Positions 1-64,000 of a stretch of 64,000 nucleotides of DNA are shown here, in pieces (position 1 is the stretch's first letter; each line of letters starts with the position of its first letter). The notes under the pieces were generated by a model. The model made no database searches, was not told the DNA's origin, and saw nothing but the letters and a program-made list of their open reading frames with translations. Origin of the DNA: Phaeocystidibacter luteus (GTDB taxonomy: Bacteria > Bacteroidota > Bacteroidia > Flavobacteriales > Schleiferiaceae). Made by a program: the position numbers and the translations under genes. The stretch lies in the NCBI RefSeq assembly GCF_008933115.1, contig NZ_WBVO01000006.1, forward strand, positions 124,001-188,000, in the 5' to 3' direction.

Positions 1-1
1 A

Positions 2-604
2 AGTTACGGTGAGGTTTTCAGGTTGAGAATGGCAGAATTCGAGTGGTTTATTCCCGAGAATCTCGTGATGTATGTCTCTAAATCATTTGGACTGTTCTTT
101 TTGGGTTTTGCGTTTGCGAAACGTGGATTGCGGTCGGCCGTAGCCAACATTGGCTTGAAGCATTACGTTGTAGCGAGCATCGTCATAGCGGGATGTCTCG
201 TGTTCTTGTACAATAGGTCTGACTTCTTTGGGTCGTTTGATCTCGACGCAGAGCCGGGGTGGCGACCCATCTTGATTTCGTTGAATGTGACGGTAGAAAC
301 ACTCCAAGCGGTAGCGTACATGATACTTGCCGTGGGTGTGTACCGATTGACACCCTTATTCGGAAAGCTTATTGGAGATACTGGTCGAATGGCGTTGACC
401 AACTACTTCATTCAATCGATACTTAGTGTTGGTATCTTCTATTCTTACGGACTGGGATTTTACGGGAAATTACAGCCCTCAACCACGATTCTAATTGCTT
501 TCGGAATCTACGCTTTCAACATTCTATTTAGTGCATTATGGCTCAGTAGGCACGAGCAAGGCCCGTTGGAATACGTGTGGCGAAAAGTGATTCGAAAAGA
601 ATAA
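2..604 (+). CDS. DUF418 family membrane protein, 3' part
   Basis: This is the C-terminal part of a polytopic inner-membrane protein of the DUF418 (YeiB-like) family. The reading frame stays open to the left window edge, so the true start lies outside; the TTG at 23 is not a convincing start. Several hydrophobic membrane segments are visible. The end has the family hallmarks: a GRMALTNYFIQS segment near residue 130 of the visible part, a YGLGFYGKL stretch, and a GPLEYVWRK motif just before the stop. The molecular function of DUF418 proteins is not firmly known; transport has been proposed for some. The family call is firm and the function is open. Confidence 0.88.
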   Translation, partial: SYGEVFRLRMAEFEWFIPENLVMYVSKSFGLFFLGFAFAKRGLRSAVANIGLKHYVVASIVIAGCLVFLYNRSDFFGSFDLDAEPGWRPILISLNVTVETLQAVAYMILAVGVYRLTPLFGKLIGDTGRMALTNYFIQSILSVGIFYSYGLGFYGKLQPSTTILIAFGIYAFNILFSALWLSRHEQGPLEYVWRKVIRKE

Positions 605-627
605 GCAAGCATTTCTGTGCCTTCGTC

Positions 628-635
628 TATCTTTG
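628..635 (+). promoter_or_regulatory. Candidate promoter -7 box (TATCTTTG)
   Basis: TATCTTTG fits the Bacteroidota -7 consensus TAnnTTTG and ends 22 nt before the ATG at 658. I see no clear TTG -33 box at the expected distance, so it rests on the -7 match and position alone. Confidence 0.4.
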
Positions 636-657
636 AAAGGAAGCACAACTTCACGCT

Positions 658-1683
658 ATGAAAGTCACTCTTCTCCTATTACTGTCGATTCTCACCCTCA
701 GTTCTTGTTCATCTAAAGAGCATTCGAACACAGAAACTGTGGAACATGCTGATGCCGCAGTTTCAGAATCTCTACCTGAAAATACCATTCGCACCGTAAT
801 GGACGAGCAGGTCGAGTTTCAATTTGGTGAGAAGACAGACCCCGAAGAACTTGGTCTCTATAGAAGTCTATCGATCATAGTTGGCGATTCAGTTGTACTG
901 ACCTTTCGGGATGAATTTTATGAGTTTGAAGGCGAACGTTTTAAGCTAGATGAAACGCACAAGTTCAACACTCGACAAGGCACCTTCTATCGGGTTGAGT
1001 TGAATAATCGTCCGGAACCACCTGTTCATTGGTTCTTTCAGTATTCAGACAATCAAATTGAATACGTTGGTGAAATCAATCCTTTAGACCTGAAGTACAT
1101 CGGCGATGCCGATATGGATGGTAAAATCGAAGTATCAGGTTATCAAGACTACTGTCAGGAGACCTATATCGGAGAAAGCGACAAACAGGATTTCTGCGCG
1201 GAGTACTTTGCAAGTTTTGAAGTGAGCGACACGGTTGAAAGAGTTAGCTATTCTTACGGAGTTGCCAGTATTCTGAAGGAGCACGGATACTTGCCCTCCC
1301 CTGTTCTTGAAGATCCGTTTGTCTTTGGAGATTTCTATGGAGATGGGATTCAAGACACCGCATTGATTGCAACGATTGGAGATGAGCACAAGCTACTCGT
1401 TGTTGACTATCAATCAGATACAGCCTTGATTAACATTGTAGAAGACGGAGGCGAAACGATCCAAACGACGGATTTCTCCTGGGTAGGAGTTTTTAAGGCG
1501 ATACCGGCTGGAGACACCCTCTTTTCAAACTATACGGATGATTGGAGAAGTCTGAGTGACGTTCCAGAAGATGAAAGGGTCGTCCTCACATACGATGCCT
1601 TGTTCGTTCACATGGCTGAGGCGTGCGGCGGCGGATTCATTTTTTGGAAAGATGAAAAGTGGAACTGGCTGCAGCAGGAGTAA
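658..1683 (+). CDS. Hypothetical lipoprotein
   Basis: A 341-residue protein of unknown function. It begins with a lipoprotein signal peptide ending in LTLSSCSS, so Cys17 would be lipidated and the protein would sit in the cell envelope. The mature part is acidic. Two short Asp-rich stretches, GDADMDGKIEV and GDFYGDGIQDTALIA, resemble the calcium-binding loops of FG-GAP/VCBS-type repeats, although a full propeller is not apparent. The ATG is chosen because it gives the intact signal peptide and follows a TAnnTTTG box. It stands alone between the DUF418 gene and another secreted protein. I do not recognise the family. Confidence 0.8.
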   Translation: MKVTLLLLLSILTLSSCSSKEHSNTETVEHADAAVSESLPENTIRTVMDEQVEFQFGEKTDPEELGLYRSLSIIVGDSVVLTFRDEFYEFEGERFKLDETHKFNTRQGTFYRVELNNRPEPPVHWFFQYSDNQIEYVGEINPLDLKYIGDADMDGKIEVSGYQDYCQETYIGESDKQDFCAEYFASFEVSDTVERVSYSYGVASILKEHGYLPSPVLEDPFVFGDFYGDGIQDTALIATIGDEHKLLVVDYQSDTALINIVEDGGETIQTTDFSWVGVFKAIPAGDTLFSNYTDDWRSLSDVPEDERVVLTYDALFVHMAEACGGGFIFWKDEKWNWLQQE

Positions 1684-1770
1684 TACGTCAAAATCTGAAA
1701 TGAATTAGAATAGGATGCGGAACTTCCAACTTGATTAGCTCTCTGGTCGTCAACAGATAACGGACTCTCA

Positions 1771-2817
1771 ATGCGCACATTTTATCATAAACATATCATC
1801 ATTCTCTTCTTTGGATTCCTGTCATTCAACAGTTTCTCGCAATATTTAACTGGCGAATACGGCAATGTTCAACTTAATATGGAAGCGCCATACTATCGAA
1901 TATTGAATCAAGATGCCATAACTCTGGCGAAGATGATAAGTCACGGTTGTGACTCACTTGGGATTTCAGATAATATCCTGTTGAACTTTGAAACCTATAA
2001 CTGGACGATTGATAAAGGACATCGCATTTACTTCTCTAAAACAGAGCCACTAGTCTACCGTCTTTCTCGCGATAATGATAGTCTTGAGTATCGACAAATC
2101 GAATGCTCTGATAGCATAGATATCTCAAAAGTAGATATCACACTACACCTAGCAGGGTCCAATATTGATGTTCAAGAATGCTTAAAGAAATGCCTTACGA
2201 TTCTTTATTATCAATCTGAATTTGATGAGGATGATTTCTATAACATTTATAGTTCCGATATACTGTACAAGGCCGTCCATTCACCCAATTTATTCCACTT
2301 TTATCAGAAGGAATCATTCTCTGAAGTTCGTGAAACCATAGAGAAGATAACATCTTCCAAATATTGGTATTACTACAACGAAGGTGATCCTGTTGCATAC
2401 TACAGGCAGGATAATAGGTTTCACTTCATATCCACAATAGATTCAAGCATTATCTACTCGACTACTGATGTATACAGCGTGGACTTCGTTAATACCGACA
2501 TTCCACATGTCTATTATCTCTTTGTGTTCCACACTCCTTTTGAATTCTCTTGGGTAGCATTCCAGCGAGATGAAAAACCAGGATCAAACTGGCTGGAATC
2601 ACCAGTTCCAACGGCGAGGATCTTTTCAACAGGAGATGGACAGTTCAACAACATGTACGAATCGGAGTTAAGAGCATCCTGCGGATGGCAAGTCGAATGG
2701 GTTGGCCATCACATTTTCAAATTTCAGCACTGTAACCCGGTACTAATGTATGGGCCAATGTGTCTTTATGACATCAAGGAGAACTCCCTTATCTACAATT
2801 CTGGACCATTTAGGTAG
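1771..2817 (+). CDS. Hypothetical secreted protein
   Basis: A 348-residue protein with an N-terminal signal peptide (hydrophobic core IIILFFGFLSF, probable cleavage after SFSQ), so it is exported to the periplasm or beyond. There is no Cys lipobox and no type IX sorting domain. The rest is rich in Tyr, Ser and Asp, with no motif I can assign. It ends five bases before the end of the convergent DEAD-box helicase gene, leaving no room for separate terminators. Codon use is more AT-rich than the helicase next to it, which may mean a later acquisition; that is inference. Confidence 0.72.
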   Translation: MRTFYHKHIIILFFGFLSFNSFSQYLTGEYGNVQLNMEAPYYRILNQDAITLAKMISHGCDSLGISDNILLNFETYNWTIDKGHRIYFSKTEPLVYRLSRDNDSLEYRQIECSDSIDISKVDITLHLAGSNIDVQECLKKCLTILYYQSEFDEDDFYNIYSSDILYKAVHSPNLFHFYQKESFSEVRETIEKITSSKYWYYYNEGDPVAYYRQDNRFHFISTIDSSIIYSTTDVYSVDFVNTDIPHVYYLFVFHTPFEFSWVAFQRDEKPGSNWLESPVPTARIFSTGDGQFNNMYESELRASCGWQVEWVGHHIFKFQHCNPVLMYGPMCLYDIKENSLIYNSGPFR

Positions 2818-2822
2818 AGCTG

Positions 2823-4121
2823 TCACTCCAGCACGCTTATCCGAACCTTTTTCTTTTTCAAACGTGAGTTGTTTAGCTCTGAAACAAGCTTCCGAGCCTT
2901 TCCTCTTGGCACGGCAACATAGGCACTATCAGAACTCAGCTCAATCTTACCCAGTTCGTTTTTGTCTAAGCCACCTTGCTTAAAGAATAGTCCAGCAATA
3001 TCCCCTTTCGAGATTTTATCGCGTCTTCCTCCGGTGATAAAAAGCGTGCTCCACTTGGGTTTACTTACACTTCCAGGCTTCAAATCCTCCTCCTCTAGTC
3101 GGTACATATAGCTAGGGAGTTGTCGACCTTCTTGTTGAAGTACGAAGGCCTTTCCTTCACTCTTCATGCGAGCGGTACGACCATTTCGGTGGGTGAACTC
3201 TTCCTCGTGAATGGGCAACTCGAAGTGAATGATGAAATCCATTTCGGGTACATCCAAACCGCGTGCGGCCAAATCTGTGGCGAGGAGAAGTGTATGTGTT
3301 TCGTTTCTAAACTTGATGAGTGAATGTTCGCGATCGCGCTGTTCCATTCCTCCATAGAAGCAACCGTGGTCTATCCCCGCATCATCTAGGCCTTCACTCA
3401 CTCTGCCAATACTATCCTTGAAATTGCAAAAAATGATGCCGTTTTGGTCGCCTAGGTGACGAAGCAAATCGACTAGGGATTGCATCTTATCCGCAGTGGT
3501 AACCTTTTTGATTTCGAGTCGGCTTTTGCCCCGCTGGCCCGTATAATTCAGTCGCGTGGCATTTGAAATCCCCACGAATTCGGGAATCTCCACCTTCTGA
3601 GTGGCCGAGGTAAGCACCTTCTTTTTCAGGTTGGGCAAAGAGCCGACAATCTCGCGCATTTCGCCTTCGAAACCTGTCTCCAACGATTTGTCGAATTCAT
3701 CGAGGATGAGCGTTGAAATCTCGCTAGTATCCACATTCTCGCGGCGGATATGATCGGCCACCCTACCTGGGGTCCCGATTAGAATTGTCGGTGCATGGTT
3801 CAGGTCTTGACGATCCTTATGCGCTGCGCGCCCGCCGTACACAGCATTTGTCTTTAGACCCGTTCCCATCTCGCGAATAACCTGTTCAATTTGGATGGCC
3901 AGCTCTCGTGAAGGCGTGAGAATCAGCGCTTGTGTAGCGACTTTATCGGCATCCAGATAATCGAGAAGCGGCAACACGAACGCCAGTGTTTTACCGGTAC
4001 CGGTTGGTGAAAGCAGTACTACTTCGGCGTTCTTCTCAAATGCTTCGAGTGTACGCTCTTGCATTTCGTTGAGGGACTCGATGTTGAGCTTGGCGAGTAT
4101 GGTGGGGAGATTGTTGGGCAT
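2823..4121 (-). CDS. DEAD-box RNA helicase, DbpA-like
   Basis: ATP-dependent RNA helicase of superfamily 2, 432 residues. Visible motifs are Q-motif-like ESLNEMQ, Walker A SPTGTGKT (38-45), Ia PSRELA, Ib GTPGR, motif II DEFD (141-144, where most family members have DEAD), SAT (III), ARGLD (V) and HRNGRTAR (VI, usually HRIGRTGR). The last 75 or so residues look like the DbpA RNA-binding domain, which in E. coli DbpA recognises 23S rRNA hairpin 92, so a role in large-subunit assembly is likely. The neighbouring upstream gene, on the same strand, is an rRNA pseudouridine synthase, which suits that role. The ATG follows a TAnnTTTG box by only five bases, suggesting a leaderless message. Confidence 0.93.
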   Translation of the reverse strand: MPNNLPTILAKLNIESLNEMQERTLEAFEKNAEVVLLSPTGTGKTLAFVLPLLDYLDADKVATQALILTPSRELAIQIEQVIREMGTGLKTNAVYGGRAAHKDRQDLNHAPTILIGTPGRVADHIRRENVDTSEISTLILDEFDKSLETGFEGEMREIVGSLPNLKKKVLTSATQKVEIPEFVGISNATRLNYTGQRGKSRLEIKKVTTADKMQSLVDLLRHLGDQNGIIFCNFKDSIGRVSEGLDDAGIDHGCFYGGMEQRDREHSLIKFRNETHTLLLATDLAARGLDVPEMDFIIHFELPIHEEEFTHRNGRTARMKSEGKAFVLQQEGRQLPSYMYRLEEEDLKPGSVSKPKWSTLFITGGRRDKISKGDIAGLFFKQGGLDKNELGKIELSSDSAYVAVPRGKARKLVSELNNSRLKKKKVRISVLE

Positions 4122-4126
4122 GGGGG

Positions 4127-4134
4127 CAAAGGTA
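4127..4134 (-). promoter_or_regulatory. Promoter -7 box TACCTTTG, probable leaderless start
   Basis: On the minus strand TACCTTTG, an exact TAnnTTTG match, lies five bases before the helicase ATG. Transcription in this phylum usually starts a few bases after this box, which would place the 5' end of the mRNA at or next to the ATG. No TTG was found at the usual -33 spacing. The same arrangement and surrounding bases recur before the gene at 5210. Confidence 0.55.
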
Positions 4135-4155
4135 GTGGTTTATTGACGGGGAGTG

Positions 4156-4343
4156 CCTCACACAGAGACTCAGAGGACGCAGAGGGGTTCTTGATGAGAA
4201 AACGAGAATATGTGTGGTCGGTCTCTGCCGCTCGCTGGAGGGCAAGCTGCAAAAGCGCGAGGCAATTATGTTAAAACACGACGAACTCTAATCACACAAT
4301 TAATCAATTCTTATCTCTGTGTCCTCTGAGACTCTGTGTGAGG
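4156..4343. repeat. 188-bp element with 29-bp inverted ends
   Basis: The left end (4156-4184, starting CCTCACACAGAGACTCAGAG) and the right end (4315-4343) are reverse complements at 27 of 29 positions. They enclose about 130 bp without a coding frame. The right end abuts the stop codon of the rluF-like gene. Size and terminal inverted repeats fit a MITE-like element or a REP-type palindrome pair; no transposase is present. Part of the interior (about 4196-4225) resembles the 42-bp direct repeats found at 5232 and 5418. Confidence 0.7.
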
Positions 4344-5210
4344 TCACCTCCGCTTATGTCTCTTACCCTTCTTTGCCGAGAATCCCCCACCCGGCTTCTG
4401 CTTACGCGTCTTAGCGCCTCCACCCGGTTTTGGCTTATGCGGCCCCGACTGCTTCGTCGGTTTCTTTTTAGCTGGCTTCTTCTTTGCCGGCTTCTCGTCG
4501 GCCGTTCCCTTTGAATCCTTGATAAGATTGAAAAGCTTGTCGAGTTCGGCTTTGCTCAGATCGCGAAACTGCCCTGGAGGAAGGTCGAGCTCGAGGTGCA
4601 TGATGCGCGTTCGCTTCAACTTGTGAACCTCATATCCAAAGTGTCCGCACATGCGACGAATTTGTCGGTTTAGCCCCTGCGTAAGCGTGATCTTGAAGCT
4701 GGTTGAACCGGTGACCTCAACTTTACACTTTCGGGTAACCTGACCCAAAATTGGGACGCCATTGCTCATCTTATCGGCAAAGTCGGCCGAGAGAGGTTTA
4801 TCTACAGAGACCTCATACTCCTTCTCGTGGTTGTTTCCAGCGCGTAGAATCTTATTCACCACATCGCCATCACTAGTGAGAATAATGAGGCCTTCGCTGG
4901 CCTTGTCTAAACGTCCAACCGGAAAAATCCTCCGCGGATAATTGATGTACGAAACGATGTTATCAGCCTCTTTGGTGTCGGTTGTTGTGACAATACCCGG
5001 AGGTTTATTGAAGAGCAGATAGGTATGGTCGTCATCTGGGCTTTCGACGATCATGCCGTTGACACGAATGACATCTCGGCTGGAGACTTGGGCGCCTACA
5101 CCGGGCTGTTTACCATTGATGGTCACGCGGCCTTGTTCGATCCATCGGTCGGCTTCGCGGCGGGAGCATAGGCCTATTTCGCTGAGGTATTTGTTGATGC
5201 GTATGGACAT
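4344..5210 (-). CDS. rluF: 23S rRNA pseudouridine synthase, RluF-like
   Basis: Pseudouridine synthase of the RsuA/RluB/RluE/RluF family, 288 residues. An N-terminal S4 RNA-binding domain (about 1-60, RINKYLSEIGLCSRREADR) is followed by the catalytic domain. That domain has the family motif GRLDKASEGLIILTSDGD with the catalytic Asp (about 99-116) and the terminal LTQGLNRQIRRMCGHFGY typical of RluF-like enzymes. In E. coli, RluF modifies U2604 of 23S rRNA. A Lys/Gly/Pro-rich basic tail of about 50 residues follows the catalytic domain, common in Bacteroidota homologues and probably disordered. It precedes the DEAD-box helicase on the same strand. The subfamily name is likely but not certain. 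Confidence 0.9.
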   Translation of the reverse strand: MSIRINKYLSEIGLCSRREADRWIEQGRVTINGKQPGVGAQVSSRDVIRVNGMIVESPDDDHTYLLFNKPPGIVTTTDTKEADNIVSYINYPRRIFPVGRLDKASEGLIILTSDGDVVNKILRAGNNHEKEYEVSVDKPLSADFADKMSNGVPILGQVTRKCKVEVTGSTSFKITLTQGLNRQIRRMCGHFGYEVHKLKRTRIMHLELDLPPGQFRDLSKAELDKLFNLIKDSKGTADEKPAKKKPAKKKPTKQSGPHKPKPGGGAKTRKQKPGGGFSAKKGKRHKRR

Positions 5211-5215
5211 TGGGG

Positions 5216-5223
5216 CAAAGGTA
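5216..5223 (-). promoter_or_regulatory. Promoter -7 box TACCTTTG, probable leaderless start
   Basis: A TACCTTTG box on the minus strand, again exactly five bases before the ATG. The stretch AACCACTACCTTTGCCCC is the same as at the helicase start, so the two genes share promoter sequence and layout. Confidence 0.55.
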
Positions 5224-5231
5224 GTGGTTCA

Positions 5232-5459
5232 CGCAGAGAAAATGAGGATGTGCGTGGTGGAGAGAGATCGCAGAGAAAGGTGGACCTATGGACTACCAGA
5301 CCTTCGGACTAATAGACCAGCTTTGGGAAAATGGACCATGCTTTAGCAGGTTCATTTTTTGATTGAGATGCCAGGCACGGTGCTTTAGCGCGTGCCGCTT
5401 TATATGGTGGCTTCGCTCGCAGAGAAGATGAGGATGTGTGTGGTGGATAGAGTTCGCAG
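5232..5459. repeat. Two 42-bp direct repeats
   Basis: Copies at 5232-5273 and 5418-5459 start CGCAGAGAAAATGAGGATGT and CGCAGAGAAGATGAGGATGT and match at 38 of 42 positions. A diverged third relative lies near 4196-4225 inside the inverted-repeat element. The 521-bp gap between the rluF-like gene and ybjQ holds no supportable gene, only these repeats and the hairpins listed next. Confidence 0.65.
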
Positions 5460-5544
5460 GGGATGTGAAAAACGAACATTTCTCATAAAACCCTAACCCA
5501 GACTAACGACAAGGGGTAACAGGCATGTGGCTTTAGCCCATGCC
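5374..5544. repeat. REP-like palindromic hairpins
   Basis: Two short imperfect palindromes share the core GGCA(C/T)G-GCTTTAGC-C(G/A)TGCC: 5374-5396 and 5522-5544. The second forms GGCATG/CATGCC plus GGC/GCC with a TTTA loop and a one-base bulge. A half copy (CCCTAGCCCATGCCACC) lies at about 5571-5587. Palindromes around a CTTTAG or CTAAAG core are the kind of sequence handled by RAYT (TnpA-REP) transposases; none is encoded in this window. Confidence 0.6.
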
Positions 5545-5731
5545 GCTAAAATCCAGATAGATGAGGGAGACACCCTAGCCCATGCCACCGAATTCTGGTT
5601 CAAAATAACAAGACCTTCAAACGCTGAGATTTTCACCGCCTATCGTATCTTCCCTTCCCTTAGCGCTCTCGGCATCCTACAATTAAACGGATTCAGAATC
5701 GACTGAGGCTGTAACAACAAAACGAATTGAA

Positions 5732-6046
5732 ATGATTATCACAACGACCGAAACTATCCCGAACAAAGAAATTGCAGAAGTACTAGGCGTTGCACGCGGA
5801 AGTACAGTGAGAGCCCGAAATGTGGGAAGAGACATTTTTGCCGGATTGAAGAATATCGTGGGCGGTGAAATTAGCGAGTACACAAAGCTTCAAGCTGAAT
5901 CTAGAGAGCAAGCGCTTCAAAGAATGGAACACGACGCGCACAAGCTAGGCGCTGACGCGATCGTAAATGTTCGATTGGCCACTTCAATGGTCATGCAAGG
6001 AGCCTCTGAAATTTTGGCTTACGGAACGGCTGTCAAGCTCAAATAA
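5732..6046 (+). CDS. YbjQ family protein (UPF0145)
   Basis: A 104-residue protein covering the whole YbjQ/UPF0145 (DUF74) family, a small fold that assembles into pentamers and has been called a putative heavy-metal-binding protein; its role is not established. The match is full length: TTTETIPNKEI at the start, the RARNVGRDIFAGLKNIVGGE region at 28-47, an SREQALQRM helix, and the GADAIVNVRL strand near the end. No signal peptide, so cytoplasmic. The small membrane protein gene at 6048 starts one base after its stop, so the two are probably co-transcribed. Confidence 0.94.
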   Translation: MIITTTETIPNKEIAEVLGVARGSTVRARNVGRDIFAGLKNIVGGEISEYTKLQAESREQALQRMEHDAHKLGADAIVNVRLATSMVMQGASEILAYGTAVKLK

Positions 6047-6047
6047 C

Positions 6048-6182
6048 ATGGATATGATTACGGCTCTCATCTTTGGCATCCACGGAATAGTCTGGGGTGG
6101 AGCCTTCCTCATCCTGATTTATCTGATCATTCGCCGCGTGAAGGAGAAGGAAGAAGAGACATTTGAGGATAGAGATAATTGA
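6048..6182 (+). CDS. Small single-pass membrane protein (44 aa)
   Basis: A 44-residue reading frame beginning ATG one base after the ybjQ stop. It has a hydrophobic span of about 25 residues (MITALIFGIHGIVWGGAFLI...) followed by a Lys/Glu-rich cytoplasmic tail. The tight spacing and the clean membrane-plus-charged-tail layout argue that it is real. The frame is open further upstream (to 5967), but that part overlaps ybjQ, so I use the ATG at 6048. Function unknown. Confidence 0.65.
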   Translation: MDMITALIFGIHGIVWGGAFLILIYLIIRRVKEKEEETFEDRDN

Positions 6183-6202
6183 TGCACCGTTAAACCTCTC
6201 TC

Positions 6203-6754
6203 GTGACCAATTATTTTGAACTCCTTGAAGTGGACGTTAAAGCCTCGGAATGGGAACGATTCAAGGCATTCCGCAAGAAGTACGCTGAGGCGAAATCGGA
6301 AGAAACCCGACATCTATTGCTATCGGGAGTGTTCATTCTTTTGAATGATAGAGGGAAATTCTTATCCCCTTTGATTCAAGGCCGTGAAATGCGAAGTGGT
6401 TTGCGTGAGAAGTACGAAAACCTAATCTCCCTCGAGGAGCGAAAAGCACGATATCTACTCTCAAATGAAGACGGTAAAATAGAACTCAATCATGTTTTGT
6501 GGAGCTATCCATGGAGGAAGGTTGCCAAAGGAGTTCTCGAGTTTTTCGTTGGTGAGGGTATAAGCAAAGGATTGATCTACGGGGTATTGTTGACGCTATT
6601 TGGAGGCGGCTTGTCCATCGCAGGCTTGTTCAATAACACAGCGATATTAGCTATTGGATTATTCCTCCTGCTGATTGGGCTAATATCTCATCAATATGGA
6701 CTTCGTTCATACCGAATCGAGGCATTAAGGGAGCTGGGAGCTACATGGCGATGA
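6203..6754 (+). CDS. Membrane protein with N-terminal J-domain-like region
   Basis: A 183-residue protein of unknown function starting at GTG. The first 60 residues (NYFELLEVDV..., a helix rich in Lys and Glu, then LLLSGVFILLNDRGKF) have the spacing and pattern of a DnaJ J-domain, but the HPD tripeptide needed to stimulate Hsp70 is absent. Two membrane segments follow at about 120-165. The C-terminus is charged. It follows ybjQ and the small membrane gene on the same strand by 20 bases, so it is likely in the same transcript. The J-domain reading is an impression from sequence pattern only. Confidence 0.68.
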   Translation: MTNYFELLEVDVKASEWERFKAFRKKYAEAKSEETRHLLLSGVFILLNDRGKFLSPLIQGREMRSGLREKYENLISLEERKARYLLSNEDGKIELNHVLWSYPWRKVAKGVLEFFVGEGISKGLIYGVLLTLFGGGLSIAGLFNNTAILAIGLFLLLIGLISHQYGLRSYRIEALRELGATWR

Positions 6755-6769
6755 ACGTCTACACAGATA

Positions 6770-7162
6770 TTACGGCACCACCACACTCACGGCTTGTGCT
6801 GATGTGAGATTTACATTTGGAAACACACTTGCTCCATTCTCCTCGTAATCATTACTGTAGAACGAGTCCCCATATACCCTCACATAAATTTGCTCACCGG
6901 AAGTAAAACCAAAGTCAGACAATTCAGAGGCCGTTATAGTGATGGTAGTCGGACTACTATTCGCTTGGCGAACTTCCGTAAATGCTGTGTAATTGGCAGG
7001 ACTGACGTTCGACCCCTCAAATAGGAATACAAGTGCGTATCTCGGAGTATTCGAGTTTGCAGCCGGACTCATTTCATAAGTTATTTCAATCTCATTTGCA
7101 TTTGAAGTCACCGAAAGGTTCATGATAGTAGTTGTGCACAACTCACTTAATGAAGGTGACAA
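6770..7162 (-). pseudogene. Orphan C-terminal fragment of a secreted beta-sandwich protein
   Basis: A 130-codon frame with no signal peptide and only a TTG start. It encodes alternating beta strands, Asn/Thr/Ser-rich, that look like the end of a lipoprotein: the first residues LCTTTIMNLSV resemble the segment that usually follows the lipidated region. The secreted protease gene ends 25 bp upstream on the same strand, leaving no space for a normal 5' part. I read it as the remnant of a longer gene whose start was lost. It could instead be a real small protein. Confidence 0.45.
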
Positions 7163-7187
7163 GTGAAAGCAGAGTGAATTTTTCGTG

Positions 7188-8891
7188 CTATTGAATTATG
7201 AGTCTGTGTGTTCTTTGTGAGTCTCGCTCTACAATTTGGATGAAATAGTTGCCGGAAGGCAGCTCCTCAACTTTGAGCTCCCAGCGGTCGCCTGTGTTCA
7301 TCATTTCAACTGCCAGTTTCCTCCCGAAAAGATCAGTTATTGAAATCAATGCATTTGCGCTAGCGATTACAAATGCTACATCCCTCGCGGGGTTTGGATA
7401 AATTGTCAATGTCTCTGCCAATGTATTCTCCGAAGTTGAAATCACACTGCAATTCAGGTTGACCGTCCGACCAAAAGTACATGTAGCATCTGCCGCACAT
7501 CGAGTTTGGACGTATATGGAACCTGCTACATCATTGGTCCCTAGTGCCCTACGCACCACTTGTGGAGCTAAACCGTAGTACATAATGTCGCTGCTATCAA
7601 TTACATGATTCAGTTGATGACCATGACCGAGCTCATGCACCACAACCGACTCGAAATCAAACTGACCTGGAATTGGTGCGCCAGAACCAAAATGGAAAGT
7701 CGTACCGTCATCTACAGTCATATCCAATTCTACAATGGCCTCCACTTCTGGCGTGCCGCACAGGAAGGTGTAGGACGCGCATTGACCCAATACTCCCATT
7801 GGCAGTTCATTTCCATTATCGAAGCGCACGACGTTTATTCCATCAACTACTGAGGAATCCGCCATTGTATTTCCGAGCACGCGCCAATTGACTTCGGAAT
7901 TGCACTTCCAAGTACTCATTGCACTCATAAAGTGAAATTGGGCTTGTGCATCGTTTGCAAAATCTTCATGCAAATGCCAAGAATAGCCACCAAGTGTGTT
8001 TTGGTCTATTAAGTTGGTAAGAACCGCATCTCCAAAAGACTCCCCATTACTTTGGGCAAAAGTGATGATGAGCGGTGTAGCCGTTTCTTGTGACACAGAA
8101 TCAGCACCGGTCACGCGTATAATCCCAGTACCCGCGTACGCTGGAACTTCTACTCTGATTTCGGTGTCGGTCCAGCTTAAAATTTGTGAAGCTAAGGCGG
8201 ACTGAAAAGTCACTCCTCCATCATCTGCCCATTTGAATTTAACCCTGCCTGGCGTCGACCCAAAGCTAGTTCCCGATATTGTCACAACGCTTTCAGTGCC
8301 AGCCGATATAGAAGCAGGAGAAAATGTAGGCGTTGCTTGAGAACTTGAAAATCTTTCTGCTGGTTGAAGATTTAGAGCTTCTATTTCGAAGTAAGTAAGC
8401 CCTAACGTTTCATGAATATCAAGATAGAAATTAGTTTCAATCCCCTCTGAACGATAAAACGGCCTTATGACAAGGTCGTTCTCAACATCGTAACGGTAAA
8501 ACCCTTGCTTATCACTTACTACGTCATAAGCTTCCATACCACCATCAAGGTTCGCCCGTGTTGGCTTCAGAAAGAAGAGTCCCTTATCTCCGTTGAGAAG
8601 CGAGAGTCTATCCGAAACACGTAGCGCCTCCTTCCCCACTCTTCCGCCAACGGTTGCAATCACAATATGTGATCTCGATTCTCCCATAAACACTTTTGAC
8701 ACCTTGACCGTGTGCAAGGTATAGATGTAGTTGTGCTGTATGTTCCAAACTGATTCAGATGAAATGACCTCTCCTTCAATTATGTTCGAACTGGCATCAA
8801 ACTGTTCAGACATGGAGACATGATACATCATTCCATGCTGACTGAACAGTGAAAATGGAAGTAGAAAAAGCGAGAAAATAAGAGGTTTCAT
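7188..8891 (-). CDS. Secreted zinc metalloprotease with IPT/TIG and type IX sorting domains
   Basis: A 567-residue secreted protease. Order of parts: signal peptide (1-18, ending SLFSQ); a region up to about 185 with no assigned domain; an IPT/TIG immunoglobulin-like domain (about 187-278, starting PTFSPASISAGTE); a metalloprotease domain with the zinc motif HELGHGHQLNH (419-429) and a following IMYYGL Met-turn; and a C-terminal type IX (Por) sorting domain from about 495 (LTIYPNPARDV ... SGNYFIQIV). The extended HExxHxxxxxH motif with Met-turn marks a metzincin, most like M43 or reprolysin-type enzymes. It should cross the outer membrane by the type IX system and be cleaved or anchored there. 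Substrate unknown. Confidence 0.88.
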   Translation of the reverse strand: MKPLIFSLFLLPFSLFSQHGMMYHVSMSEQFDASSNIIEGEVISSESVWNIQHNYIYTLHTVKVSKVFMGESRSHIVIATVGGRVGKEALRVSDRLSLLNGDKGLFFLKPTRANLDGGMEAYDVVSDKQGFYRYDVENDLVIRPFYRSEGIETNFYLDIHETLGLTYFEIEALNLQPAERFSSSQATPTFSPASISAGTESVVTISGTSFGSTPGRVKFKWADDGGVTFQSALASQILSWTDTEIRVEVPAYAGTGIIRVTGADSVSQETATPLIITFAQSNGESFGDAVLTNLIDQNTLGGYSWHLHEDFANDAQAQFHFMSAMSTWKCNSEVNWRVLGNTMADSSVVDGINVVRFDNGNELPMGVLGQCASYTFLCGTPEVEAIVELDMTVDDGTTFHFGSGAPIPGQFDFESVVVHELGHGHQLNHVIDSSDIMYYGLAPQVVRRALGTNDVAGSIYVQTRCAADATCTFGRTVNLNCSVISTSENTLAETLTIYPNPARDVAFVIASANALISITDLFGRKLAVEMMNTGDRWELKVEELPSGNYFIQIVERDSQRTHRLIIQ

Positions 8892-9007
8892 AACTGGTTG
8901 GTGTTAGTGCAGAATAAGTTACGACCTTGGCATGAGTTCTCAAAATAATTCATTGTGAGTGAACAATATGGAATGTTCGCGCTTATGAATGTTCAATTCT
9001 ACCCATA

Positions 9008-9538
9008 ATGAAATCATTGGCTATCACCCTCTCAGCACTTATGTTCACTTCTACTTCATTTGTATTCAACTTCACCCCTGAATCCAGCATCGACTCTTGG
9101 CGCGTCGTAGATGACGTAGTCATGGGTTGACGATCGGCCGGAAACTTCGAACTTTCGGATGAGGGACACGGGAAGTTCTATGGCGAGGTGTCGACAGAAA
9201 ACAACGGTGGTTTTTCATCCGTGAGATTTAATACTGAAGCAATTTCGGTTGAAGGATTCACCAAGGTTGCGATTCGATTGCGCGGTGATGGTAAGGACTA
9301 TCAGTTCCGTTTGAAGCATGTTGCACGCGACTATCAATCGTACATCACGACGTTCAGCACCGATGGGGAGTGGCAAACGATTGAAATCGAATTGAGCGAT
9401 CTCTACCCTTCCTTCCGAGGTCGAAAACTCGATATGCCGAACTTCGAGTTTGAAAGTTTTGAGGAAGCGGCCTTCCTAATCGCCAACAAGCGAAATGAAC
9501 GCTTTGAACTTTTGATTGATTGGATTGAGTTGAGGTAG
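9008..9538 (+). pseudogene. CIA30 family protein interrupted by in-frame TGA
   Basis: A full-length CIA30 (complex I intermediate-associated protein 30, NADH:ubiquinone oxidoreductase assembly-like) frame begins with a signal-like segment at ATG 9008 and runs to 9538. It is broken by one TGA at 9128-9130. The stop falls inside the family signature: WRVVDDVVMG-stop-RSAGNFEL, where relatives have MGGRSxGxF, so a single GGA-to-TGA change explains it. Everything downstream stays in frame and conserved (the GGFSSVRF strand, DGKDYQFRLK, WQTIEIEL). The frame from 9188 is therefore not a gene of its own. It is either a fresh pseudogene or a sequencing error. Confidence 0.85.
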
Positions 9539-9561
9539 GGATTATTGAGTAATTTGGATGT

Positions 9562-10305
9562 ATGAATCGCCCTCTCAGCATCCCTTCATTCGAAAAAGAA
9601 GTTCAGCTCGAACCTCTTCATGATCTTGGTTATCAAATCATTCCTAGCCTGTATTCAGAATCTGAAGTAGAGAGGATAGCCGAGTCCATAGATGAATTCG
9701 CAACCGATGTCCATAACCAATCCCGATCGAGTGAACTTTTTTCCGTTCGGTCTTTGTTGGTTCAGTTTCCAGAGCTCCAATCCCTTTTGTTTAATCAGAA
9801 CTTGACTCGCATTCTGGAGTCTCATTTTGAAGGCAATTACTTTCTCTCAAAATCTATATACTTCGACAAACCCAGTGCTTCTAACTGGTTTGTAGCTTAT
9901 CATCAAGATTTGAGTATTTCGGTCGATCGAAAAACGGATGTGCGTGGTTATTCAAATTGGACGCAAAAGCATGGTCTTTATGGAGTACAGCCTCCTTTGC
10001 AAATCGTAGGTAAGACATTAACAGTTCGTATTCACTTGGATGACACGAACGCTGAGAATGGTGCTTTGCGAGTGATTCAAAGATCTCATAAACAAGGAAT
10101 CGTCAGGGTGGCTCAAAAACAATGGAATCCTGCAGATGAGGTGATTTGTGCTGTACGTCGCGGAGGTGCAATGTTGATGAAACCACTCACGCTACACGCA
10201 TCTAGTCGCACAACTAATGGTCGGAGACGAAGAGTAATTCACTTGGAGTTTTGTGATGAAGAGCTGGAACAGCCCCTTAGATGGATGGAGAGAATCGACT
10301 TATGA
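9562..10305 (+). CDS. Phytanoyl-CoA dioxygenase (PhyH) family protein
   Basis: A 247-residue cytoplasmic Fe(II)/2-oxoglutarate-dependent oxygenase of the PhyH family. The iron ligands are visible as HQD (His114, Asp116) and a distal His in LTLHASS (His212). The 2-oxoglutarate-binding Arg lies in the following RRRRVIH. ENGALRVIQRSHK is the typical strand region between them. Such enzymes hydroxylate small molecules or lipids; the substrate here cannot be read from sequence. The stop overlaps the next gene's start by four bases (ATGA), so the two are translationally coupled. Confidence 0.9.
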   Translation: MNRPLSIPSFEKEVQLEPLHDLGYQIIPSLYSESEVERIAESIDEFATDVHNQSRSSELFSVRSLLVQFPELQSLLFNQNLTRILESHFEGNYFLSKSIYFDKPSASNWFVAYHQDLSISVDRKTDVRGYSNWTQKHGLYGVQPPLQIVGKTLTVRIHLDDTNAENGALRVIQRSHKQGIVRVAQKQWNPADEVICAVRRGGAMLMKPLTLHASSRTTNGRRRRVIHLEFCDEELEQPLRWMERIDL

Positions 10306-11093
10306 AAGATTACAGAAGTGAAATCTTGTCGGAATTAGATTCAGCTTTCATAGCAGAGTCTGGACTATTCTTTCCGGATAAAAAGTCAAATACAGTTGCC
10401 TACCATTTCTTTCCTGATTTAGAAGACGGATACAAACAGATAGCCGGAAGTAAGATTCACCTTTACGGGTCAGGACGTCTTTGGGCAATAGTTTTTGAAA
10501 CGAATGGCTATCACACTAGGCAAGGCGAAGCAATATCTTCCCTATGCTACTTTGGCAACTGCTTTAGACTGGAGAAATCTGAGGCGGCTGGAAGTAAGTA
10601 TATCTCAAACCTATATCAGCATACACTAATATCCGAGGAAGAGCTACAAAGGATTGAGCTTCAAATAGGTGATGAAGATGAAGCATTTGAGCGGATTGAC
10701 CCGAGAACGACATCTGTTTTCGTAAATGGGCAATACGTGCCATTTGAATCTAACAGGAAAAAGTACGTTGAACTGGGCATAGAGCCTACAGAAGATAATC
10801 CGAGTGGATGGATCGAATTTGGTGAGTTCGTGAGGTTCTTACATGAAACAAATCCCATTATTCTCGAACTATCTGACTCTATTATTGAGGAGCCTTTTGA
10901 GGTCCCATTAAACAAAATACTAACTCTAGATAAGTTTCACTATCGTTCTATTTACGACAAGAGTGTAAGCCCAAGTGAACAAGAAATGTATCAGATGATT
11001 GCTGATGTGTTAGTATCTGGTGACGAGAATGCATGGTCACCAACATCAGAAGCAAATAATGATTGGAGGAATTGGGAGTCGGGAATGCTATAG
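10302..11093 (+). CDS. Hypothetical protein, possibly DUF7003-like
   Basis: A 263-residue soluble protein coupled to the PhyH gene by an ATGA overlap; the frame continues upstream to 10281, but ATG 10302 is the natural start. The N-terminus (DYRSEILSELDSAFI..., then YHFFPDLEDGYKQIAGSKIHLY) recalls proteins called DUF7003 in Bacteroidota, but I cannot confirm that. It contains aromatic-rich strands and acidic helices, with no signal peptide or membrane segment. Function unknown. Confidence 0.68.
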   Translation: MKDYRSEILSELDSAFIAESGLFFPDKKSNTVAYHFFPDLEDGYKQIAGSKIHLYGSGRLWAIVFETNGYHTRQGEAISSLCYFGNCFRLEKSEAAGSKYISNLYQHTLISEEELQRIELQIGDEDEAFERIDPRTTSVFVNGQYVPFESNRKKYVELGIEPTEDNPSGWIEFGEFVRFLHETNPIILELSDSIIEEPFEVPLNKILTLDKFHYRSIYDKSVSPSEQEMYQMIADVLVSGDENAWSPTSEANNDWRNWESGML

Positions 11094-11140
11094 ATATATG
11101 ATTTTGCTGAGTTGGAAGCACACTGCCTAGTAGTCTCCCA

Positions 11141-11350
11141 CTAAGGGGCGTTACCCCTCTCCCCGGTCTCAAGTTCGCCATTTCGAAGCCAACTTCTTGA
11201 ATCTCACTCACCCATTTTCGTGAACCGTTTGAAAACGCAAGTACACGTTTAACCCACGACTGAGGTCGGAGGGAATTCGGAACTTTAGAGTGGGGATAGC
11301 GGGAGCTAACCCCGGGTGGAACCAGGCCAAGCCAAAATCGCCTCTCGATT
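11141..11350. repeat. Dispersed ~210-bp element, copy 1
   Basis: First of two copies of a non-coding element; the other is at 15633-15860. Shared blocks in the same order are CTAAGGGGCGTTACCCCTCT with the following CCCCGGTCTCAAGTTC, then TTTTCGTGAA-CGTTTGAAAACG, CACGACT-AGGTCGG, and GAACTT-AGAGTGGGG-AGCGGGAGCT-CCCCGGG. The first block and the last block are partly reverse complementary (CTCAAGTTC against GAACTTGAG), so the unit can fold into one long stem. It fills most of the 348-bp gap before the gene at 11442, which holds no supportable gene. Confidence 0.75.
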
Positions 11351-11441
11351 CAGTACGCCCAGCATCATTCCCATCTTCAGCAATAATCATCTAACTTTAT
11401 ACTCGATCGAATAAACGATTCCTCTACAACTCTCTTTCCAA

Positions 11442-11786
11442 TTGAAAAAACTATTCCTTGATGATATCCGTACCATAGAAATGGTCTATCCAAAATCTAT
11501 GGAGACTGAGTTTGATATCGTTCGAACATACGACGACTTCGTTCATTACATTACTGAGAATGGGCTACCAGAGTTTATCAGTTTTGATAACGATCTGGGG
11601 TTAGATAAAAACGAAGAAGTAGCACCAGACGGATATGCCGCTGCAAAGTGGTTAGTTTATGAATCTGGATTAGATTTAAGAAAACTGAAATTCCACGTTC
11701 ATTCGGCGAATCCAGTAGCCGCAAAGCAAATTGAAGGATTACTGACAAACTACATCAATCACTTGAACTCGAACACTGACTTCTAA
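11442..11786 (+). CDS. Cyclic-phosphate-processing receiver-like domain protein
   Basis: A single-domain 114-residue protein starting at TTG. It opens with KKLFLDDIR and continues with a DFVHYI helix, an FISFDNDLG strand and loop, an APDGYAAAKWLV helix and a LKFHVHSANP strand. This is the layout of the receiver-like domain described as a cyclic-phosphate-processing receiver (cREC_REC). That family keeps the acidic pocket of response regulators but is predicted to act on nucleotide or RNA phosphate ends; the prediction has little experimental support. It is separated by eight bases from the lipoprotein gene at 11795. Confidence 0.82.
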   Translation: MKKLFLDDIRTIEMVYPKSMETEFDIVRTYDDFVHYITENGLPEFISFDNDLGLDKNEEVAPDGYAAAKWLVYESGLDLRKLKFHVHSANPVAAKQIEGLLTNYINHLNSNTDF

Positions 11787-11794
11787 AAATCATC

Positions 11795-12763
11795 ATGAAG
11801 AACCTCATTCACTTACTCTTATTGTTGATCCTTTTGACTAGCTGCTCGAAGTCAAAACAGCTAGACGGAGTTTGGATTGCGGACTACGTGAACTTTGAAG
11901 GTGAGAATCAGGACAGGACTCTAGCAGATAAGCGCCTAATTCACTTCACGGATAGTGTTTATTATGATGTGCGAATTTCAAATCCTGATATAAGTGAACA
12001 TGGAGAGTTCTACGCCTATAAATTTGATTTAGTACTTCATGAGAACAAACTTATTCGTGACGATGACACCCTTGAAATCACACAGAACGGCGATACTTTG
12101 ATCATAAAATGGGAAGACGTGTCAATTGGCTTTCATCGATTAAATGAACGGTATAAAAACTTAGAAGTTGCGTATTCTGACTTTATCGGCTCATGGTATC
12201 TCGACGGTGAAAGTGTTCAAGACTCACTTGACTTCATAAGCGATTCGGTAGTAATAATCACCGGTGATATGGGTCGATTCTCTCTACCTCTAGAATGGGA
12301 TTTGCTCAATTATGAAGGATTCAAGTTCCTGCACATACATGCGTCGTCCTTACCACTCTTCAGCTTAGAGTCTATTCATCGTGACTCTAGTGTGTTATCA
12401 GCTGGTTTCGATCTGGTTAATCCATTTACGCTGAGACCAACAACCACATCAAGAACAAAAAGTCAATTCATGGGAAAGTGGGCATTGGTTGAAGAAAATG
12501 ATTCGACAAACCTTATGTCTAACTCACATATGGATGGAACCAACGAGATTAGCTATTTGCAATTTGATTCGCTTGAATTGGAACAACACTATGAAGGTGA
12601 GTTGTATCGAACCGATTGGTTCTTAACTGGTGATGGTAAGAAATTGTACTTTGACCATCGTCCTTTGTCGCATATACCTTGGGAGGTAGAAGAATTAACC
12701 GACAGCACACTCGTCTTAATTGGCGATGATCATCGGTTGAGGTATGCTAGATTAACCGAGTAA
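11795..12763 (+). CDS. Hypothetical lipoprotein, paralogue of 15958-16935
   Basis: A 322-residue lipoprotein with the lipobox LLTSCSKS after a hydrophobic leader. The mature part consists of about three repeats of a small beta-rich module, each with a G-x-W start (DGVWIADY, IGSWYLDG, MGKWALVE) and a D-x-x-F/L-D strand pattern, which recalls lipocalin-like DUF4488-type envelope proteins. It is clearly related along its length to the lipoprotein at 15958-16935 (shared GVW, VGFH, KNVEV, DFIG, DYAGYKFL-type segments). Function unknown. The Blc lipocalin gene follows on the same strand. Confidence 0.75.
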   Translation: MKNLIHLLLLLILLTSCSKSKQLDGVWIADYVNFEGENQDRTLADKRLIHFTDSVYYDVRISNPDISEHGEFYAYKFDLVLHENKLIRDDDTLEITQNGDTLIIKWEDVSIGFHRLNERYKNLEVAYSDFIGSWYLDGESVQDSLDFISDSVVIITGDMGRFSLPLEWDLLNYEGFKFLHIHASSLPLFSLESIHRDSSVLSAGFDLVNPFTLRPTTTSRTKSQFMGKWALVEENDSTNLMSNSHMDGTNEISYLQFDSLELEQHYEGELYRTDWFLTGDGKKLYFDHRPLSHIPWEVEELTDSTLVLIGDDHRLRYARLTE

Positions 12764-12784
12764 TCACTTCGAAGACATCCCCTA

Positions 12785-13309
12785 ATGAATACCTATTTAT
12801 CAAAAATCCTCACCTCTCTCCTACTCATCCTCGCTATTGGATGCGCCTCCGTTCCTGAAGGAGTTGAACCCGTAACTCCTTTCAACAAAGCAAAATATCT
12901 CGGTAAGTGGTACGAAATTGCTCGATTCGATTCTCGCTTCGAAAGAGATTTAATCAATACAACTGCAGAATATGCTTTGCGGGAGGATGGTTCCATCTCC
13001 GTAACCAATCGCGGTTTTAATACCGTAGATGAAGATTGGGAGTCCGTAACCGGCAAAGCCAAGTTTGTTGGTAATGAAGATGTTGCCCAACTCAAGGTCT
13101 CGTTTTTTGGTCCGTTCTATTCAGGGTACAACGTGATTGCCCTCGATGCCGACTATCAGTACGCGCTGGTTTGCGGCGGAGATCTTGATTACCTCTGGAT
13201 TCTATCCCGCACTAAAAACATACCCGAAAACATCAAGACTGAGTATTTGTCCATCGCAGATTCATTGGGATTCAAGACAGAGAATTTGATTTGGGTGAAG
13301 CAGGATTAA
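12785..13309 (+). CDS. blc: Outer-membrane lipocalin (Blc family)
   Basis: A 174-residue bacterial lipocalin. A lipobox AIGCAS gives outer-membrane anchoring. The lipocalin motifs are present: GKWYEIARFDSRFER (first strand, Gly-x-Trp), VTNRGFN, VTGKAKFVG, a VSFFGPFYSGYNVIALD stretch and the YALVCGGDLDYLWILSR strand that closes the barrel. Blc proteins bind fatty acids or lysophospholipids and are linked to envelope stress and membrane repair. The length is normal for the family. It follows another lipoprotein by 21 bases. Confidence 0.95.
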   Translation: MNTYLSKILTSLLLILAIGCASVPEGVEPVTPFNKAKYLGKWYEIARFDSRFERDLINTTAEYALREDGSISVTNRGFNTVDEDWESVTGKAKFVGNEDVAQLKVSFFGPFYSGYNVIALDADYQYALVCGGDLDYLWILSRTKNIPENIKTEYLSIADSLGFKTENLIWVKQD

Positions 13310-13519
13310 CCTCAACTGAGAAGGCTAATTTGACGATAATCGGAACCAAATCCGTCAAAATCGGTCGATTTTACCCCTTTTTTGGTACCTTCTTTTACGA
13401 TTTGCGGTTAATCGTCGCAATCGAACCACTAAAGGCGTAATTGTCTGATTTCGTATAATATCGCCCTCATGTTCCTTCAACATTGCCTTATTTCGTTCGA
13501 GACCTAAAAGTGAAACGGC

Positions 13520-15511
13520 ATGAAAACAAATGTGACTCTCCTATCAGCTTCTGCAAAAGCGATTGTGCTTATCAGCGGACTACTCATCCTTACTACTTCT
13601 TGTAAGAAGGATGATCCTGAACCACATCCTAGTCCAGCAAACATGGAATTGGGAAGTGCCGTCCTCCCTACTTCTTTCAACTTTAATACATACCAAGAGG
13701 TGTCGATGAACTTTACGGGTGTTGCTAACACTACGTACAAAGTTTATGGTCGCTATAACGATGAGCAGGAACTAATTGGAAAGTTCGGATCTGCCAGCAC
13801 TACGGCGCTGAAAGACATTACAATCTCTAGTTCGTTCGACCGATTATTCGTGGAAGCGTATTCAACATTGGGAAAGGAGACCTACGAATTCAGCCTTAAT
13901 CATTTTAGCAATAACCTCACTTTTGATTTTTCGAAATCGGGTAAAACAAGTTTCAAATCGGGTGGAGCACCCGTAAACGTGTTATACGCCATGAACAGCA
14001 ACAAAGATTTCTTTGTGGTGAGTTCATTGGATTATACACATGAAGTGTTGCCTGACCTCATCGCCGGAACAATTGCCTGTGCGGCCGATACTGTGAATGA
14101 TGTGGTCTACTACCACAGCAACGGGAACATGTATCAGTATGACATTCTCAATCAGACACATACACTTGCCTACACAAACGCGAATCCTTTCGGAAGCGGG
14201 AACTTTCCAAGAATGGAATACGACCACGTGAGTGAGCATTTGTTCTTGTCGAATGGCTCAACCTCCATCAAAGAAGTTGATCCAACCAATGGAAGCGTAA
14301 TTGCTACCTACACAATTTCGGGATTGGTAAATGGCAGTGGCGGCGGAGACCTTGCATTTCCAGCGAATGGCAATCGATATCTAGCCTGCTTCTCAGGATT
14401 GTATCAATTGAATTTCACCGCAGGTAGCTCAACGGTTCAGGCGACGAGAATTAGCGCCGAAAACATGCCCTACCAGCTTACCTCTGCGGGCTACGATCGT
14501 GAAGGATTCATTTATGCCTGCACGAACGACAATGAAAGCAAAATGCTCAAAATGGATCCGAACGATGGATCGTACGTTGTGGTGAAGACCTTCCCAACTC
14601 GCATTAATGACCTTGGCTCGGTGATCAGCATGAGCAACTCGCTGTGCACGGGCGATACGGATAACGATGGTGTATGTGATGAGTTGGACGATTTCCCAAC
14701 TGATTCTACGGTGGCCTATGCGACCTACACTCCATCTGAACTCGGAGCTGGAACGTATGCTTTCGAAGACCTTTGGCCTGCCATTGGCGACTATGATTTT
14801 AACGATTTGGTGGTGAGCTATAAGTACATCCAAATGAGAAACCAAGATGATGAGTTGGTGAAAATCCAGGCGGTCTTCCGTGTTAAAGCGGTCGGTGCAT
14901 CTTATCAGAATGGATTTGGCTTCCAGCTTGACCTTCCAGCGGCAGATATTAAGTCGGTAACTGGATACGTGCACGATCAGGGCATTGTGATTATGGATAG
15001 TAAAGGCCTGGAAACGGGTCAGAGTAAATCGACCATCATTGTATTTGAGAACGCATTTGACGTTATTCCACATGTGGGAGGTCCTTATATCAACACAGAC
15101 CCTACCTACCCTGTGAGTACGGGCGAGGAGATTGTTATTGAGATTGAATTGAATTCAGCCTTGAACATCTCGGTAATTCCAGAAAACCCGTTCATTTTCG
15201 TGAATGGAGTTCGAAGTCATGAAATTCACATGGCGGACGGCGAACCTACTGATCTTATGGACATGACTTTGTTTGGTCAAGGTGGCGATGATTCAGATCC
15301 GGAAAGCGATCGTTATTTCAGAGATGAGCGCAACGTTCCTTGGGGAATTGACATCAGCCATACTTTCCGTTATCCGATTGAGAAAAGTCGCGTTGACCAA
15401 GGCTATAACCATTTCATTGATTGGGGAATGGCATCGGGAAGCGCCTATCCGGACTGGTACAAGGACAATTCGGGATATAGAAATACGAGTGTGCTGTTCT
15501 TGAACAACTAA
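13520..15511 (+). CDS. LruC domain-containing lipoprotein
   Basis: A 663-residue envelope lipoprotein. The signal peptide ends in the lipobox LTTSCKKD. Residues about 150-370 look like a beta-propeller of surface type (repeated strands with VIATYTISG, FIYACTNDN). A thrombospondin type 3 calcium loop follows at about 378-393 (DTDNDGVCDELDDFPTDS). The C-terminal half is the LruC domain (DUF4842), recognised by EDLWPAIGDYDFNDLVVSY at about 415-433 and an ending with WGIDISHTFRYPIEK and HFIDWG. LruC proteins are found in Leptospira, Vibrio and Bacteroidota; their role is unclear. The ATG gives the intact lipoprotein leader. Confidence 0.9.
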   Translation: MKTNVTLLSASAKAIVLISGLLILTTSCKKDDPEPHPSPANMELGSAVLPTSFNFNTYQEVSMNFTGVANTTYKVYGRYNDEQELIGKFGSASTTALKDITISSSFDRLFVEAYSTLGKETYEFSLNHFSNNLTFDFSKSGKTSFKSGGAPVNVLYAMNSNKDFFVVSSLDYTHEVLPDLIAGTIACAADTVNDVVYYHSNGNMYQYDILNQTHTLAYTNANPFGSGNFPRMEYDHVSEHLFLSNGSTSIKEVDPTNGSVIATYTISGLVNGSGGGDLAFPANGNRYLACFSGLYQLNFTAGSSTVQATRISAENMPYQLTSAGYDREGFIYACTNDNESKMLKMDPNDGSYVVVKTFPTRINDLGSVISMSNSLCTGDTDNDGVCDELDDFPTDSTVAYATYTPSELGAGTYAFEDLWPAIGDYDFNDLVVSYKYIQMRNQDDELVKIQAVFRVKAVGASYQNGFGFQLDLPAADIKSVTGYVHDQGIVIMDSKGLETGQSKSTIIVFENAFDVIPHVGGPYINTDPTYPVSTGEEIVIEIELNSALNISVIPENPFIFVNGVRSHEIHMADGEPTDLMDMTLFGQGGDDSDPESDRYFRDERNVPWGIDISHTFRYPIEKSRVDQGYNHFIDWGMASGSAYPDWYKDNSGYRNTSVLFLNN

Positions 15512-15632
15512 GGGATTTGGAAGTCCAAGAAAGGGATGTGAATTGAATAAACGACTGGAGCGGGAGTTTCGGAGCTTTGGAAGCTTCGAGCTTCGCGGGC
15601 TTTGACAGCTCGGGAAGCCGTGGCTTCTTGCT

Positions 15633-15860
15633 CTAAGGGGCGTTACCCCTCTCCCCGGTCTCAAGTTCGTCAATAAGAATCTGAACTTCGGAATCTCAAG
15701 CACTCAATTTCAGCCTTCAATTTCGTGAAGCGTTTGAAAACGTATGTAAACGTAAAACTCACGACTTAGGTCGGCGAAAGTTCAGAACTTGAGAGTGGGG
15801 TCAGCGGGAGCTGCCCCGGGGGCGGAACGGCCAAACCAAAGGAGCGGTCTCCCTCCCAAT
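15633..15860. repeat. Dispersed ~220-bp element, copy 2
   Basis: Second copy of the element at 11141-11350, same orientation and block order. Its ends pair well: CTCCCCGGTCTCAAGTTC against GAACTTGAGAGTGGGG. The adjoining stretch 15570-15632 is itself full of small palindromes around AAGCTTCGAGCTTCG and GAAGCCGTGGCTTC. Together they occupy the 446-bp gap after the LruC gene, which holds no supportable gene. Confidence 0.75.
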
Positions 15861-15957
15861 TCTAAGACTCCCCCTCACCCACTCCAACCTCCATCAACCA
15901 TTACTCACACTCCATTTTCTAGTATCTTTAGTGACCTTTTGAATTAAGTCACTAGCT

Positions 15958-16935
15958 ATGAAATCTGCTCTCTCGATCTGTTCCCTTGTATTTATTCTAT
16001 TCGGATGCAACTCGCAGCCTAAAGTTGAAGGCGTCTGGTATCAGTCTTACCGAATCATCAATGGAAAAAAGAACGATTCTGGTTTCCGAAGTTCGAAGCT
16101 ATTGGAGTTTCGGGACGACCAATTCATCTATGTGCGATTAGGTGACCCAAGCTCGGGGAAACTCGGAGAAGCCATAATCGACACACACGACTTGAAGTTC
16201 ACAGACGATAAGCTTGTTTGGGGTTCGGAAACGGTTGGTTTTCATCATTCTGCAGATAGCATTGTCATATACAACGGAACAATCAGTCTCGTTTATAAAA
16301 GACTGAACCCAGAATTAAAAAATGTTGAAGTCAACCCACAACACTTCATCGGAGCAAAACAGTTCACAGGAGAAGTGTATCGTGATAAGGTAGATTTCGT
16401 CAATGACACGCTCATGCTATATACGGGCCAATACTATCAGTTGAGCCCCGATTTCGGGTGGGCTGTTGTTGATTACGCCGGATATAAATTCTTGAACATA
16501 TTCTCAAACTTTACGCCTGTGATGGTGATAGAATCCTGCGACCCCGACCTTATAGAGCTATCCTATCCAGGATACATGGAAATGGAGTTCACACTTACTC
16601 CTAGTGAAACCCTACGAGGTAAAGATGATCTCATGGGTTGTTGGGAACTGACCGAGGATGATTTCCTCACTCCATCACTTCCATCTTTCCCTGGCGACTG
16701 CTTTCAGGAAACCGTATGGTTTAAAGAAGACTCCTTGAAAATCCAACATCCGCGTTGGGCTGAGCACGTGAAATGGGAATTGTCGCATGACGGAAGCGCA
16801 ATCTATTTCCGTGACCCGAATGCGAATGAGTTGAGAATCTGGAAAGTTCAAGAAGTATCTGAGTCCACGTTGACGCTTGGAGTTCCGAATGTGGATGATC
16901 TTGAGCTGAAGCGATTCCGGAAAGTTGATGATTGA
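15958..16935 (+). CDS. Hypothetical lipoprotein, paralogue of 11795-12763
   Basis: A 325-residue lipoprotein with lipobox ILFGCNSQ. As in the paralogue, three related modules each start near G-x-W (EGVWYQSY, MGCWELTE) and hold strands such as VDFVNDTLMLYTG and DYAGYKFLN. It is preceded by the second copy of the dispersed element, as the paralogue is by the first. That suggests a segmental duplication or a shared regulatory region. Function unknown. Confidence 0.75.
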   Translation: MKSALSICSLVFILFGCNSQPKVEGVWYQSYRIINGKKNDSGFRSSKLLEFRDDQFIYVRLGDPSSGKLGEAIIDTHDLKFTDDKLVWGSETVGFHHSADSIVIYNGTISLVYKRLNPELKNVEVNPQHFIGAKQFTGEVYRDKVDFVNDTLMLYTGQYYQLSPDFGWAVVDYAGYKFLNIFSNFTPVMVIESCDPDLIELSYPGYMEMEFTLTPSETLRGKDDLMGCWELTEDDFLTPSLPSFPGDCFQETVWFKEDSLKIQHPRWAEHVKWELSHDGSAIYFRDPNANELRIWKVQEVSESTLTLGVPNVDDLELKRFRKVDD

Positions 16936-16962
16936 AAGATCAATAAACTCGACCTTTAGCCA

Positions 16963-17196
16963 ATGCAATCTCAGCACATCAATCTCTACAAATTCGCCCT
17001 CATCCTCAGCGCACTCTTTTGTACATCACCTCTCTCTGCGCTCATTGGCATCCCCATGTACTTGGTTACAGTCATCTCATTGGATAGAAGTGGATTGGAA
17101 TTTAAGAACAAGAAGAGATGGATGTGGTGGCCGATAGGAATCGGACTTACAATGAGTCTGATACTGATTGTCAGTGCAAACCTTTCATCCTGGTGA
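16963..17196 (+). CDS. Small two-span membrane protein (77 aa)
   Basis: A 77-residue protein with two clear membrane helices separated by a charged loop (DRSGLEFKNKKRW). It starts 27 bases after the lipoprotein gene. There is no family I recognise. The alternative frame starting at 16925 lacks such structure and is discarded. Function unknown. Confidence 0.6.
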   Translation: MQSQHINLYKFALILSALFCTSPLSALIGIPMYLVTVISLDRSGLEFKNKKRWMWWPIGIGLTMSLILIVSANLSSW

Positions 17197-17329
17197 CCTG
17201 GAGACCGGCAACCTTCGGTAGGCGAGAAAAACGCTATTCGCGGAGTTGATTGTATCTTGGACGCACTTTAATGTTTCATCTCTCTCATGGCAGAACTTCC
17301 ATTTATCTGCTTGAGGTATTTTTACCCAT

Positions 17330-17863
17330 ATGGACAATAGTTTCTTAAGAAGAATCAAGCTTGTAGATAGCACCACCTTTGATCTACCCATTCAGAAATC
17401 CGAGTTCGTCCACAAACTAAGAGAACAGGTTGAGCCCGGCGGTACGGGAATGTTTGCTCCTTTTGAGGCTTTTTCTTCCAGTGAAAAGGAATTCAAGGGT
17501 CAGGTTGAATACAATGGATTCGAAATTCGACGTCGCAAACGCCTGTTTGATGCGAAGTTGAACTTCGCCCTTGTGCGTGGCACATACATCCAAAAGGGCG
17601 ATAAACTTGAAATTAAAGCTGACATCCACGGATTCAGGGGTATCATGATTGCCTTCTATGTCTTCCTTGTCATATTCTACACCATATTTATCACCGCTAG
17701 CTCTGTCGCCGCATCTGAAAACGATGGTGTAGGTCTTGTATTTTTTCCCATTATCTTGATTCATGGGGCATTTATGGGCGGAATTCCCTACTTATTCATG
17801 CGTCGAAGCGTGAAGAACATGAAACGGGATTTGGAGAAAGAATTTTACTTTTTGATACGATGA
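17330..17863 (+). CDS. Hypothetical membrane protein
   Basis: A 177-residue protein with a soluble N-terminal domain of about 100 residues (strands around GQVEYNGFEIRRRKRL and ALVRGTYIQKGDKLEIKADI) followed by two membrane helices at about 104-155 and a basic tail. The layout, a PH-like or coat-like strand domain next to two helices, resembles the protein at 18046, in reverse order. Its stop overlaps the start of the 58-residue lipoprotein by ATGA. Function unknown. Confidence 0.68.
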   Translation: MDNSFLRRIKLVDSTTFDLPIQKSEFVHKLREQVEPGGTGMFAPFEAFSSSEKEFKGQVEYNGFEIRRRKRLFDAKLNFALVRGTYIQKGDKLEIKADIHGFRGIMIAFYVFLVIFYTIFITASSVAASENDGVGLVFFPIILIHGAFMGGIPYLFMRRSVKNMKRDLEKEFYFLIR

Positions 17864-18036
17864 GAAATTCAGTTAAGACTTGCATCTCGCTTCTTGGAGT
17901 ACTCGTTCTCCTGATTGGCTTAGCGTCTTGCCAACAAGGTAGCAGGGGTTCGGAAGAAACTCGGTCTATCAAAGGCGTTCAATTGATCTACGGTTGTATC
18001 TTGCATGGCAACAAACCTCCACTCTCACCCATTTAA
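17860..18036 (+). CDS. Small lipoprotein (58 aa)
   Basis: A 58-residue frame beginning with an ATG that overlaps the previous stop by four bases (ATGA). It has a perfect small-lipoprotein leader: a basic start (MRNSVKTCIS), a hydrophobic stretch (LLGVLVLLIGLASC) and a lipidation Cys followed by QQGSRG. The short mature part shows no motif. Translational coupling and the clean lipobox make it likely to be real, although it is shorter than usual gene-calling cut-offs. Confidence 0.6.
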   Translation: MRNSVKTCISLLGVLVLLIGLASCQQGSRGSEETRSIKGVQLIYGCILHGNKPPLSPI

Positions 18037-18045
18037 TCCTCTCTC

Positions 18046-18543
18046 TTGAAATCATATCGCATCTCCCCTGACCAAATCGGTTCCTTCGTTTCAAAAAGCC
18101 TTAAGCGCACCATAATGGTGGCTGTCATTGCCTTCATTGCTATGGCTTCTATGATGCTGCTTACCACTCAGCAGAAAGGCGCTCCAGAGAACCTGCTCGA
18201 GTTATTTGGCTATGCCCTTGGTATCACTGCTGTTGTCATCACGCTTGCTCTTGCGCTAGCTGCCCGACTTAAAACGCGACTAGCAAAACGATTGCGCTAC
18301 GTGATCGAAGACGATACCATCTCAATCATGGTGGCCTCCTCTTCTCCGTCGGGAGAAAGCCTCAAACTTATCAACGGTAAGTTCAACTTGAACAACATCA
18401 AATCGATAAACGGCCGCAAGGGCGACTTAACGGTGACCTTTACTTCAACCAATCAGGTTGTGGGAAAGAGGGTCTTGATGATCCCAGTTGAGCTTGAAGA
18501 ATTTGGGGAGATAAAAAGGATGTTGGAGAGCAAGAGGAACTAA
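18046..18543 (+). CDS. Hypothetical membrane protein
   Basis: A 165-residue protein starting at TTG: a short cytoplasmic start, two membrane helices (about 24-42 and 55-75), then a soluble strand-rich domain of about 85 residues (YVIEDDTISIMVASS, NNIKSINGRKGDLTVTF) resembling a bacterial PH-like domain. Nine bases separate it from the small lipoprotein gene, so 17330-18543 may be one transcript. Function unknown. Confidence 0.65.
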   Translation: MKSYRISPDQIGSFVSKSLKRTIMVAVIAFIAMASMMLLTTQQKGAPENLLELFGYALGITAVVITLALALAARLKTRLAKRLRYVIEDDTISIMVASSSPSGESLKLINGKFNLNNIKSINGRKGDLTVTFTSTNQVVGKRVLMIPVELEEFGEIKRMLESKRN

Positions 18544-18614
18544 CTTCGCTCTGAATTCGCTCTATGATGTACTTCCATCCTAAGCTGTATCTTGTGTGGA
18601 GAATGACCTGAAAG

Positions 18615-19154
18615 ATGAATTGGAAACGCTCTCTCCAAATTTTAGTTCTGCCTTTGCTTCTGTGCGCTCATTGCGATGATGACCCGGTCGAACGCGCCTA
18701 TTTCTCCACTGCTCATTTCAAACTAAATGGTGATCCATACATACCAGATGGAAGCGGTATTGGTTGCTCTGGAATCGACGTGAGGTGGACAGATTCCACT
18801 TCCACTTTACGCGACAAACTCACCTTCAGAATTGAAAACTGCTCAGAGTTCACGTCCTTCATAGGATATTACGCTCCGTATAATGGTCAGGATTTCACCC
18901 TGCCTTCAGACACAGCCTTCAAAAGCAAAGTTGTCTATTCTACCCTCGATTCTTCAACGGCGGATTTCCACCTCTACTACGCAATTCAAGGTTATTTTGA
19001 TGTAAAAACCTTCACCAAACCCATACGGACATCCAACAGTTTCATTACAGGGAGGCTACATGCCAGCTTCGAATTTACCCTTGTCGATTCCCTTCATCAT
19101 GACACTCTTTACATCACAGAAGGCCATATTGATTCTGAAGTATTCCCACGATGA
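18615..19154 (+). CDS. Hypothetical lipoprotein
   Basis: A 179-residue protein with a hydrophobic leader ending LLLCAHCDDDP, so Cys is probably lipidated at the second Cys, which is followed by acidic residues. In Bacteroidota, acidic residues after the lipidated Cys are linked to surface export. The mature part is a beta-rich domain of the kind annotated as DUF6252-like, with strands such as HFKLNGDPY, but I cannot confirm the family. Confidence 0.65.
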   Translation: MNWKRSLQILVLPLLLCAHCDDDPVERAYFSTAHFKLNGDPYIPDGSGIGCSGIDVRWTDSTSTLRDKLTFRIENCSEFTSFIGYYAPYNGQDFTLPSDTAFKSKVVYSTLDSSTADFHLYYAIQGYFDVKTFTKPIRTSNSFITGRLHASFEFTLVDSLHHDTLYITEGHIDSEVFPR

Positions 19155-19169
19155 CGACCTTGGTCCGTC

Positions 19170-19538
19170 TTAATTCGACCAAGTATCCACAATCTGGCCA
19201 CTAGCGTTCTTCAAGTAGATAATCTCATCCGAATCGTTGATTTGAAAACCTAAGGTCGACCCTTCCCATGACCGCTTCCCTCCTTCAATGAGCATAGTTC
19301 CGGCAGGAATACTATAGGCGTCGGGATCATTTCGATCTCCTAGCGTCCACCCCGACAAATCACTATCCGATCCGGTGTTGTTCTTTAGCACGACTGACTC
19401 TTCATCCGTCGGACTTGCCACTAATTGATGGATATACACTTTGGACGGTTCGGTTCTCGGATTGAGGGTATCGGAGGTACAGTGAGAGAACAAAAGAGGG
19501 AGTAAAATGAGTGGGATGAATCTGAGAGAGTTGAGCAT
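19170..19538 (-). CDS. Lamin tail domain lipoprotein
   Basis: A 122-residue lipoprotein on the minus strand. From ATG 19538 it has the leader MLNSLRFIPLILLPLLFSHC with the lipidated Cys at position 20. The mature part is one lamin tail domain: VYIHQLVASPTDEESVVL, NNTGSDSDLSGWTLGDRND, YSIPAGTMLIEGG and an ending DEIIYLKNASGQIVDTW. This immunoglobulin-like fold is common in secreted Bacteroidota proteins, often next to nucleases or as a binding module; here it stands alone. The frame extends to 19577, but the extra residues would bury the signal peptide. Confidence 0.85.
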   Translation of the reverse strand: MLNSLRFIPLILLPLLFSHCTSDTLNPRTEPSKVYIHQLVASPTDEESVVLKNNTGSDSDLSGWTLGDRNDPDAYSIPAGTMLIEGGKRSWEGSTLGFQINDSDEIIYLKNASGQIVDTWSN

Positions 19539-19671
19539 GTAGGCAAAATAGGCAAAACCTGATTCATTTGATCTCAATTCACTCCATCATCGTGAAAAAG
19601 TGGTTTGAATAGATCGCGTCCGCTCCAATTCTTTTCTAGATTGATGCAAACATTGATATCTTACCCATTCA

Positions 19672-20256
19672 ATGAAAACCTTCCTTTCCATACTCGCGGG
19701 AATCGCCCTAATCTACCTTGGAGAAGAGTTAGCCATGTATGTTTATGCGAACTACTACCTCAACTCTGCCATGGGATGGTTAGGTCTGCTCTCTTTCATC
19801 ATCTTACTTACTGGCTCACTCCTGGTATGCATTCCTATTGCCAAATTGGGTCAAGAGTTTGACGACTGGACCAAGCAAAACAACAAGAGCAAGTTGTTCA
19901 AGGCCCTGACATTCACTCCCCTCATCCTCCTGTGTTTCTCCCCGTTCGTAGTTTCTGTTCTAATTTTCTATAATGAATCTAGCAGCTACAAACGTGACCA
20001 CCTTGAGAAGTATGGGGTCGTCAAAAAGGCTGAAATCACAGGAACCATCGACGGCCTCAGAAGTCGACATGACCTACTATTCACCTTCACACACGAAGGA
20101 AAAACTTACGAAGGCATGCTTGACCGTTGGATCTACAATGGTCAGGATTCCATCAAAAACATTGGCGATTCCATTCTGATCATCTTCTCGACCGAAAACC
20201 CGGGCGAGCAGGAATGGTATTATAAGTTTAGGGAGGAGAGTGAGGGGGTGGAGTGA
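19672..20256 (+). CDS. Membrane protein, DUF3592-like
   Basis: A 194-residue protein with three membrane helices in the first 110 residues, followed by an extracytoplasmic strand-rich domain. In that domain KKAEITGTIDGLRSRHDLLFTFTHEGKTYEG resembles the DUF3592 type of membrane protein. It is the last intact gene before the decayed zone that opens the defence island. Function unknown. Confidence 0.65.
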   Translation: MKTFLSILAGIALIYLGEELAMYVYANYYLNSAMGWLGLLSFIILLTGSLLVCIPIAKLGQEFDDWTKQNNKSKLFKALTFTPLILLCFSPFVVSVLIFYNESSSYKRDHLEKYGVVKKAEITGTIDGLRSRHDLLFTFTHEGKTYEGMLDRWIYNGQDSIKNIGDSILIIFSTENPGEQEWYYKFREESEGVE

Positions 20257-20598
20257 GGTTGGAAGAATAGGTTTACCCCCCTGTTATAGGGTGTAGATCT
20301 GTACAAGAAATTCAGTCTAACTTGACGGGTTGCAAGAACGACATGAAAAAATTATGAGGACAAAAATCTCTCCTCATTCATTTGAGTCATTCAATAAGTA
20401 TGGTGAGTATAGAGCGTGCTATCCGTTCGTTTATCAAGATGTTGTGTATTTGCGGTATGCGAATAAGTACTGGGGAAGGTTGAAGTATAAGCGTTGGAGG
20501 ATGTGATATGAAAAGGAGAGAGAAGACTACACCAAGTCTTGATTGGTAGGAAAGTTTTCTGACTTACAAAAGCTCAAGAACTCCGTCACCGAGGATGA

Positions 20599-20970
20599 TT
20601 TATTAGTCCATTCGTCGATGGATTCCAGAACTATAATCAGTGTTCCTCACTTCGACCTACTTGTAGCAACATTCAACAGCTTAGCATCGAATTCGTGAAC
20701 GTTGTCGATGCTTTTCAAAGTGTTAACGGTGGACAGATACCCAACTTATTTTATGAGAAGGACTGCTCAGGCCTCAATAAGCGAATCGTCATTACCGATA
20801 ACCTGCTCAAGCTTAAGGACAGCTTTCATTTTCAGAATTTCAACGTTGAAACAGAGGCGAGATGGAAGCTAGTCGAAACAACTTGGAACCTGAACATCAA
20901 CCTGAACGTTCTTGAGATTAAATATTATGAGGATTCTTCTCTATTTATTCTTGAGAATGACGCCATGTGA
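20599..20970 (+). pseudogene. Decayed ORF, end of an unidentified gene
   Basis: An open frame with no upstream ATG. From a GTG at 20695 it encodes 91 residues, but the sense continues upstream to the stop before 20599 with protein-like composition. A segment FQNFNVETEARWKLVETTW is reminiscent of the C-terminal strand of DUF2971-type proteins. I regard it as a truncated remnant. The preceding stretch 20257-20598 contains only a doubtful 50-codon frame (20354-20506). Confidence 0.4.
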
Positions 20971-21000
20971 CGGGTAGACATCAGGTCGGTTGGAGACACA

Positions 21001-21270
21001 TTGAACGGATACCAGAAAAGGAAGTGCTCCTTTAGCTATGAGGATATTTCCGTGCTTCAAGGTAGTCCAGACATCTGTCACGATGATCACTTCCTACCAC
21101 ACATGAATAAATTAGAGCATGCAAAGGAAGGCGCACATACCCCTGATGGGTACAACATAGGCATGAACTGTGGAGCTATTGCAATTAAAACCGTGATGCA
21201 CTTTCACTGTTATGTTATTCCATTATATAAAGGCGATATGCACGGTCCTCAAGGTGGAGTTCGTCATTGA
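21001..21270 (+). pseudogene. HIT family protein remnant
   Basis: An 89-codon frame whose second half is unmistakably the end of a HIT (histidine triad) nucleotide hydrolase: DGYNIGMNCGAIAIKTVMHF, then HFHCYVIPLYKGD and GPQGGVRH. The N-terminal part of the domain is missing, and the triad HxHxH reads HFHCY, so the last His is replaced by Tyr. Without it the enzyme would not work as a HIT hydrolase. It is best seen as a degraded copy at the left border of the island. Confidence 0.7.
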
Positions 21271-21371
21271 GTCCATGGTGAAGGATATTATTGACTCTTC
21301 AATACTATAATTAATATTCCTCTAAATAGTGTTACTTTAGATGACCTACTAACCTAGTCAATCGAAATCTC

Positions 21372-23303
21372 ATGGACTCTCTCAGTCTGGTGCTCACAAA
21401 TGGCCAAGAAATTCACAGTGCCATCCTGAAAGAACTGAATAGCGCATCCCAAAGCATACGGGTAGCAGTTGCCTGGTTTACTAATCGAGAGTTACTCGAC
21501 GCTCTTATCAATGCCCAAAAAAGAGGATGCTCAACATCCGTAATAATAGCCGATAATGACGATAATAATAAGCTCTCTTTTCAGGACTTGACAAAAGAAG
21601 GAGGAAAGGTTATACGTATTAAAGGCAAGGGCTTCGGAATGATGCACCAGAAATACTGCATCATCGATGAAAGAATCGCAATTAATGGAAGCTTCAATTG
21701 GACTAATAATGCAATCTCAAATAACAGTGAGAATGCAATCATTACGCGAGAACCGGAGATTATAAATACCCTCAAGGCTAATTTTGAAGAGATGCAGATT
21801 TCTCAAGACTCACCTAGAGAAATCGAGAAGAAAATTGCTGGGACAAGATTCATAAAAGTTCAAAGCGAAGATGAAGAGGCCTTCGTGGATGATTTAAACA
21901 AATTAACTGCCACCTTAATATCACAATTTGACCAATCCAAGGTAGAAGCAATGGGATATTCTAAGGCACTAGAACAAAATGGAGATGGAGCACTTTTCCC
22001 TTCACTACTGACTGGAATCTTACATGAGCTTAGAGAAGAAGTTTACAATGATGAAGAGAGAAAAAAGAATTACAAACGACAAGTAGAGCTACTTTGGGAA
22101 AGCAGGAAATCTCAAATTACAGATAAAAAGAAGCGTCAACTCGATTCTATAGACACTCTAATGAAAAGTGAGTTCAACGCCATAGATCAACAAGAAGTAG
22201 AGGCTAAAAACAAAATTACATCTCAGAAGGACGAAATTATCAGACTTAAAGAGAATGAGCTTAAGGATCAACTAAAGCTAGATGATTTAGAAGAAGATGT
22301 CCATAAACTAAAAGAAAGCACACCAATCATACCTTTCACATGGAAAAGATGGTTACCCATTGCAATATTCATGACTCTCGCATTTCTATATCTAGCAATC
22401 TTCTACTCGTCTGCCATTTACACATTACAATATGTTGAAACAGAAGCGGAGACGGCCTTAATGCAGGGGAGTCAAATACCCCATGTCGAATTTTTTAATC
22501 CAAAAGCTATTGTTAAAGTATGGGATAAAGGAATTGGTGCGGTGCTATTCACATTCATAGCGGTATTCATCCCAATTGGATTAGCTTGTGTAAAACTCTA
22601 TTCTCAAAATAAATTCTGGCGAATTTTTTTAGGTTTGATTTTGGCGGTACTAGTGGTAGATGCATTTGTGGCCTTCGCAATTGATCAAACTATTTTTAAG
22701 GTCGATGTTCTATCAGGAGATGCACAAGGTGAATACGTTTGGCTCAACGCATTTTCATCTCTAGAGTTCTATAAAGTGTTCATATTTGGGGCTTTACCCC
22801 TCTTAATGTTTAAGCTTTTAGTTGAAAAATTCCATTCCATGTGGCTCGAAGGTTCCATTGAGCATGTCAATAAAAAAGTAGCACATCAATTGAGGTTAGC
22901 TAAAGAAAAGCTTATCGAGCTTAAGACTAATTTAGAAATGTCTACCCACAAGAGAGAACAGGCTGAAGAAGGCCTATCGGAGCTAAAAGAGTCTTTAGAC
23001 AATCTAAAAGAGATAAGAACAGAAATTGAAAGGAACTTCGAGCAACAAAAGAATGAAATCGTAGATGAGTATGATGATAAGTTAAATAGAAATCATAGGA
23101 TGTTAGAGATTTTTCAATCAAGTATTGATGGTGCACGTACACATTTGGTCGATGAGGCTTTTAATGCTCGGGTATCCTCTCTGAAGACCGGATGGCATAA
23201 ATTCCTAAGTGAATTCTTCTCCTCGAACCAAGTCAAAATTAGAAGTGAAGAACTTGACCGAATGCAAGAAGAATGGATGACTAAAAACTTCAATCCCCAA
23301 TGA
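21372..23303 (+). CDS. PLD-like nuclease/phospholipase domain fused to coiled coils and membrane helices
   Basis: A 643-residue protein. Residues 1-135 form one phospholipase D-like domain with a full HxKxxxxD motif (His92, Lys94, Asp99) followed by INGSFNWTNNA, the arrangement of Nuc-type single-HKD enzymes, which act as dimers on DNA or lipid. A long, charged coiled coil spans about 200-315. Four membrane helices follow at about 325-490, then a second coiled coil to about 595 and a short C-terminal part. The PLD domain faces the cytoplasm by inference. The next gene overlaps by four bases, so a two-gene unit is likely. It opens the defence island; an effector role is inference. Confidence 0.85.
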   Translation: MDSLSLVLTNGQEIHSAILKELNSASQSIRVAVAWFTNRELLDALINAQKRGCSTSVIIADNDDNNKLSFQDLTKEGGKVIRIKGKGFGMMHQKYCIIDERIAINGSFNWTNNAISNNSENAIITREPEIINTLKANFEEMQISQDSPREIEKKIAGTRFIKVQSEDEEAFVDDLNKLTATLISQFDQSKVEAMGYSKALEQNGDGALFPSLLTGILHELREEVYNDEERKKNYKRQVELLWESRKSQITDKKKRQLDSIDTLMKSEFNAIDQQEVEAKNKITSQKDEIIRLKENELKDQLKLDDLEEDVHKLKESTPIIPFTWKRWLPIAIFMTLAFLYLAIFYSSAIYTLQYVETEAETALMQGSQIPHVEFFNPKAIVKVWDKGIGAVLFTFIAVFIPIGLACVKLYSQNKFWRIFLGLILAVLVVDAFVAFAIDQTIFKVDVLSGDAQGEYVWLNAFSSLEFYKVFIFGALPLLMFKLLVEKFHSMWLEGSIEHVNKKVAHQLRLAKEKLIELKTNLEMSTHKREQAEEGLSELKESLDNLKEIRTEIERNFEQQKNEIVDEYDDKLNRNHRMLEIFQSSIDGARTHLVDEAFNARVSSLKTGWHKFLSEFFSSNQVKIRSEELDRMQEEWMTKNFNPQ

Positions 23304-24268
23304 GAACAGTTAAAAAAGTCGTCTTATTTCTAGCTGTGACTTCAATCTGCCTTTCATGCAATGAAGGTAATAGCACTGGGAGTAAGGACACAATCGTCAC
23401 TACTCACTACAATATCCACTTCGTACCGGACCTTTCGAATAGAGTTGACAAAAAGTCACTTAAGCCGGGGTCAATTCACGATACGGTTATATTCAATGAA
23501 TTCATTGATCTGTACGTTCCATTGATTTATCCGCACCGGCGAAGAATACAGCAAAAAGATATTTTACAACTTACCAGAATTAGCTCAGAGAACTCTGTTC
23601 AAGGGCCAAATATAGTCAGTCTAAAATCGTTTGAATTTGATCAAGGAAGTCGGATACGCTATGTAAGAGACTCATCTCAAGGTCTTATTAATGACCTAAG
23701 TGAATTAAAACTTACGATAGCGAGAACGTATGAATCTCGCAATTCAAGACATACCTGGTCAGGAGATATAACATCTTTACTTCAGAACTCGATAACAAAC
23801 CTGAATACCATAACAGATACTATAAATAGCTCAAATGATGAAGCAAACTTCATCGAGGTTTATGACAACATAATAGTATTGTTGACCGACGGATATATTG
23901 AGTATGGTTCATACAGCGAGGAATTCCGCAATCGATTTTATCATCTAGATAGTCGAGTCATCAATAAGATTAGAGGCTTATGTAGAGAATCGAATATGAA
24001 TCCAAGTCAGGTGCTGGAAATGAATGATATGGGGTTAGTGCCAGTTGAAAACCCATTATTAAAGCACTATAAGTTCGTTGTACTTGAGTTCGACGATCGT
24101 TCGCTTTCGAAATCAGGAAGTGCCACCATAAGGCCTACGGACTTCGAAATTACGACCGCAGTTTGGAAGAAATGGTTTGAAGAATGTGGAATTCGTCAAT
24201 ATGCATTCTACCCAATTGGAGCCTCAAGCGCGGGCGAAATTATCAAGCAGCAAATTCTTGCCAATTAG
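23300..24268 (+). CDS. Lipoprotein coupled to the PLD membrane protein, VWA-like
   Basis: A 322-residue lipoprotein (lipobox ICLSCNEG) starting inside the stop of the PLD gene (ATGA). The mature part begins with a strand that ends in VPDLSNRVD and contains NIIVLLTDGYIEY further on. These look like the first strand with its D-x-S motif and the TDG loop of a von Willebrand factor A fold, although the MIDAS is not canonical. The protein would face the periplasm or outer membrane while the PLD domain of the partner is probably inside. No function can be assigned; the coupled pair is worth treating as one system. Confidence 0.75.
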   Translation: MRTVKKVVLFLAVTSICLSCNEGNSTGSKDTIVTTHYNIHFVPDLSNRVDKKSLKPGSIHDTVIFNEFIDLYVPLIYPHRRRIQQKDILQLTRISSENSVQGPNIVSLKSFEFDQGSRIRYVRDSSQGLINDLSELKLTIARTYESRNSRHTWSGDITSLLQNSITNLNTITDTINSSNDEANFIEVYDNIIVLLTDGYIEYGSYSEEFRNRFYHLDSRVINKIRGLCRESNMNPSQVLEMNDMGLVPVENPLLKHYKFVVLEFDDRSLSKSGSATIRPTDFEITTAVWKKWFEECGIRQYAFYPIGASSAGEIIKQQILAN

Positions 24269-24369
24269 ATAGGCCTTAATAACTTGACTTTATTCAGTAT
24301 CAATTCCACATTTAGTTGATTAATCTTGCCTCTCTCTGACAAATTTATCCCAGATAACTCCGTCCAGCA

Positions 24370-24515
24370 CCACAGCGAAAAGTGCAATGGCCTCGCATCT
24401 AAGATGCGGGGCTATTTTTGTTAAGGGGCTGCGTGAAGCTTGCTTCTAAGCGAGGCCTAAACAAAAATAGTAGCCGGTGGGCTTCGCCCAGAGGCCATCG
24501 ATCTTTTCGCTGTGG
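24370..24515. ncRNA. 146-nt highly structured element, candidate ncRNA or recombination site
   Basis: The outer arms 24370-24382 and 24503-24515 are perfectly complementary over 13 bases. After a 4x4 internal loop, 24387-24394 pairs with 24491-24498 over 8 bases. Inside are three helices: 24395-24407 (GCATC/GATGC), a long arm 24412-24422 against 24460-24470 (CTATTTTTGTT/AACAAAAATAG, 11 perfect pairs) and 24478-24490 (TGGGC/GCCCA). The result is a neat multi-branched fold. It lies in the 548-bp gap between the lipoprotein gene and the WYL gene; no coding frame is convincing there. Strand of any transcript is unknown. Confidence 0.5.
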
Positions 24516-24710
24516 GCCACCAGGAACTAGCGCGCGAGGTACGAGCAAAGCAACCCGTCAAGAAGACTGTGAGGTTTCCCCTTTATCAATAGGAGGACCA
24601 TCAGGAGATATGAATTAGCTCCAAGGCTCGCTAGCATCTTTCACTTGATGCCGACACACTAATTACCTGACGAATAAGGGCGATTACAGCAGATGAAAAT
24701 TTTGAGACGG

Positions 24711-24733
24711 ACTTGCCTTCGGAAGGTGCAAGT
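24711..24733. promoter_or_regulatory. Palindrome upstream of WYL gene
   Basis: ACTTGCCTTCGGAAGGTGCAAGT is a nearly perfect palindrome (ACTTGC/GCAAGT plus CCTTC/GAAGG, one bulged T). It lies 84 bases before the WYL regulator ATG. It could be an operator for the regulator or a transcription-stopping hairpin; no T-run follows, so an operator is slightly favoured. Confidence 0.35.
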
Positions 24734-24816
24734 ACGGAACAAAGCTTCAAATTCAAACATTAACTGAAACCGTTATACTCTGATTATTGGTAATTTTCAA
24801 ATTCCAACGCACTCTC

Positions 24817-25827
24817 ATGCCCAAGAACAAACTAGCATACATACGTTATCACGAGCTCGACAAATGCTTCTCAAGTCGAGCTAAGTTGTTTGACATTGAA
24901 GGCTTAGTAGAAGCTTGTAATGAAGCGATTTTCGAGAATAACGGTTCGGAAGGAGTGAAAAAAAGGCAGGTTTACGACGACATTCGCTTTATGGAAAGTG
25001 AATCTGGATGGTCAATCGAACTTGAAAGGCAAAAGCGGGGAAGGAAAGTTTACTATAAATACACTGACCCCAGTTTTTCAATTCGTGGAAAATCACTCAC
25101 ACCACAGGAGGCTTCTAGCATCAAGGAAACACTTGACATTCTTTCCAGATTTAAAGGCGTAGGATCTTTTGAATGGGTTGGAGAAACTCGAATCCGATTA
25201 CAAAAACTCTTTCCAGATAAATCAGAGGACATTAGTTCTGTAGTTCAGTTTGATCAGAACCCATATTTGATTGGCTTGGAGTTTTTGGATATTCTCATCA
25301 GCTCTACTCTAGAAAGGACTGTGCTGAATATCGAATACCAGTCCTTTAAGCATGAGAAACCCATCTCCCTTGTTATGAGTCCCTGGTTGCTCAAACAATT
25401 CAATAATAGATGGTTTCTTTTTGGCTTCAATCATGAAACTGCTAGAATGGTCAACCTTGGATTAGATCGTTTGATCAAGGTGAGTCCGAGCACTAAAAAC
25501 TTTGTTACAGATTCTGGAATTTACTGGGAAGAGTACTTCGAAGATGTGGTTGGAGTTACTGTTTTAGATAACATCCCTGTAGATCGTGTTATTCTAAAGG
25601 TTTCTAATACCTTATGGCCCTACATCAAGAGCAAGCCCATTCATGGCTCTCAAAAGGTCCTAGAAGAAAAGCAGAGTTACACCCTCTTGGAGCTTCACAT
25701 CAAGTTTAATTACGAATTTAAGTCATTGATTCTCTCTCACATGTCTCAAATAGAAATCCTCGAGCCAACCGCTTTACGAGACACAATTGGCGAAGAGGTT
25801 AAGAAGCTATTCTATAATTATTTCTAA
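24817..25827 (+). CDS. WYL-domain transcriptional regulator
   Basis: A 336-residue DNA-binding regulator. The N-terminus (about 1-80) is a winged-helix region with a KKRQVYDDIRFMES recognition segment. The WYL domain follows at about 150-260, with strands such as LNIEYQSF, SPWLLKQFNNRWFLFGFN and RLIKV. A WYL C-terminal domain completes it. WYL proteins control phage-defence operons and DNA-damage responses, often by sensing nucleic acid. The ATG at 24817 (MPKNKLAYIRYHELDKCFS) is chosen over the GTG-type extension to 24787 because the family starts there. It leads a five-gene same-strand run and probably regulates it. Confidence 0.92.
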   Translation: MPKNKLAYIRYHELDKCFSSRAKLFDIEGLVEACNEAIFENNGSEGVKKRQVYDDIRFMESESGWSIELERQKRGRKVYYKYTDPSFSIRGKSLTPQEASSIKETLDILSRFKGVGSFEWVGETRIRLQKLFPDKSEDISSVVQFDQNPYLIGLEFLDILISSTLERTVLNIEYQSFKHEKPISLVMSPWLLKQFNNRWFLFGFNHETARMVNLGLDRLIKVSPSTKNFVTDSGIYWEEYFEDVVGVTVLDNIPVDRVILKVSNTLWPYIKSKPIHGSQKVLEEKQSYTLLELHIKFNYEFKSLILSHMSQIEILEPTALRDTIGEEVKKLFYNYF

Positions 25828-25888
25828 CTATGCAGAAAGAGTGCACACATGGGTCCAATCTTTGCCTCGTAATACTAACACACCTGTC

Positions 25889-28459
25889 ATGAGAGATTAC
25901 GCTGCTTCTGTAAATCCCGACTCCATCGAAAACGCTAACCGAGTTCTTAACAAACTGTTGAGCAACTGGCGAGGAAAAGTTGCCTCTGAACAATACTCCC
26001 TTCTATTTTTTCTATTACATCTGCACTATGAAGGCAGGTTGCACACTGTGGCTCCTCTTGTCGAAAACCCACAAGCCGATATTGAATTGCACTCGACACA
26101 AATGTCAGACAAACATGACGAAATGCTCAGAAGTGCAGAAGAGATTCTACTGCCCTCTTTACGAAGAATTAATGGTCAAGCCCTTTCAATTGCTCTAATC
26201 TATCTTGATGAAGTTGAAGACTTCAATGAGGAAGAGTACATGCTAATTGCCGAAGAGCTTCTAAATAGACTGAGTTATGACCAAGCTCGAGTGACAGATT
26301 TGGGCATGTTGCCTGACACTGTGTCAAGTATTATGAGGTCTATTGCAGGTGTTTTCTTTCATAATTTGCGGATCTACAATCCATTTTCAGGATATGGTTC
26401 CCTGATCGATATTGATGGGTGTAAATATTTACTCAGTCAAGAAATCAATCAAGACATATGGGCATATCAAGTATTGCGAACTCATGCAAATGATCGCATC
26501 ATATATGAGAATCATCACATTGTCAACGCTGACTCCATTTCGAGTTGGCCTGTGAATGAATCGTTTGATATGGTGATTTCTGCGCCTCCTCTAAACATGA
26601 ATCTTACGCCTAGAGAATATACTGGGCTTAAGCGAGCGAGAGACTATGAAACCTTTATGATGGAGAAATTTATCCAAACTCCGGGCATCAAGGAAATGGT
26701 CTTACTTGTATCAGAATCCAAGCTTTTTGCAAGCGATAGCGGAACGAAATCCATTCGGGAAGAACTGATTAATTCAGGCTATCTTGATACCATCGTTTCG
26801 CTTCCTGCAGGTATTCTGACTAACGCTTCTGTAAAAACTTCAATATTGAAGCTTTCTAGAAACAATGATCAGAAGCAAACGAGAATTGTTCAATTAGAAG
26901 ATTTCATCCAAATATCCCGCTACAATGGTGTAACAACCGAATATAGCGCCATCTCCAATGTTCTCAAGGGAAAGCAAGAGGTTGAACTAGTGAAAACTGT
27001 TTCGATTGATGATCTTGAAAAGAATGATTTTCAAATTCACACCAGACTGCTTTTTGAGAAAGAGGTCAAAGGCGTAGAACTTGGCGAAATACTTGAAGTG
27101 GCTGATCTTGTTTCAAAGAACGTCAGAGCTAACGAGAAGCACTATCGCCTTGGACGATTTAAGGCAGATAAACTTCATGCCACGGCTACAATTCCTGATA
27201 CAAAAACAAAAGGTGAGATTAGCACCAGAAAATCACCAAACCCTCCAGAAAACCTATACCAAGGCAAGCTATTAGTGATTCCTAATACTCCTGGATCAAG
27301 CTGGAAACCGTTTTTCATTGACACGAAGAATGAAGCAATGGCTTTAGATGTCTATCATTGGGTTTTCACAACGAAGAGAGATGATGTGAATCTCCAATTC
27401 TTAGCCATGGAACTACATGAGGATTATATCTTGGAACAGGTTCGTAACCGAAGTTATGGATCGGTGATAGGCCGAATCATTCTGGGGGGCGTTTTAAGTA
27501 TAAAAGTTGACCTTCCAAGTATTGAGGAGCAAAACTCAATTATAAACGGAATCAGAGTTGCCCAAAAGCAATTAGATGAAGCTTTGACTCAAAGAAACAG
27601 GCTAGCTCATGATATAATTTCTGAGAAGGACAGAGGTGTCCGAGAGTTAAAACACGCATTAGGAACACCTATGCGAAACTTCTCTAGCAACCTTCGACTA
27701 CTTCATAGAATACTCGATTTGGGGCCGTTTGATCAAGATCTTCAAGTAGATTTAGGAAACAACACTCATAGATCTATCTCTGAAATCATGAATCGGTTAA
27801 ATGAAGAAGTAAGGAGAACAGGGGCCTTACTAAAGAAAAGCACAACTAGTCTTGCGCCAAAAGATGACGATATTGAGGAATTAAACGTCATTGAAACCTT
27901 CACCGAATACTATGAACGGAAGAAAGCTGAACTACTTGATTCCAGTATCGAACTGAGACTAAACATTAGTAAGAACATCAAAGAAGCTGTGGTTGACATG
28001 GGTGGTGAGAAACTTGAGGTCTACTCATTCATTGGAAACAAAGATTTTATGTTTCATGGGCTAGATGCTATCGTAGAAAATGCTCAAAGGCATGGGTTTA
28101 TATCAGGGCAGCAAGGGATAATTGACATAAAGATTGACTTAGTTCCTAATGATGAACATAAGCTTCAAGTTTCTTTATATAATAATGGTGAGCGCCTTCC
28201 GGAAGGGTACTCTACAGATTCGTTTGTTCGAAGTGGAAGCACGGGCAATTCCACAACTGGCAATATGGGTTTGGGGGGGCATGAAATAAATGAGATGGTA
28301 ACATTTCACGCACAAGGTCTAAACAACGAAGTGCAAAAGTCAACGCTAGCCATAAGAAACGTGAAACAATCGCTCGAATACACTGTGGTTTGTGAGTTTG
28401 TCATTCCTCTTAAGAAAACATTATGGTCCCAATCTGAAATTACAACTCAAATCAAATGA
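25889..28459 (+). CDS. HsdM/HsdS-like protein with degenerate methylase motif fused to histidine kinase
   Basis: An 856-residue multidomain protein. Residues about 1-130 are helical like the HsdM N-terminus. An N6-adenine methylase fold follows, with SAM motif I NPFSGYGSL (164-172), but motif IV reads SAPPL (231-235) where active enzymes have NPPF/Y/W. A half-HsdS region (about 370-565) ends in IKVDLPSIEEQNSI. The last 290 residues are a histidine kinase: an H-box LKHALGTPMRNF (His589), an N-box DAIVENAQRHG (726-736), G1 NNGERLPEGY and G2 GNMGLGGHE. No membrane segment. It is coupled to the receiver gene by ATGA. It probably binds DNA as a type I-like sensor and signals by phosphotransfer. 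The frame continues upstream (GTG 25841, TTG 25787), so the start is uncertain. Confidence 0.85.
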   Translation: MRDYAASVNPDSIENANRVLNKLLSNWRGKVASEQYSLLFFLLHLHYEGRLHTVAPLVENPQADIELHSTQMSDKHDEMLRSAEEILLPSLRRINGQALSIALIYLDEVEDFNEEEYMLIAEELLNRLSYDQARVTDLGMLPDTVSSIMRSIAGVFFHNLRIYNPFSGYGSLIDIDGCKYLLSQEINQDIWAYQVLRTHANDRIIYENHHIVNADSISSWPVNESFDMVISAPPLNMNLTPREYTGLKRARDYETFMMEKFIQTPGIKEMVLLVSESKLFASDSGTKSIREELINSGYLDTIVSLPAGILTNASVKTSILKLSRNNDQKQTRIVQLEDFIQISRYNGVTTEYSAISNVLKGKQEVELVKTVSIDDLEKNDFQIHTRLLFEKEVKGVELGEILEVADLVSKNVRANEKHYRLGRFKADKLHATATIPDTKTKGEISTRKSPNPPENLYQGKLLVIPNTPGSSWKPFFIDTKNEAMALDVYHWVFTTKRDDVNLQFLAMELHEDYILEQVRNRSYGSVIGRIILGGVLSIKVDLPSIEEQNSIINGIRVAQKQLDEALTQRNRLAHDIISEKDRGVRELKHALGTPMRNFSSNLRLLHRILDLGPFDQDLQVDLGNNTHRSISEIMNRLNEEVRRTGALLKKSTTSLAPKDDDIEELNVIETFTEYYERKKAELLDSSIELRLNISKNIKEAVVDMGGEKLEVYSFIGNKDFMFHGLDAIVENAQRHGFISGQQGIIDIKIDLVPNDEHKLQVSLYNNGERLPEGYSTDSFVRSGSTGNSTTGNMGLGGHEINEMVTFHAQGLNNEVQKSTLAIRNVKQSLEYTVVCEFVIPLKKTLWSQSEITTQIK

Positions 28460-29586
28460 TTCAAGTACTCTGGATAGATGATCAGTACGATCAAATGAAG
28501 TCGTTTATCGAGGACGCTGCCATGCGTGGATTCACTTTTCACGCATTTAAGTCGGCAGAAGAAGGCTTACAATTTTTAGAAACCAACTTAGAACTGATAC
28601 AGGCAATCGTACTCGATGGAGTCTTCTTCAAATACGCCAACCAAAGCGGAGATTCAGCAGATGAGCGAGGTATTGGACATGCTATCCAAGGAATCAGTCG
28701 CATCTGTGGAAATACAAAAGACTTAACTCCTATTATTTACTCTGGACAAGCTTCCTTTACACATGAAGAGAACTCAATAATTACAAGTAACGAACTAAAG
28801 CTATTTGATAAGACAGACATTGATCATGATGAGCTATTGTTTGAGGCAATTTTAGATCATGTTGGCCAATCTGAAGATTTAACCATAAGAAAGGAGTTCG
28901 AATCAATCCTTGATCTTGCTAGCGCCTCATATCTTGGCCATAAGCACTTCCGCAGTCTACTGAAATTGCTAAGGCAGATTAAGTCAACCGAAAGGATAAG
29001 CAGCGATGAATATGCTATCACAGATATTCGAAAACTGATGGAATCGGTCTTTAAGAAGATGGTTGAAGTCAAAATGGTTCCTGAGGGGATGAGTTTTAAT
29101 GGTATTGCACGATTTTTTAATGGTGATGATTGGGTAAATGAACCAACTTTCACACCTAAAGTAATTGGATTTACACTATATCAATTGGCACAACTAGTTC
29201 AGGATGGAAGTCATGCTGAAGCCAATTCGGAAGGTGGGTTGAAATTAGAACTTGATGACTATATAAAAACTTCAAGTTCTGATTACCTGTATAGATCGAT
29301 GATTCATCAATTCATAGATACCCTAACCTGGGCGAAAAACGCCATTGATAATGCTCAATGGAATCCAAACTCGCAGTTTTGGAAGAAGAAAGAACATACT
29401 GGTCTAATAACAAGTATTAATGAAAAAGGATGGGGAACATTAGAATCAAGTGCATTTCCCAATATTCAAATGAGTGTCACAAAAAAGGATATGGAAGACA
29501 ACTTACTTAAAGAGGGAGATCAAGTTTATTGTCGAATTACCCAAGGAACGAAGTACTACATTAATGAAATAGAAAAGCGCTATTAA
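28456..29586 (+). CDS. Response-regulator receiver protein with cold-shock-like C-terminal domain
   Basis: A 376-residue partner of the methylase-like kinase; ATGA overlap with it. Residues 1-135 form a receiver domain with all active-site parts: acidic pair IDDQ (8-9), phospho-acceptor Asp54 in AIVLDGVFF, a Ser in TPIIYSGQ and the conserved Lys in KLFDKTD. The middle (about 140-310) is helical with no family I recognise. The last 65 residues (HTGLITSINEKGWGTLES..., DQVYCRITQGTKYYINEI) resemble a cold-shock/S1-type OB fold, which binds single-stranded nucleic acid. No helix-turn-helix output domain is visible. This suggests an RNA/DNA-binding or protein-binding output rather than a transcription factor. 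Confidence 0.85.
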   Translation: MIQVLWIDDQYDQMKSFIEDAAMRGFTFHAFKSAEEGLQFLETNLELIQAIVLDGVFFKYANQSGDSADERGIGHAIQGISRICGNTKDLTPIIYSGQASFTHEENSIITSNELKLFDKTDIDHDELLFEAILDHVGQSEDLTIRKEFESILDLASASYLGHKHFRSLLKLLRQIKSTERISSDEYAITDIRKLMESVFKKMVEVKMVPEGMSFNGIARFFNGDDWVNEPTFTPKVIGFTLYQLAQLVQDGSHAEANSEGGLKLELDDYIKTSSSDYLYRSMIHQFIDTLTWAKNAIDNAQWNPNSQFWKKKEHTGLITSINEKGWGTLESSAFPNIQMSVTKKDMEDNLLKEGDQVYCRITQGTKYYINEIEKRY

Positions 29587-29642
29587 TATTTATTATCTCC
29601 CCACAACAGAACCATCTTATACCTAATATTCCTTTCTCAACC

Positions 29643-31793
29643 ATGGCCACTCTCTACCCTGCCCTCGACCTGATCAGAGCTCATAAGGTTCAACCTGAAC
29701 TTGGCGAACTCCACCTTTTGGAGTTTTTAGACAGGGAGCTTGATGACAGCTTTGAAGTTTTCTTCAATCCTTTTATGAATGGTGACAGACCTGATATCGT
29801 CATCATGAAAAAAGGACAAGGCATTTTGATTATCGAGGTCAAAGACTACAACCTTGATTTATATGAACTAGATAAAAGGAAGAATTTCGTAGTAAAGAGT
29901 TCAGACACCAAAACCTTTAAGTCGCCTATCTCTCAAGTATTGAAGTACAAGGAGAATCTTTTTGAACTCCACGTAGACAAGCTGCTTGAGCACAAAATAA
30001 AAGACTATCGTTTCTTTAATGTGGTAAGTTGTGCTGTGTACTTCCACAATGCAAATTCCAGCAAAATTAACTCTCTATTAGTTGACCCATTTGAGCAAGA
30101 CAAGGGCTATCAGAAATTCTTGAATAAGAACATTGACCTAATAGGGCGAGATAACTTAAATACTAATGACTTCACGGACTTGCTTAAAAGGCGTTACCTA
30201 ATTTCTAATAAGCCCTCGTTCCTGTTTACGGACGATTTATACATCAGTGTAAAGCGCTTTTTGAAGCCGCCTCTTCACACTAGAGAACAAGGTGAAAACA
30301 TCAGATATAGCAGAAAGCAACTCGATATCATTTACGACGCCACACGAAAGGAGCAGCGTATCAAAGGCGTGGTAGGGTCTGGTAAAACTACAGTGTTGGC
30401 TGGTCGCGCTGTTCAAGCCCATAAAAGAACAGGCGGTAGAGTTTTAATCCTCACTTTCAATATCACTTTGAAGAATTTCATCCATGACAAAATCAGCAAG
30501 GTGAGGGAGGATTTTGCTTGGGAAAACTTCGTTATTACTAATTATCACCACTTCATAAATAGTGAACTCAACAACTTAGGAATCCCCATAGAGGTTCCTG
30601 ATGACTTTGACAATCTCGATTCACAGGCGAAGGATCGGTTCTTTGAATCCAATTATTACTCGAATAAAAAGCTATTCGAAGCAAACAAGGACGATATTCG
30701 TCCTTATGACGTCATCTTAGTTGATGAAATCCAAGACTATAAACGGCCTTGGATGGAAATATTGAAAGAGTACTTTCTACAACCAGGTGGTGAGTATGTA
30801 CTCTTCGGTGATGTCAAGCAAAACATCTACCACAATCAGACAGAAGGAAAAGATGTGGCCACTAATGTGAGAGGTGTTACTGAACTAAAGAATTGCTTCA
30901 GATCGGATTTCAAAATTAAAGACTTGGCCATCGAGTTTCAAAAGCAAGTATTTCAAGACAAATATGAAATTGATGATTTCAACAAAAGCACTACTCTTGA
31001 AATTGATTTCAAGACCACTAAAGAAGGTAGCATCAACTATATCCACCTGCCCAATGCTAACGCAGTAAGCAGCCTGTACACTATCATTCATCAAAATGCC
31101 ATAAATAAAGACATCCCTCCCAATGATATAACTATTCTCGGAAACTCTATCGAACTGCTTAAAGACTTTGATGCATACTATCGTTACGCCTCTGGGGAAA
31201 GGACAAACACAATGTTCGAGAGCCACGAAATGACATTTCGGATAGGTCTATCGAAATATGGTAAAAGCCGCCCAATGTGGGTGAAATCAGGATTGAGGCT
31301 GATTGAACGTGATATGGACTACAACGAGTCTAGAGGCTACAATCAACTTTGCAAGCTGCTGGTTGCCCATGACTTGTACATTATGAATCAAGAACAATTT
31401 GTAAAAGGGCTAACCTACTTATGTGAGAAATTCAAAACGAGCTTTGACGCGTTTATTAAGTTCAGTGATGATTACGGTTCAGAAATCAAAGCATTCAAAA
31501 CAGACTTTAGTACAGAAAGGCTCGGTCGTGAGCTAAAATCCATCAGAAACAATAAGAAAATACATTTCTATTTGAATAGCGGGACGATTAAAATCTCAAC
31601 CATTCACAGTTTTAAAGGCTGGGAATGCGATACTGTATTTCTAATCATCGAGGATCTAAATTTTAATGAGGCGTTTGATGAGATTCTTTATACAGGCATC
31701 ACAAGATCGAAATCTAATCTTGTGATTATCAATTACGGGAATGTAGAACAACATGAGAAACTTAAAGAAATGGTAGCAACTGTCAACCATTAA
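29643..31793 (+). CDS. NERD nuclease - UvrD-like helicase fusion
   Basis: A 716-residue protein. The N-terminal NERD domain (about 15-120) keeps the nuclease triad of the PD-(D/E)xK type: Asp51 in RPDIVIM and Glu65-x-Lys67 in ILIIEVKDY. A superfamily 1 helicase follows, with Walker A VGSGKTT (244-250), VDEIQD (about 365), and the C-terminal motifs ISTIHSFKGWECDTVF and YTGITRSKSNLVII. NERD-helicase fusions occur in phage-defence loci. It lies 56 bases after the receiver gene and 39 before the HNH gene on the same strand, so it is probably the destructive arm of that operon; that link is inference. Confidence 0.9.
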   Translation: MATLYPALDLIRAHKVQPELGELHLLEFLDRELDDSFEVFFNPFMNGDRPDIVIMKKGQGILIIEVKDYNLDLYELDKRKNFVVKSSDTKTFKSPISQVLKYKENLFELHVDKLLEHKIKDYRFFNVVSCAVYFHNANSSKINSLLVDPFEQDKGYQKFLNKNIDLIGRDNLNTNDFTDLLKRRYLISNKPSFLFTDDLYISVKRFLKPPLHTREQGENIRYSRKQLDIIYDATRKEQRIKGVVGSGKTTVLAGRAVQAHKRTGGRVLILTFNITLKNFIHDKISKVREDFAWENFVITNYHHFINSELNNLGIPIEVPDDFDNLDSQAKDRFFESNYYSNKKLFEANKDDIRPYDVILVDEIQDYKRPWMEILKEYFLQPGGEYVLFGDVKQNIYHNQTEGKDVATNVRGVTELKNCFRSDFKIKDLAIEFQKQVFQDKYEIDDFNKSTTLEIDFKTTKEGSINYIHLPNANAVSSLYTIIHQNAINKDIPPNDITILGNSIELLKDFDAYYRYASGERTNTMFESHEMTFRIGLSKYGKSRPMWVKSGLRLIERDMDYNESRGYNQLCKLLVAHDLYIMNQEQFVKGLTYLCEKFKTSFDAFIKFSDDYGSEIKAFKTDFSTERLGRELKSIRNNKKIHFYLNSGTIKISTIHSFKGWECDTVFLIIEDLNFNEAFDEILYTGITRSKSNLVIINYGNVEQHEKLKEMVATVNH

Positions 31794-31832
31794 TTCAAAT
31801 ACCAACATTAGAAACTGTCCTGAAACCGGTCC

Positions 31833-32408
31833 ATGACTTTTACAAACAAAGCCCCACACCCTACCTACAAAGAACTCATCATAGAGACTTCAAGCCCTAC
31901 TTATAAGGAACTACTGTCCACTCAAGAATGGCAATCTCGTCGGAAAGAAATAATCAAAAGGGATGGTAATAAATGCAGCAAGTGTGAAACTACTGCAACA
32001 AGCTCACAGTACAACAAGAACACCGGGAAATATGACCATTTCTGGTTCGGTGAAAATGAATTCCAGGAAGTCAGACACCCCAATGGAAGAATCGAGTATA
32101 CAAATTATCCTAAGGTGATCTTTGCTAGAGAAATGGTGAACTTACACGTGCATCACAACTATTATGTTGAAGGCAAGCTACCGTGGGAATATGAAGACCA
32201 CGCATTAATCACACTGTGTAATACTTGCCACTCTGATTTACATGAAGAAGAAACCATTCCCGTTTATTCAAGTGATGGTCGTAAAATTCCAAAACTCACT
32301 CTGTGCAGCAGGTGCAATGGCGCAGGATATTTGAAAGAGTTCAACTATCATTTGAGCGGGATTTGCTTCGAATGTAATAGAAGTCGATTTATCAACTATT
32401 CCTTATGA
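31833..32408 (+). CDS. HNH endonuclease with two zinc-binding Cys sets
   Basis: A 191-residue nuclease. The HNH (beta-beta-alpha metal) domain is centred on KRDGNKCSKCETT (about 47-59), LHVHHNYYVEGKLPWEYEDH (about 108-127) and LITLCNTCHSDLHEEE. These supply the CxxC...CxxCH zinc knuckle and catalytic His. The last 35 residues add a second Cys set, CSRCNGAGYL...CFECNRS, like a DnaJ-type zinc finger. It is the fifth gene of the run that starts with the WYL regulator. The intergenic stretch after it separates it from the type I operon. Confidence 0.86.
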   Translation: MTFTNKAPHPTYKELIIETSSPTYKELLSTQEWQSRRKEIIKRDGNKCSKCETTATSSQYNKNTGKYDHFWFGENEFQEVRHPNGRIEYTNYPKVIFAREMVNLHVHHNYYVEGKLPWEYEDHALITLCNTCHSDLHEEETIPVYSSDGRKIPKLTLCSRCNGAGYLKEFNYHLSGICFECNRSRFINYSL

Positions 32409-32515
32409 TTAGGGAAGCTAACAAAATTTGATCGAACAATTTCCACGGTGAATACCGACCTTTATAGCCTTTCAGGAATCTTAACCGGAACTGAAATCAT
32501 TCTAAAAATTGCCAG

Positions 32516-32529
32516 TTAGGCATACCTAA
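32516..32529. promoter_or_regulatory. Short palindrome before hsdM
   Basis: TTAGGCATACCTAA (five-base arms, four-base centre) lies 21 bases before the hsdM ATG, a position suited to an operator. No controller protein is encoded beside it, so the assignment is weak. Confidence 0.25.
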
Positions 32530-32550
32530 ATAATTCTCAAGAAGACATAG

Positions 32551-34299
32551 ATGACAAACGTCAAAGAATCTGCAAATTTTATTTGGTCTATTGCAGACCT
32601 ACTCCGTGGAGATTACAAACAAAGCGACTACGGAAAAGTAATCCTTCCTCTTACTGTGCTCCGAAGGCTCGATTGTGTTCTTGACTCAACAAAGAGTGAT
32701 GTTATCAAGAAGTACGAGCAAGTAAAGAGCATGAATATCCAAAACCTTGACCCTATTCTCAATAAGGTTGCCGGATACAACTTCCATAACAGGAGCAAGT
32801 TTGATTTTGACAAGTTGGTAGCTGACCCCAACAACATTGCCTCCAACCTCCGTAACTACATCAACGGTTTCTCTGAAGATGCAAGGGAAATCATTGAGCA
32901 ATTTGAATTTGATAACCAGATCACCAAGCTCGATGATGCCAATCTCCTTTTCATGGTATTGAAGCGATTCCAGGAAGTAGACCTCCACCCTTCTCGCATT
33001 TCAAGCATGGAAATGGGATACATGTTTGAAGAGTTGATCAGAAAGTTTGCGGAGATTTCTAACGAGACAGCCGGAGAACACTTTACTCCAAGGGAGGTAA
33101 TCAAATTAATGGTGAACCTGCTTTTCATGGATGACCGTGACATCCTTACCCAGAAAGGCATTGTGAAAACCATTTTTGATTGCTGTGCCGGTACGGGTGG
33201 AATGCTGTCCGTAGCTGAGGAATACTTAAACGAACTAAATCCGGATGCCAGACTGGAAGTATTTGGGCAGGAGATCAACCCCGAGTCATATGCTATCTGT
33301 AAATCAGACATGTTGATTAAGGGGCAAAACCCTTCTAACATTAAACGAGCGAACTCTCTCAAGCGCAAAGATTCTGAAAAGCAAAAGCCGGATCAATTCA
33401 TCAATCACAAGTTTGACTACCTCATCACCAACCCACCTTTCGGTGTAAAATGGAAAAAGGTAGAAAAAGAGGTGAAAGATGAGCATAATGAAATGGGCCA
33501 TGGTGGCCGCTATGGAGCAGGATTACCATCCGTGAGTGATGGTTCACTCCTCTTCTTGATGAACCTCATAAGTAAGATGAAACCGAAATCCGAAGGAGGT
33601 TCACGTCTGGCCATTGTTTTCAATGGATCACCACTCTTCTCCGGCTCACCAAGTAGCAAGAAAAACGAAAGCAGCATCCGCCAATGGGTGATTGAAAATG
33701 ATATGCTGGAAGCCATTGTGGCATTGCCTAACCAACTCTTTTACAATACCGGTATTGCAACCTACATCTGGATTCTGTGCAACCACAAACCGAAAGAGCG
33801 ACAAGGAAAGGTTCAGTTGATTAATGCAGTGGACTTCTACAAGAAAATGAGCAAGTCATTGGGTGATAAGCGAAACGAACTTAGCGATGACCACATCAAA
33901 AACATCACGCAAATTTATGGGGCATTTGAAGAAGGGGATTACTGCAAGATTTTCGACAATGAAGACTTTGGCTATCGAAAGGTGACCGTTGAACGGCCTA
34001 CCCTCAAAAATGGTAAACCGGTTTTAGATCGAAGTGGCAATCCCAAGCCTGATTCCAGCTTGAGGGATACGGAAAACATACCGCTCAAGGAAGACATTCA
34101 ATCATACATGGAACGAGAAGTATTGCCACATGTGCACGATGCTTGGGTAGATGAGAAAAAGACCAATGTGGGCTATGAAATCAACTTCACGAAGTATTTC
34201 TACCAATACAAGCCGCTTCGTTCATTGGAGGAGATACGTGCTGATATTTTGGCCTTGGAAGAGGATACAGAGGAATTAATTAAGGAAGTAGTTGAGTAG
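32551..34299 (+). CDS. hsdM: Type I restriction-modification methylase subunit HsdM
   Basis: A 582-residue N6-adenine DNA methylase subunit. The N-terminal helical domain (1-140, with ADLLRGDYKQSDYGKVILPL) is followed by the catalytic fold. SAM motif I is DCCAGTGGML (210-219), and the catalytic motif IV is intact, NPPFGVKW (294-301), unlike the methylase-like protein upstream. It modifies one strand position in the target set by HsdS and is needed with it for cleavage by HsdR. It ends with TAG directly abutting the ATG of hsdS, so the two are tightly coupled. Confidence 0.97.
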   Translation: MTNVKESANFIWSIADLLRGDYKQSDYGKVILPLTVLRRLDCVLDSTKSDVIKKYEQVKSMNIQNLDPILNKVAGYNFHNRSKFDFDKLVADPNNIASNLRNYINGFSEDAREIIEQFEFDNQITKLDDANLLFMVLKRFQEVDLHPSRISSMEMGYMFEELIRKFAEISNETAGEHFTPREVIKLMVNLLFMDDRDILTQKGIVKTIFDCCAGTGGMLSVAEEYLNELNPDARLEVFGQEINPESYAICKSDMLIKGQNPSNIKRANSLKRKDSEKQKPDQFINHKFDYLITNPPFGVKWKKVEKEVKDEHNEMGHGGRYGAGLPSVSDGSLLFLMNLISKMKPKSEGGSRLAIVFNGSPLFSGSPSSKKNESSIRQWVIENDMLEAIVALPNQLFYNTGIATYIWILCNHKPKERQGKVQLINAVDFYKKMSKSLGDKRNELSDDHIKNITQIYGAFEEGDYCKIFDNEDFGYRKVTVERPTLKNGKPVLDRSGNPKPDSSLRDTENIPLKEDIQSYMEREVLPHVHDAWVDEKKTNVGYEINFTKYFYQYKPLRSLEEIRADILALEEDTEELIKEVVE

Positions 34300-35655
34300 A
34301 TGAAAAGGTATCCATCATATCAAAGCACAAACGGAATAATTGAGGTAGAATTTCCTGAGAGTTGGCAAAAATCTCGGTTAAGGTTTATTGGCAACTTATA
34401 CGGAGGTTTGACGGGAAAGGCAGGTAATGATTTCAATGATCTTGGACACCCCAATAACCGCTCATTTATTCCTTTCACGAACGTCTTTAAAAACACCTAC
34501 ATCAATACCGATGACCTCCAGTTTGTGAAGATTCAAGAAGGGGAGCGACAAAATGAAGTAAGAAAGGGCGATTTATTCTTTCTGATGAGTTCAGAAGGAA
34601 GGGAAGATTTAGGCAAATGTTCTCTACTGAACGATGATCTAAACAGTGTTTATCTAAACAGTTTTTGCAAAGGGTTTCGGGTTTCAAGGGATGATTTCGA
34701 TCCAAAGTATTTAAACTATCTATTATTCGGAGATATTCACAGAAACTTGATAAGTATTGAAGGCCGAGGATTCACGAGAATAAACCTGCGGCAAGAATCT
34801 CTTCTAAATGCTTTAATCCTCAAGCCATCCATAGAAGAACAAACCCAAATCGCTCGCTACCTCGATTACAAAACAGCCAAGATTGATGCGTTGATTGAAA
34901 AGAAGCAGCGACTCATTGATCTACTGGAAGAAGAGCGAACGGCCATCATCAACCAGGCAGTCACCAAAGGTTTAAACCCTAATGTACCAATGAAGGATTC
35001 AGGTATTGAATGGCTGGGTGAGATACCGGAGCATTGGGAGATAATGAGAATTAGTCTCATAAGCAACTATCTATCCTATGGCTTCACGAACCCTATGCCA
35101 ACTACAAGTCAAGGCCCATATATGCTAACGGCCAATGATATAAAAGACGGCTTCATAGACTATGAGAATGCGAGAAGAACCGAACAGGATGCCTACGATA
35201 ATCTTCTTACAAAAAAGAGTAAGCCCTTTCTGAAGGATATTTTAATCACCAAAGACGGAACTCTTGGACGAGTGGCAATCTGTGATAGAGAAGATGTTTG
35301 TATTAACCAGTCTGTTGCAGTAATCCGAGTTGATCCAGACAAACTCATTCCAGATTTACTTCTTCATTTTCTTCGAGCAAGTTACTATCAAACTAAAATG
35401 GAATTTGATGCCGGAGGTACCACTATCAAGCATATTTACATAACTCGGCTTGCCAAGATGAAAGTTGCGTTCCCAATAGAAAAAAAAGAACAAGAAAGAC
35501 TGCTATTTGCGATCGAAGAAAGAATCAAATCTCATGACAAAAAACTCTCGGCCATTAGAAGAGAGGTCGAATTACTCCAGGAATACAGAACCGCTCTCAT
35601 CAGTGAAGTGGTTACCGGCAAAGTAGATGTCAGGGATGAGGTAATACCGGAATAG
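34300..35655 (+). CDS. hsdS: Type I restriction-modification specificity subunit HsdS
   Basis: A 451-residue DNA-recognition subunit with two target-recognition domains, each ending in a conserved helix. The first runs to about residue 180 (closing with LILKPSIEEQTQIARYLDYK), then a coiled spacer (KKQRLIDLLEEERTAIINQA). The second starts at EWLGEIPEHWE (about 233) and closes with VAFPIEKKEQERL and a matching coil. The half-repeats give the bipartite target. The sequence of the site cannot be read from the protein. Confidence 0.95.
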   Translation: MKRYPSYQSTNGIIEVEFPESWQKSRLRFIGNLYGGLTGKAGNDFNDLGHPNNRSFIPFTNVFKNTYINTDDLQFVKIQEGERQNEVRKGDLFFLMSSEGREDLGKCSLLNDDLNSVYLNSFCKGFRVSRDDFDPKYLNYLLFGDIHRNLISIEGRGFTRINLRQESLLNALILKPSIEEQTQIARYLDYKTAKIDALIEKKQRLIDLLEEERTAIINQAVTKGLNPNVPMKDSGIEWLGEIPEHWEIMRISLISNYLSYGFTNPMPTTSQGPYMLTANDIKDGFIDYENARRTEQDAYDNLLTKKSKPFLKDILITKDGTLGRVAICDREDVCINQSVAVIRVDPDKLIPDLLLHFLRASYYQTKMEFDAGGTTIKHIYITRLAKMKVAFPIEKKEQERLLFAIEERIKSHDKKLSAIRREVELLQEYRTALISEVVTGKVDVRDEVIPE

Positions 35656-35666
35656 AATATAAGCCT

Positions 35667-38600
35667 ATGGCACACGGAATACATACAGAAACCACCTTTG
35701 AGGCTGCGATTGAGGAAAGCCTCCTCAACCAAGGTGGATATTCAAAAGGGAATTCAGAAGATTTTGACCCTCAATTAGGCATCTTCCCTTCCTATGTCAC
35801 CCAATTCCTCCAAAATTCACAGCCAAAAGCTTGGGAGAAGATCACCAACATCCACAAGGATGAGGTAGAAAAGAAAGTGATCAGTCGATTGATCCGTGAA
35901 TTGAATCACAAAGGCACATTGAACGTTCTCCGGCATGGCTTCACTGATTATGGGGTTAAGTTCAAAATGGCCTTTTACATGCCCGAGAGCAGCTTAAACC
36001 CCGAAGCAGTTGAACTATATGGAAAGAATCATCTATCCGTTACCAGGCAGCTTTATTATGAGCGTCAAGGCAAAAACTCTTTGGACATGGTGTTGGCCTT
36101 GAATGGTCTGCCGATAGCCACTATTGAGCTTAAGAATCAGTTTTCAGGTCAGTCCGTTACCAACGCTAAAAAACAGTATGTCTATGACCGTGAACCTAAT
36201 GAACCCATCTTCCAATTCAAGAAACGTTCATTGGTCCACTTTGCCGTTGATACGGATGAGGCATTCATGACCACTAAGTTGGCAGGAAAGAAGACTCGTT
36301 ACCTTCCTTTCAATCTCGGTTACAATAACGGTGCAGGAAACCCTCCAAACAAAGATGGATATCGAACCTCCTACCTTTGGGAGTATGTCTGGACCAAAGA
36401 CAGCTTGATGGACATTGTTGGCAAGTTTCTTCACCTCAATGTGATAGAGTTTGAGCTTAATGGAGTCCGCAAGAAGAAAGAAACAATGATCTTTCCCCGC
36501 TTCCATCAAATGGAGGTAGTAAGAAAGCTCACCCAGGACGCCAGAGAAAAAGGTGCAGGAAGCAACTACCTCATCCAACACTCAGCCGGATCAGGAAAGT
36601 CCAATTCCATTGCCTGGTTATCCTATCGCCTATCGAGCTTGCATGACAAAGGAGACCAAAGAGTATTTGATTCGGTGATTGTCATCACGGATAGAAGGGT
36701 TTTAGATAGTCAGTTGCAAAACACCATCCATCAGTTTGAACACAAGGATGGTGTGGTCCAGAAGATTGACAAAGACTCACAACAGCTCGCTGATGCCATC
36801 ACAGCAGGATCAAATATCATCATCACCACTCTTCAAAAGTTTCCTTTTGTACTGGATAAAATTGGCGAAATACCAAACCGAAAGTATGCCGTAATCATTG
36901 ATGAGGCGCATTCTTCTCAAGGAGGTGAAGCCACCAAGAAAATGAAGGAGGTATTGACTGCCAAGTCGCTTGAGGAAGCTATTGAAGAAGATATGTCGAG
37001 CGGTCTCGACGAGGATGCTGAAGATGAAATCAGAACGTCTATGGAAGCCAGAGGCAAGCAAGACAACCTCAGCTTCTTTGCCTTCACAGCTACACCAAAA
37101 CCCAAGACCATTGAAGTGTTTGGCACACCGGATTCCAACGGTATCCCAAAACCCTTCCACCTCTACTCCATGAAACAAGCCATTGAAGAAGGCTTCATTC
37201 TGGACGTATTGAAAAACTACACCACCTACAAAACCTATTTCAAGCTCTCCAAGCAAATTGAGGATGACCCCAATGTGAACAAGAAGCAGGCTGCCCGAGC
37301 CATTGGGCGTTTCCTTTCACTTCACCCTCATAACTTGGCCCAGAAAGCTGAGGTGATGGTAGAGCATTTCAGGCAGGTGGTATCCAAGAGGATTGGTGGC
37401 AAGGCCAAAGCCATGGTTGTTACCGGATCAAGGCTTCATGCCGTTCGCTATAAAGAGGAGTTTGACAAATATATCAAAGCAAGAGGTTACACAGACGTCA
37501 AAACGCTGGTTGCCTTTTCTGGTAAGGTGATTTACGACAGCTACCCTGATGGAGTGACTGAAGTTGAATTGAATGGCTTTAAAGAGAAAGAGTTGCCAAA
37601 GAAATTCTCAACGGATGAATACCAAATTCTATTGGTAGCGGACAAGTATCAAACCGGGTTTGACCAACCTCTCCTTCATACGATGTATGTCGACAAGAAA
37701 TTAAGTGGTGTCAAATGCGTTCAAACGCTTTCTCGCTTAAATCGAATGCATCCAGGAAAGGAAGACACCTTCGTTTTGGATTTCGCCAATGAGGCAGAAG
37801 AAATCACCAACTCGTTCCAGCCTTACTATGAACTTACCACCGTTGAGGAAACCACCGACCCAAATCACCTCTATGATTTGAAGAGCGAGATTGAAAAAGC
37901 ACAAGTGATCTGGGAGACGGAAGTGAACTCCTTCTGCAATGTCTTTTTCAAGTCGGCAAAGACTCTTTCTGTAAAAGAACAAGGGAAGCTCAATGCTTTT
38001 ATTGATCCCGCTGTGGAGCGATTCAAACAGCTGCCTGAAGAAAGCAGCGATGAAGATGTGATTGGCAATGAGGTAACTCAAGAAAGCTTCAAGAATACCC
38101 TTCAATCCTTCACTCGGTTGTATTCCTTCCTTTCTCAAATCATGCCTTTCACGGACGTTGACCTGGAGAAGCTTTTCACCTACTCAAGATTCTTACTCAA
38201 GAAACTACCCCGAAAGAATCAGGCAGACCGGTTCAAGCTTGGTGATGAGGTTTCATTGGAGTATTACCGACTTCAGAAAATTGCTGAGCAAAGTTTAGTC
38301 TTGGAGGATCAGGAAGAATATGGGTTGGACGGAAGATCTGATGCAGGAATTCGATTAGCCAATAAAGAAGAGAAGGCTGCATTGTCTGAGATTATTGATG
38401 TTTTGAATAACCGCTTTGGAACAGAGTTCAATGATGCAGATAAGCTATTCTTTGATCAAATAGAGGAAGAGCTCATAGCTGATGCTCGTCTCACCCAACA
38501 GGCCCAAAACAATTCCATGGACAACTTCAAGTTTGGTTTTGATGATGTCTTTATGGACAAGCTAATCGCTCGCATGGACCAAAACCAGGACATCTTCAGC

Positions 38601-38687
38601 AAGATGATGGATGATAAAGACTTTGGAGGGTTGGTGAAGGATTACTTGTTGAATAAAGTTTATAATAGGCTACGGAAAACCCAATAA
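35667..38687 (+). CDS. hsdR: Type I restriction endonuclease subunit HsdR
   Basis: A 1006-residue motor and nuclease subunit. The N-terminal PD-(D/E)xK nuclease shows Asp140 and ELK (155-157) in LPIATIELKNQ. The translocase has Walker A HSAGSGKS (305-312), a DEAH motif in IDEAHSSQGG (about 412-421), TATP, and the C-terminal motif TGFDQPLLHTMYVDKKL. A helical C-terminal region binds the methylase core. Full length and with intact motifs, so the type I system should be functional. Eleven bases separate it from hsdS. Confidence 0.97.
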   Translation: MAHGIHTETTFEAAIEESLLNQGGYSKGNSEDFDPQLGIFPSYVTQFLQNSQPKAWEKITNIHKDEVEKKVISRLIRELNHKGTLNVLRHGFTDYGVKFKMAFYMPESSLNPEAVELYGKNHLSVTRQLYYERQGKNSLDMVLALNGLPIATIELKNQFSGQSVTNAKKQYVYDREPNEPIFQFKKRSLVHFAVDTDEAFMTTKLAGKKTRYLPFNLGYNNGAGNPPNKDGYRTSYLWEYVWTKDSLMDIVGKFLHLNVIEFELNGVRKKKETMIFPRFHQMEVVRKLTQDAREKGAGSNYLIQHSAGSGKSNSIAWLSYRLSSLHDKGDQRVFDSVIVITDRRVLDSQLQNTIHQFEHKDGVVQKIDKDSQQLADAITAGSNIIITTLQKFPFVLDKIGEIPNRKYAVIIDEAHSSQGGEATKKMKEVLTAKSLEEAIEEDMSSGLDEDAEDEIRTSMEARGKQDNLSFFAFTATPKPKTIEVFGTPDSNGIPKPFHLYSMKQAIEEGFILDVLKNYTTYKTYFKLSKQIEDDPNVNKKQAARAIGRFLSLHPHNLAQKAEVMVEHFRQVVSKRIGGKAKAMVVTGSRLHAVRYKEEFDKYIKARGYTDVKTLVAFSGKVIYDSYPDGVTEVELNGFKEKELPKKFSTDEYQILLVADKYQTGFDQPLLHTMYVDKKLSGVKCVQTLSRLNRMHPGKEDTFVLDFANEAEEITNSFQPYYELTTVEETTDPNHLYDLKSEIEKAQVIWETEVNSFCNVFFKSAKTLSVKEQGKLNAFIDPAVERFKQLPEESSDEDVIGNEVTQESFKNTLQSFTRLYSFLSQIMPFTDVDLEKLFTYSRFLLKKLPRKNQADRFKLGDEVSLEYYRLQKIAEQSLVLEDQEEYGLDGRSDAGIRLANKEEKAALSEIIDVLNNRFGTEFNDADKLFFDQIEEELIADARLTQQAQNNSMDNFKFGFDDVFMDKLIARMDQNQDIFSKMMDDKDFGGLVKDYLLNKVYNRLRKTQ

Positions 38688-38688
38688 G

Positions 38689-39177
38689 ATGATAAAACTG
38701 GTAAGAACCTACAAATGGGCGTTATTGTTCAGTATATGCCTTTCGATTAGTATATATACGTACATACATTACTCGTATGATTCCAATATATTTCTCGCTA
38801 GCATTGGTGGGTTGGCAACACTATATTTAGGACTAATCAGATATCAACTAGAGTATGATAGGCTATTCCAAGAACTCTTCACAGCCTTTAATACTCGTTA
38901 CGACAAACTCAATGATGATATATTGGATATTCGCAAAAGATCAGAATCATTAAAAGAAAGAGATACTAAGATAATAATTGATTATTTCAACTTATGCGCG
39001 GAGGAGTATTTATGGTATTCTCGAGGTAGGATTCCAAAATCAGTTTGGAAAGCTTGGAAATCGGGAATTGATGAAAACCTAAATACCCCAATAATAAAAG
39101 ACCTTTTTATTCTTGAAACTAAGTCCATAAACAGTGCTAGTTCATATTATGGGTTAAGGAAAGAACTTAATATATAA
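38689..39177 (+). CDS. Hypothetical two-span membrane protein after hsdR
   Basis: A 162-residue protein starting one base after the hsdR stop, so certainly in the same transcript. Two membrane helices occupy residues about 10-50. A cytoplasmic helical domain follows, with YFNLCAEEYLWYSRGRIPKSVWKAWKSG, a segment seen in small membrane proteins of accessory loci annotated as DUF4760-like; I am not sure of that family. It may add a membrane-linked function to the type I system or be a passenger. No catalytic motif is visible. Confidence 0.65.
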   Translation: MIKLVRTYKWALLFSICLSISIYTYIHYSYDSNIFLASIGGLATLYLGLIRYQLEYDRLFQELFTAFNTRYDKLNDDILDIRKRSESLKERDTKIIIDYFNLCAEEYLWYSRGRIPKSVWKAWKSGIDENLNTPIIKDLFILETKSINSASSYYGLRKELNI

Positions 39178-39206
39178 CTTCAACCAGATTGTAACCCGAA
39201 TGAACT

Positions 39207-41054
39207 ATGGAAAAAATAACGCTCTCCAAATTATTCAATGGTAAATTATTCAGTGTGCCCGATTATCAGAGGGGCTATGCATGGGAACAAAAGCAACTAC
39301 TGGATTTCACACAAGATATAGACGCTCTAATTGATGAGGAGATTAGAAGTCATTATACTGGAACTATAGTTCTCTTCCAACCTAAGGACAAGCGAACCGA
39401 ATATTTTGGAACGGATAAACTTGAAATATTCGAAATTGTGGATGGTCAACAACGACTTACAACATGTCAACTTTATCTGTCTATCATTCTAAGGCAATTA
39501 GTGGCTCAGGCTGAGCAAGAGTACGAGAAGAACATCTCCAGTCTCGTTCACTCTGGCAATAAACCAAAACTCAGACTAAACAATGACAGCAAAGACTTCT
39601 TTCTCGATCTTTTAAAAAATGGAAGCTCATCGATAACTCCTATCAATATTCATCAAAAAAGACTAGAATATGCCTTCAACACTCTGAATAAACATATCTC
39701 CGAACAATTGACTGTTAGGCAGGAGAAAATAGGGTACCTAAAAGAATTGTACGACGCACTGACCAGAAAACTCCATTTTTCGCACTACATCATTGACGAT
39801 GAAAGTGAAATTGGAATGACCTTCGAATTAATGAATTCGCGCGGAAAAGGGCTTTCTGTTCTTGAATTACTGAAAAACTACCTTATGCATTGGGTATACC
39901 GCAATGTTCCTGGTGAACCCAAGAGAGAAACTATAACTGACAGTATTAATAGAGCTTGGAAGGATGTATACCTAAATATTGCATCCGCAAATGGAAATGA
40001 AGACCAATGTTTAAGAATAGCTTGGACTTTGCTGCAATCTCCAACGCCAAAAAATTGGAAAGGCTATGTTGGCTTTAAAGCGCCCTCCGCAATTCCATTA
40101 AGAGATTTTTCTAAAAAGAGTAAGCAAGACACTTATCTCTTCATTGAGAAACTCGCTTCTGAATTAAAGGAGTTCTCCTATCACTATTCCAGAATAACTA
40201 ACCCGCAATTAGATCCCAATATCCCCGGAGAATATGAGAGACTTGTAAGAATCAAGAATACCGGTAATACAAGTATTTTCTTGCCACTCATAACAGCTTC
40301 AAGACAAAAAGTAATTAATGGCCATTGTGATATTGCACATTACCTTAACCTTCTAGAAACTATTGAGCTATACTCATATAGAGTTTTTCTTTGGGCGCGC
40401 AGAAGAAGTAATGCCGGTCAAGCCAAATTATTTCATTTAGGTTATAATATCTATCAAGGCAACCTAGATTTGAATGAAGCTCAAAAGGAAATTAAGACTA
40501 GAATTATGTTCTATTCAGAAGAGGATAATTTCAAAACAGAACTGACCACAACTTTTACAAATTGGTATCGCCAGCGCAAACTCCTTAAATACACTTTATA
40601 CGAGTATGAAATTGAACTACTAAATAAAAAAGGAAAAGGCGCTCAACCTAAACTATCATGGAAGGACCTTTCCGACTCCACACTCGAACATATTTTACCT
40701 CAAACCCCTGAATTAGATTCCCTTTGGTTACAGAAATGGTCCGAAGAGGATATCAAGCATTACCTTCATCATATTTCAAACATTGTGCTAACACGAGATA
40801 ATTCGCATTATAGAAACTTTGAATTCGACCGGAAGAAAGGTAGTCAAGGTAAAGGTCATTGCTATGCTAACTCGGACATCAGACAAGAGCGAGAAATATC
40901 AAAGTATGGCGACTGGACTATAGCCGAGTGTAAACATAGAAAGGTTGAACTTGAACAGTGGATTTTAGGCAGATGGGGACTAGATGAAAGTTTGTATACA
41001 GCTGAACCAGATGAAAAGGATGAGGATGAACTTGAAGAAGAGTTGTTATGGTAA
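39207..41054 (+). CDS. DUF262/DUF1524 (GmrSD-type) restriction enzyme
   Basis: A 615-residue single-chain type IV enzyme. The N-terminal DUF262 (GmrS-like, ParB-fold NTPase) shows VPDYQRGYAWEQKQL (17-31) and the signature IVDGQQRLTT (77-86). The C-terminal DUF1524 (GmrD-like HNH nuclease) has DSTLEHILPQTPE (about 488-500) and the closing LTRDNSHYRNFEF. Related GmrSD and BrxU enzymes cut phage DNA that carries modified cytosine and use NTP. It follows the hsdR-linked membrane gene by 29 bases. Together with the type I system it would cover both unmodified and modified phage DNA. Confidence 0.94.
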   Translation: MEKITLSKLFNGKLFSVPDYQRGYAWEQKQLLDFTQDIDALIDEEIRSHYTGTIVLFQPKDKRTEYFGTDKLEIFEIVDGQQRLTTCQLYLSIILRQLVAQAEQEYEKNISSLVHSGNKPKLRLNNDSKDFFLDLLKNGSSSITPINIHQKRLEYAFNTLNKHISEQLTVRQEKIGYLKELYDALTRKLHFSHYIIDDESEIGMTFELMNSRGKGLSVLELLKNYLMHWVYRNVPGEPKRETITDSINRAWKDVYLNIASANGNEDQCLRIAWTLLQSPTPKNWKGYVGFKAPSAIPLRDFSKKSKQDTYLFIEKLASELKEFSYHYSRITNPQLDPNIPGEYERLVRIKNTGNTSIFLPLITASRQKVINGHCDIAHYLNLLETIELYSYRVFLWARRRSNAGQAKLFHLGYNIYQGNLDLNEAQKEIKTRIMFYSEEDNFKTELTTTFTNWYRQRKLLKYTLYEYEIELLNKKGKGAQPKLSWKDLSDSTLEHILPQTPELDSLWLQKWSEEDIKHYLHHISNIVLTRDNSHYRNFEFDRKKGSQGKGHCYANSDIRQEREISKYGDWTIAECKHRKVELEQWILGRWGLDESLYTAEPDEKDEDELEEELLW

Positions 41055-41166
41055 ACAAATGACTGTTTGAAATTAAATTGATCTGCATCCAATCAGATGT
41101 CTTCTCCTCTGTTCTATTCCCTTAACACCTGTTAATCTTCATTATCGAGATAAGCTCTTACTCACA

Positions 41167-41688
41167 ATGTCATTTATAAAATATTATCAGTCAACCTTAT
41201 CCGACTTTAAAGACAACTCATCTTTTAAGAAAGCCGAAGTCAAGTCCCAGTCTATTAAATGGCCAGATGGAAGTGGTGTATATGCCGTGTGGCAAGATTC
41301 AACAACCGAAGCCAATAACCTGCTCTATGTAGGGAAAACAGGAAAGTTCAAACAACCCTTCGGAGAACCACTTGGATTTAATGCTGGAAGTTTTGCAAAG
41401 CGAACACAAAGATGGACACCCTATAGATTTGCTAATTCTGAAATGGATGGGACAAATCAATTCACCTTTCGTTTTGGCACAAAGTATTCGAATTCAAGCG
41501 TGCAGCGCAAAGAGAGATTTGCAATCGATGCCTATTCGAAAACCATTCCCTACAAAAACTTAATTATACATTGCTTTATCATAGGTTCTGAGCATCCTAG
41601 ACACACTCCGGCATCATTGGAAACAGAGATTCTTACTCGATATGTTAAATGTCAAGAGAAGCTTCCTGTTGGCAACAAGGAACTATAA
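41167..41688 (+). CDS. GIY-YIG-like nuclease family protein
   Basis: A 173-residue protein with a GIY-YIG-like fold. SGVYAVWQDS (about 36-45) followed by LLYVGKTGKF (about 53-62) gives the two Tyr motifs. A conserved Glu in SLETEILTRY (about 151-160) could be the metal ligand. Members of this fold cut DNA or RNA. It stands alone, and its stop overlaps the convergent gene at 41683 by six bases. Confidence 0.8.
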   Translation: MSFIKYYQSTLSDFKDNSSFKKAEVKSQSIKWPDGSGVYAVWQDSTTEANNLLYVGKTGKFKQPFGEPLGFNAGSFAKRTQRWTPYRFANSEMDGTNQFTFRFGTKYSNSSVQRKERFAIDAYSKTIPYKNLIIHCFIIGSEHPRHTPASLETEILTRYVKCQEKLPVGNKEL

Positions 41689-42006
41689 TGACTCATCATT
41701 AAGCCAGATATAAACATCATTGGTTATTTTCTCTAAAAGAGATTGAGAGAGCAAACCTGCATCATCAAACCACCTTAGATACTCATCCTGAGTCAAGGTT
41801 CCAATTTCAGTCCTATTCATCTGCTTTTCAAGCTGAACAATTATTGTTCTCACCTCAGGATCGTATTCGTCCTCTGGCGCTCCCAAAGCTATCAATCCTA
41901 AGGGGTCGTGTTTTATAAGGATTGCGAGTAGCTCATCAAATTTCTCGCAGTATTGATTTCTAACTGTCTTAGAATCAAGTTTAGATAAGTCAATTTCCTT
42001 TGACAT
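41683..42006 (-). CDS. Hypothetical protein, DUF1871-like
   Basis: A 107-residue, all-helical, acidic protein. The segment HDPLGLIALGAPEDEYDPEV resembles the core of DUF1871-type proteins, small helical proteins sometimes found as immunity or accessory factors. It is in the same orientation as the DUF2779 gene and lies 19 bases downstream of it, so the two may be co-transcribed. Function unknown. Confidence 0.65.
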   Translation of the reverse strand: MSKEIDLSKLDSKTVRNQYCEKFDELLAILIKHDPLGLIALGAPEDEYDPEVRTIIVQLEKQMNRTEIGTLTQDEYLRWFDDAGLLSQSLLEKITNDVYIWLNDESL

Positions 42007-42025
42007 CTTATCTCCTAATTAAATC

Positions 42026-43516
42026 CTAATTAGCAACCTTTCCCATCTCCTCCCAAATCCTCACCATCGCCCAAGTGTCCATTTCACAATAGGCCAACAA
42101 TTTTTCACGCAAGGCTTCTACCTCATCTTTAGGTACAGTTCCTTGGGCTAAGGCGAGCAATTCTTTGGAAGCGGTTCCCCCTTCAGCAATATCCAGAGCA
42201 CTGTAGCCGTCGTCATCCGGACAAACAGATGGGAATACTTGCTTGATGCTCGCGGAACCCATCATGTCTGGGTTGTACCAAGCTTTTTGCTTGAATGGAA
42301 TAATGAGGTCGTTGAAGCGAGCAAGGAGTTTATCACATGCTTCTTTGTGTTCTGGGAAAAGGCTGCCGAGTAGTTTAATCTTCCCTTTTTCAAATCCTTG
42401 ATTGTATGCTAAAATTGTCCCTGAGGTGCCGAGGTCTTTTAACATGGCATGCAACAATTCTTCATAGGGCAACTCTCCATTCCCAAATGATGCAAGAAAA
42501 TTGTACTCATAAGGGTCAACGCCATCACCCATTACTACTTGCACGGAATACTGTACTGGAATAGCTTGATATGGACGAGTACCATCATACAAAGGCACTA
42601 CCGGCGCTATGGTCTCAAAATCGAAGAAGTAGAGCGGATACTCCAAGGTATCTAAGAACGCTTTTAGCTTCTCGGTCTTGAGTATTGATTCTCCGTGCAC
42701 TACTCCACGCCAAAGCGGACGTGCTGATGGACTTATCATACTTTCTTCCAAATCCTCAAACCGTTGCTTGCCTTCAAAGAACAAGGCCCACTTGTCTTTT
42801 AAGTAAGGAATACTCAAAACATTGGGATTGGGCACATCTTTCCAACACATGTACTTCAATGAGCAATCAAAAGGATCTCCACAATGCTGCCCAATTTGAA
42901 CCTCTGGTCGCTCAGGCTGCTGGAGAACAAGCTTCAGGTTTTCTATGCGGTCTTCAATACCCTCTTGAAGTTCAAGAACTTCCTCTGTAATATCGCTAAG
43001 CGTAAAAAGCTGTTCTAAGTCAAGCTCTCCATTGCGCTCATACTGGTTATTGATGTGCATCAAGAAAAATCGGTCGGGTTCATAGCCTGCCGACTTCATG
43101 ATATGATACTGATAAGAGCTGTCGGTTAAGTGATAAGGCTTAACCTTAGTAGAGCTCTTCACTTCAATAGCGTGAATTTCATCTCCTACTTTGAGAAAGA
43201 TATCAAGTGCCGCCATACAACCTTCATGGAAAAAGGCGGCCTCATAAATAACGCTCTCACCCTCCTCTATCCATTGTTTGGTTTTCTCATATGAGGGACC
43301 CCAATTGTAGAACTCCTCAGGTGTAGCATCTTTTCCACCTGGAAAGCGTTGCTGTGCCAGTGCTCCAATATCATGACCCGCATCAAAGCGAGCTTGATCC
43401 GCAGCAGAAACCAGAGGTACTAAATCCTTTTGATTCTTCTCTATCCAGAATTTCTTTTCGCACTGGAGACCGCTTACATAGCGAGATTTGGACAGAACAT
43501 GTCGGTAGTTGGTCAT
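42026..43516 (-). CDS. DUF2779 protein: Cas4-like nuclease plus RNase H-like exonuclease domain
   Basis: A 496-residue protein. The N-terminal half is a Cas4/PD-(D/E)xK-type nuclease with the first Cys of a probable 4Fe-4S cluster in SGLQCEKKFW (about 13-22), the catalytic EVKSSTKV (about 118-125) and the remaining Cys in GQHCGDPFDC and KYMCW. The C-terminal DUF2779 domain begins YFFDFETIAP (about 293), the DxE motif of a DEDD-type 3'-5' exonuclease, and ends with a CEMDTWAM Asp. Such fusions are widespread in accessory loci; the pathway is unknown. Confidence 0.9.
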   Translation of the reverse strand: MTNYRHVLSKSRYVSGLQCEKKFWIEKNQKDLVPLVSAADQARFDAGHDIGALAQQRFPGGKDATPEEFYNWGPSYEKTKQWIEEGESVIYEAAFFHEGCMAALDIFLKVGDEIHAIEVKSSTKVKPYHLTDSSYQYHIMKSAGYEPDRFFLMHINNQYERNGELDLEQLFTLSDITEEVLELQEGIEDRIENLKLVLQQPERPEVQIGQHCGDPFDCSLKYMCWKDVPNPNVLSIPYLKDKWALFFEGKQRFEDLEESMISPSARPLWRGVVHGESILKTEKLKAFLDTLEYPLYFFDFETIAPVVPLYDGTRPYQAIPVQYSVQVVMGDGVDPYEYNFLASFGNGELPYEELLHAMLKDLGTSGTILAYNQGFEKGKIKLLGSLFPEHKEACDKLLARFNDLIIPFKQKAWYNPDMMGSASIKQVFPSVCPDDDGYSALDIAEGGTASKELLALAQGTVPKDEVEALREKLLAYCEMDTWAMVRIWEEMGKVAN

Positions 43517-43604
43517 GAGAGAGGTGGTTGGTTAGGCTATCGAAGATAGAATTTTTCTAATGAGAAAAGGGTACCTTATTGGCTGTATTTAAAAACCGCT
43601 CTCA

Positions 43605-44513
43605 ATGCCAAAATCGGTATTTATTATTGGATGGGACGCTGCTTGCGCAAGTAGAGATAACGGACTAATCCAGCTCAAGTACAACTTAACCAACAAGTCC
43701 ATTGAGGAATTTCGTCCGATACTCACTTCGAGCAAATCTAGCCCAGGGATGGCAATACGTAATGCAATACAAAACCATAACTCTGAAGATCTTCCCTTCC
43801 TTCTTGCTATAGACTGCCCATTAGGTTGGCCTGTTACATTTATTGACGCATGGGAGTCACCAATTCCGTCGACGGCACAGCCTATTACTTGTATCGACAA
43901 GAAGGAGTTAAAAGACGCATTTTTCAAAAGACAATGTGAGCGATTTCTTATTGAGTACTACAGATCTTCAAACCCTAGTCTCAGAATACAGCCATTGGAA
44001 GTCACATCTAATTTATTGGCACGAACAGCATTTGACACCGCTTACGAGTTGAATTTGCTTCTTGAAGGTTCCCACCTACCATTTATGTTGTGGAGTAAGC
44101 CAAAGCACGAGTCATTTTCACAGGGCATTATTGAGGTCTATCCAGCTGCGACTGTCCAATCTTGGTCCAACAGCCCTACCCCCATTGGCAAGAGAAACGG
44201 TATCATTTCTAATACTATAACTGCAGCAGAATCTAATAGTCGATTAGACCACTCTCGAATAAAGCAATTGATAAAACTATCTGCAGAACTCAGTACGTAT
44301 AAGCTACCTGTTAGTCGCGTTCCTCATTTTGAAGATGCCATTATTTGTGCTCTTACCGCTGTTGACTTTCTGGAAGATAAATGCGTTGATCCTTCTCCAA
44401 ATAATTTAAGCTTAGGTAAGGACGCCTTCTATAATCCATCCGACATCAAAAAAGAAGGTTGGATCTGGTTCCCAAAAACAACACTCGATGAATCCAGCAC
44501 TCTTAAAAATTAA
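43605..44513 (+). CDS. DUF429 (RNase H-like fold) protein
   Basis: A 302-residue protein of the DUF429 family. The first strand IIGWDAACASRDNGL carries the leading Asp, and LLAIDCPLGWP (about 67-77) the second; the fold is RNase H-like, with a probable two-metal site. The C-terminal part has EVYPAATVQSW and VPHFEDAIICALTAVDFL with further acidic residues. Biochemical function is not established for the family. It overlaps the WYL gene that follows by 26 bases, so the two are made together. Confidence 0.85.
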   Translation: MPKSVFIIGWDAACASRDNGLIQLKYNLTNKSIEEFRPILTSSKSSPGMAIRNAIQNHNSEDLPFLLAIDCPLGWPVTFIDAWESPIPSTAQPITCIDKKELKDAFFKRQCERFLIEYYRSSNPSLRIQPLEVTSNLLARTAFDTAYELNLLLEGSHLPFMLWSKPKHESFSQGIIEVYPAATVQSWSNSPTPIGKRNGIISNTITAAESNSRLDHSRIKQLIKLSAELSTYKLPVSRVPHFEDAIICALTAVDFLEDKCVDPSPNNLSLGKDAFYNPSDIKKEGWIWFPKTTLDESSTLKN

Positions 44514-45330
44514 GCGTCTACAGACTATCCTTTACGAAGTTGGAAAAGGGAACTATCCGACAACTTCCAACTTGTTGGATAAACTCGGGATGGAAAACGA
44601 CTCAAGCTCTGAACGTACGCTGAATCGCGACATGAAGGCATTGCGAGAAGACTATCTGATTGACATAGATTACGACAAAGGTCGAAAAGGATACACTTTA
44701 GAAAATGCCAACACAGAAGAAGTGGATCTCTTTTATCACATGAGCAACACGCTTCTCCTGAGTCATCAAATGCTGGACGCCGTTCGTGAAGGCAAGTTGA
44801 TGAGTGAGCACATTATCTCCAAATCCCCAAAAATCAAATTCGGAGAAAATGTACTATCACGCATTTACGAAGCAGTGGTGAATCGCCGCGAGGTTGTGAT
44901 TTCAGATTACTTCAGTACTTATAGCGGTAAATCATCATCCTATGAAGGTCACCCTTACCGGTTGATCGAATACCTCAACCGTTGGTACGTATACCTTTGG
45001 GTGCCTTCAAAGAATGACTTTCGATCCCTGAGCATAGAGCGGATTGAAAAGCTTGATGTGAAGCCCACAACATTCGAGCGTACCCAAGCACTGCCTAAAG
45101 AGCTATTCGAAGTCGTCGGTCTCAATTACTCAGAATCGTCGAAGAAAGAGCTAGTGAAGTTTAGAGTGCGTAAGCACACAGCAGGTTACATCGAGAATCA
45201 GCCTATTCATTCAAGTCAGAACGTCTATCAAGAAGATGATAAGTGGGTCTACTTTCAAATTGCCGTTCGACCCAATTACGAACTCAAGCAGCTCTTCAAA
45301 ATGCATGAGGGAAATCTAGAGGTACTTTAA
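44488..45330 (+). CDS. WYL-domain transcriptional regulator
   Basis: A 280-residue regulator, the second WYL protein in the island. A winged-helix N-terminus (about 1-70, with TLNRDMKALREDYLIDIDYD) precedes the WYL domain (about 125-210: EVVISDYFSTYSG, HPYRLIEYLNRWYVYLWV, SLSIERIEKLDV). Its start lies inside the DUF429 gene. It probably controls the DUF429 gene, or the divergent and convergent operons around it. Its 3' end overlaps the convergent AAA-protease gene by four bases. Confidence 0.9.
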   Translation: MNPALLKIKRLQTILYEVGKGNYPTTSNLLDKLGMENDSSSERTLNRDMKALREDYLIDIDYDKGRKGYTLENANTEEVDLFYHMSNTLLLSHQMLDAVREGKLMSEHIISKSPKIKFGENVLSRIYEAVVNRREVVISDYFSTYSGKSSSYEGHPYRLIEYLNRWYVYLWVPSKNDFRSLSIERIEKLDVKPTTFERTQALPKELFEVVGLNYSESSKKELVKFRVRKHTAGYIENQPIHSSQNVYQEDDKWVYFQIAVRPNYELKQLFKMHEGNLEVL

Positions 45331-47375
45331 TCCAAGGCTGCGAGTTTCCACTCTCCATTCATTTGCAATGACAACTGGAGTTTATCGGCATATCCTTGAC
45401 TTTCCGACTCCTCGACAATCGGTGAAGAGATGTTTTCTGTAATGATTCGGTGGATTTCCTTTTCACTCAGTGTACCTTGTACGTACAGTTTATGAGCTAA
45501 TATCCTCAACAAGCTAGTTTCTCTCTTCAAGAGCTCATATGCTTGTCGCTTACACCTGTTCATGATGCGTTTGATTTGCTCACCTACCTCATGATTTGGA
45601 TCTTCAACTCGATCAATTACATCTGGTTCAATCATGAAAACTGGATAGAGCTCCTTCCCCATCCCATAGTCGGTTACTGCACACCTCACCAATGAAGTTA
45701 GGTTCAATAAATCACTCTGTGAACCAGCGCTTCGCTCTTCACTACCGAAGAACATCTCCTCAGCTACAAGCCCAGCAGCCAACATCACGCCCCTTGCCAT
45801 TATCCTTCGATAGTTTAAAATTCTGTCATTTGGCTTGAACATCACAAAGGCTCCATTTCCATCATACGAGGTGGCACTCATCTGAAGAGGTACTTCATTC
45901 AGTTCAAAGTAAGAGGCTATAGCGTGTCCAGCTTCATGTACTGAATGTAGAGCTCTCTGGTCATTTGTCACACGCTTTCTGGCCTCGTAAATCGGGAGGT
46001 GTAGTTTCTTTATCAACTGACCACACTCGCGGGTCGTTGACTCCCATTCAATGTGTAGGAAGTTCTCTTCTACATCAAAGCTCAACTTCGAGTAACTGAA
46101 GCCTTTATCAACCGAGAGTTCTATCAACCCACCTAATTGCCTATCCACGATGCGTTCAAATGTGTTCTTCACATTTCTCACCCCCATGGCAGGCGCGACA
46201 CCCTCAGTATAAATCAAGTCCGCTAGGCTCTTGTCAATATTCACCTCAACTCCTTGAAAGTATTCCGTCTCAAGTTGCTTCTTAAATCGGTCTAAGTAGA
46301 GCTGTATCAAGCCCTCAAAAGCCTTCCTTGACAGGGTTGGATAGATGATGTGCTGATTTCCTAACCGAGCAATGTGTTCAGGTCTAAATCTGTACAAGAG
46401 AGCATTGTGAATCTGGTTGAAAGTGATTTTAGACGTTCTGTCGTGAAGCGCATCTGCGTCCACATCGGTACTATCACTGCCCGTTATGCTGTATGCACCA
46501 TCCAAATTCCCTAGGGTGATGATCAAAACATCTGGACAGTCTATAGTTTTTGGACGTTTCCCTTCTTGAATCGCTCGTTCGAGAATGGCCAACGATTCAT
46601 CCATCGTTACATCATAGAACAGTTCTTCGAGTTCTTTGTGGGGTAGCCTAGTTTCTAAAATCGTCTCCACCCTTGACCGTGTGCCGGGAGCTATGAAATC
46701 TGCCTCCGAAAGTCGGTTGAATGCAGATTGTCCCTGAAAGTAAGATTCAACAAACTTATCGCCTCTGATCTCATCGATCCCAATGACTTTGCCGGCTCGA
46801 TAGGATAGTTTGGTGCTCCTATCGATCATGATTTTTACTCGCTTGAGATTTTCGAGTGTATACTTCAAGTCATATATATCGCTCCAACGAATTGATTTGA
46901 TGAACTTGCCTCTATCTAATACCTGCCAGAACGAACTGTTATCAAGTATCTCTATTCCTTTTCGTCCGCGACTTTTCAAATGCTGAAATTCGTCCATGAC
47001 CACCACAGCACGGCTATCATTTTTCTTAGCGATAAAGTCCGTTAGCACTTCTTCGAAGCGAAGATCCACCATCGAATTATCCGTACAATCGATGGTCTCC
47101 GACATTTCCGTCAACCCGAGGTATTCAATTAGCTTGGTAATCAAATCCGTTTTACCTACCCCGGTCATTCCCCATAAGTTGATAACGGTAGGACGCTCTT
47201 GAACTCCAGGAAAGAGGTACCATGTCCGAATAGCATCAATCACTTGATCGATTTGAATATCGATACCAATGAATTCCGACTTTAGCCTTAGTTGCGCGTT
47301 ATTCAAGCGACCTAACTTCTCTTGATACTCCTTGTCCGACTTACTCGGAAGTGTAAATTTCTGTTCCATGCTCAT
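45327..47375 (-). CDS. ClpB-type AAA+ ATPase fused to FtsH-type M41 protease
   Basis: A 682-residue protein from ATG 47375; the frame runs 12 codons further to a TTG. The AAA+ module has Walker A GMTGVGKT (69-76), Walker B AVVVMDEFQH (123-132), an arginine region FRPEHIARL and a ClpB/ClpA-like small domain with sensor 2 in PAMGVRNVKNTFERIV. The C-terminal 220 residues are an M41 protease: HEAGH (480-484) and the third zinc ligand Asp555 in SAGSQSDLLNLTSLV, then YGMG. FtsH itself has a different AAA class and an N-terminal membrane anchor; here no membrane segment is seen. This is an uncommon pairing. It is the last gene of a minus-strand operon with the GIY-YIG and HEPN-like genes. Confidence 0.9.
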   Translation of the reverse strand: MSMEQKFTLPSKSDKEYQEKLGRLNNAQLRLKSEFIGIDIQIDQVIDAIRTWYLFPGVQERPTVINLWGMTGVGKTDLITKLIEYLGLTEMSETIDCTDNSMVDLRFEEVLTDFIAKKNDSRAVVVMDEFQHLKSRGRKGIEILDNSSFWQVLDRGKFIKSIRWSDIYDLKYTLENLKRVKIMIDRSTKLSYRAGKVIGIDEIRGDKFVESYFQGQSAFNRLSEADFIAPGTRSRVETILETRLPHKELEELFYDVTMDESLAILERAIQEGKRPKTIDCPDVLIITLGNLDGAYSITGSDSTDVDADALHDRTSKITFNQIHNALLYRFRPEHIARLGNQHIIYPTLSRKAFEGLIQLYLDRFKKQLETEYFQGVEVNIDKSLADLIYTEGVAPAMGVRNVKNTFERIVDRQLGGLIELSVDKGFSYSKLSFDVEENFLHIEWESTTRECGQLIKKLHLPIYEARKRVTNDQRALHSVHEAGHAIASYFELNEVPLQMSATSYDGNGAFVMFKPNDRILNYRRIMARGVMLAAGLVAEEMFFGSEERSAGSQSDLLNLTSLVRCAVTDYGMGKELYPVFMIEPDVIDRVEDPNHEVGEQIKRIMNRCKRQAYELLKRETSLLRILAHKLYVQGTLSEKEIHRIITENISSPIVEESESQGYADKLQLSLQMNGEWKLAALD

Positions 47376-47426
47376 TTGATTTTGAGCAAAGGAAGAAGGA
47401 GTGACCGCCAAGGGGTGTCGGTGAGG

Positions 47427-48254
47427 CTATTTTATGTTCAACTTGGGTGAGATAGTCATTATCAGAAATTCTTCAAGTTCATATCGACCGAGCTTAACAG
47501 GCATGAATTTAAAGCTACACTGTTTCAAAAACATACTGACCGCATAATCTTGATTATCGAGTAGATACTTTTTCTTTCCATTCTTGCTGTATAGCTCAAA
47601 ATCAAAAATTTGTGTAGCCACACTTCTCCTTAGAGCAGAGAAGTATGTTCGACTAGAATGAGTAACCCAACGGTCATAAACATTGGAACTCTCTCCTATA
47701 TAGACTACTCCATGCTTTTTATGCTCAACAACATATATACCTGGAACTGGGGCGACAGTCGCAGCTTCCCAGCTTTGCTCAGGTAAACTGGAAATTTTCT
47801 TCGCTCCATCTCTGATTAACCCACTTGCACTAGATTGTACCTCTTCCCACAAGATCTTTGTGACTTTTTTGGAAAATACATCTCGTTTACCAAGCTGGAA
47901 CCGATTTAGATTGGCTGGAATATTAACTATCCCAAACTCTTCGACTTCTTTTCGTCCAAGGGTATTCGGGAGTAATTGTACTCTAAATTGTTCAATTGGC
48001 CTCAGGTTTCTATCAACCGATAGTTTTAGATAATTCTTGTAAAATGTTGATGTTTTGGGCTTAGAATGCTGCCTAATTCGCTGAGCTAGGCATCTAGCTT
48101 CACCCACATAATTGAAGCCTTGAGATGAAACAAGATAATTTCCTTGCCTATCATCCATGACTTCCTCGAATCTAAACTTGCCAGACTTTCTCAACAAATC
48201 AAGTCCAGAGGCTAGAATTTCATCTGAATTGTTCTGGATACTTTCCCATTTCAT
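47427..48254 (-). CDS. Tandem GIY-YIG domain protein
   Basis: A 275-residue protein with two GIY-YIG modules. The first (about 37-120) shows GNYLVSSQGFNYVGEARCLAQRIRQH. The second (about 170-255) has PGIYVVEHKKHGVVYIGESSNVYDRW. Each ends with a Glu-containing helix (KEVEEFGI, YELEEFLI) that could supply the metal-binding Glu. The first module departs from the motif (NYLV for GIY), so it may be the weaker one. Ten bases separate it from the HEPN-like gene, and about 50 from the AAA-protease gene. Confidence 0.82.
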   Translation of the reverse strand: MKWESIQNNSDEILASGLDLLRKSGKFRFEEVMDDRQGNYLVSSQGFNYVGEARCLAQRIRQHSKPKTSTFYKNYLKLSVDRNLRPIEQFRVQLLPNTLGRKEVEEFGIVNIPANLNRFQLGKRDVFSKKVTKILWEEVQSSASGLIRDGAKKISSLPEQSWEAATVAPVPGIYVVEHKKHGVVYIGESSNVYDRWVTHSSRTYFSALRRSVATQIFDFELYSKNGKKKYLLDNQDYAVSMFLKQCSFKFMPVKLGRYELEEFLIMTISPKLNIK

Positions 48255-48264
48255 ACTCTCTCAT

Positions 48265-48960
48265 TTATTCTCTCATCCTCGCCCAAAAATCCTGCAACAT
48301 CCCTCTGTACAACCTTTCCGTCAACCTAGTTGCTAACTGCTCCACACAACCTGGTGCCGTACCAGCGGGATGAGCAGTCAGTACGCCATGTGCAAAAGAA
48401 TTCCGTAGCATGGCCGACACATACACCGCTTTCATCGGGTCAAAACCATTACGAAAGGAGAGCAACGATTGTCCTTGATAATGATTGGCTTTTTGGTCCA
48501 TCAGCCAATTCCACAGAGCATCACCTTCATCAATTTCCTTCATGAAGCGATGGATGTATTTAAACTCCTCAGGATCTGCTTTGGGGAGCGCTGCTTCATA
48601 GCGACGTTCTGCTACCCCTACTACTTCATTTGCATATCTTTCAAATGCCGAGAACATCAAAAAATGCTTAGTAAGTGCTGCATATCCATTGGCCGTGTCT
48701 TGTCCCATTTTTGAAAAGCTGACTTCTATAGAGCAAGCCACTCTTAACCGGCGTGCGAAGGCATTGAAATTGGGACGACTCCCTTTGACATAGCCAAAGT
48801 CGGACATATTGTACTTGGCATCCTCTCCTCTAGTCAGATGACGGAAATAGGATAGGCCGGGAAGCCAATCCTCTTCGTAAATGCGTGGGAAATTGCCGTC
48901 TTCTGGAGTTGGGAGGGATGGAGGTAAAAGTTGTGAGAGAGGTTCTGATTGCATACTCAA
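48265..48960 (-). CDS. HEPN-like protein with RNxxxH motif
   Basis: A 231-residue, mostly helical protein that leads the minus-strand operon. Near its end, VSAMLRNSFAHGVLT contains RNSFAH (186-191), an exact RNxxxH motif as in HEPN ribonucleases, in the right helix context. The N-terminal 60 residues are Pro-rich and irregular. I do not recognise the rest, so the HEPN call depends on the motif and the helical setting. HEPN nucleases in defence systems cut tRNA or other RNA after activation by a partner. Confidence 0.65.
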   Translation of the reverse strand: MSMQSEPLSQLLPPSLPTPEDGNFPRIYEEDWLPGLSYFRHLTRGEDAKYNMSDFGYVKGSRPNFNAFARRLRVACSIEVSFSKMGQDTANGYAALTKHFLMFSAFERYANEVVGVAERRYEAALPKADPEEFKYIHRFMKEIDEGDALWNWLMDQKANHYQGQSLLSFRNGFDPMKAVYVSAMLRNSFAHGVLTAHPAGTAPGCVEQLATRLTERLYRGMLQDFWARMRE

Positions 48961-49044
48961 GTTTTGACTTGAAGGTACAAATCAGATGAATGTTATTGGA
49001 TTAGTTTTTATCTTCTCGGTTCTAAACCAACGACACTCTCTCCA

Positions 49045-51384
49045 ATGAAAAACATCCCTGAAAGTGTAATACTCTGGCACCGTGATATTTTTGAATTCTT
49101 AAGTCACAAATTCAAAGAAGAAAACGGACCAAAGTTTTGGATTCGCCAACGCCAAAACGAAAAAACAAAAGCTGGGCTCATTTTTCAAGGAACAGCCTCT
49201 TATGCATATATCTCCTTTCATAATGGCTCTGGCGGACAAAACATGACCCGATCCATTGGCTGGGTTCAACACTTCGACAAGCAGGGCAATCCTGATGGGA
49301 CAACTTTCGAGATAAACTTCCCATACAAACCTACCAAGCGGGAGGAGAAAGAGATTGAAGTTTATCACAAAATCAAAGAGGAGTTTCCTCAGCTTGAAAA
49401 AACAAGACCTACACGCTACCAGTGGGACAATCCCACCACGAATGGTATTGAAGGACTAGAAGTTTTCATAAAAGACTTCCTGCCTAAGATCAACCGGATC
49501 ATCGAGGAGTCGAAAATTGAAACTCTAGAAATCCCGACTTCAATATTGGAAAGTTCAATTGAAAGAGTTAGAAGTCAGATTGAATCAGACAACAATTCAG
49601 ACCCATTGTGGGAAGAGCTAGTTTCGACTGTGAAAAGAATAAATAACACAGCCGAGGTCACTGACTTCTTTAAACGATTGCAGGTTATTATTAAGAGTAA
49701 CAAGCTGACTGAGGATGATCCAAGAACGTACTATTCTTGCAGAGATAGCAAGCTTATTCATGCAACTTTCGGCTCACATTACGGCATTTGGATCGAATCA
49801 AAGAAATCTGATACACAATTAGGCTTTGTCGTCTCTGAAAACACGCTCGGAAACGCACAAGGGAAAGAATTCCAAACTATTGACGTATCTGATAAATCTC
49901 AAATAGATATACTCTTCACTCGAGCTCAGGAAGTGATTACCAAGACACTCAGCCAGTATGAATCATCTCCACATCGGAAAAGGAATGAGGGCAGATTCAA
50001 TCCATGGATTTACAGAGTTGCATTAGACTCATCCTTATTAGCTAAACTCTTAACGGAGGAATCATTGCCTGCCTCTAAGACACAACCAGCCATGAAACAA
50101 GATAGCGTTGAAGCCACAAATAGAATATATTTTGGCCCACCTGGGACTGGAAAAACCTATGAACTCAAAGAAAACCTATTCAGCCAGTACAGCTCAGTTT
50201 CAGACAACGTGAGCGAGAAAGATCTAATAAATACAGCTGTTCAAAATTTGAAATGGTGGGAAGTTCTAGCATTAGGACTTGTCGACGATGGTCCATGTGA
50301 TGTTTCTACTCTTCTTGAAAATAGATGGGTCAAAGAGAAAATTGCAATCAATTCTTCCAAGGAACCTAGAAGAACGGTGTGGGGTTCACTTCAGAACCAT
50401 TCAAACGAGAATTCTAAGACGGTCAATGTTAGAGACAGAAGCTTTCCTTTTCTCTTTGATAAAGATGAAAATAGCAACTGGTACTTGCTTGGAGATACCT
50501 TCTCAGAAATTGGCCAGAGTCTTCTCGAATTAAGAAGGTCAATCAATGAGAATAATTCAGAATCACCAGCGATTAACAGATATATGTTCTGCACTTTTCA
50601 TCAATCTTTTACATATGAGGACTTTGTCGAAGGAATTAAGCCCACTCTTGATGAAAACGAAGGCCAGGAATCTTCAACTCAACTGAGCTACGAAATCAAA
50701 TCTGGCGCATTCAAATTGATATGTCAATTGGCCAAATCTGATCCCGACCATCGCTATGCCATTTTCATAGATGAGATCAATCGGGGCAACGTTGCCGCCA
50801 TTTTCGGTGAGCTGATCACCCTCATCGAAGCCGATAAACGGGAAGGTGAAGAAAATGAAATTTCGGTCACGCTTCCCTATTCCAAACAGAAGTTCTCGGT
50901 TCCAAGCAATTTGGATATCTACGGCACCATGAACACCGCCGACCGCTCCGTTGAAGCATTAGACAGTGCCTTAAGACGTCGTTTTGAATTCGTAGAAGTG
51001 GGACCCAAACCTGAGAAACTCGGGACGGTTGAGGATATCTCCATGAGCAAAATGCTCGAGGTCATAAACGCGCGTTTAACCTGGCTAAAGGACAAAGACC
51101 ACACCATTGGTCATGCTTACTTCATGAGGGTTGACACTACAGAAGAATTGCGTTTAGTGTTCAAGAATAAGGTTGTACCCCTTTTAGAAGAGTACTTCTT
51201 CAACGCTCCTGAAGAAATAAAAGCTGTGCTTGGAGACGGATTTGTTGAAGAGATTTCCAATCCATGGTCTAACGGCAATACTCCAGATGGATATGATGGT
51301 GAGAAGATACGGATTCGTGTTCCAGATGAAGCTGATGCCTTTATGAAAGCAATTAAGGAGGGAATCTTAGGAGAAGTCGAATAA
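49045..51384 (+). CDS. mcrB: McrB-type AAA+ GTPase of a type IV restriction system
   Basis: A 779-residue protein. The N-terminal 330 residues hold a DNA-binding-type region (IRQRQNE, GLIFQGTASYAYISF) plus a second region, which would read modified DNA. The McrB motor follows with Walker A GPPGTGKT (about 364-371), FHQSFTYEDFVEG (about 516-528), Walker B AIFIDEINRGN (about 573-583) and the hallmark GTMNTADRSVEALD (about 631-644), then ALRRRFEF. McrB is a GTP-driven hexamer that loads McrC. Its stop overlaps the mcrC start in TAATG. Confidence 0.93.
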   Translation: MKNIPESVILWHRDIFEFLSHKFKEENGPKFWIRQRQNEKTKAGLIFQGTASYAYISFHNGSGGQNMTRSIGWVQHFDKQGNPDGTTFEINFPYKPTKREEKEIEVYHKIKEEFPQLEKTRPTRYQWDNPTTNGIEGLEVFIKDFLPKINRIIEESKIETLEIPTSILESSIERVRSQIESDNNSDPLWEELVSTVKRINNTAEVTDFFKRLQVIIKSNKLTEDDPRTYYSCRDSKLIHATFGSHYGIWIESKKSDTQLGFVVSENTLGNAQGKEFQTIDVSDKSQIDILFTRAQEVITKTLSQYESSPHRKRNEGRFNPWIYRVALDSSLLAKLLTEESLPASKTQPAMKQDSVEATNRIYFGPPGTGKTYELKENLFSQYSSVSDNVSEKDLINTAVQNLKWWEVLALGLVDDGPCDVSTLLENRWVKEKIAINSSKEPRRTVWGSLQNHSNENSKTVNVRDRSFPFLFDKDENSNWYLLGDTFSEIGQSLLELRRSINENNSESPAINRYMFCTFHQSFTYEDFVEGIKPTLDENEGQESSTQLSYEIKSGAFKLICQLAKSDPDHRYAIFIDEINRGNVAAIFGELITLIEADKREGEENEISVTLPYSKQKFSVPSNLDIYGTMNTADRSVEALDSALRRRFEFVEVGPKPEKLGTVEDISMSKMLEVINARLTWLKDKDHTIGHAYFMRVDTTEELRLVFKNKVVPLLEEYFFNAPEEIKAVLGDGFVEEISNPWSNGNTPDGYDGEKIRIRVPDEADAFMKAIKEGILGEVE

Positions 51385-52691
51385 TGGACATCATCCAAGT
51401 CTTTGAATATCAAAAGCTGAAGATTGGCGCCAAAGGGGCTCAAGGTGTGGAATTTAAGAAATCACACTTTGAGTTAATGTCACGGTACAAGGAAAAGTAC
51501 GAGGTCGATTGGTACGACCTGGGCCACAACAGCATTCACTTCAAGAACTACGTGGGTGCCATCAGCTTAGGCGACCTCTGCATTGAGGTTTTACCAAAAG
51601 TGGATAGAGCATCTTATAGCGAAGAGAAAAGCGTCTGGCGCAATGTGCTTATCGATATGCTACAAACCGTCGGTGATCTTCCTGTAAGCGCGAGTCAAAA
51701 TGCTCAACTGCGACGACATAAATCGTCTATTCTAGATATCTATTTTGATCTATTCCTATCCGAAGTAGAAACCTTAATTCATCGAGGGTTAATCAAACGG
51801 TACCGAAAGCAAGAAGGCAATGTAAAGGCACTGAAAGGCTCTTTAGTGTTCAGTCAGCACTTGCGGAAAAACCTAGTTCACAAAGAGCGCTTCTATACGC
51901 GTCATACCGTATACGACCAACAGCACCTCCTCCACTCTATTTTACTTCAGACACTGGAAGTGGTGGCTAATTCCGGAATGAAATCGAGTACTCGCGGTTG
52001 GAGTGGCAACCTCCTACTTCATTTCCCGGAGCAAAAGAAGGTCAGGATAGAATCATCCACTTTCGAGAAGCTCAACTTCGACCGGAAATCAGAGCCTTAC
52101 AAACGAGCTATACAGATTGCAGAGCTCATCTTATTGCAATACCACCCAGACATCCGAAGTGGTAAGCACGAGTTGTTGGCCATTGTGTTCGACATGAATG
52201 ATTTGTGGGAGCGATGGGTGTTACACAGACTTAAGAAGGACCTACCCGACCATTGGAAAGTGGAAGGACAGAATACGTACCCCTTCTACCGTCAAGGCAC
52301 ATCAGGAAGTTGGAGAACCATTCGACCTGATATCGTTCTGACTAACAAGCTTGACGGCACCATACTGGTTTGGGATACCAAATGGAAGATTCCTAAGGAT
52401 GGAAGGCCGAGTATGAGTGATGTGCATCAGATGCATAGTTATGCGCAGACGGTACCTGAGAATGACATTGCACATGTGACTTTGGTATATCCAGGTACTT
52501 TCAGCGAAATCACAGGATCACTACACAAAAGCACTACAGCACTAACATCCTCTCAACACACTCAATTATCGACTCTTAGAATTGAGCTCTTAAAAAGCGA
52601 TGGTAAAATGCGCTCGAGGCTTTCTAAATCGGTTTTGAGCACTGTAACTTTACAATTCAGGATTGCCACATCATTGCACAATCCAACTTAG
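51384..52691 (+). CDS. mcrC: McrC nuclease subunit
   Basis: A 435-residue endonuclease partner of McrB. The N-terminal part contains the McrC-type region that inserts in the McrB ring. The C-terminal PD-(D/E)xK nuclease has RPDIVLTNKLDGTILVWDTK (about 311-330), with Asp and the DTK catalytic residues, followed by a SDVHQMHSYAQ helix. The pair cleaves DNA containing modified cytosine. Translation is coupled to mcrB by a one-base overlap. Confidence 0.93.
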   Translation: MDIIQVFEYQKLKIGAKGAQGVEFKKSHFELMSRYKEKYEVDWYDLGHNSIHFKNYVGAISLGDLCIEVLPKVDRASYSEEKSVWRNVLIDMLQTVGDLPVSASQNAQLRRHKSSILDIYFDLFLSEVETLIHRGLIKRYRKQEGNVKALKGSLVFSQHLRKNLVHKERFYTRHTVYDQQHLLHSILLQTLEVVANSGMKSSTRGWSGNLLLHFPEQKKVRIESSTFEKLNFDRKSEPYKRAIQIAELILLQYHPDIRSGKHELLAIVFDMNDLWERWVLHRLKKDLPDHWKVEGQNTYPFYRQGTSGSWRTIRPDIVLTNKLDGTILVWDTKWKIPKDGRPSMSDVHQMHSYAQTVPENDIAHVTLVYPGTFSEITGSLHKSTTALTSSQHTQLSTLRIELLKSDGKMRSRLSKSVLSTVTLQFRIATSLHNPT

Positions 52692-52720
52692 TCTTAATTA
52701 TCTAAATCGCTCTTTCATAA

Positions 52721-53416
52721 ATGGCTTCATTCCTAACAACAAATGGGACTTCCTATCAAATTGAACATATTATAACGCATGCCGAGCAAACACTCACATT
52801 AGTCTCTCCTTATTTACAGATTTCAAAAACTTTTCTTGAAAGACTTAAGGATGCTGCAGCTCATAAAGTGAAAATTCAAATCGTCTTTGGTAAAGATGAA
52901 TTAAAGCCAAACGAAAGAAACTCATTAGCCCAGATTTCGAATTTGGAACTCTATTATTTCGAAAACCTTCATGCCAAATGTTATTTTAACGAGAAGGCCA
53001 TGGTTCTCACTTCAATGAACATGTATGAGTTTTCAGAGAAGAACAATCGTGAAATGGGTGTATTTATCTCAAGTGCTGAAGATTCTGAGCTTTACAAGGC
53101 GGCTGTAAGAGAAGCCAGATCGATTATTCAGCATTCAGAATCTATCGAGCTCTTCAAGACAAAAAGGAAACTCAATACTAGCAGTGACTCACAAAACAAT
53201 AAAAGTAAGAAACCGAAACGCGGTTATTGTATAAGATGTGAGGACCGAATTCCTTACAACATAGACAAACCTTATTGCATTGACTGCTTTAACTCATGGT
53301 CTAGATATGCGAACCGTGATTATGAAGAAACTGCTTGCCATAGTTGTGGTGAATTTGAATTCACAACAATGGATAAACCTATCTGCTATCCTTGCTATAA
53401 GAAATATGAGGCATAA
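52721..53416 (+). CDS. PLD-like domain with C-terminal zinc ribbons
   Basis: A 231-residue protein. Residues 1-140 form a single phospholipase D-like domain with ENLHAKCYFNEKAMVLTSMN: His84 and Lys86 of HxK are present, but the Asp of the HKD motif is not at its usual position, while the Asn of the SMN segment is kept. The last 70 residues carry two CxxC pairs each (YCIRCEDR...YCIDCFN; CHSCGEF...CYPCYKK), that is, two zinc ribbons. It follows mcrC by 29 bases on the same strand. It may extend the McrBC system or be separate. Confidence 0.8.
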   Translation: MASFLTTNGTSYQIEHIITHAEQTLTLVSPYLQISKTFLERLKDAAAHKVKIQIVFGKDELKPNERNSLAQISNLELYYFENLHAKCYFNEKAMVLTSMNMYEFSEKNNREMGVFISSAEDSELYKAAVREARSIIQHSESIELFKTKRKLNTSSDSQNNKSKKPKRGYCIRCEDRIPYNIDKPYCIDCFNSWSRYANRDYEETACHSCGEFEFTTMDKPICYPCYKKYEA

Positions 53417-53428
53417 GTACTATATTGT

Positions 53429-53887
53429 ATGCTCCTCTACATCTACCACCCTGCCGAATTCGGAGAAGGTCAACCCTTCAAGCTTTACCTCCACCACGAT
53501 GGTAGACTAACCGCTTGGGTATACTGCGACATTCAATTGACCGACTTTCATCCAGTAGAGCGTTACACGCAAGTAATTGAATTTCCTCAATTGACCGAGA
53601 ACGAAATTGAAGAAGTCAAATACGCTTTGGAGAATCAATGCTACTATTCCATCGACCATGAAGAATCTCCTGTAGATGGATGGTTTGAGAGGTTCACGAT
53701 TCGTGACAATGGTAAAACGAGAGACTGGCGCATTGATCCTTCTAATTACTACATGGTTGAAGGCATATATTCAAAGCAAAGACCGCATATTCTGCGATTG
53801 AGAGAGCTTTTGCAGGTCCAATGGTGTATTGACAATGGTGATGGCATAAAAAGAGTCTTAGAAGAGGATATTGCAAAAAAGAATTGA
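53429..53887 (+). CDS. Hypothetical protein (152 aa)
   Basis: A 152-residue soluble protein 12 bases after the PLD/zinc-ribbon gene and probably in its transcript. Aromatic and acidic, with FTIRDNGKTRDWRIDPSNYY as the most distinctive segment. No signal peptide, no membrane segment, and no family I recognise. Confidence 0.62.
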   Translation: MLLYIYHPAEFGEGQPFKLYLHHDGRLTAWVYCDIQLTDFHPVERYTQVIEFPQLTENEIEEVKYALENQCYYSIDHEESPVDGWFERFTIRDNGKTRDWRIDPSNYYMVEGIYSKQRPHILRLRELLQVQWCIDNGDGIKRVLEEDIAKKN

Positions 53888-53913
53888 AGTACTACAATTA
53901 ATTGCAACCTCAC

Positions 53914-54618
53914 CTATTTCGAATTGCCCTCTGTATCTAGCAATTCATCTAGGCACCGGTCGATATAGATACTTCCTCTTCTTGCATCATCTTCAACTAA
54001 TGAATCATCATCACCAAAACCATACGACACGCCTTCAAATGCAATTCCAAGTATGGAAGACATATACATCGCATGCCGTGCCAAATTCAAATAGTTAGGA
54101 ATACTGTGATTCTCCGCTATGTAATCAAGGTCTCTATGAGCCAGAGCTTTATCTCTGAATGACTTCATATAAGTAATAATTGAAGCGAGCGGCTCATTAA
54201 TAATTTGCTGTTCATGATACAATTGCAAAAGTTCTATCAATCTTGAGGAACTAGTTTCCAGTGCCAAACTTGTATGATTAGCTAACCATCTTTCTTGTCT
54301 CATTAACTCTTGAACTTGATATGGCTCGTTGATAGGCAAGCTTTCGGACTTGTCAGCACAGAGTGAAAGAACAGAGTCTAGGCATACAGTCTTGTTTTTA
54401 CCCCGCTTCTTATCATACACCCTTGATAATGAAATCACCATTTCACGAAATGCTTGCTTCTGATGAGTGGCAAATAGGTCCTTCCAATGTTTTGAAGAGT
54501 TGTTAACTTGTTTAGCTCTGCCAGCTATTCTATTATAGGAATAATAAGATCTGAAAGCATGAGATAGGTCGGTAACAACTCCCTCGAGGATGTACTTCCT
54601 CAATTCTTCTTTATTCAT
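53914..54618 (-). CDS. AbiU2-like HEPN protein
   Basis: A 234-residue helical protein with the look of AbiU2-type abortive-infection proteins: KHWKDLFATHQKQAFREMVISLSRVYD at about 44-70 and SFRDKALAHRD (about 153-163). The latter gives RDKALAH, an R-x5-H spacing seen in HEPN nucleases. It is the last gene of the island, reading toward the convergent gene at 53429. AbiU2 proteins are linked to phage resistance, and the mechanism is not well established. Confidence 0.72.
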   Translation of the reverse strand: MNKEELRKYILEGVVTDLSHAFRSYYSYNRIAGRAKQVNNSSKHWKDLFATHQKQAFREMVISLSRVYDKKRGKNKTVCLDSVLSLCADKSESLPINEPYQVQELMRQERWLANHTSLALETSSSRLIELLQLYHEQQIINEPLASIITYMKSFRDKALAHRDLDYIAENHSIPNYLNLARHAMYMSSILGIAFEGVSYGFGDDDSLVEDDARRGSIYIDRCLDELLDTEGNSK

Positions 54619-54910
54619 TGAGACCCAAGGTAAGAATCTTCAAATCCAATTCTCGTATGTGCTTATTGTGCATCAACTCTAATTCCGTTGTCTAGAAGTT
54701 GATTCACAAAATCTTGTACCTCCCACTCCACCTTCATCAAAATATTGCCTCTCCCTCACAAAATTCTGTTCGCCACCCCATAATCTAGTGATTTTCATAT
54801 CTTGCTGATTATCAACGAAAAGCGATTTTTTGTTTGTTAAATTCTTAAAACTGAAAATCGCTGTATCCCGCACCAGCACTGGGCTGAGCGACGATGTGGG
54901 GAAAATGTGG

Positions 54911-54953
54911 GGAAAGAAAAAAGTCAACTACCTAATTGCTAAGTAGTTGACTT
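54911..54953 (-). terminator. Rho-independent terminator of the tRNA-Arg transcript
   Basis: An 11-bp perfect stem (AAGTCAACTAC at 54921-54931 with GTAGTTGACTT at 54943-54953) with an 11-nt loop. On the minus strand it is followed by TTTTCTTTCC. It lies just after the tRNA gene. The rest of the gap 54619-54910 shows no gene I can support. Confidence 0.8.
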
Positions 54954-54962
54954 TCAGTAAAG

Positions 54963-55036
54963 TGACTCCGCAGGGATTCGAACCCCGAACCTCCTGATCC
55001 GTAGTCAGGTGCTCTATCCAGTTAAGCTACGGAGCC
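54963..55036 (-). tRNA. tRNA-Arg (anticodon ACG)
   Basis: A 74-nt cloverleaf. The acceptor stem GGCTCCG pairs with CGGAGTC (one G-U), with discriminator A at 54963. The D-arm is AGCTTAACTGGATAGAGCA, the anticodon stem CCTGA/TCAGG encloses loop CTACGGA with anticodon ACG, and the T-arm contains GGTTCGAATCC. CCA is not encoded. It borders the defence island, a common integration site, but I found no duplicated tRNA end at the left border. Confidence 0.97.
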
Positions 55037-55099
55037 ATCCGTATATGTATTCGGCTGTCCAGCCGGTGACCCCAAGCGGGTTTGTTGCTTAAGGGGCTG

Positions 55100-55129
55100 C
55101 AAATATACGCTGCTATTTTATTCCCGCAA
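55100..55129 (-). promoter_or_regulatory. Promoter of tRNA-Arg (TTG-N19-TATATTTG)
   Basis: On the minus strand a TTG at 55127-55129 and TATATTTG at 55100-55107 are separated by 19 bases, an exact match to the Bacteroidota vegetative promoter TTG-N19-21-TAnnTTTG. The tRNA starts about 63 bases further on, leaving a leader that contains a short CGGCT/AGCCG hairpin and would be removed by RNase P. Confidence 0.8.
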
Positions 55130-55134
55130 GTGGT

Positions 55135-55443
55135 TTAGTGAATTTCTGCAGACAAACCTGCCTCCAATAACGCACTGCACCTCGGTTCTAGCTTCTTTAA
55201 ACTGCCGCTAAGTACCTCACACTTACCCTTGTAATGGACCAACATGGTGCACTGCTGCGCCTGCTCCAATGTGTGCTCACAAATGTCGATTAAACAGTCT
55301 ATCACATAGTCGAATGTGTTCACGTCGTCGTTGTACAACACAATCACATTCTCCCTGTCCTCCTTCTCCATCACCGCCACCTGTGTCAGCTCCTGCTCCT
55401 CCGGCGCCGGCGTCCATGCCATATGTATTCCTTCCTGCTTCAT
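55135..55443 (-). CDS. clpS: ClpS, adaptor of the ClpAP protease
   Basis: A 102-residue adaptor that delivers N-end-rule substrates to ClpA. The family core is complete: VIVLYNDDVNTFDYVIDCLI (34-53, with the NDD pair that binds the substrate N-terminus), then VHYKGKCEVLSG and an ending LLEAGLSAEI. It begins two bases after the stop of the large secreted-protein gene on the same strand. The cytoplasmic role differs from its neighbour's, so any shared transcript is probably for convenience. Confidence 0.96.
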   Translation of the reverse strand: MKQEGIHMAWTPAPEEQELTQVAVMEKEDRENVIVLYNDDVNTFDYVIDCLIDICEHTLEQAQQCTMLVHYKGKCEVLSGSLKKLEPRCSALLEAGLSAEIH

Positions 55444-55445
55444 TC

Positions 55446-58400
55446 CTATTCCGCCATTCCATGTCTGCGCAAGAACAAGTTTACTCGCCCTCTCGACGAT
55501 TGATTGTACGAGAATCTCGGCAAATCGCCATCTCGCTCCAATCCCCTGTCTTCCGCTTCTATCTGTAAGATCAAGTTCAATGTCTCCCTCTTCGTGGTAA
55601 AGAACTGCATGTTGTTGCGCATGTACTGGAAGTAGTAATAGTCCCTGTTCGGCTCCAAGTAAAGGTAGATCTCGGCGTTGCGTCGACGGTGACGAATCTC
55701 CATCAAGCCCTCAACGCGCTTGTTTACCTGAGTTTCGCCGAAGTGACCAATGCCAATGTCATCCGTACTCACGAAAGCGCTCATTTCCTCATCCCAAATC
55801 ATCTCCAAGTCGGTGATGTAAATGGTGTTTCTCAACGGCTTCGAAACATCCTCCGGAGCACCCATGTTGGCTACTTCCTCAAAGTATTCTTCCTTGTCTT
55901 CCTCATCGTCAAACTGATAGTCCATACCAATGCGGTATGCCTCACGGTTTACACGCGATCCCGACAGTGAGGTCTCCGCGTTCACGTCTTCCGCCATGGC
56001 CGTCATGACGTCTTCCGCAAAGAAGAAGTCAAACGCCATGGTAACGTCCATCGTGAGCTCGTCGTTTCTCAAGTCGTGCTCAATAATGCCGAAGGTTTCC
56101 ATCTTAACCCGACCCAAGTCCTGAGCCAAGGTGATCTTACCCTTGCCGGTCATGATGCAATCGCGGTTGTTGAAGGCCAAGTAGTTGTCAGGCTTCGTTT
56201 CATCCTGCAACCTTCGTCTCGTTGTAATCACGTAGCTGTTGATGTCCTTGTCGTAGAACAACACTCCCGTGGCCGCAATGAGCTCCTTGTCTACCCTCGA
56301 TGCATCCTTATTCAAGAATCCGGTGTAAATGCTCGTGCTATCCGGCGCCAAGTAGATGCCCGAATAGATGTTGTCTGTAATGGTTCTCGGATTGTCTTCC
56401 GGAAGCTCGATGACGATATCCTTCGGATCAATTTCACTTTCAAACTTAAACCAGTCGGTTTCTAGGTTGTCACATGTATGCTGAATCAAGACGTACCCGT
56501 CGTAGTTCAAGAGCCGTTCAGGTGCGTTCAGCTCAACTTTTCCGTAGTATCCGAAGAAGGAACTGAGATAGAAGCCATCCTCCACAGTCACGTTCGCATA
56601 GCCAACCGTCGTGCCATCTCTATCCGCTCGGATAGTCTCAAAGTACAGCGGCCACGAGGTTCCATCCTCATCCAAATATTCATACTCTGCATTGCCCGAG
56701 TAGTTGTTTCTGCCGCGAACTTTAAAGTCGCCATTGTAGAAGTTGTGGTGCTTCGTGTAGCGGTTCGCAACAAGGCGAGACTTCTTCAAACGGTGCATGT
56801 CTGCTGCTGAATCAATCGCCACATATCCGCTGTCTGGGAAGAGGCGCGAATCGGCAACGTCCATGTGCGGAACTTCGAAGGTTTCCAATAAGCTCGGCAA
56901 TAGGGAGAACTTGGCCGTCATCGCGTCAAATTCCAGTGAATCTTGCTGCGGATGTACGCTCAACATTCGACTCAAGCTTCCGTTCACGTGGTTGACGTCA
57001 ATCGTTTTAGCCGTAATGTCCCAATCCGCGTGGTCCATCCAAGTGATGTACTGGTTGGTGGTAAACTCCATGTAGGTTTCACCATCGTTGAGCGTGAAGT
57101 CGCCGTCCATTTTCTGGAAGTCTACCGTGCCTCTCGCATCTTTCAACTTAAAGGCCCAATCCCCTTCCGGTCTTGCCTTCACCTTGAAGTTCATGCTCGA
57201 CGCTTCAAAGCTCTGATTGAAGAATTGATAATCTTTGGATTTGGTCTGTGCATCCAGGAAGTCGAGGATCGCATCTCCCCTCATGTCGCTAGCCCCGTAG
57301 GCAATGGTACCTCTGGCCTCCATGCCAATGTCTTCATACATGCGGAACGGCGTCGTTCTGGAAGTGGCAAACATCACGTCCTGATACGGCCGCCAGTTGA
57401 TGTCTACATTCTCATTCACCGCCCTAGGCGTATTCACCGCGCCCGCAATCCTCGGCTCGGCCACATAGGTGTCCGCTATACCATTGGTGCTATCCGGGAA
57501 GAAGGTAAAGGCCTCCCCAGTTGCGGTGGAAGTGATGTAGTCAATCTGTCCTGTGCCCACCAAGCCTTCGTTTGAAAGCTGTAGGTCATTCGTAAAGGTT
57601 CCCTTGCCACCATAGGCAGGCAATCCTCCAGGTGGGGTGGTGGCTTTAAAGCCTAATGAATAATCTTCCTGAACCTTGATGTCCTGCGGCATGTCCGGGA
57701 AAATACCCGCGCTGACAAACACTCCAGCGAATTTCAAACCTTCCGTTCGGGCGTTATCCAAGGAATCAATTTCAAAGGGCTCCAGCTCTACGTAAAAGTC
57801 CTCTCGCTCGTACACTCCTCCGTAAATACTTGGCCTATCGTAGTACACGAAGCTTCCCGTTCCTGATTTAAATATCGGATAGTCGTGGAACGGTACCTTA
57901 CCCGACTTGTTAAACGGTTTGTCAATCAGCAGCTCACCGTTAATATCTTGGAGCGTGTTCTTCACACCTACAAGCCTCGGCTGCACTCCAGGCGGACGAT
58001 GACCGTCGTCGAACTCTTCTACCTTGAATTTCATGGAATCGATGTCCGGCATACTGATGCGGAACATGTCGTAATCGAAAAAGTTGTTCTGCGCGAAGTA
58101 GGTAAATCGACCCGCCTGAACGACTCCGTCAAAGTCGAAGTCCATGCCCTCGTGTACCGTGATAGTTCTTTGCGATGGAAACAAGGCAACTTCCTGTGAA
58201 TCAGAAAGTGCAATAGCTCGAATACCGGTAATTTCTAGGTCGTAATTGAGGAGGGAGACCTTCGCGTTCGCACCCCTTCCTACTTGTGACACAAATCGAA
58301 TTACGTCATAATCGCGCTTGCGTTCATTGTTGTAAATGTAGTTGAAGAGCTTCTCATTAAAGGTCACCACCTTGGTGTTCAGGTTGTAGGAAACGAACCC

Positions 58401-59876
58401 TCCAATTGACATATTAAGGAGGAAACGTTCAGCGGAAATCTGATCCATCCTCAACATCCCTGCAATGGTTTCTAGAGGCAAATCCGCAGTATCTCGTGAC
58501 AGCGCAATGCGCCGCAAATCGTACAGCGGGTTTTTATTGGCCAAGCCGGTCAGTGCGTCAAATCGCTCCTGACGATAATATTCCTGCGATTCGAAAATCA
58601 AGCTCTGATCCTCACCCATCGCCAAGTTCTGAATGAAGAACTGTGGATTGTTGGTGGTCCAGACAATCTGTTCGAGGTAAATGTCCAAGTTGTGGTAGCT
58701 GTCGATGTACGGCGTGGCACTAAGTCCTTCACCATCTCGGGTAAGCGTCAACGTGATGTTCTCCACGTTGTACGCCATGGAGCTTTTTGGATGATACATG
58801 CTGTCCGATTCACCCATCTTGATCGAAACCTGACAGGCATCAGAACGGATATCCGTCGTGCTCAAACTAAACTGTTCAGCTCTTAGGTCGATGAAGTATT
58901 CCCCTTCCTTCTTGAAGCGGAGGACCGCCAATCGCGGAAGTTGTTCCGAGGCGAAGAATCGCTTGCCCTTTACTGAGAAACCTCCCGAATAGTCAACTCC
59001 GGGGACGAAGTCGGCAATGTTCACACGCTGGTACGAGCTAAACTGCGGATAGCTCGTAAACTCGGATTGAACTTGGATTGACATCCTTTCTTCAAACGTT
59101 CCCAAAATGGGCTCGGTAACGTAGATTTTACTGTGAAGTCGTGCCGAATCCGCGGTATAGGTTGGTCTATCCAGTTGAATCGAATAGGTATTCAATTCAG
59201 CATAAATCGTGTCTTCCGAAAGTCCGGCGCGGGTCCAATACACCAATCCGCCCGTACCCACGAATTTCTCTTCGAGGATATCGAAACGGCCAGAAGTGCT
59301 CTCAATCAGGGTGCTGTCCGCTCCGTAATGCCCCCATAAATCAATGATGTCGTAAACTATGTAGGGCTTCTCATCAAAGAGAAACTCCCCCTCGCCTACC
59401 GACGACCAGGTGATGTCTCGAGCTTTGTAAATCAATTCAGGCTGGAAAGCATTGGAAAGATTCGTGAGGTATTCGTTGATTCCTCGGGCAGATGTCCGTC
59501 TGAAATGATCCTCAGCGTGATCCATCCACGCTTTGAACTGCGCTGGGTCTTCGTAGTTGTGGAAATGGGTTAGAATATCGATGAAGTTCTTCCAGTCTTG
59601 GTACGTTCTAATTCGCTTTCGCAGAAAGACGTCCGACACCGCATAAACTCTAGGCCTCACATTCTCATCGATGTTTGTCCAAGTGGGTTTAAACGCCGCC
59701 ATCACCGCCTCAACGGTATCAGAATCAACATCATCCATATCCGAAAGCATCTCGGTGAGCTCGTCGAAATACGCCTGAGGTTCAGCCGTAAAGCTTCGAG
59801 GCTGAGCGTAGCTCAACGTTGAAATGCAGACAAATAGAAGAGTGGCGAAAAGTGAAAGTCGCGTAATTCTTCTCAT
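55446..59876 (-). CDS. Very large secreted protein of unknown function
   Basis: A 1,476-residue protein. From ATG 59876 it has a signal peptide (MRRITRLSLFATLLFVCIST..., cleaved near SYAQ). Upstream residues of the same frame would overlap prmA and mask the signal. The mature part is a long succession of beta strands with Tyr, Asp and Phe, likely to be an elongated envelope or surface protein. It lacks a type IX sorting domain and membrane spans. A conserved hypothetical of this size is typical near prmA/clpS in Bacteroidota, but I do not know its role. It is GC-richer than the island genes. Confidence 0.88.
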   Translation of the reverse strand: MRRITRLSLFATLLFVCISTLSYAQPRSFTAEPQAYFDELTEMLSDMDDVDSDTVEAVMAAFKPTWTNIDENVRPRVYAVSDVFLRKRIRTYQDWKNFIDILTHFHNYEDPAQFKAWMDHAEDHFRRTSARGINEYLTNLSNAFQPELIYKARDITWSSVGEGEFLFDEKPYIVYDIIDLWGHYGADSTLIESTSGRFDILEEKFVGTGGLVYWTRAGLSEDTIYAELNTYSIQLDRPTYTADSARLHSKIYVTEPILGTFEERMSIQVQSEFTSYPQFSSYQRVNIADFVPGVDYSGGFSVKGKRFFASEQLPRLAVLRFKKEGEYFIDLRAEQFSLSTTDIRSDACQVSIKMGESDSMYHPKSSMAYNVENITLTLTRDGEGLSATPYIDSYHNLDIYLEQIVWTTNNPQFFIQNLAMGEDQSLIFESQEYYRQERFDALTGLANKNPLYDLRRIALSRDTADLPLETIAGMLRMDQISAERFLLNMSIGGFVSYNLNTKVVTFNEKLFNYIYNNERKRDYDVIRFVSQVGRGANAKVSLLNYDLEITGIRAIALSDSQEVALFPSQRTITVHEGMDFDFDGVVQAGRFTYFAQNNFFDYDMFRISMPDIDSMKFKVEEFDDGHRPPGVQPRLVGVKNTLQDINGELLIDKPFNKSGKVPFHDYPIFKSGTGSFVYYDRPSIYGGVYEREDFYVELEPFEIDSLDNARTEGLKFAGVFVSAGIFPDMPQDIKVQEDYSLGFKATTPPGGLPAYGGKGTFTNDLQLSNEGLVGTGQIDYITSTATGEAFTFFPDSTNGIADTYVAEPRIAGAVNTPRAVNENVDINWRPYQDVMFATSRTTPFRMYEDIGMEARGTIAYGASDMRGDAILDFLDAQTKSKDYQFFNQSFEASSMNFKVKARPEGDWAFKLKDARGTVDFQKMDGDFTLNDGETYMEFTTNQYITWMDHADWDITAKTIDVNHVNGSLSRMLSVHPQQDSLEFDAMTAKFSLLPSLLETFEVPHMDVADSRLFPDSGYVAIDSAADMHRLKKSRLVANRYTKHHNFYNGDFKVRGRNNYSGNAEYEYLDEDGTSWPLYFETIRADRDGTTVGYANVTVEDGFYLSSFFGYYGKVELNAPERLLNYDGYVLIQHTCDNLETDWFKFESEIDPKDIVIELPEDNPRTITDNIYSGIYLAPDSTSIYTGFLNKDASRVDKELIAATGVLFYDKDINSYVITTRRRLQDETKPDNYLAFNNRDCIMTGKGKITLAQDLGRVKMETFGIIEHDLRNDELTMDVTMAFDFFFAEDVMTAMAEDVNAETSLSGSRVNREAYRIGMDYQFDDEEDKEEYFEEVANMGAPEDVSKPLRNTIYITDLEMIWDEEMSAFVSTDDIGIGHFGETQVNKRVEGLMEIRHRRRNAEIYLYLEPNRDYYYFQYMRNNMQFFTTKRETLNLILQIEAEDRGLERDGDLPRFSYNQSSRGRVNLFLRRHGMAE

Positions 59877-59887
59877 TGTGTTTGTGT

Positions 59888-60721
59888 TCAGTCTTTGTTC
59901 CATATCAACGCAGCCCAGGTGTCTTTCGTCTGCTGTTGAGATGGTGTCATTCCTAATTTCCGACCTGCTGATTCGAGTTGAGGGATGTCGCTTTCGTAAA
60001 AGCCACTGAGGAGTAGTTGTCCACCAGGGTTGAGGACATCTACATATTTCGACAAATCATTCAACAGTATGTTTCTGTTGATATTCGCGATAATTACGTC
60101 GTATTTCCGTTCGCCTAGCAAGCTTGCATCGCCGTGATACACAACAATATCCGGGTGTCCATTGCGCTCGGCATTCTCCTTAGAGTTTTCAGCTGCCCAC
60201 TCTTCAATGTCGATGCCTTCGGTGAATCCACTTCCGCGCATCTTCGCTAAAATCGCGAGTACGGCAGTTCCGCAACCCATATCGAGTACGGCCTTTCCAC
60301 CTAAGTCGAGATCGAGCAAATAGCTGCACATCATCCAAGTAGTTTGGTGATGGCCTGTGCCAAAGCTCATTTTGGGTTCTATGATGATTTCATAGTCGAA
60401 ATCATCCGCTCTAGATTCGTGGAACGGTGCACGAATGAAGAGCTTTCCATCTACTTCGATGGGGTTGAAATTCTTCTCCCATTCCGCATTCCAATTCTGT
60501 TGCTCAACCGTTTCGGTCGTCCAATTTAGATCCGCCACTGAAGAGGTCATCGGGAAATCTCCTGCTGTTATTTCGGTGTACTGATCTTCTGGAATGAAGG
60601 CATCAATGCCCTTGTCCGTATCTACCGCGCTCTCTACCGCAAGGGCATCTAGCTCGGCATATAGAATATCTCTTCCCGGTTCTAGCGGTTCAATGTGGAA
60701 TGTCAGTTTGATGTAGTTCAT
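59888..60721 (-). CDS. prmA: Ribosomal protein L11 methyltransferase
   Basis: A 277-residue SAM-dependent enzyme that methylates ribosomal protein L11. The N-terminal L11-binding domain (about 1-95) is followed by a Rossmann-type methylase with EPKMSFGTGHHQTTWMM (about 118-134), SAM motif VLDMGCGTAVLAI (about 147-159), and NINRNIL with the catalytic-loop Asn. It shares a short overlap with tpiA (60718-60721) and precedes the large secreted-protein gene by 11 bases. Confidence 0.96.
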   Translation of the reverse strand: MNYIKLTFHIEPLEPGRDILYAELDALAVESAVDTDKGIDAFIPEDQYTEITAGDFPMTSSVADLNWTTETVEQQNWNAEWEKNFNPIEVDGKLFIRAPFHESRADDFDYEIIIEPKMSFGTGHHQTTWMMCSYLLDLDLGGKAVLDMGCGTAVLAILAKMRGSGFTEGIDIEEWAAENSKENAERNGHPDIVVYHGDASLLGERKYDVIIANINRNILLNDLSKYVDVLNPGGQLLLSGFYESDIPQLESAGRKLGMTPSQQQTKDTWAALIWNKD

Positions 60722-61509
60722 ACCGCGTGCAATCCTCCTTTTGCCGGAGCCATGGCGTGTACAATCTCAACAAAACCCTTAGTCTCAAGGGATGCGCCTC
60801 CAACGAGACCACCATCTACATCGGGCTGAGAGAAAATCTCACGTGCATTCGATGGCTTCACCGAACCACCGTACAGGATGGAAACATTTTCCGCAATTTC
60901 AGCTCCATACTTGTCAGCCACATGCGCGCGAATGGCGGCATGCATTTCTTGTGCTTGTTCTGGCGTAGCTGTCTCGCCAGTTCCTATGGCCCAAACGGGT
61001 TCGTAGGCAATAATGGCAGATTTAAATGAATCTGGACTCAAATGAAACAAGCCATTCGTCAACTGATCTTTCACCACCTGCTCGTGGTTTCCGCTTTTGC
61101 GTTGGTCGAGCGATTCGCCCACACAGAACAGTGGCAACAGAGAATGACGAACCGCCGCATCTACCTTCTTGGCAAGCAAGGCATCGTCTTCATTGAAATA
61201 CTGTCTGCGCTCAGAGTGACCAATAATCACAGCATCGATATTCAGATCGGCGATCATAGCCGCAGAAATCTCCCCTGTGAAAGCACCTGAGTCTTCAAAG
61301 TGGCAGTTTTGGGCGGCTACAGAAACGTGAGGCTCTTCCCAAACGTGGTCGATAACATCGATCAAATGTGTAAAAGGAGGAGAAATAATTACTCGAGTAT
61401 CGCCAACTTGCGACGGATTGAGTTTCTCCAATATATCTACAACCAATCCAACGCCGTCGGATGGTACGGTATTCATCTTCCAGTTTCCTGCAACAATCTT
61501 AGCTCTCAT
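60718..61509 (-). CDS. tpiA: Triosephosphate isomerase
   Basis: A 263-residue glycolytic enzyme interconverting dihydroxyacetone phosphate and glyceraldehyde 3-phosphate. Visible are GNWKMN near the start (catalytic Lys), IIGHSERRQYF (catalytic His), YEPVWAIGTGETATPEQA (catalytic Glu and flexible loop) and YGGSVKPSNA (phosphate binding). The start ATG 61509 (MRAKIVAGNWKMN) is preferred; the frame runs upstream to 61587 without conserved sequence. A TACCTTCG box lies about 23 bases before it. It overlaps prmA by four bases. Confidence 0.98.
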   Translation of the reverse strand: MRAKIVAGNWKMNTVPSDGVGLVVDILEKLNPSQVGDTRVIISPPFTHLIDVIDHVWEEPHVSVAAQNCHFEDSGAFTGEISAAMIADLNIDAVIIGHSERRQYFNEDDALLAKKVDAAVRHSLLPLFCVGESLDQRKSGNHEQVVKDQLTNGLFHLSPDSFKSAIIAYEPVWAIGTGETATPEQAQEMHAAIRAHVADKYGAEIAENVSILYGGSVKPSNAREIFSQPDVDGGLVGGASLETKGFVEIVHAMAPAKGGLHAV

Positions 61510-61593
61510 AAATTCTGAATGTATGGAACACGAAGGTAGCCCTTTGAGGGCAAAATTCGGAGTTCTCAAGCCTCCTATTCCTTCCAATTTTTC

Positions 61594-62682
61594 CTACGAA
61601 TGACTTGATCTGATCCTTGGGTCGAGCCAGCGGTATATCAAATCAACGAGCACATTGATGACAACGAACAGTGCCGCAATGGTGAGGACGGCTCCCATCA
61701 CAACTGGCAGGTCTTTCTGATTCAAGGCATCCACAATTTGACGTCCCAATCCGTTCCAGCCAAAAATGTACTCCACGAACACGGCGCCTGCTAGCATGCT
61801 TGCAAACCAACCCGACACGGCCGTAACCACTGGGTTCATGCTGTTGCGAAGTACATGTCTACGTACGATTTGAAAGGTCGAAAGCCCTTTCGCTCGAGCC
61901 GTACGGATGTAATCCTGTCCCATCGTTTCAAGCACACTACTTCGCGTAAGTTGAATGATAACCCCAAGCGGACGAATCCCTAGGGTAAGTGCGGGAAGTA
62001 TAAGGTTATCTAATGCCAAATACCTTCCTGTACCGTAATCGTCCACTTCATACAAACTGCCCGTCATGCTCAAGCCCGTGTACTCCGAGAGCACGAAACC
62101 AAAAAGCCACGCAATGAGGATGGCCGAAAAGAAGGAGGGTAAAGACATTCCCAACGTTCCCACGACAGTCCAAAATCGATCGAAAAAGCTGTCTTTTTTT
62201 AAGGCTGAAACAACACCAATGAATATGCCTAAGAGAATCGCAATCAGAATGCTGGAAACCGCTAAAACGGCTGTGTTTGGCAGCGTTTCCCCGATCACGT
62301 CACCGACCGATCTTCCTTGCTGTTGCATGGACTCTCGAAGGTATGGACGTTTCAAGTAGAGGTCACCATCGCCTACTCCAAAGAGCTTGGCACCGACGTA
62401 ATTATGGTTTCCGTAGTTCGTATAATCATCCGCATTATCGCTGTGCCAACTGATGGGAGAAAGGTCGTTCAGGTAGTACAAATACTGGACTCCCAGACTC
62501 TGATCCAATCCGTACTTGGCGCGGATGGCGGCGAGCACTTCCTCATCTTCCCTCTGATCCATCATCATTCGAGCGGGATCACCAGAGAGCACATTGAACA
62601 GGATGAAAATCAACGTAGCTACGCCGAAGAGCACACCTATGGCCTGCCCTAATTTCGATATCGTGCTACGGAGGAAACTCAC
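61594..62682 (-). CDS. Oligopeptide/dipeptide-type ABC transporter permease (DppB/OppB-like)
   Basis: A 362-residue inner-membrane permease with six membrane helices: the first near 14-32, the rest from about 140 onward. The family features are SGDPARMM after helix 1 and the EAA-type loop DYIRTARAKGLSTFQIVRRHVLRNSMNP (about 255-282), where the ATPase couples. The periplasmic loop between helices 1 and 2 is long (about 100 residues), as is common in Bacteroidota. Its partners (second permease, ATPases, binding protein) are not in this window. It overlaps the BT_3928 gene by four bases. Confidence 0.93.
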   Translation of the reverse strand: MSFLRSTISKLGQAIGVLFGVATLIFILFNVLSGDPARMMMDQREDEEVLAAIRAKYGLDQSLGVQYLYYLNDLSPISWHSDNADDYTNYGNHNYVGAKLFGVGDGDLYLKRPYLRESMQQQGRSVGDVIGETLPNTAVLAVSSILIAILLGIFIGVVSALKKDSFFDRFWTVVGTLGMSLPSFFSAILIAWLFGFVLSEYTGLSMTGSLYEVDDYGTGRYLALDNLILPALTLGIRPLGVIIQLTRSSVLETMGQDYIRTARAKGLSTFQIVRRHVLRNSMNPVVTAVSGWFASMLAGAVFVEYIFGWNGLGRQIVDALNQKDLPVVMGAVLTIAALFVVINVLVDLIYRWLDPRIRSSHS

Positions 62683-63824
62683 TTAAAGAGCGCTTCCAAT
62701 TCTTCGCGCGATGGCAAATCGTTCCAATGCCACTTGCCTACAATTACGCCGTTTTCCAACGCCACAATCCCAGGGTTACTGCGAATTACCGTTTTAATGG
62801 CAGTTCCATCGCCCACAGTGAAATCAAGACCGATTTGATGTTCATGCTTAGCCGCTTCTATCGTTTCGTAAACGGAAGAGGTCCATCCTACCGTCACGAT
62901 ATCGGAGCCTTCCATAGTCCAACTCCACTCGCCAATTGCGTCCAAACCTTCTGGGTCTGCACGCTCGAGTTCGTAAGCCAGCACCATCACAACTTTCGGC
63001 TGCTCTAATAGCCAGAAGGTGATATCGCCTGTATCCGATTCCTGTGAATAATCGTGAATCGGTGGTTCATATCCCTTTTCGATGAGCTTTGATTCCGTGA
63101 GGTCATTCTGCAATTCCCATTCAGGCTTCTCCCACCAACCTTCGTCGATATACTGCTTGTCATCTACCTGAATCACCTCTCCGCTATTCGCGTTTTTCAA
63201 GGTGAACATGGTTTGGTATACAGGCCCTTGCAAACCGAGCTCTTCGGCCGTTTTCATTCCTTCTTCGATGTCCGTACCAATCTTATACGCTCGGAAATCT
63301 ACCATAGGAAGGTGGTTGAGCACATGGCTGGTAATCCAGAAGCAAGCGAGCAGCACAACGCCTGAGAATCCAAGCGCAACCTTCTTGCTCACAATCGGTT
63401 GGATGAATTTTCGCCCGAAGAAAATGATCAAAATCAATCCGGAAAGAATGAGGTCTTTCACGAAGGATTCAAAGGTCTCGAGCGGAATGGCATCGCCGAA
63501 ACATCCACAATCAGTCACCTTGTCGTAATTCCATGAATACCAGGTGAGGAAGGTGAAGAAGATGATCATAATTAGGAGCGCCCAAGAGGTAAATCTCTTC
63601 CAGATTCCGAGTAGCAAGAACACACCCAATAGGATTTCAGAAATGCAGATAATCACGGCCAATTCTACCGCCCATGGCGAGAAGAAAGGCATGTTCAAAA
63701 CGCCCTCCGAAAAGTATTCTTCGAGTTTGAAACCGAATCCCATCGGGTCGTTGAGCTTCACCCAGCCTGAGAAAATGAAGAGCGCACCTACAAGGATGCG
63801 TGAAAGTTGTACGAGATACTTCAT
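62679..63824 (-). CDS. BT_3928/DoxX-like membrane protein with thioredoxin-like C-terminus
   Basis: A 381-residue protein. Residues 1-170 are the DoxX/MauE-type membrane domain (ILVGALFIFSGWVKLNDPMG, four helices, then DCGCFGDAIPL with the conserved CxC). The C-terminal half is a soluble, possibly thioredoxin-like domain with SNPGIVALENGVIVGKWHWN near the end, lacking a CxxC. BT_3928 proteins are conserved between DUF1599 and tpiA across the phylum; the reaction is unproven, perhaps redox-related. Confidence 0.9.
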   Translation of the reverse strand: MKYLVQLSRILVGALFIFSGWVKLNDPMGFGFKLEEYFSEGVLNMPFFSPWAVELAVIICISEILLGVFLLLGIWKRFTSWALLIMIIFFTFLTWYSWNYDKVTDCGCFGDAIPLETFESFVKDLILSGLILIIFFGRKFIQPIVSKKVALGFSGVVLLACFWITSHVLNHLPMVDFRAYKIGTDIEEGMKTAEELGLQGPVYQTMFTLKNANSGEVIQVDDKQYIDEGWWEKPEWELQNDLTESKLIEKGYEPPIHDYSQESDTGDITFWLLEQPKVVMVLAYELERADPEGLDAIGEWSWTMEGSDIVTVGWTSSVYETIEAAKHEHQIGLDFTVGDGTAIKTVIRSNPGIVALENGVIVGKWHWNDLPSREELEALFK

Positions 63825-63836
63825 ACCGCCTGTATG

Positions 63837-64000
63837 TTATTTTGCTTCGTCCATTTGAATAAGCGCGAACACGGAGTAGTTGATCATGTCCATATAATTG
63901 GCGTCCACTCCCTCGCTTACCAATGTCTTACCACTGTTGTCCTCAATTTGTTTAACGCGCAGTAGCTTTTGAAGGATGAGATCGGTGAACGACGGCACAC
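63837..64000 (-). CDS. DUF1599 domain protein, C-terminal part
   Basis: The last 53 codons of a DUF1599 protein enter from the right window edge: VPSFTDLILQKLLRVKQIED, then SEGVDANYMDMINYSVFALI and a short acidic end. The family is small, helical and conserved next to BT_3928 and tpiA, as here. The stop lies 12 bases before the BT_3928 start, so the genes are co-transcribed. Function unknown. Confidence 0.85.
   Translation of the reverse strand, partial: VPSFTDLILQKLLRVKQIEDNSGKTLVSEGVDANYMDMINYSVFALIQMDEAK

What the first reader, a model, noticed from the sequence alone, without database searches (positions are those of the whole stretch)
24817..32408. Candidate two-component defence system with a methylase-like sensor kinase
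Five same-strand genes with small gaps: WYL regulator, HsdM/HsdS-like protein fused to a complete histidine kinase, receiver protein with intact DD/Asp54/Ser/Lys site and a cold-shock-like tail, NERD nuclease-helicase, and HNH nuclease. The methylase motif IV is APPL instead of NPPF/Y, while SAM motif I and the specificity-like domain remain. The kinase H-box, N-box, G1 and G2 are all present, and kinase and receiver overlap by ATGA. The reading is that a DNA-modification reader, no longer a working methylase, signals by phosphotransfer to a nucleic-acid-binding receiver and unleashes a nuclease-helicase. I know of no described system with this makeup; Detocs is a two-component defence system but with a different sensor.
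Basis: partly seen in the sequence, partly recalled or inferred. Interest (0 to 1): 0.9.

Follow-up and report, generated by a model that had tools for sequence, protein, structure and literature searches.

The report
Methylase-built sensor kinase guarding restriction systems
Some Bacteroidota carry a protein built from a restriction methylase fused to a signalling kinase, with its own response regulator, usually just in front of an intact-looking DNA-restriction operon: an apparently undescribed way of wiring a bacterial immune system to a signal relay.

Summary
The unit drawn is wrong. In 37 de-duplicated loci (36 with the kinase; one stops before it near a contig end) the receiver follows in 34 of 34 that can be judged, WYL adjoins in 26 of 36, and a type I hsdM lies within five genes downstream in 25 of 34. 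NERD is in 2 loci, HNH in 2. In the window hsdM-S-R follows at 32551-38687, just outside the finding. Conserved module: WYL-MHK-receiver, mostly on type I restriction operons. The full catalytic motif [ND]PP[FYW] is missing in the window (APPL) and in 22 of 35 members; neighbouring HsdMs keep it in 26 of 26. The specificity-like domain is not hypervariable and the module does not co-evolve with its HsdM, so it probably does not read that system's own target; kinase and receiver do co-evolve. I favour a guard/second-line signalling arm (PrrC-PrrI-like logic); operon control is the main rival. I found no description in the PMC papers searched and no Pfam, NCBIfam or PADLOC model of the architecture. 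Phosphotransfer, signal and output are unproven.

The parts
24817..25827 (+). WYL/WCX transcription regulator, 336 aa
   Evidence: Pfam WYL 1.3e-8, WCX 8.6e-8; adjacent WYL in 26 of 36 judgeable loci
25889..28459 (+). MHK: type I methylase-like (about 8-390) + specificity-like TRD (about 400-540) + histidine kinase (about 560-856), 856 aa from ATG 25889; the longest ORF starts at TTG 25787
   Evidence: one uninterrupted modelled helix 545-611 joins the S-like coiled coil to the H-box helix
26576..26602 (+). degenerate motif IV region, ISAPPLNMN in place of an NPPF/Y motif
   Evidence: 13 of 35 relatives keep [ND]PP[FYW], neighbouring HsdM 26 of 26
27653..27655 (+). codon of the phospho-acceptor candidate His589 (numbering from ATG 25889)
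   Evidence: invariant in 28 of 28; position checked
28456..29586 (+). response regulator: receiver (about 1-125), helical domain (about 125-298), cold-shock-like tail (about 309-376)
   Evidence: directly downstream of MHK in 34 of 34 judgeable loci
29643..31793 (+). NERD nuclease-UvrD helicase, 716 aa; accessory, not conserved with the module
   Evidence: Pfam NERD 4.9e-9, PADLOC C3a187 NERD+UvrD 2.4e-51; near MHK in 2 of 37 loci
31833..32408 (+). HNH-like protein, 191 aa; accessory
   Evidence: motif by eye; no Pfam hit at 0.1; a relative in view in L091 only
32551..34299 (+). HsdM of a type I R-M system, motif IV TNPPFG intact
   Evidence: PADLOC MTase_I 4.5e-267
34300..35655 (+). HsdS specificity subunit
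   Evidence: Pfam Methylase_S 2.4e-21
35667..38687 (+). HsdR restriction subunit
   Evidence: Pfam HSDR_N 2.3e-14 and SWI2_SNF2 1.6e-24; TIGR00348 hsdR 9.1e-54, below that model's curated cut-off

Best explanation
The conserved thing is a three-gene cytoplasmic signalling module, WYL-MHK-receiver, usually attached to type I restriction-modification operons. The sensor is a type I methyltransferase half-complex (M plus one S-like half) turned into a receptor: its S-type coiled coil runs straight into the kinase H-box helix, so a change in the methylase-like clamp can be read out as autophosphorylation. Phosphate passes to the neighbouring receiver, whose helical and cold-shock-like parts act on nucleic acid. 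I think it works as a guard or second line for restriction: because the module is swapped among unrelated type I systems and its specificity-like domain is not hypervariable, it most likely senses something common to infections that meet or defeat type I restriction (DNA-mimic anti-restriction proteins binding a methylase decoy, SAM loss, or a generic DNA state), then triggers a receiver-driven response; WYL controls expression. Shown here: domains, conserved phosphotransfer residues, gene order, kinase-receiver co-evolution, independence from HsdM, TRD not hypervariable. Inferred: phosphotransfer, the signal, the output, the anti-phage role.
For: Receiver next in 34/34 judgeable loci, hsdM within five genes in 25/34, directly after the receiver in 20/34. 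0 of 55 plain hsdM loci from the same scan carry a receiver of this family (E <= 1e-5), so it is no general hsdM neighbour. A faecal scaffold not among the 37 shows WYL-MHK-RR-HsdM-HsdS-HsdR. H/N/G2 boxes 28/28, receiver D9/D54/K119 28/28. Receiver domain vs kinase catalytic domain distances r=0.69 (p=0.002, the floor of 500 shuffles); partial given the M domain r=0.52 (p=0.001, floor of 1000). Sensor, kinase and receiver domain vs HsdM r from -0.07 to 0.07, receiver helical domain 0.16 (p=0.07). TRD identity tracks the M domain (mean 0.559 at M identity 0.50-0.65, 20 pairs) whereas HsdS averages 0.285 at HsdM identity 0.50-0.65 (51 pairs). An effector-type output in one relative: receiver fused to Schlafen AlbA_2 beside McrBC-like genes. 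Precedent: PrrC guards the type I system PrrI (PMC3710099, passages).
Against: No experiment. Nine of 34 judgeable loci have no hsdM downstream; two of these have other Hsd genes in view (L037 HsdR, L040 divergent hsdMSR), others lie by McrBC-like genes, NERD-UvrD, AAA/PLD-like/UvrD or a helicase, and for L090, L096 and L200 the neighbours were not named; so type I R-M is not obligatory. The receiver's output is unassigned: its helical domain matched nothing I could test and the tail is absent in 6 of 28. The G1 Asp is Asn in all 28, so nucleotide binding is not assured. Sensor and receiver domains correlate weakly with HsdS (r 0.25-0.28, p 0.010-0.024). A regulator of the operon would sit in the same place. 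The guard idea and its signal are by analogy only.
Confidence: 0.45

Rival explanations
1. Operon controller: MHK and receiver tune expression or activity of the restriction genes (for example hold back restriction after acquisition of the operon, or switch it on when unmodified DNA is sensed), with the cold-shock-like tail acting on mRNA or transcription.
For: Module lies 5' of hsdM on one strand, mostly with a WYL regulator; cold-shock-like tail suggests RNA or ssDNA binding; swapping between unrelated R-M systems also fits a generic controller.
Against: No helix-turn-helix family among the 25 of 26 Pfam families shown for 28 receivers; loci without hsdM exist; one receiver carries a Schlafen AlbA_2 domain, an effector-type output.
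Confidence: 0.3
2. One reading: the receiver unleashes the adjacent NERD nuclease-helicase (and HNH) as effectors of one five-gene defence system.
For: Same strand, short gaps; NERD-UvrD also lies downstream of MHK-receiver in L156, there split over two ORFs.
Against: NERD in 2 of 37 and HNH in 2 of 37 loci; NERD-UvrD relatives stand without annotated kinase or receiver on the two plasmids inspected, of 34 records matched.
Confidence: 0.1
3. MHK reads the modification state of the recognition site of its own R-M system.
For: M and S-like folds kept; positions G168, E185, D227, P233, P234 (around the cofactor and base site, by recalled motif knowledge) conserved in at least 90%.
Against: TRD not hypervariable and not co-varying with HsdS once the M domain is allowed for (partial r=0.12, p=0.17; without that correction r=0.28, p=0.016); no co-variation with HsdM.
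Confidence: 0.08
4. MHK is still a regulated methylase (in members with NPPF/Y) or a decayed relic, with kinase parts used only structurally.
For: 13 of 35 keep [ND]PP[FYW]; G1 Asp absent in 28 of 28.
Against: Invariant H, N and G2 boxes, invariant receiver site and kinase-receiver co-evolution point to selected phosphotransfer.
Confidence: 0.07

Closest known systems
Detocs (DtcA-DtcB-DtcC; recalled, no paper on it was read)
   Same: A cytoplasmic histidine kinase and receiver used for anti-phage defence.
   Different: Detocs as recalled has a repeat-domain sensor, a buffering receiver and a nucleotide-degrading effector; here the sensor is a type I methylase/specificity relative and the usual neighbours are hsdMSR. 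No Detocs name is among the PADLOC hits shown (25 of 39 for MHK, none for the receiver); whether that 2023 library holds Detocs was not checked.
PrrC-PrrI (anticodon nuclease guarding a type I R-M system)
   Same: Accessory module inside hsdMSR loci that acts when restriction is inhibited (PMC3710099 passages).
   Different: PrrC is one ABC-ATPase-HEPN RNase held by the R-M complex; here a phosphorelay with a methylase-derived sensor, exchangeable between unrelated R-M systems.
Type I methyltransferase HsdM-HsdS
   Same: Fold of the M domain (Z 32.7) and TRD; perhaps the cofactor pocket.
   Different: Fused kinase; full catalytic motif missing in 22 of 35; TRD not hypervariable.
MADS (methylation-associated defence system)
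   Same: Weak hits to mad2/mad5 through the methylase and S-like domains.
   Different: Far below the NCBIfam cut-off (18.4 vs 400 for MAD5).
Schlafen fused to a minimal histidine kinase in BREX loci (PMC12839542, passages only)
   Same: Histidine kinase module in a defence locus.
   Different: Kinase fused to the RNase itself, no methylase sensor mentioned.

Membership tests
Two-component system (histidine kinase + response regulator) | H-box His on a dimerisation helix | tested here: met
   H589 in 28 of 28, on modelled helix 545-611
Two-component system (histidine kinase + response regulator) | HATPase domain with N, G1, G2 boxes | tested here: inconclusive
   N731 and G794-x-G796 28/28; G1 is N-x-G, not D-x-G, in 28/28; profile matches kinases 3a0r 1.7e-15, 4i5s 1.1e-13. 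That natural kinases with Asn here exist (AgrC type) is recalled only
Two-component system (histidine kinase + response regulator) | Receiver with acidic pair, phospho-Asp, Ser/Thr, Lys | tested here: met
   D9, D54, K119 28/28, D8 at least 90%; S/T before G97 in every row of the printed alignment; fold Z 16.1
Two-component system (histidine kinase + response regulator) | Phosphotransfer between the two | not testable with these tools
   Indirect only: adjacency 34/34 and co-evolution
Type I DNA methyltransferase (HsdM) | Motif IV [ND]PP[FYW] | tested here: not met
   Window APPL; 13 of 35 relatives have it. Not filed as a methylase
Type I DNA methyltransferase (HsdM) | Motif I DPxxGxG | tested here: not met
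   Window YNPFSGYG: Asp to Asn, GxG kept; Asp in 5 of 35 relatives vs 26 of 26 HsdM (25 loci were found with patterns partly on this motif, so the family count is biased)
Detocs | DtcA-type sensor (repeat domain, recalled) | tested here: not met
   Sensor half is methylase/TRD by Pfam and fold
Detocs | DtcC-type effector | not tested
   No DtcC model was searched for by name; only the PADLOC scan of ten window proteins
MADS | MAD2/MAD5 above curated cut-off | tested here: not met
   MHK scores MAD5 18.4 vs cut-off 400; MAD2 not listed at E <= 0.1 in NCBIfam
HEPN RNase (for the receiver's helical domain) | Conserved Rx4-6H motif | tested here: not met
   Invariant H253 has no conserved Arg 5-7 residues before it; R192-x4-H occurs in some rows only. 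The fold of this part was not tested alone

The most novel reading that the evidence does not exclude
A methylase-shaped decoy receptor: MHK mimics the DNA-binding clamp of type I methyltransferases so that phage anti-restriction proteins (DNA mimics such as Ocr or ArdA, or SAM-destroying enzymes) or infection DNA act on it, and it reports this by phosphorelay to a nucleic-acid-acting receiver. This would be a bacterial guard/decoy immune receptor that works through two-component signalling and is exchangeable between restriction systems.
Probability: 0.25. Interest if true: 0.95.

Novelty: new variant of a known kind. Interest (0 to 1): 0.8.

Why it matters
If right, type I restriction systems of some Bacteroidota carry a transferable signalling arm whose sensor was made from the restriction enzyme's own methylase. 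That would link the classical bacterial immune system to two-component signalling, give a concrete candidate for how cells notice that restriction is being evaded, and offer a natural example of a DNA-methyltransferase fold used as a receptor. The two main readings (guard or controller) can be told apart by single-residue mutants.

Tried and rejected
Five-gene unit: rejected on gene-order counts. Sequencing or start error fusing two genes: rejected, the kinase is in the same ORF in 36 of 37 loci. Sensor reading its own R-M target: disfavoured. No kinase appears among the 50 Foldseek rows shown for MHK because methylases fill the list; VIA showed 4i5s. Outside Bacteroidota: 60 of 299 genomes of the phylum of G741 (a Marinobacter genome) match at E <= 1e-40, but every listed match ends by profile position 420 of 824, so covers the methylase part only; viral contigs gave 2 loci with methylase-part matches only. 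The genome-contig scan took peptide patterns from four members and kept 80 of 159 confirmed hits, so distant members are missed; counts of motif I are biased by those patterns. Overlaps between MHK and receiver (19 of 34) use the longest ORF, so they are an upper bound. Papers: searches (PMC open licences only; some lists were capped at 20) listed no title or abstract start that describes this module; I judged by these listings except for passages of PMC12839542, PMC11229360, PMC7159879, PMC13092281 and PMC3710099. PMC13092281 mentions in a figure legend a predicted defence system with HATPase and REC domains whose make-up I could not see or compare. PMC12255303 (a repressor of R-M genes) was seen in a listing only.

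Rows dropped before counts: duplicates L032 (98% to L093), L033 (= L076), L035 (= L088), L050 (= L082), L094 (= L095); L169 and L201 (no MHK); L209 was found later and is not in the 37. The co-evolution test used the 25 loci with MHK, receiver, HsdM and HsdS (L040 left out by hand because its hsdMSR is divergent). The motif count used 35 MHK, made before L168 and L200 were added, L089 included. The iterated HsdM profile swallowed some MHKs; the tallies use the first-pass names where available. The plain-hsdM control used stricter limits (receiver 1e-5, WYL 1e-20) than the locus tally (1e-4, or 1e-3 for the four loci named only), and several control loci are shorter than 20 kb.

Full report
WHAT IS THERE. 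The five genes are as described. In the window they run straight into hsdM (32551), hsdS (34300) and hsdR (35667), all on the + strand, in an island that also holds DUF262-type, GIY-YIG-like and McrBC-like genes (several of these names are by eye from the ORF lists). The window lies on contig C24 of a 3.2 Mb genome. Its family is probably that of a 'Cryomorphaceae bacterium', because G526, of the same family, holds a 3,197-base contig identical to that named record.

DOMAINS. Alone, the window protein hits only N6_Mtase in Pfam. Across 28 aligned relatives, N6_Mtase is found in 28, HATPase_c in 26 and Methylase_S in 21 at E <= 0.1. A kinase-region profile finds solved histidine kinases (3a0r 1.7e-15; 4i5s 1.1e-13). 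The model of MHK (mean pLDDT 76.5, pTM 0.59) has one helix from 545 to 611 that carries the S-type coiled coil into the H box; residues 8-390 align to a type I M subunit (7vru_A Z 32.7, rmsd 3.3, 375 aligned) and 582-842 to 4i5s (Z 16.8, rmsd 12.2, 212 aligned, so probably several rigid pieces). The receiver model (pLDDT 78.9, pTM 0.58) has a clear receiver, a helical middle part and a small beta-rich tail; the profile's tail hits cold-shock proteins weakly (E 0.0072-0.041).

CATALYTIC RESIDUES. Invariant in 28: K473, L505, Q548, H589, N731, A732, N765, G767, G794, G796. The G1 Asp is Asn in every member. Receiver D9, D54, G97, K119 are invariant. Methylase motif IV: [ND]PP[FYW] in 13 of 35 MHK and 26 of 26 HsdM of the same loci; motif I Asp in 5 of 35 and 26 of 26 (the motif I count is biased by the search patterns). 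G168, E185, D227, P233 and P234 are conserved in at least 90%, so a cofactor pocket may persist.

GENE ORDER. Searches of 395 Bacteroidota genomes with the protein, of 395 genomes of the same order with a profile, of genome contigs, of plasmids, and of the same 395 with receiver and kinase profiles gave 37 de-duplicated loci. The kinase part is present in 36; L089 stops before it near its contig end. The receiver is next on the same strand in 34 of 34 with a downstream gene; 19 of 34 overlap (longest-ORF starts, so an upper bound). WYL is adjacent in 26 of 36 and within six genes in 30 of 36. hsdM lies within five genes downstream in 25 of 34 (directly after the receiver in 20), hsdS in 25, an HsdR-like gene in view in 24. 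Nine of 34 lack a downstream hsdM: L037 (HsdR beside it), L040 (divergent hsdMSR), L041 (McrBC-like), L156 (NERD-UvrD), L168 (AAA_15, PLD-like, UvrD), L091 (DEAD helicase, AAA_15), and L090, L096, L200, whose neighbours met none of my few profiles and were not scanned with Pfam. NERD: window and L156. HNH: window and L091. As a control, none of 55 plain hsdM loci from the same scan holds a receiver of this family at E <= 1e-5 or a WYL at E <= 1e-20. A faecal scaffold filed as phage shows WYL-MHK-RR-HsdM-HsdS-HsdR.

CO-EVOLUTION. Over 25 loci, receiver and kinase distances correlate (REC vs catalytic domain r=0.69, p=0.002; partial given the M domain r=0.52, p=0.001; REC vs H-box helix partial r=0.56, p=0.001; these p values are the floors of 500 and 1000 shuffles). 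REC also correlates with the M domain (0.61; partial given the catalytic domain 0.34, p=0.007). Sensor, kinase and receiver domain are uncorrelated with the HsdM of the locus (r between -0.07 and 0.07); the receiver's helical domain gives r=0.16, p=0.07. HsdM and HsdS correlate with each other (r=0.55). Weak correlations with HsdS (M 0.27, p=0.010; TRD 0.28, p=0.016; REC 0.25, p=0.024) remain; for the TRD it is not significant once the M domain is allowed for (partial r=0.12, p=0.17). Sensor halves and kinase halves recombine: L072 and L076 share 73% in the M domain, 59% in the TRD, but 31% in the catalytic domain. The TRD-like domain is as conserved as the M domain (0.559 mean identity at M identity 0.50-0.65), unlike HsdS (0.285 at HsdM identity 0.50-0.65; whole HsdS was used, which if anything raises the figure).

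READING. The module is an exchangeable two-component pair with a methylase-derived sensor, preferentially coupled to type I R-M. Because it does not follow its HsdM and its TRD is stable, the signal should be generic. A guard or second-line role follows the PrrC-PrrI logic (PMC3710099, passages); an operon-controller role is the main rival. The Schlafen-fused receiver in L041 (SLFN_AlbA_2 6.4e-15) favours an effector-type output in at least one relative. NERD and HNH are best seen as cargo: of 34 plasmid records with a NERD-UvrD relative I looked at two, and neither shows an annotated kinase or receiver within 5 kb (gene tables incomplete).

DISTRIBUTION. With the receiver profile 11 of 395 Bacteroidota genomes match at E <= 1e-12; G289, which has an MHK, is missed by it. 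All 25 best loci of the genome-contig scan (L072-L096) are titled as Bacteroidota. 0 of 299 genomes of a Marinobacter's phylum show a listed match beyond the methylase part.

NOVELTY. No Pfam, NCBIfam or PADLOC hit shown covers the architecture (the PADLOC list for MHK shows 25 of 39). Nine full-text searches listed no paper on it; subscription papers and preprints were mostly not searchable, so a description elsewhere is possible. I rate it a new variant of a known kind (two-component signalling attached to restriction) rather than categorically new, because mechanism and signal are unproven.

Noticed in passing
L169:7759-10974 (G066:C124): A type III-A CRISPR-Cas locus (Csm1-5, TIGR02221 family protein, Cas6) encodes a 763-aa protein with a C-terminal histidine-kinase-like ATPase directly followed by a receiver protein of the same family as the window's (9.2e-31). 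A two-component pair inside a type III CRISPR operon.
   Followed up: partly
L041:2438-3385 (G289): The receiver beside an MHK is fused to a Schlafen AlbA_2 domain (6.4e-15) and is followed by McrB-like and McrC-like genes.
   Followed up: partly
L072:10001-12430 versus L076:10001-12490: Similar sensor halves (73% in the M domain) but quite different kinase halves (31%): sensor and kinase modules recombine.
   Followed up: partly
L209:6608-17476: An 'UNVERIFIED Bacteriophage sp.' faecal scaffold carries the full WYL-MHK-RR-HsdMSR cluster.
   Followed up: partly
L040:4946-11876 (G138): MHK with a weak N-terminal HARE-HTH match (below its cut-off), preceded by a NACHT NTPase and a divergent hsdMSR.
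   Followed up: no
L096:7568-11959: An MHK-like ORF of 1463 aa with a long extra N-terminal part of unknown kind.
   Followed up: no
window 21372-24268: A PLD-like protein with membrane-like stretches (by eye) followed by an overlapping lipoprotein-like gene, upstream of the module; role unknown.
   Followed up: no
window 45327-47411 (-): ORF that by eye joins an AAA+ ATPase part to an HEAGH metalloprotease-like part, inside the island.
   Followed up: no
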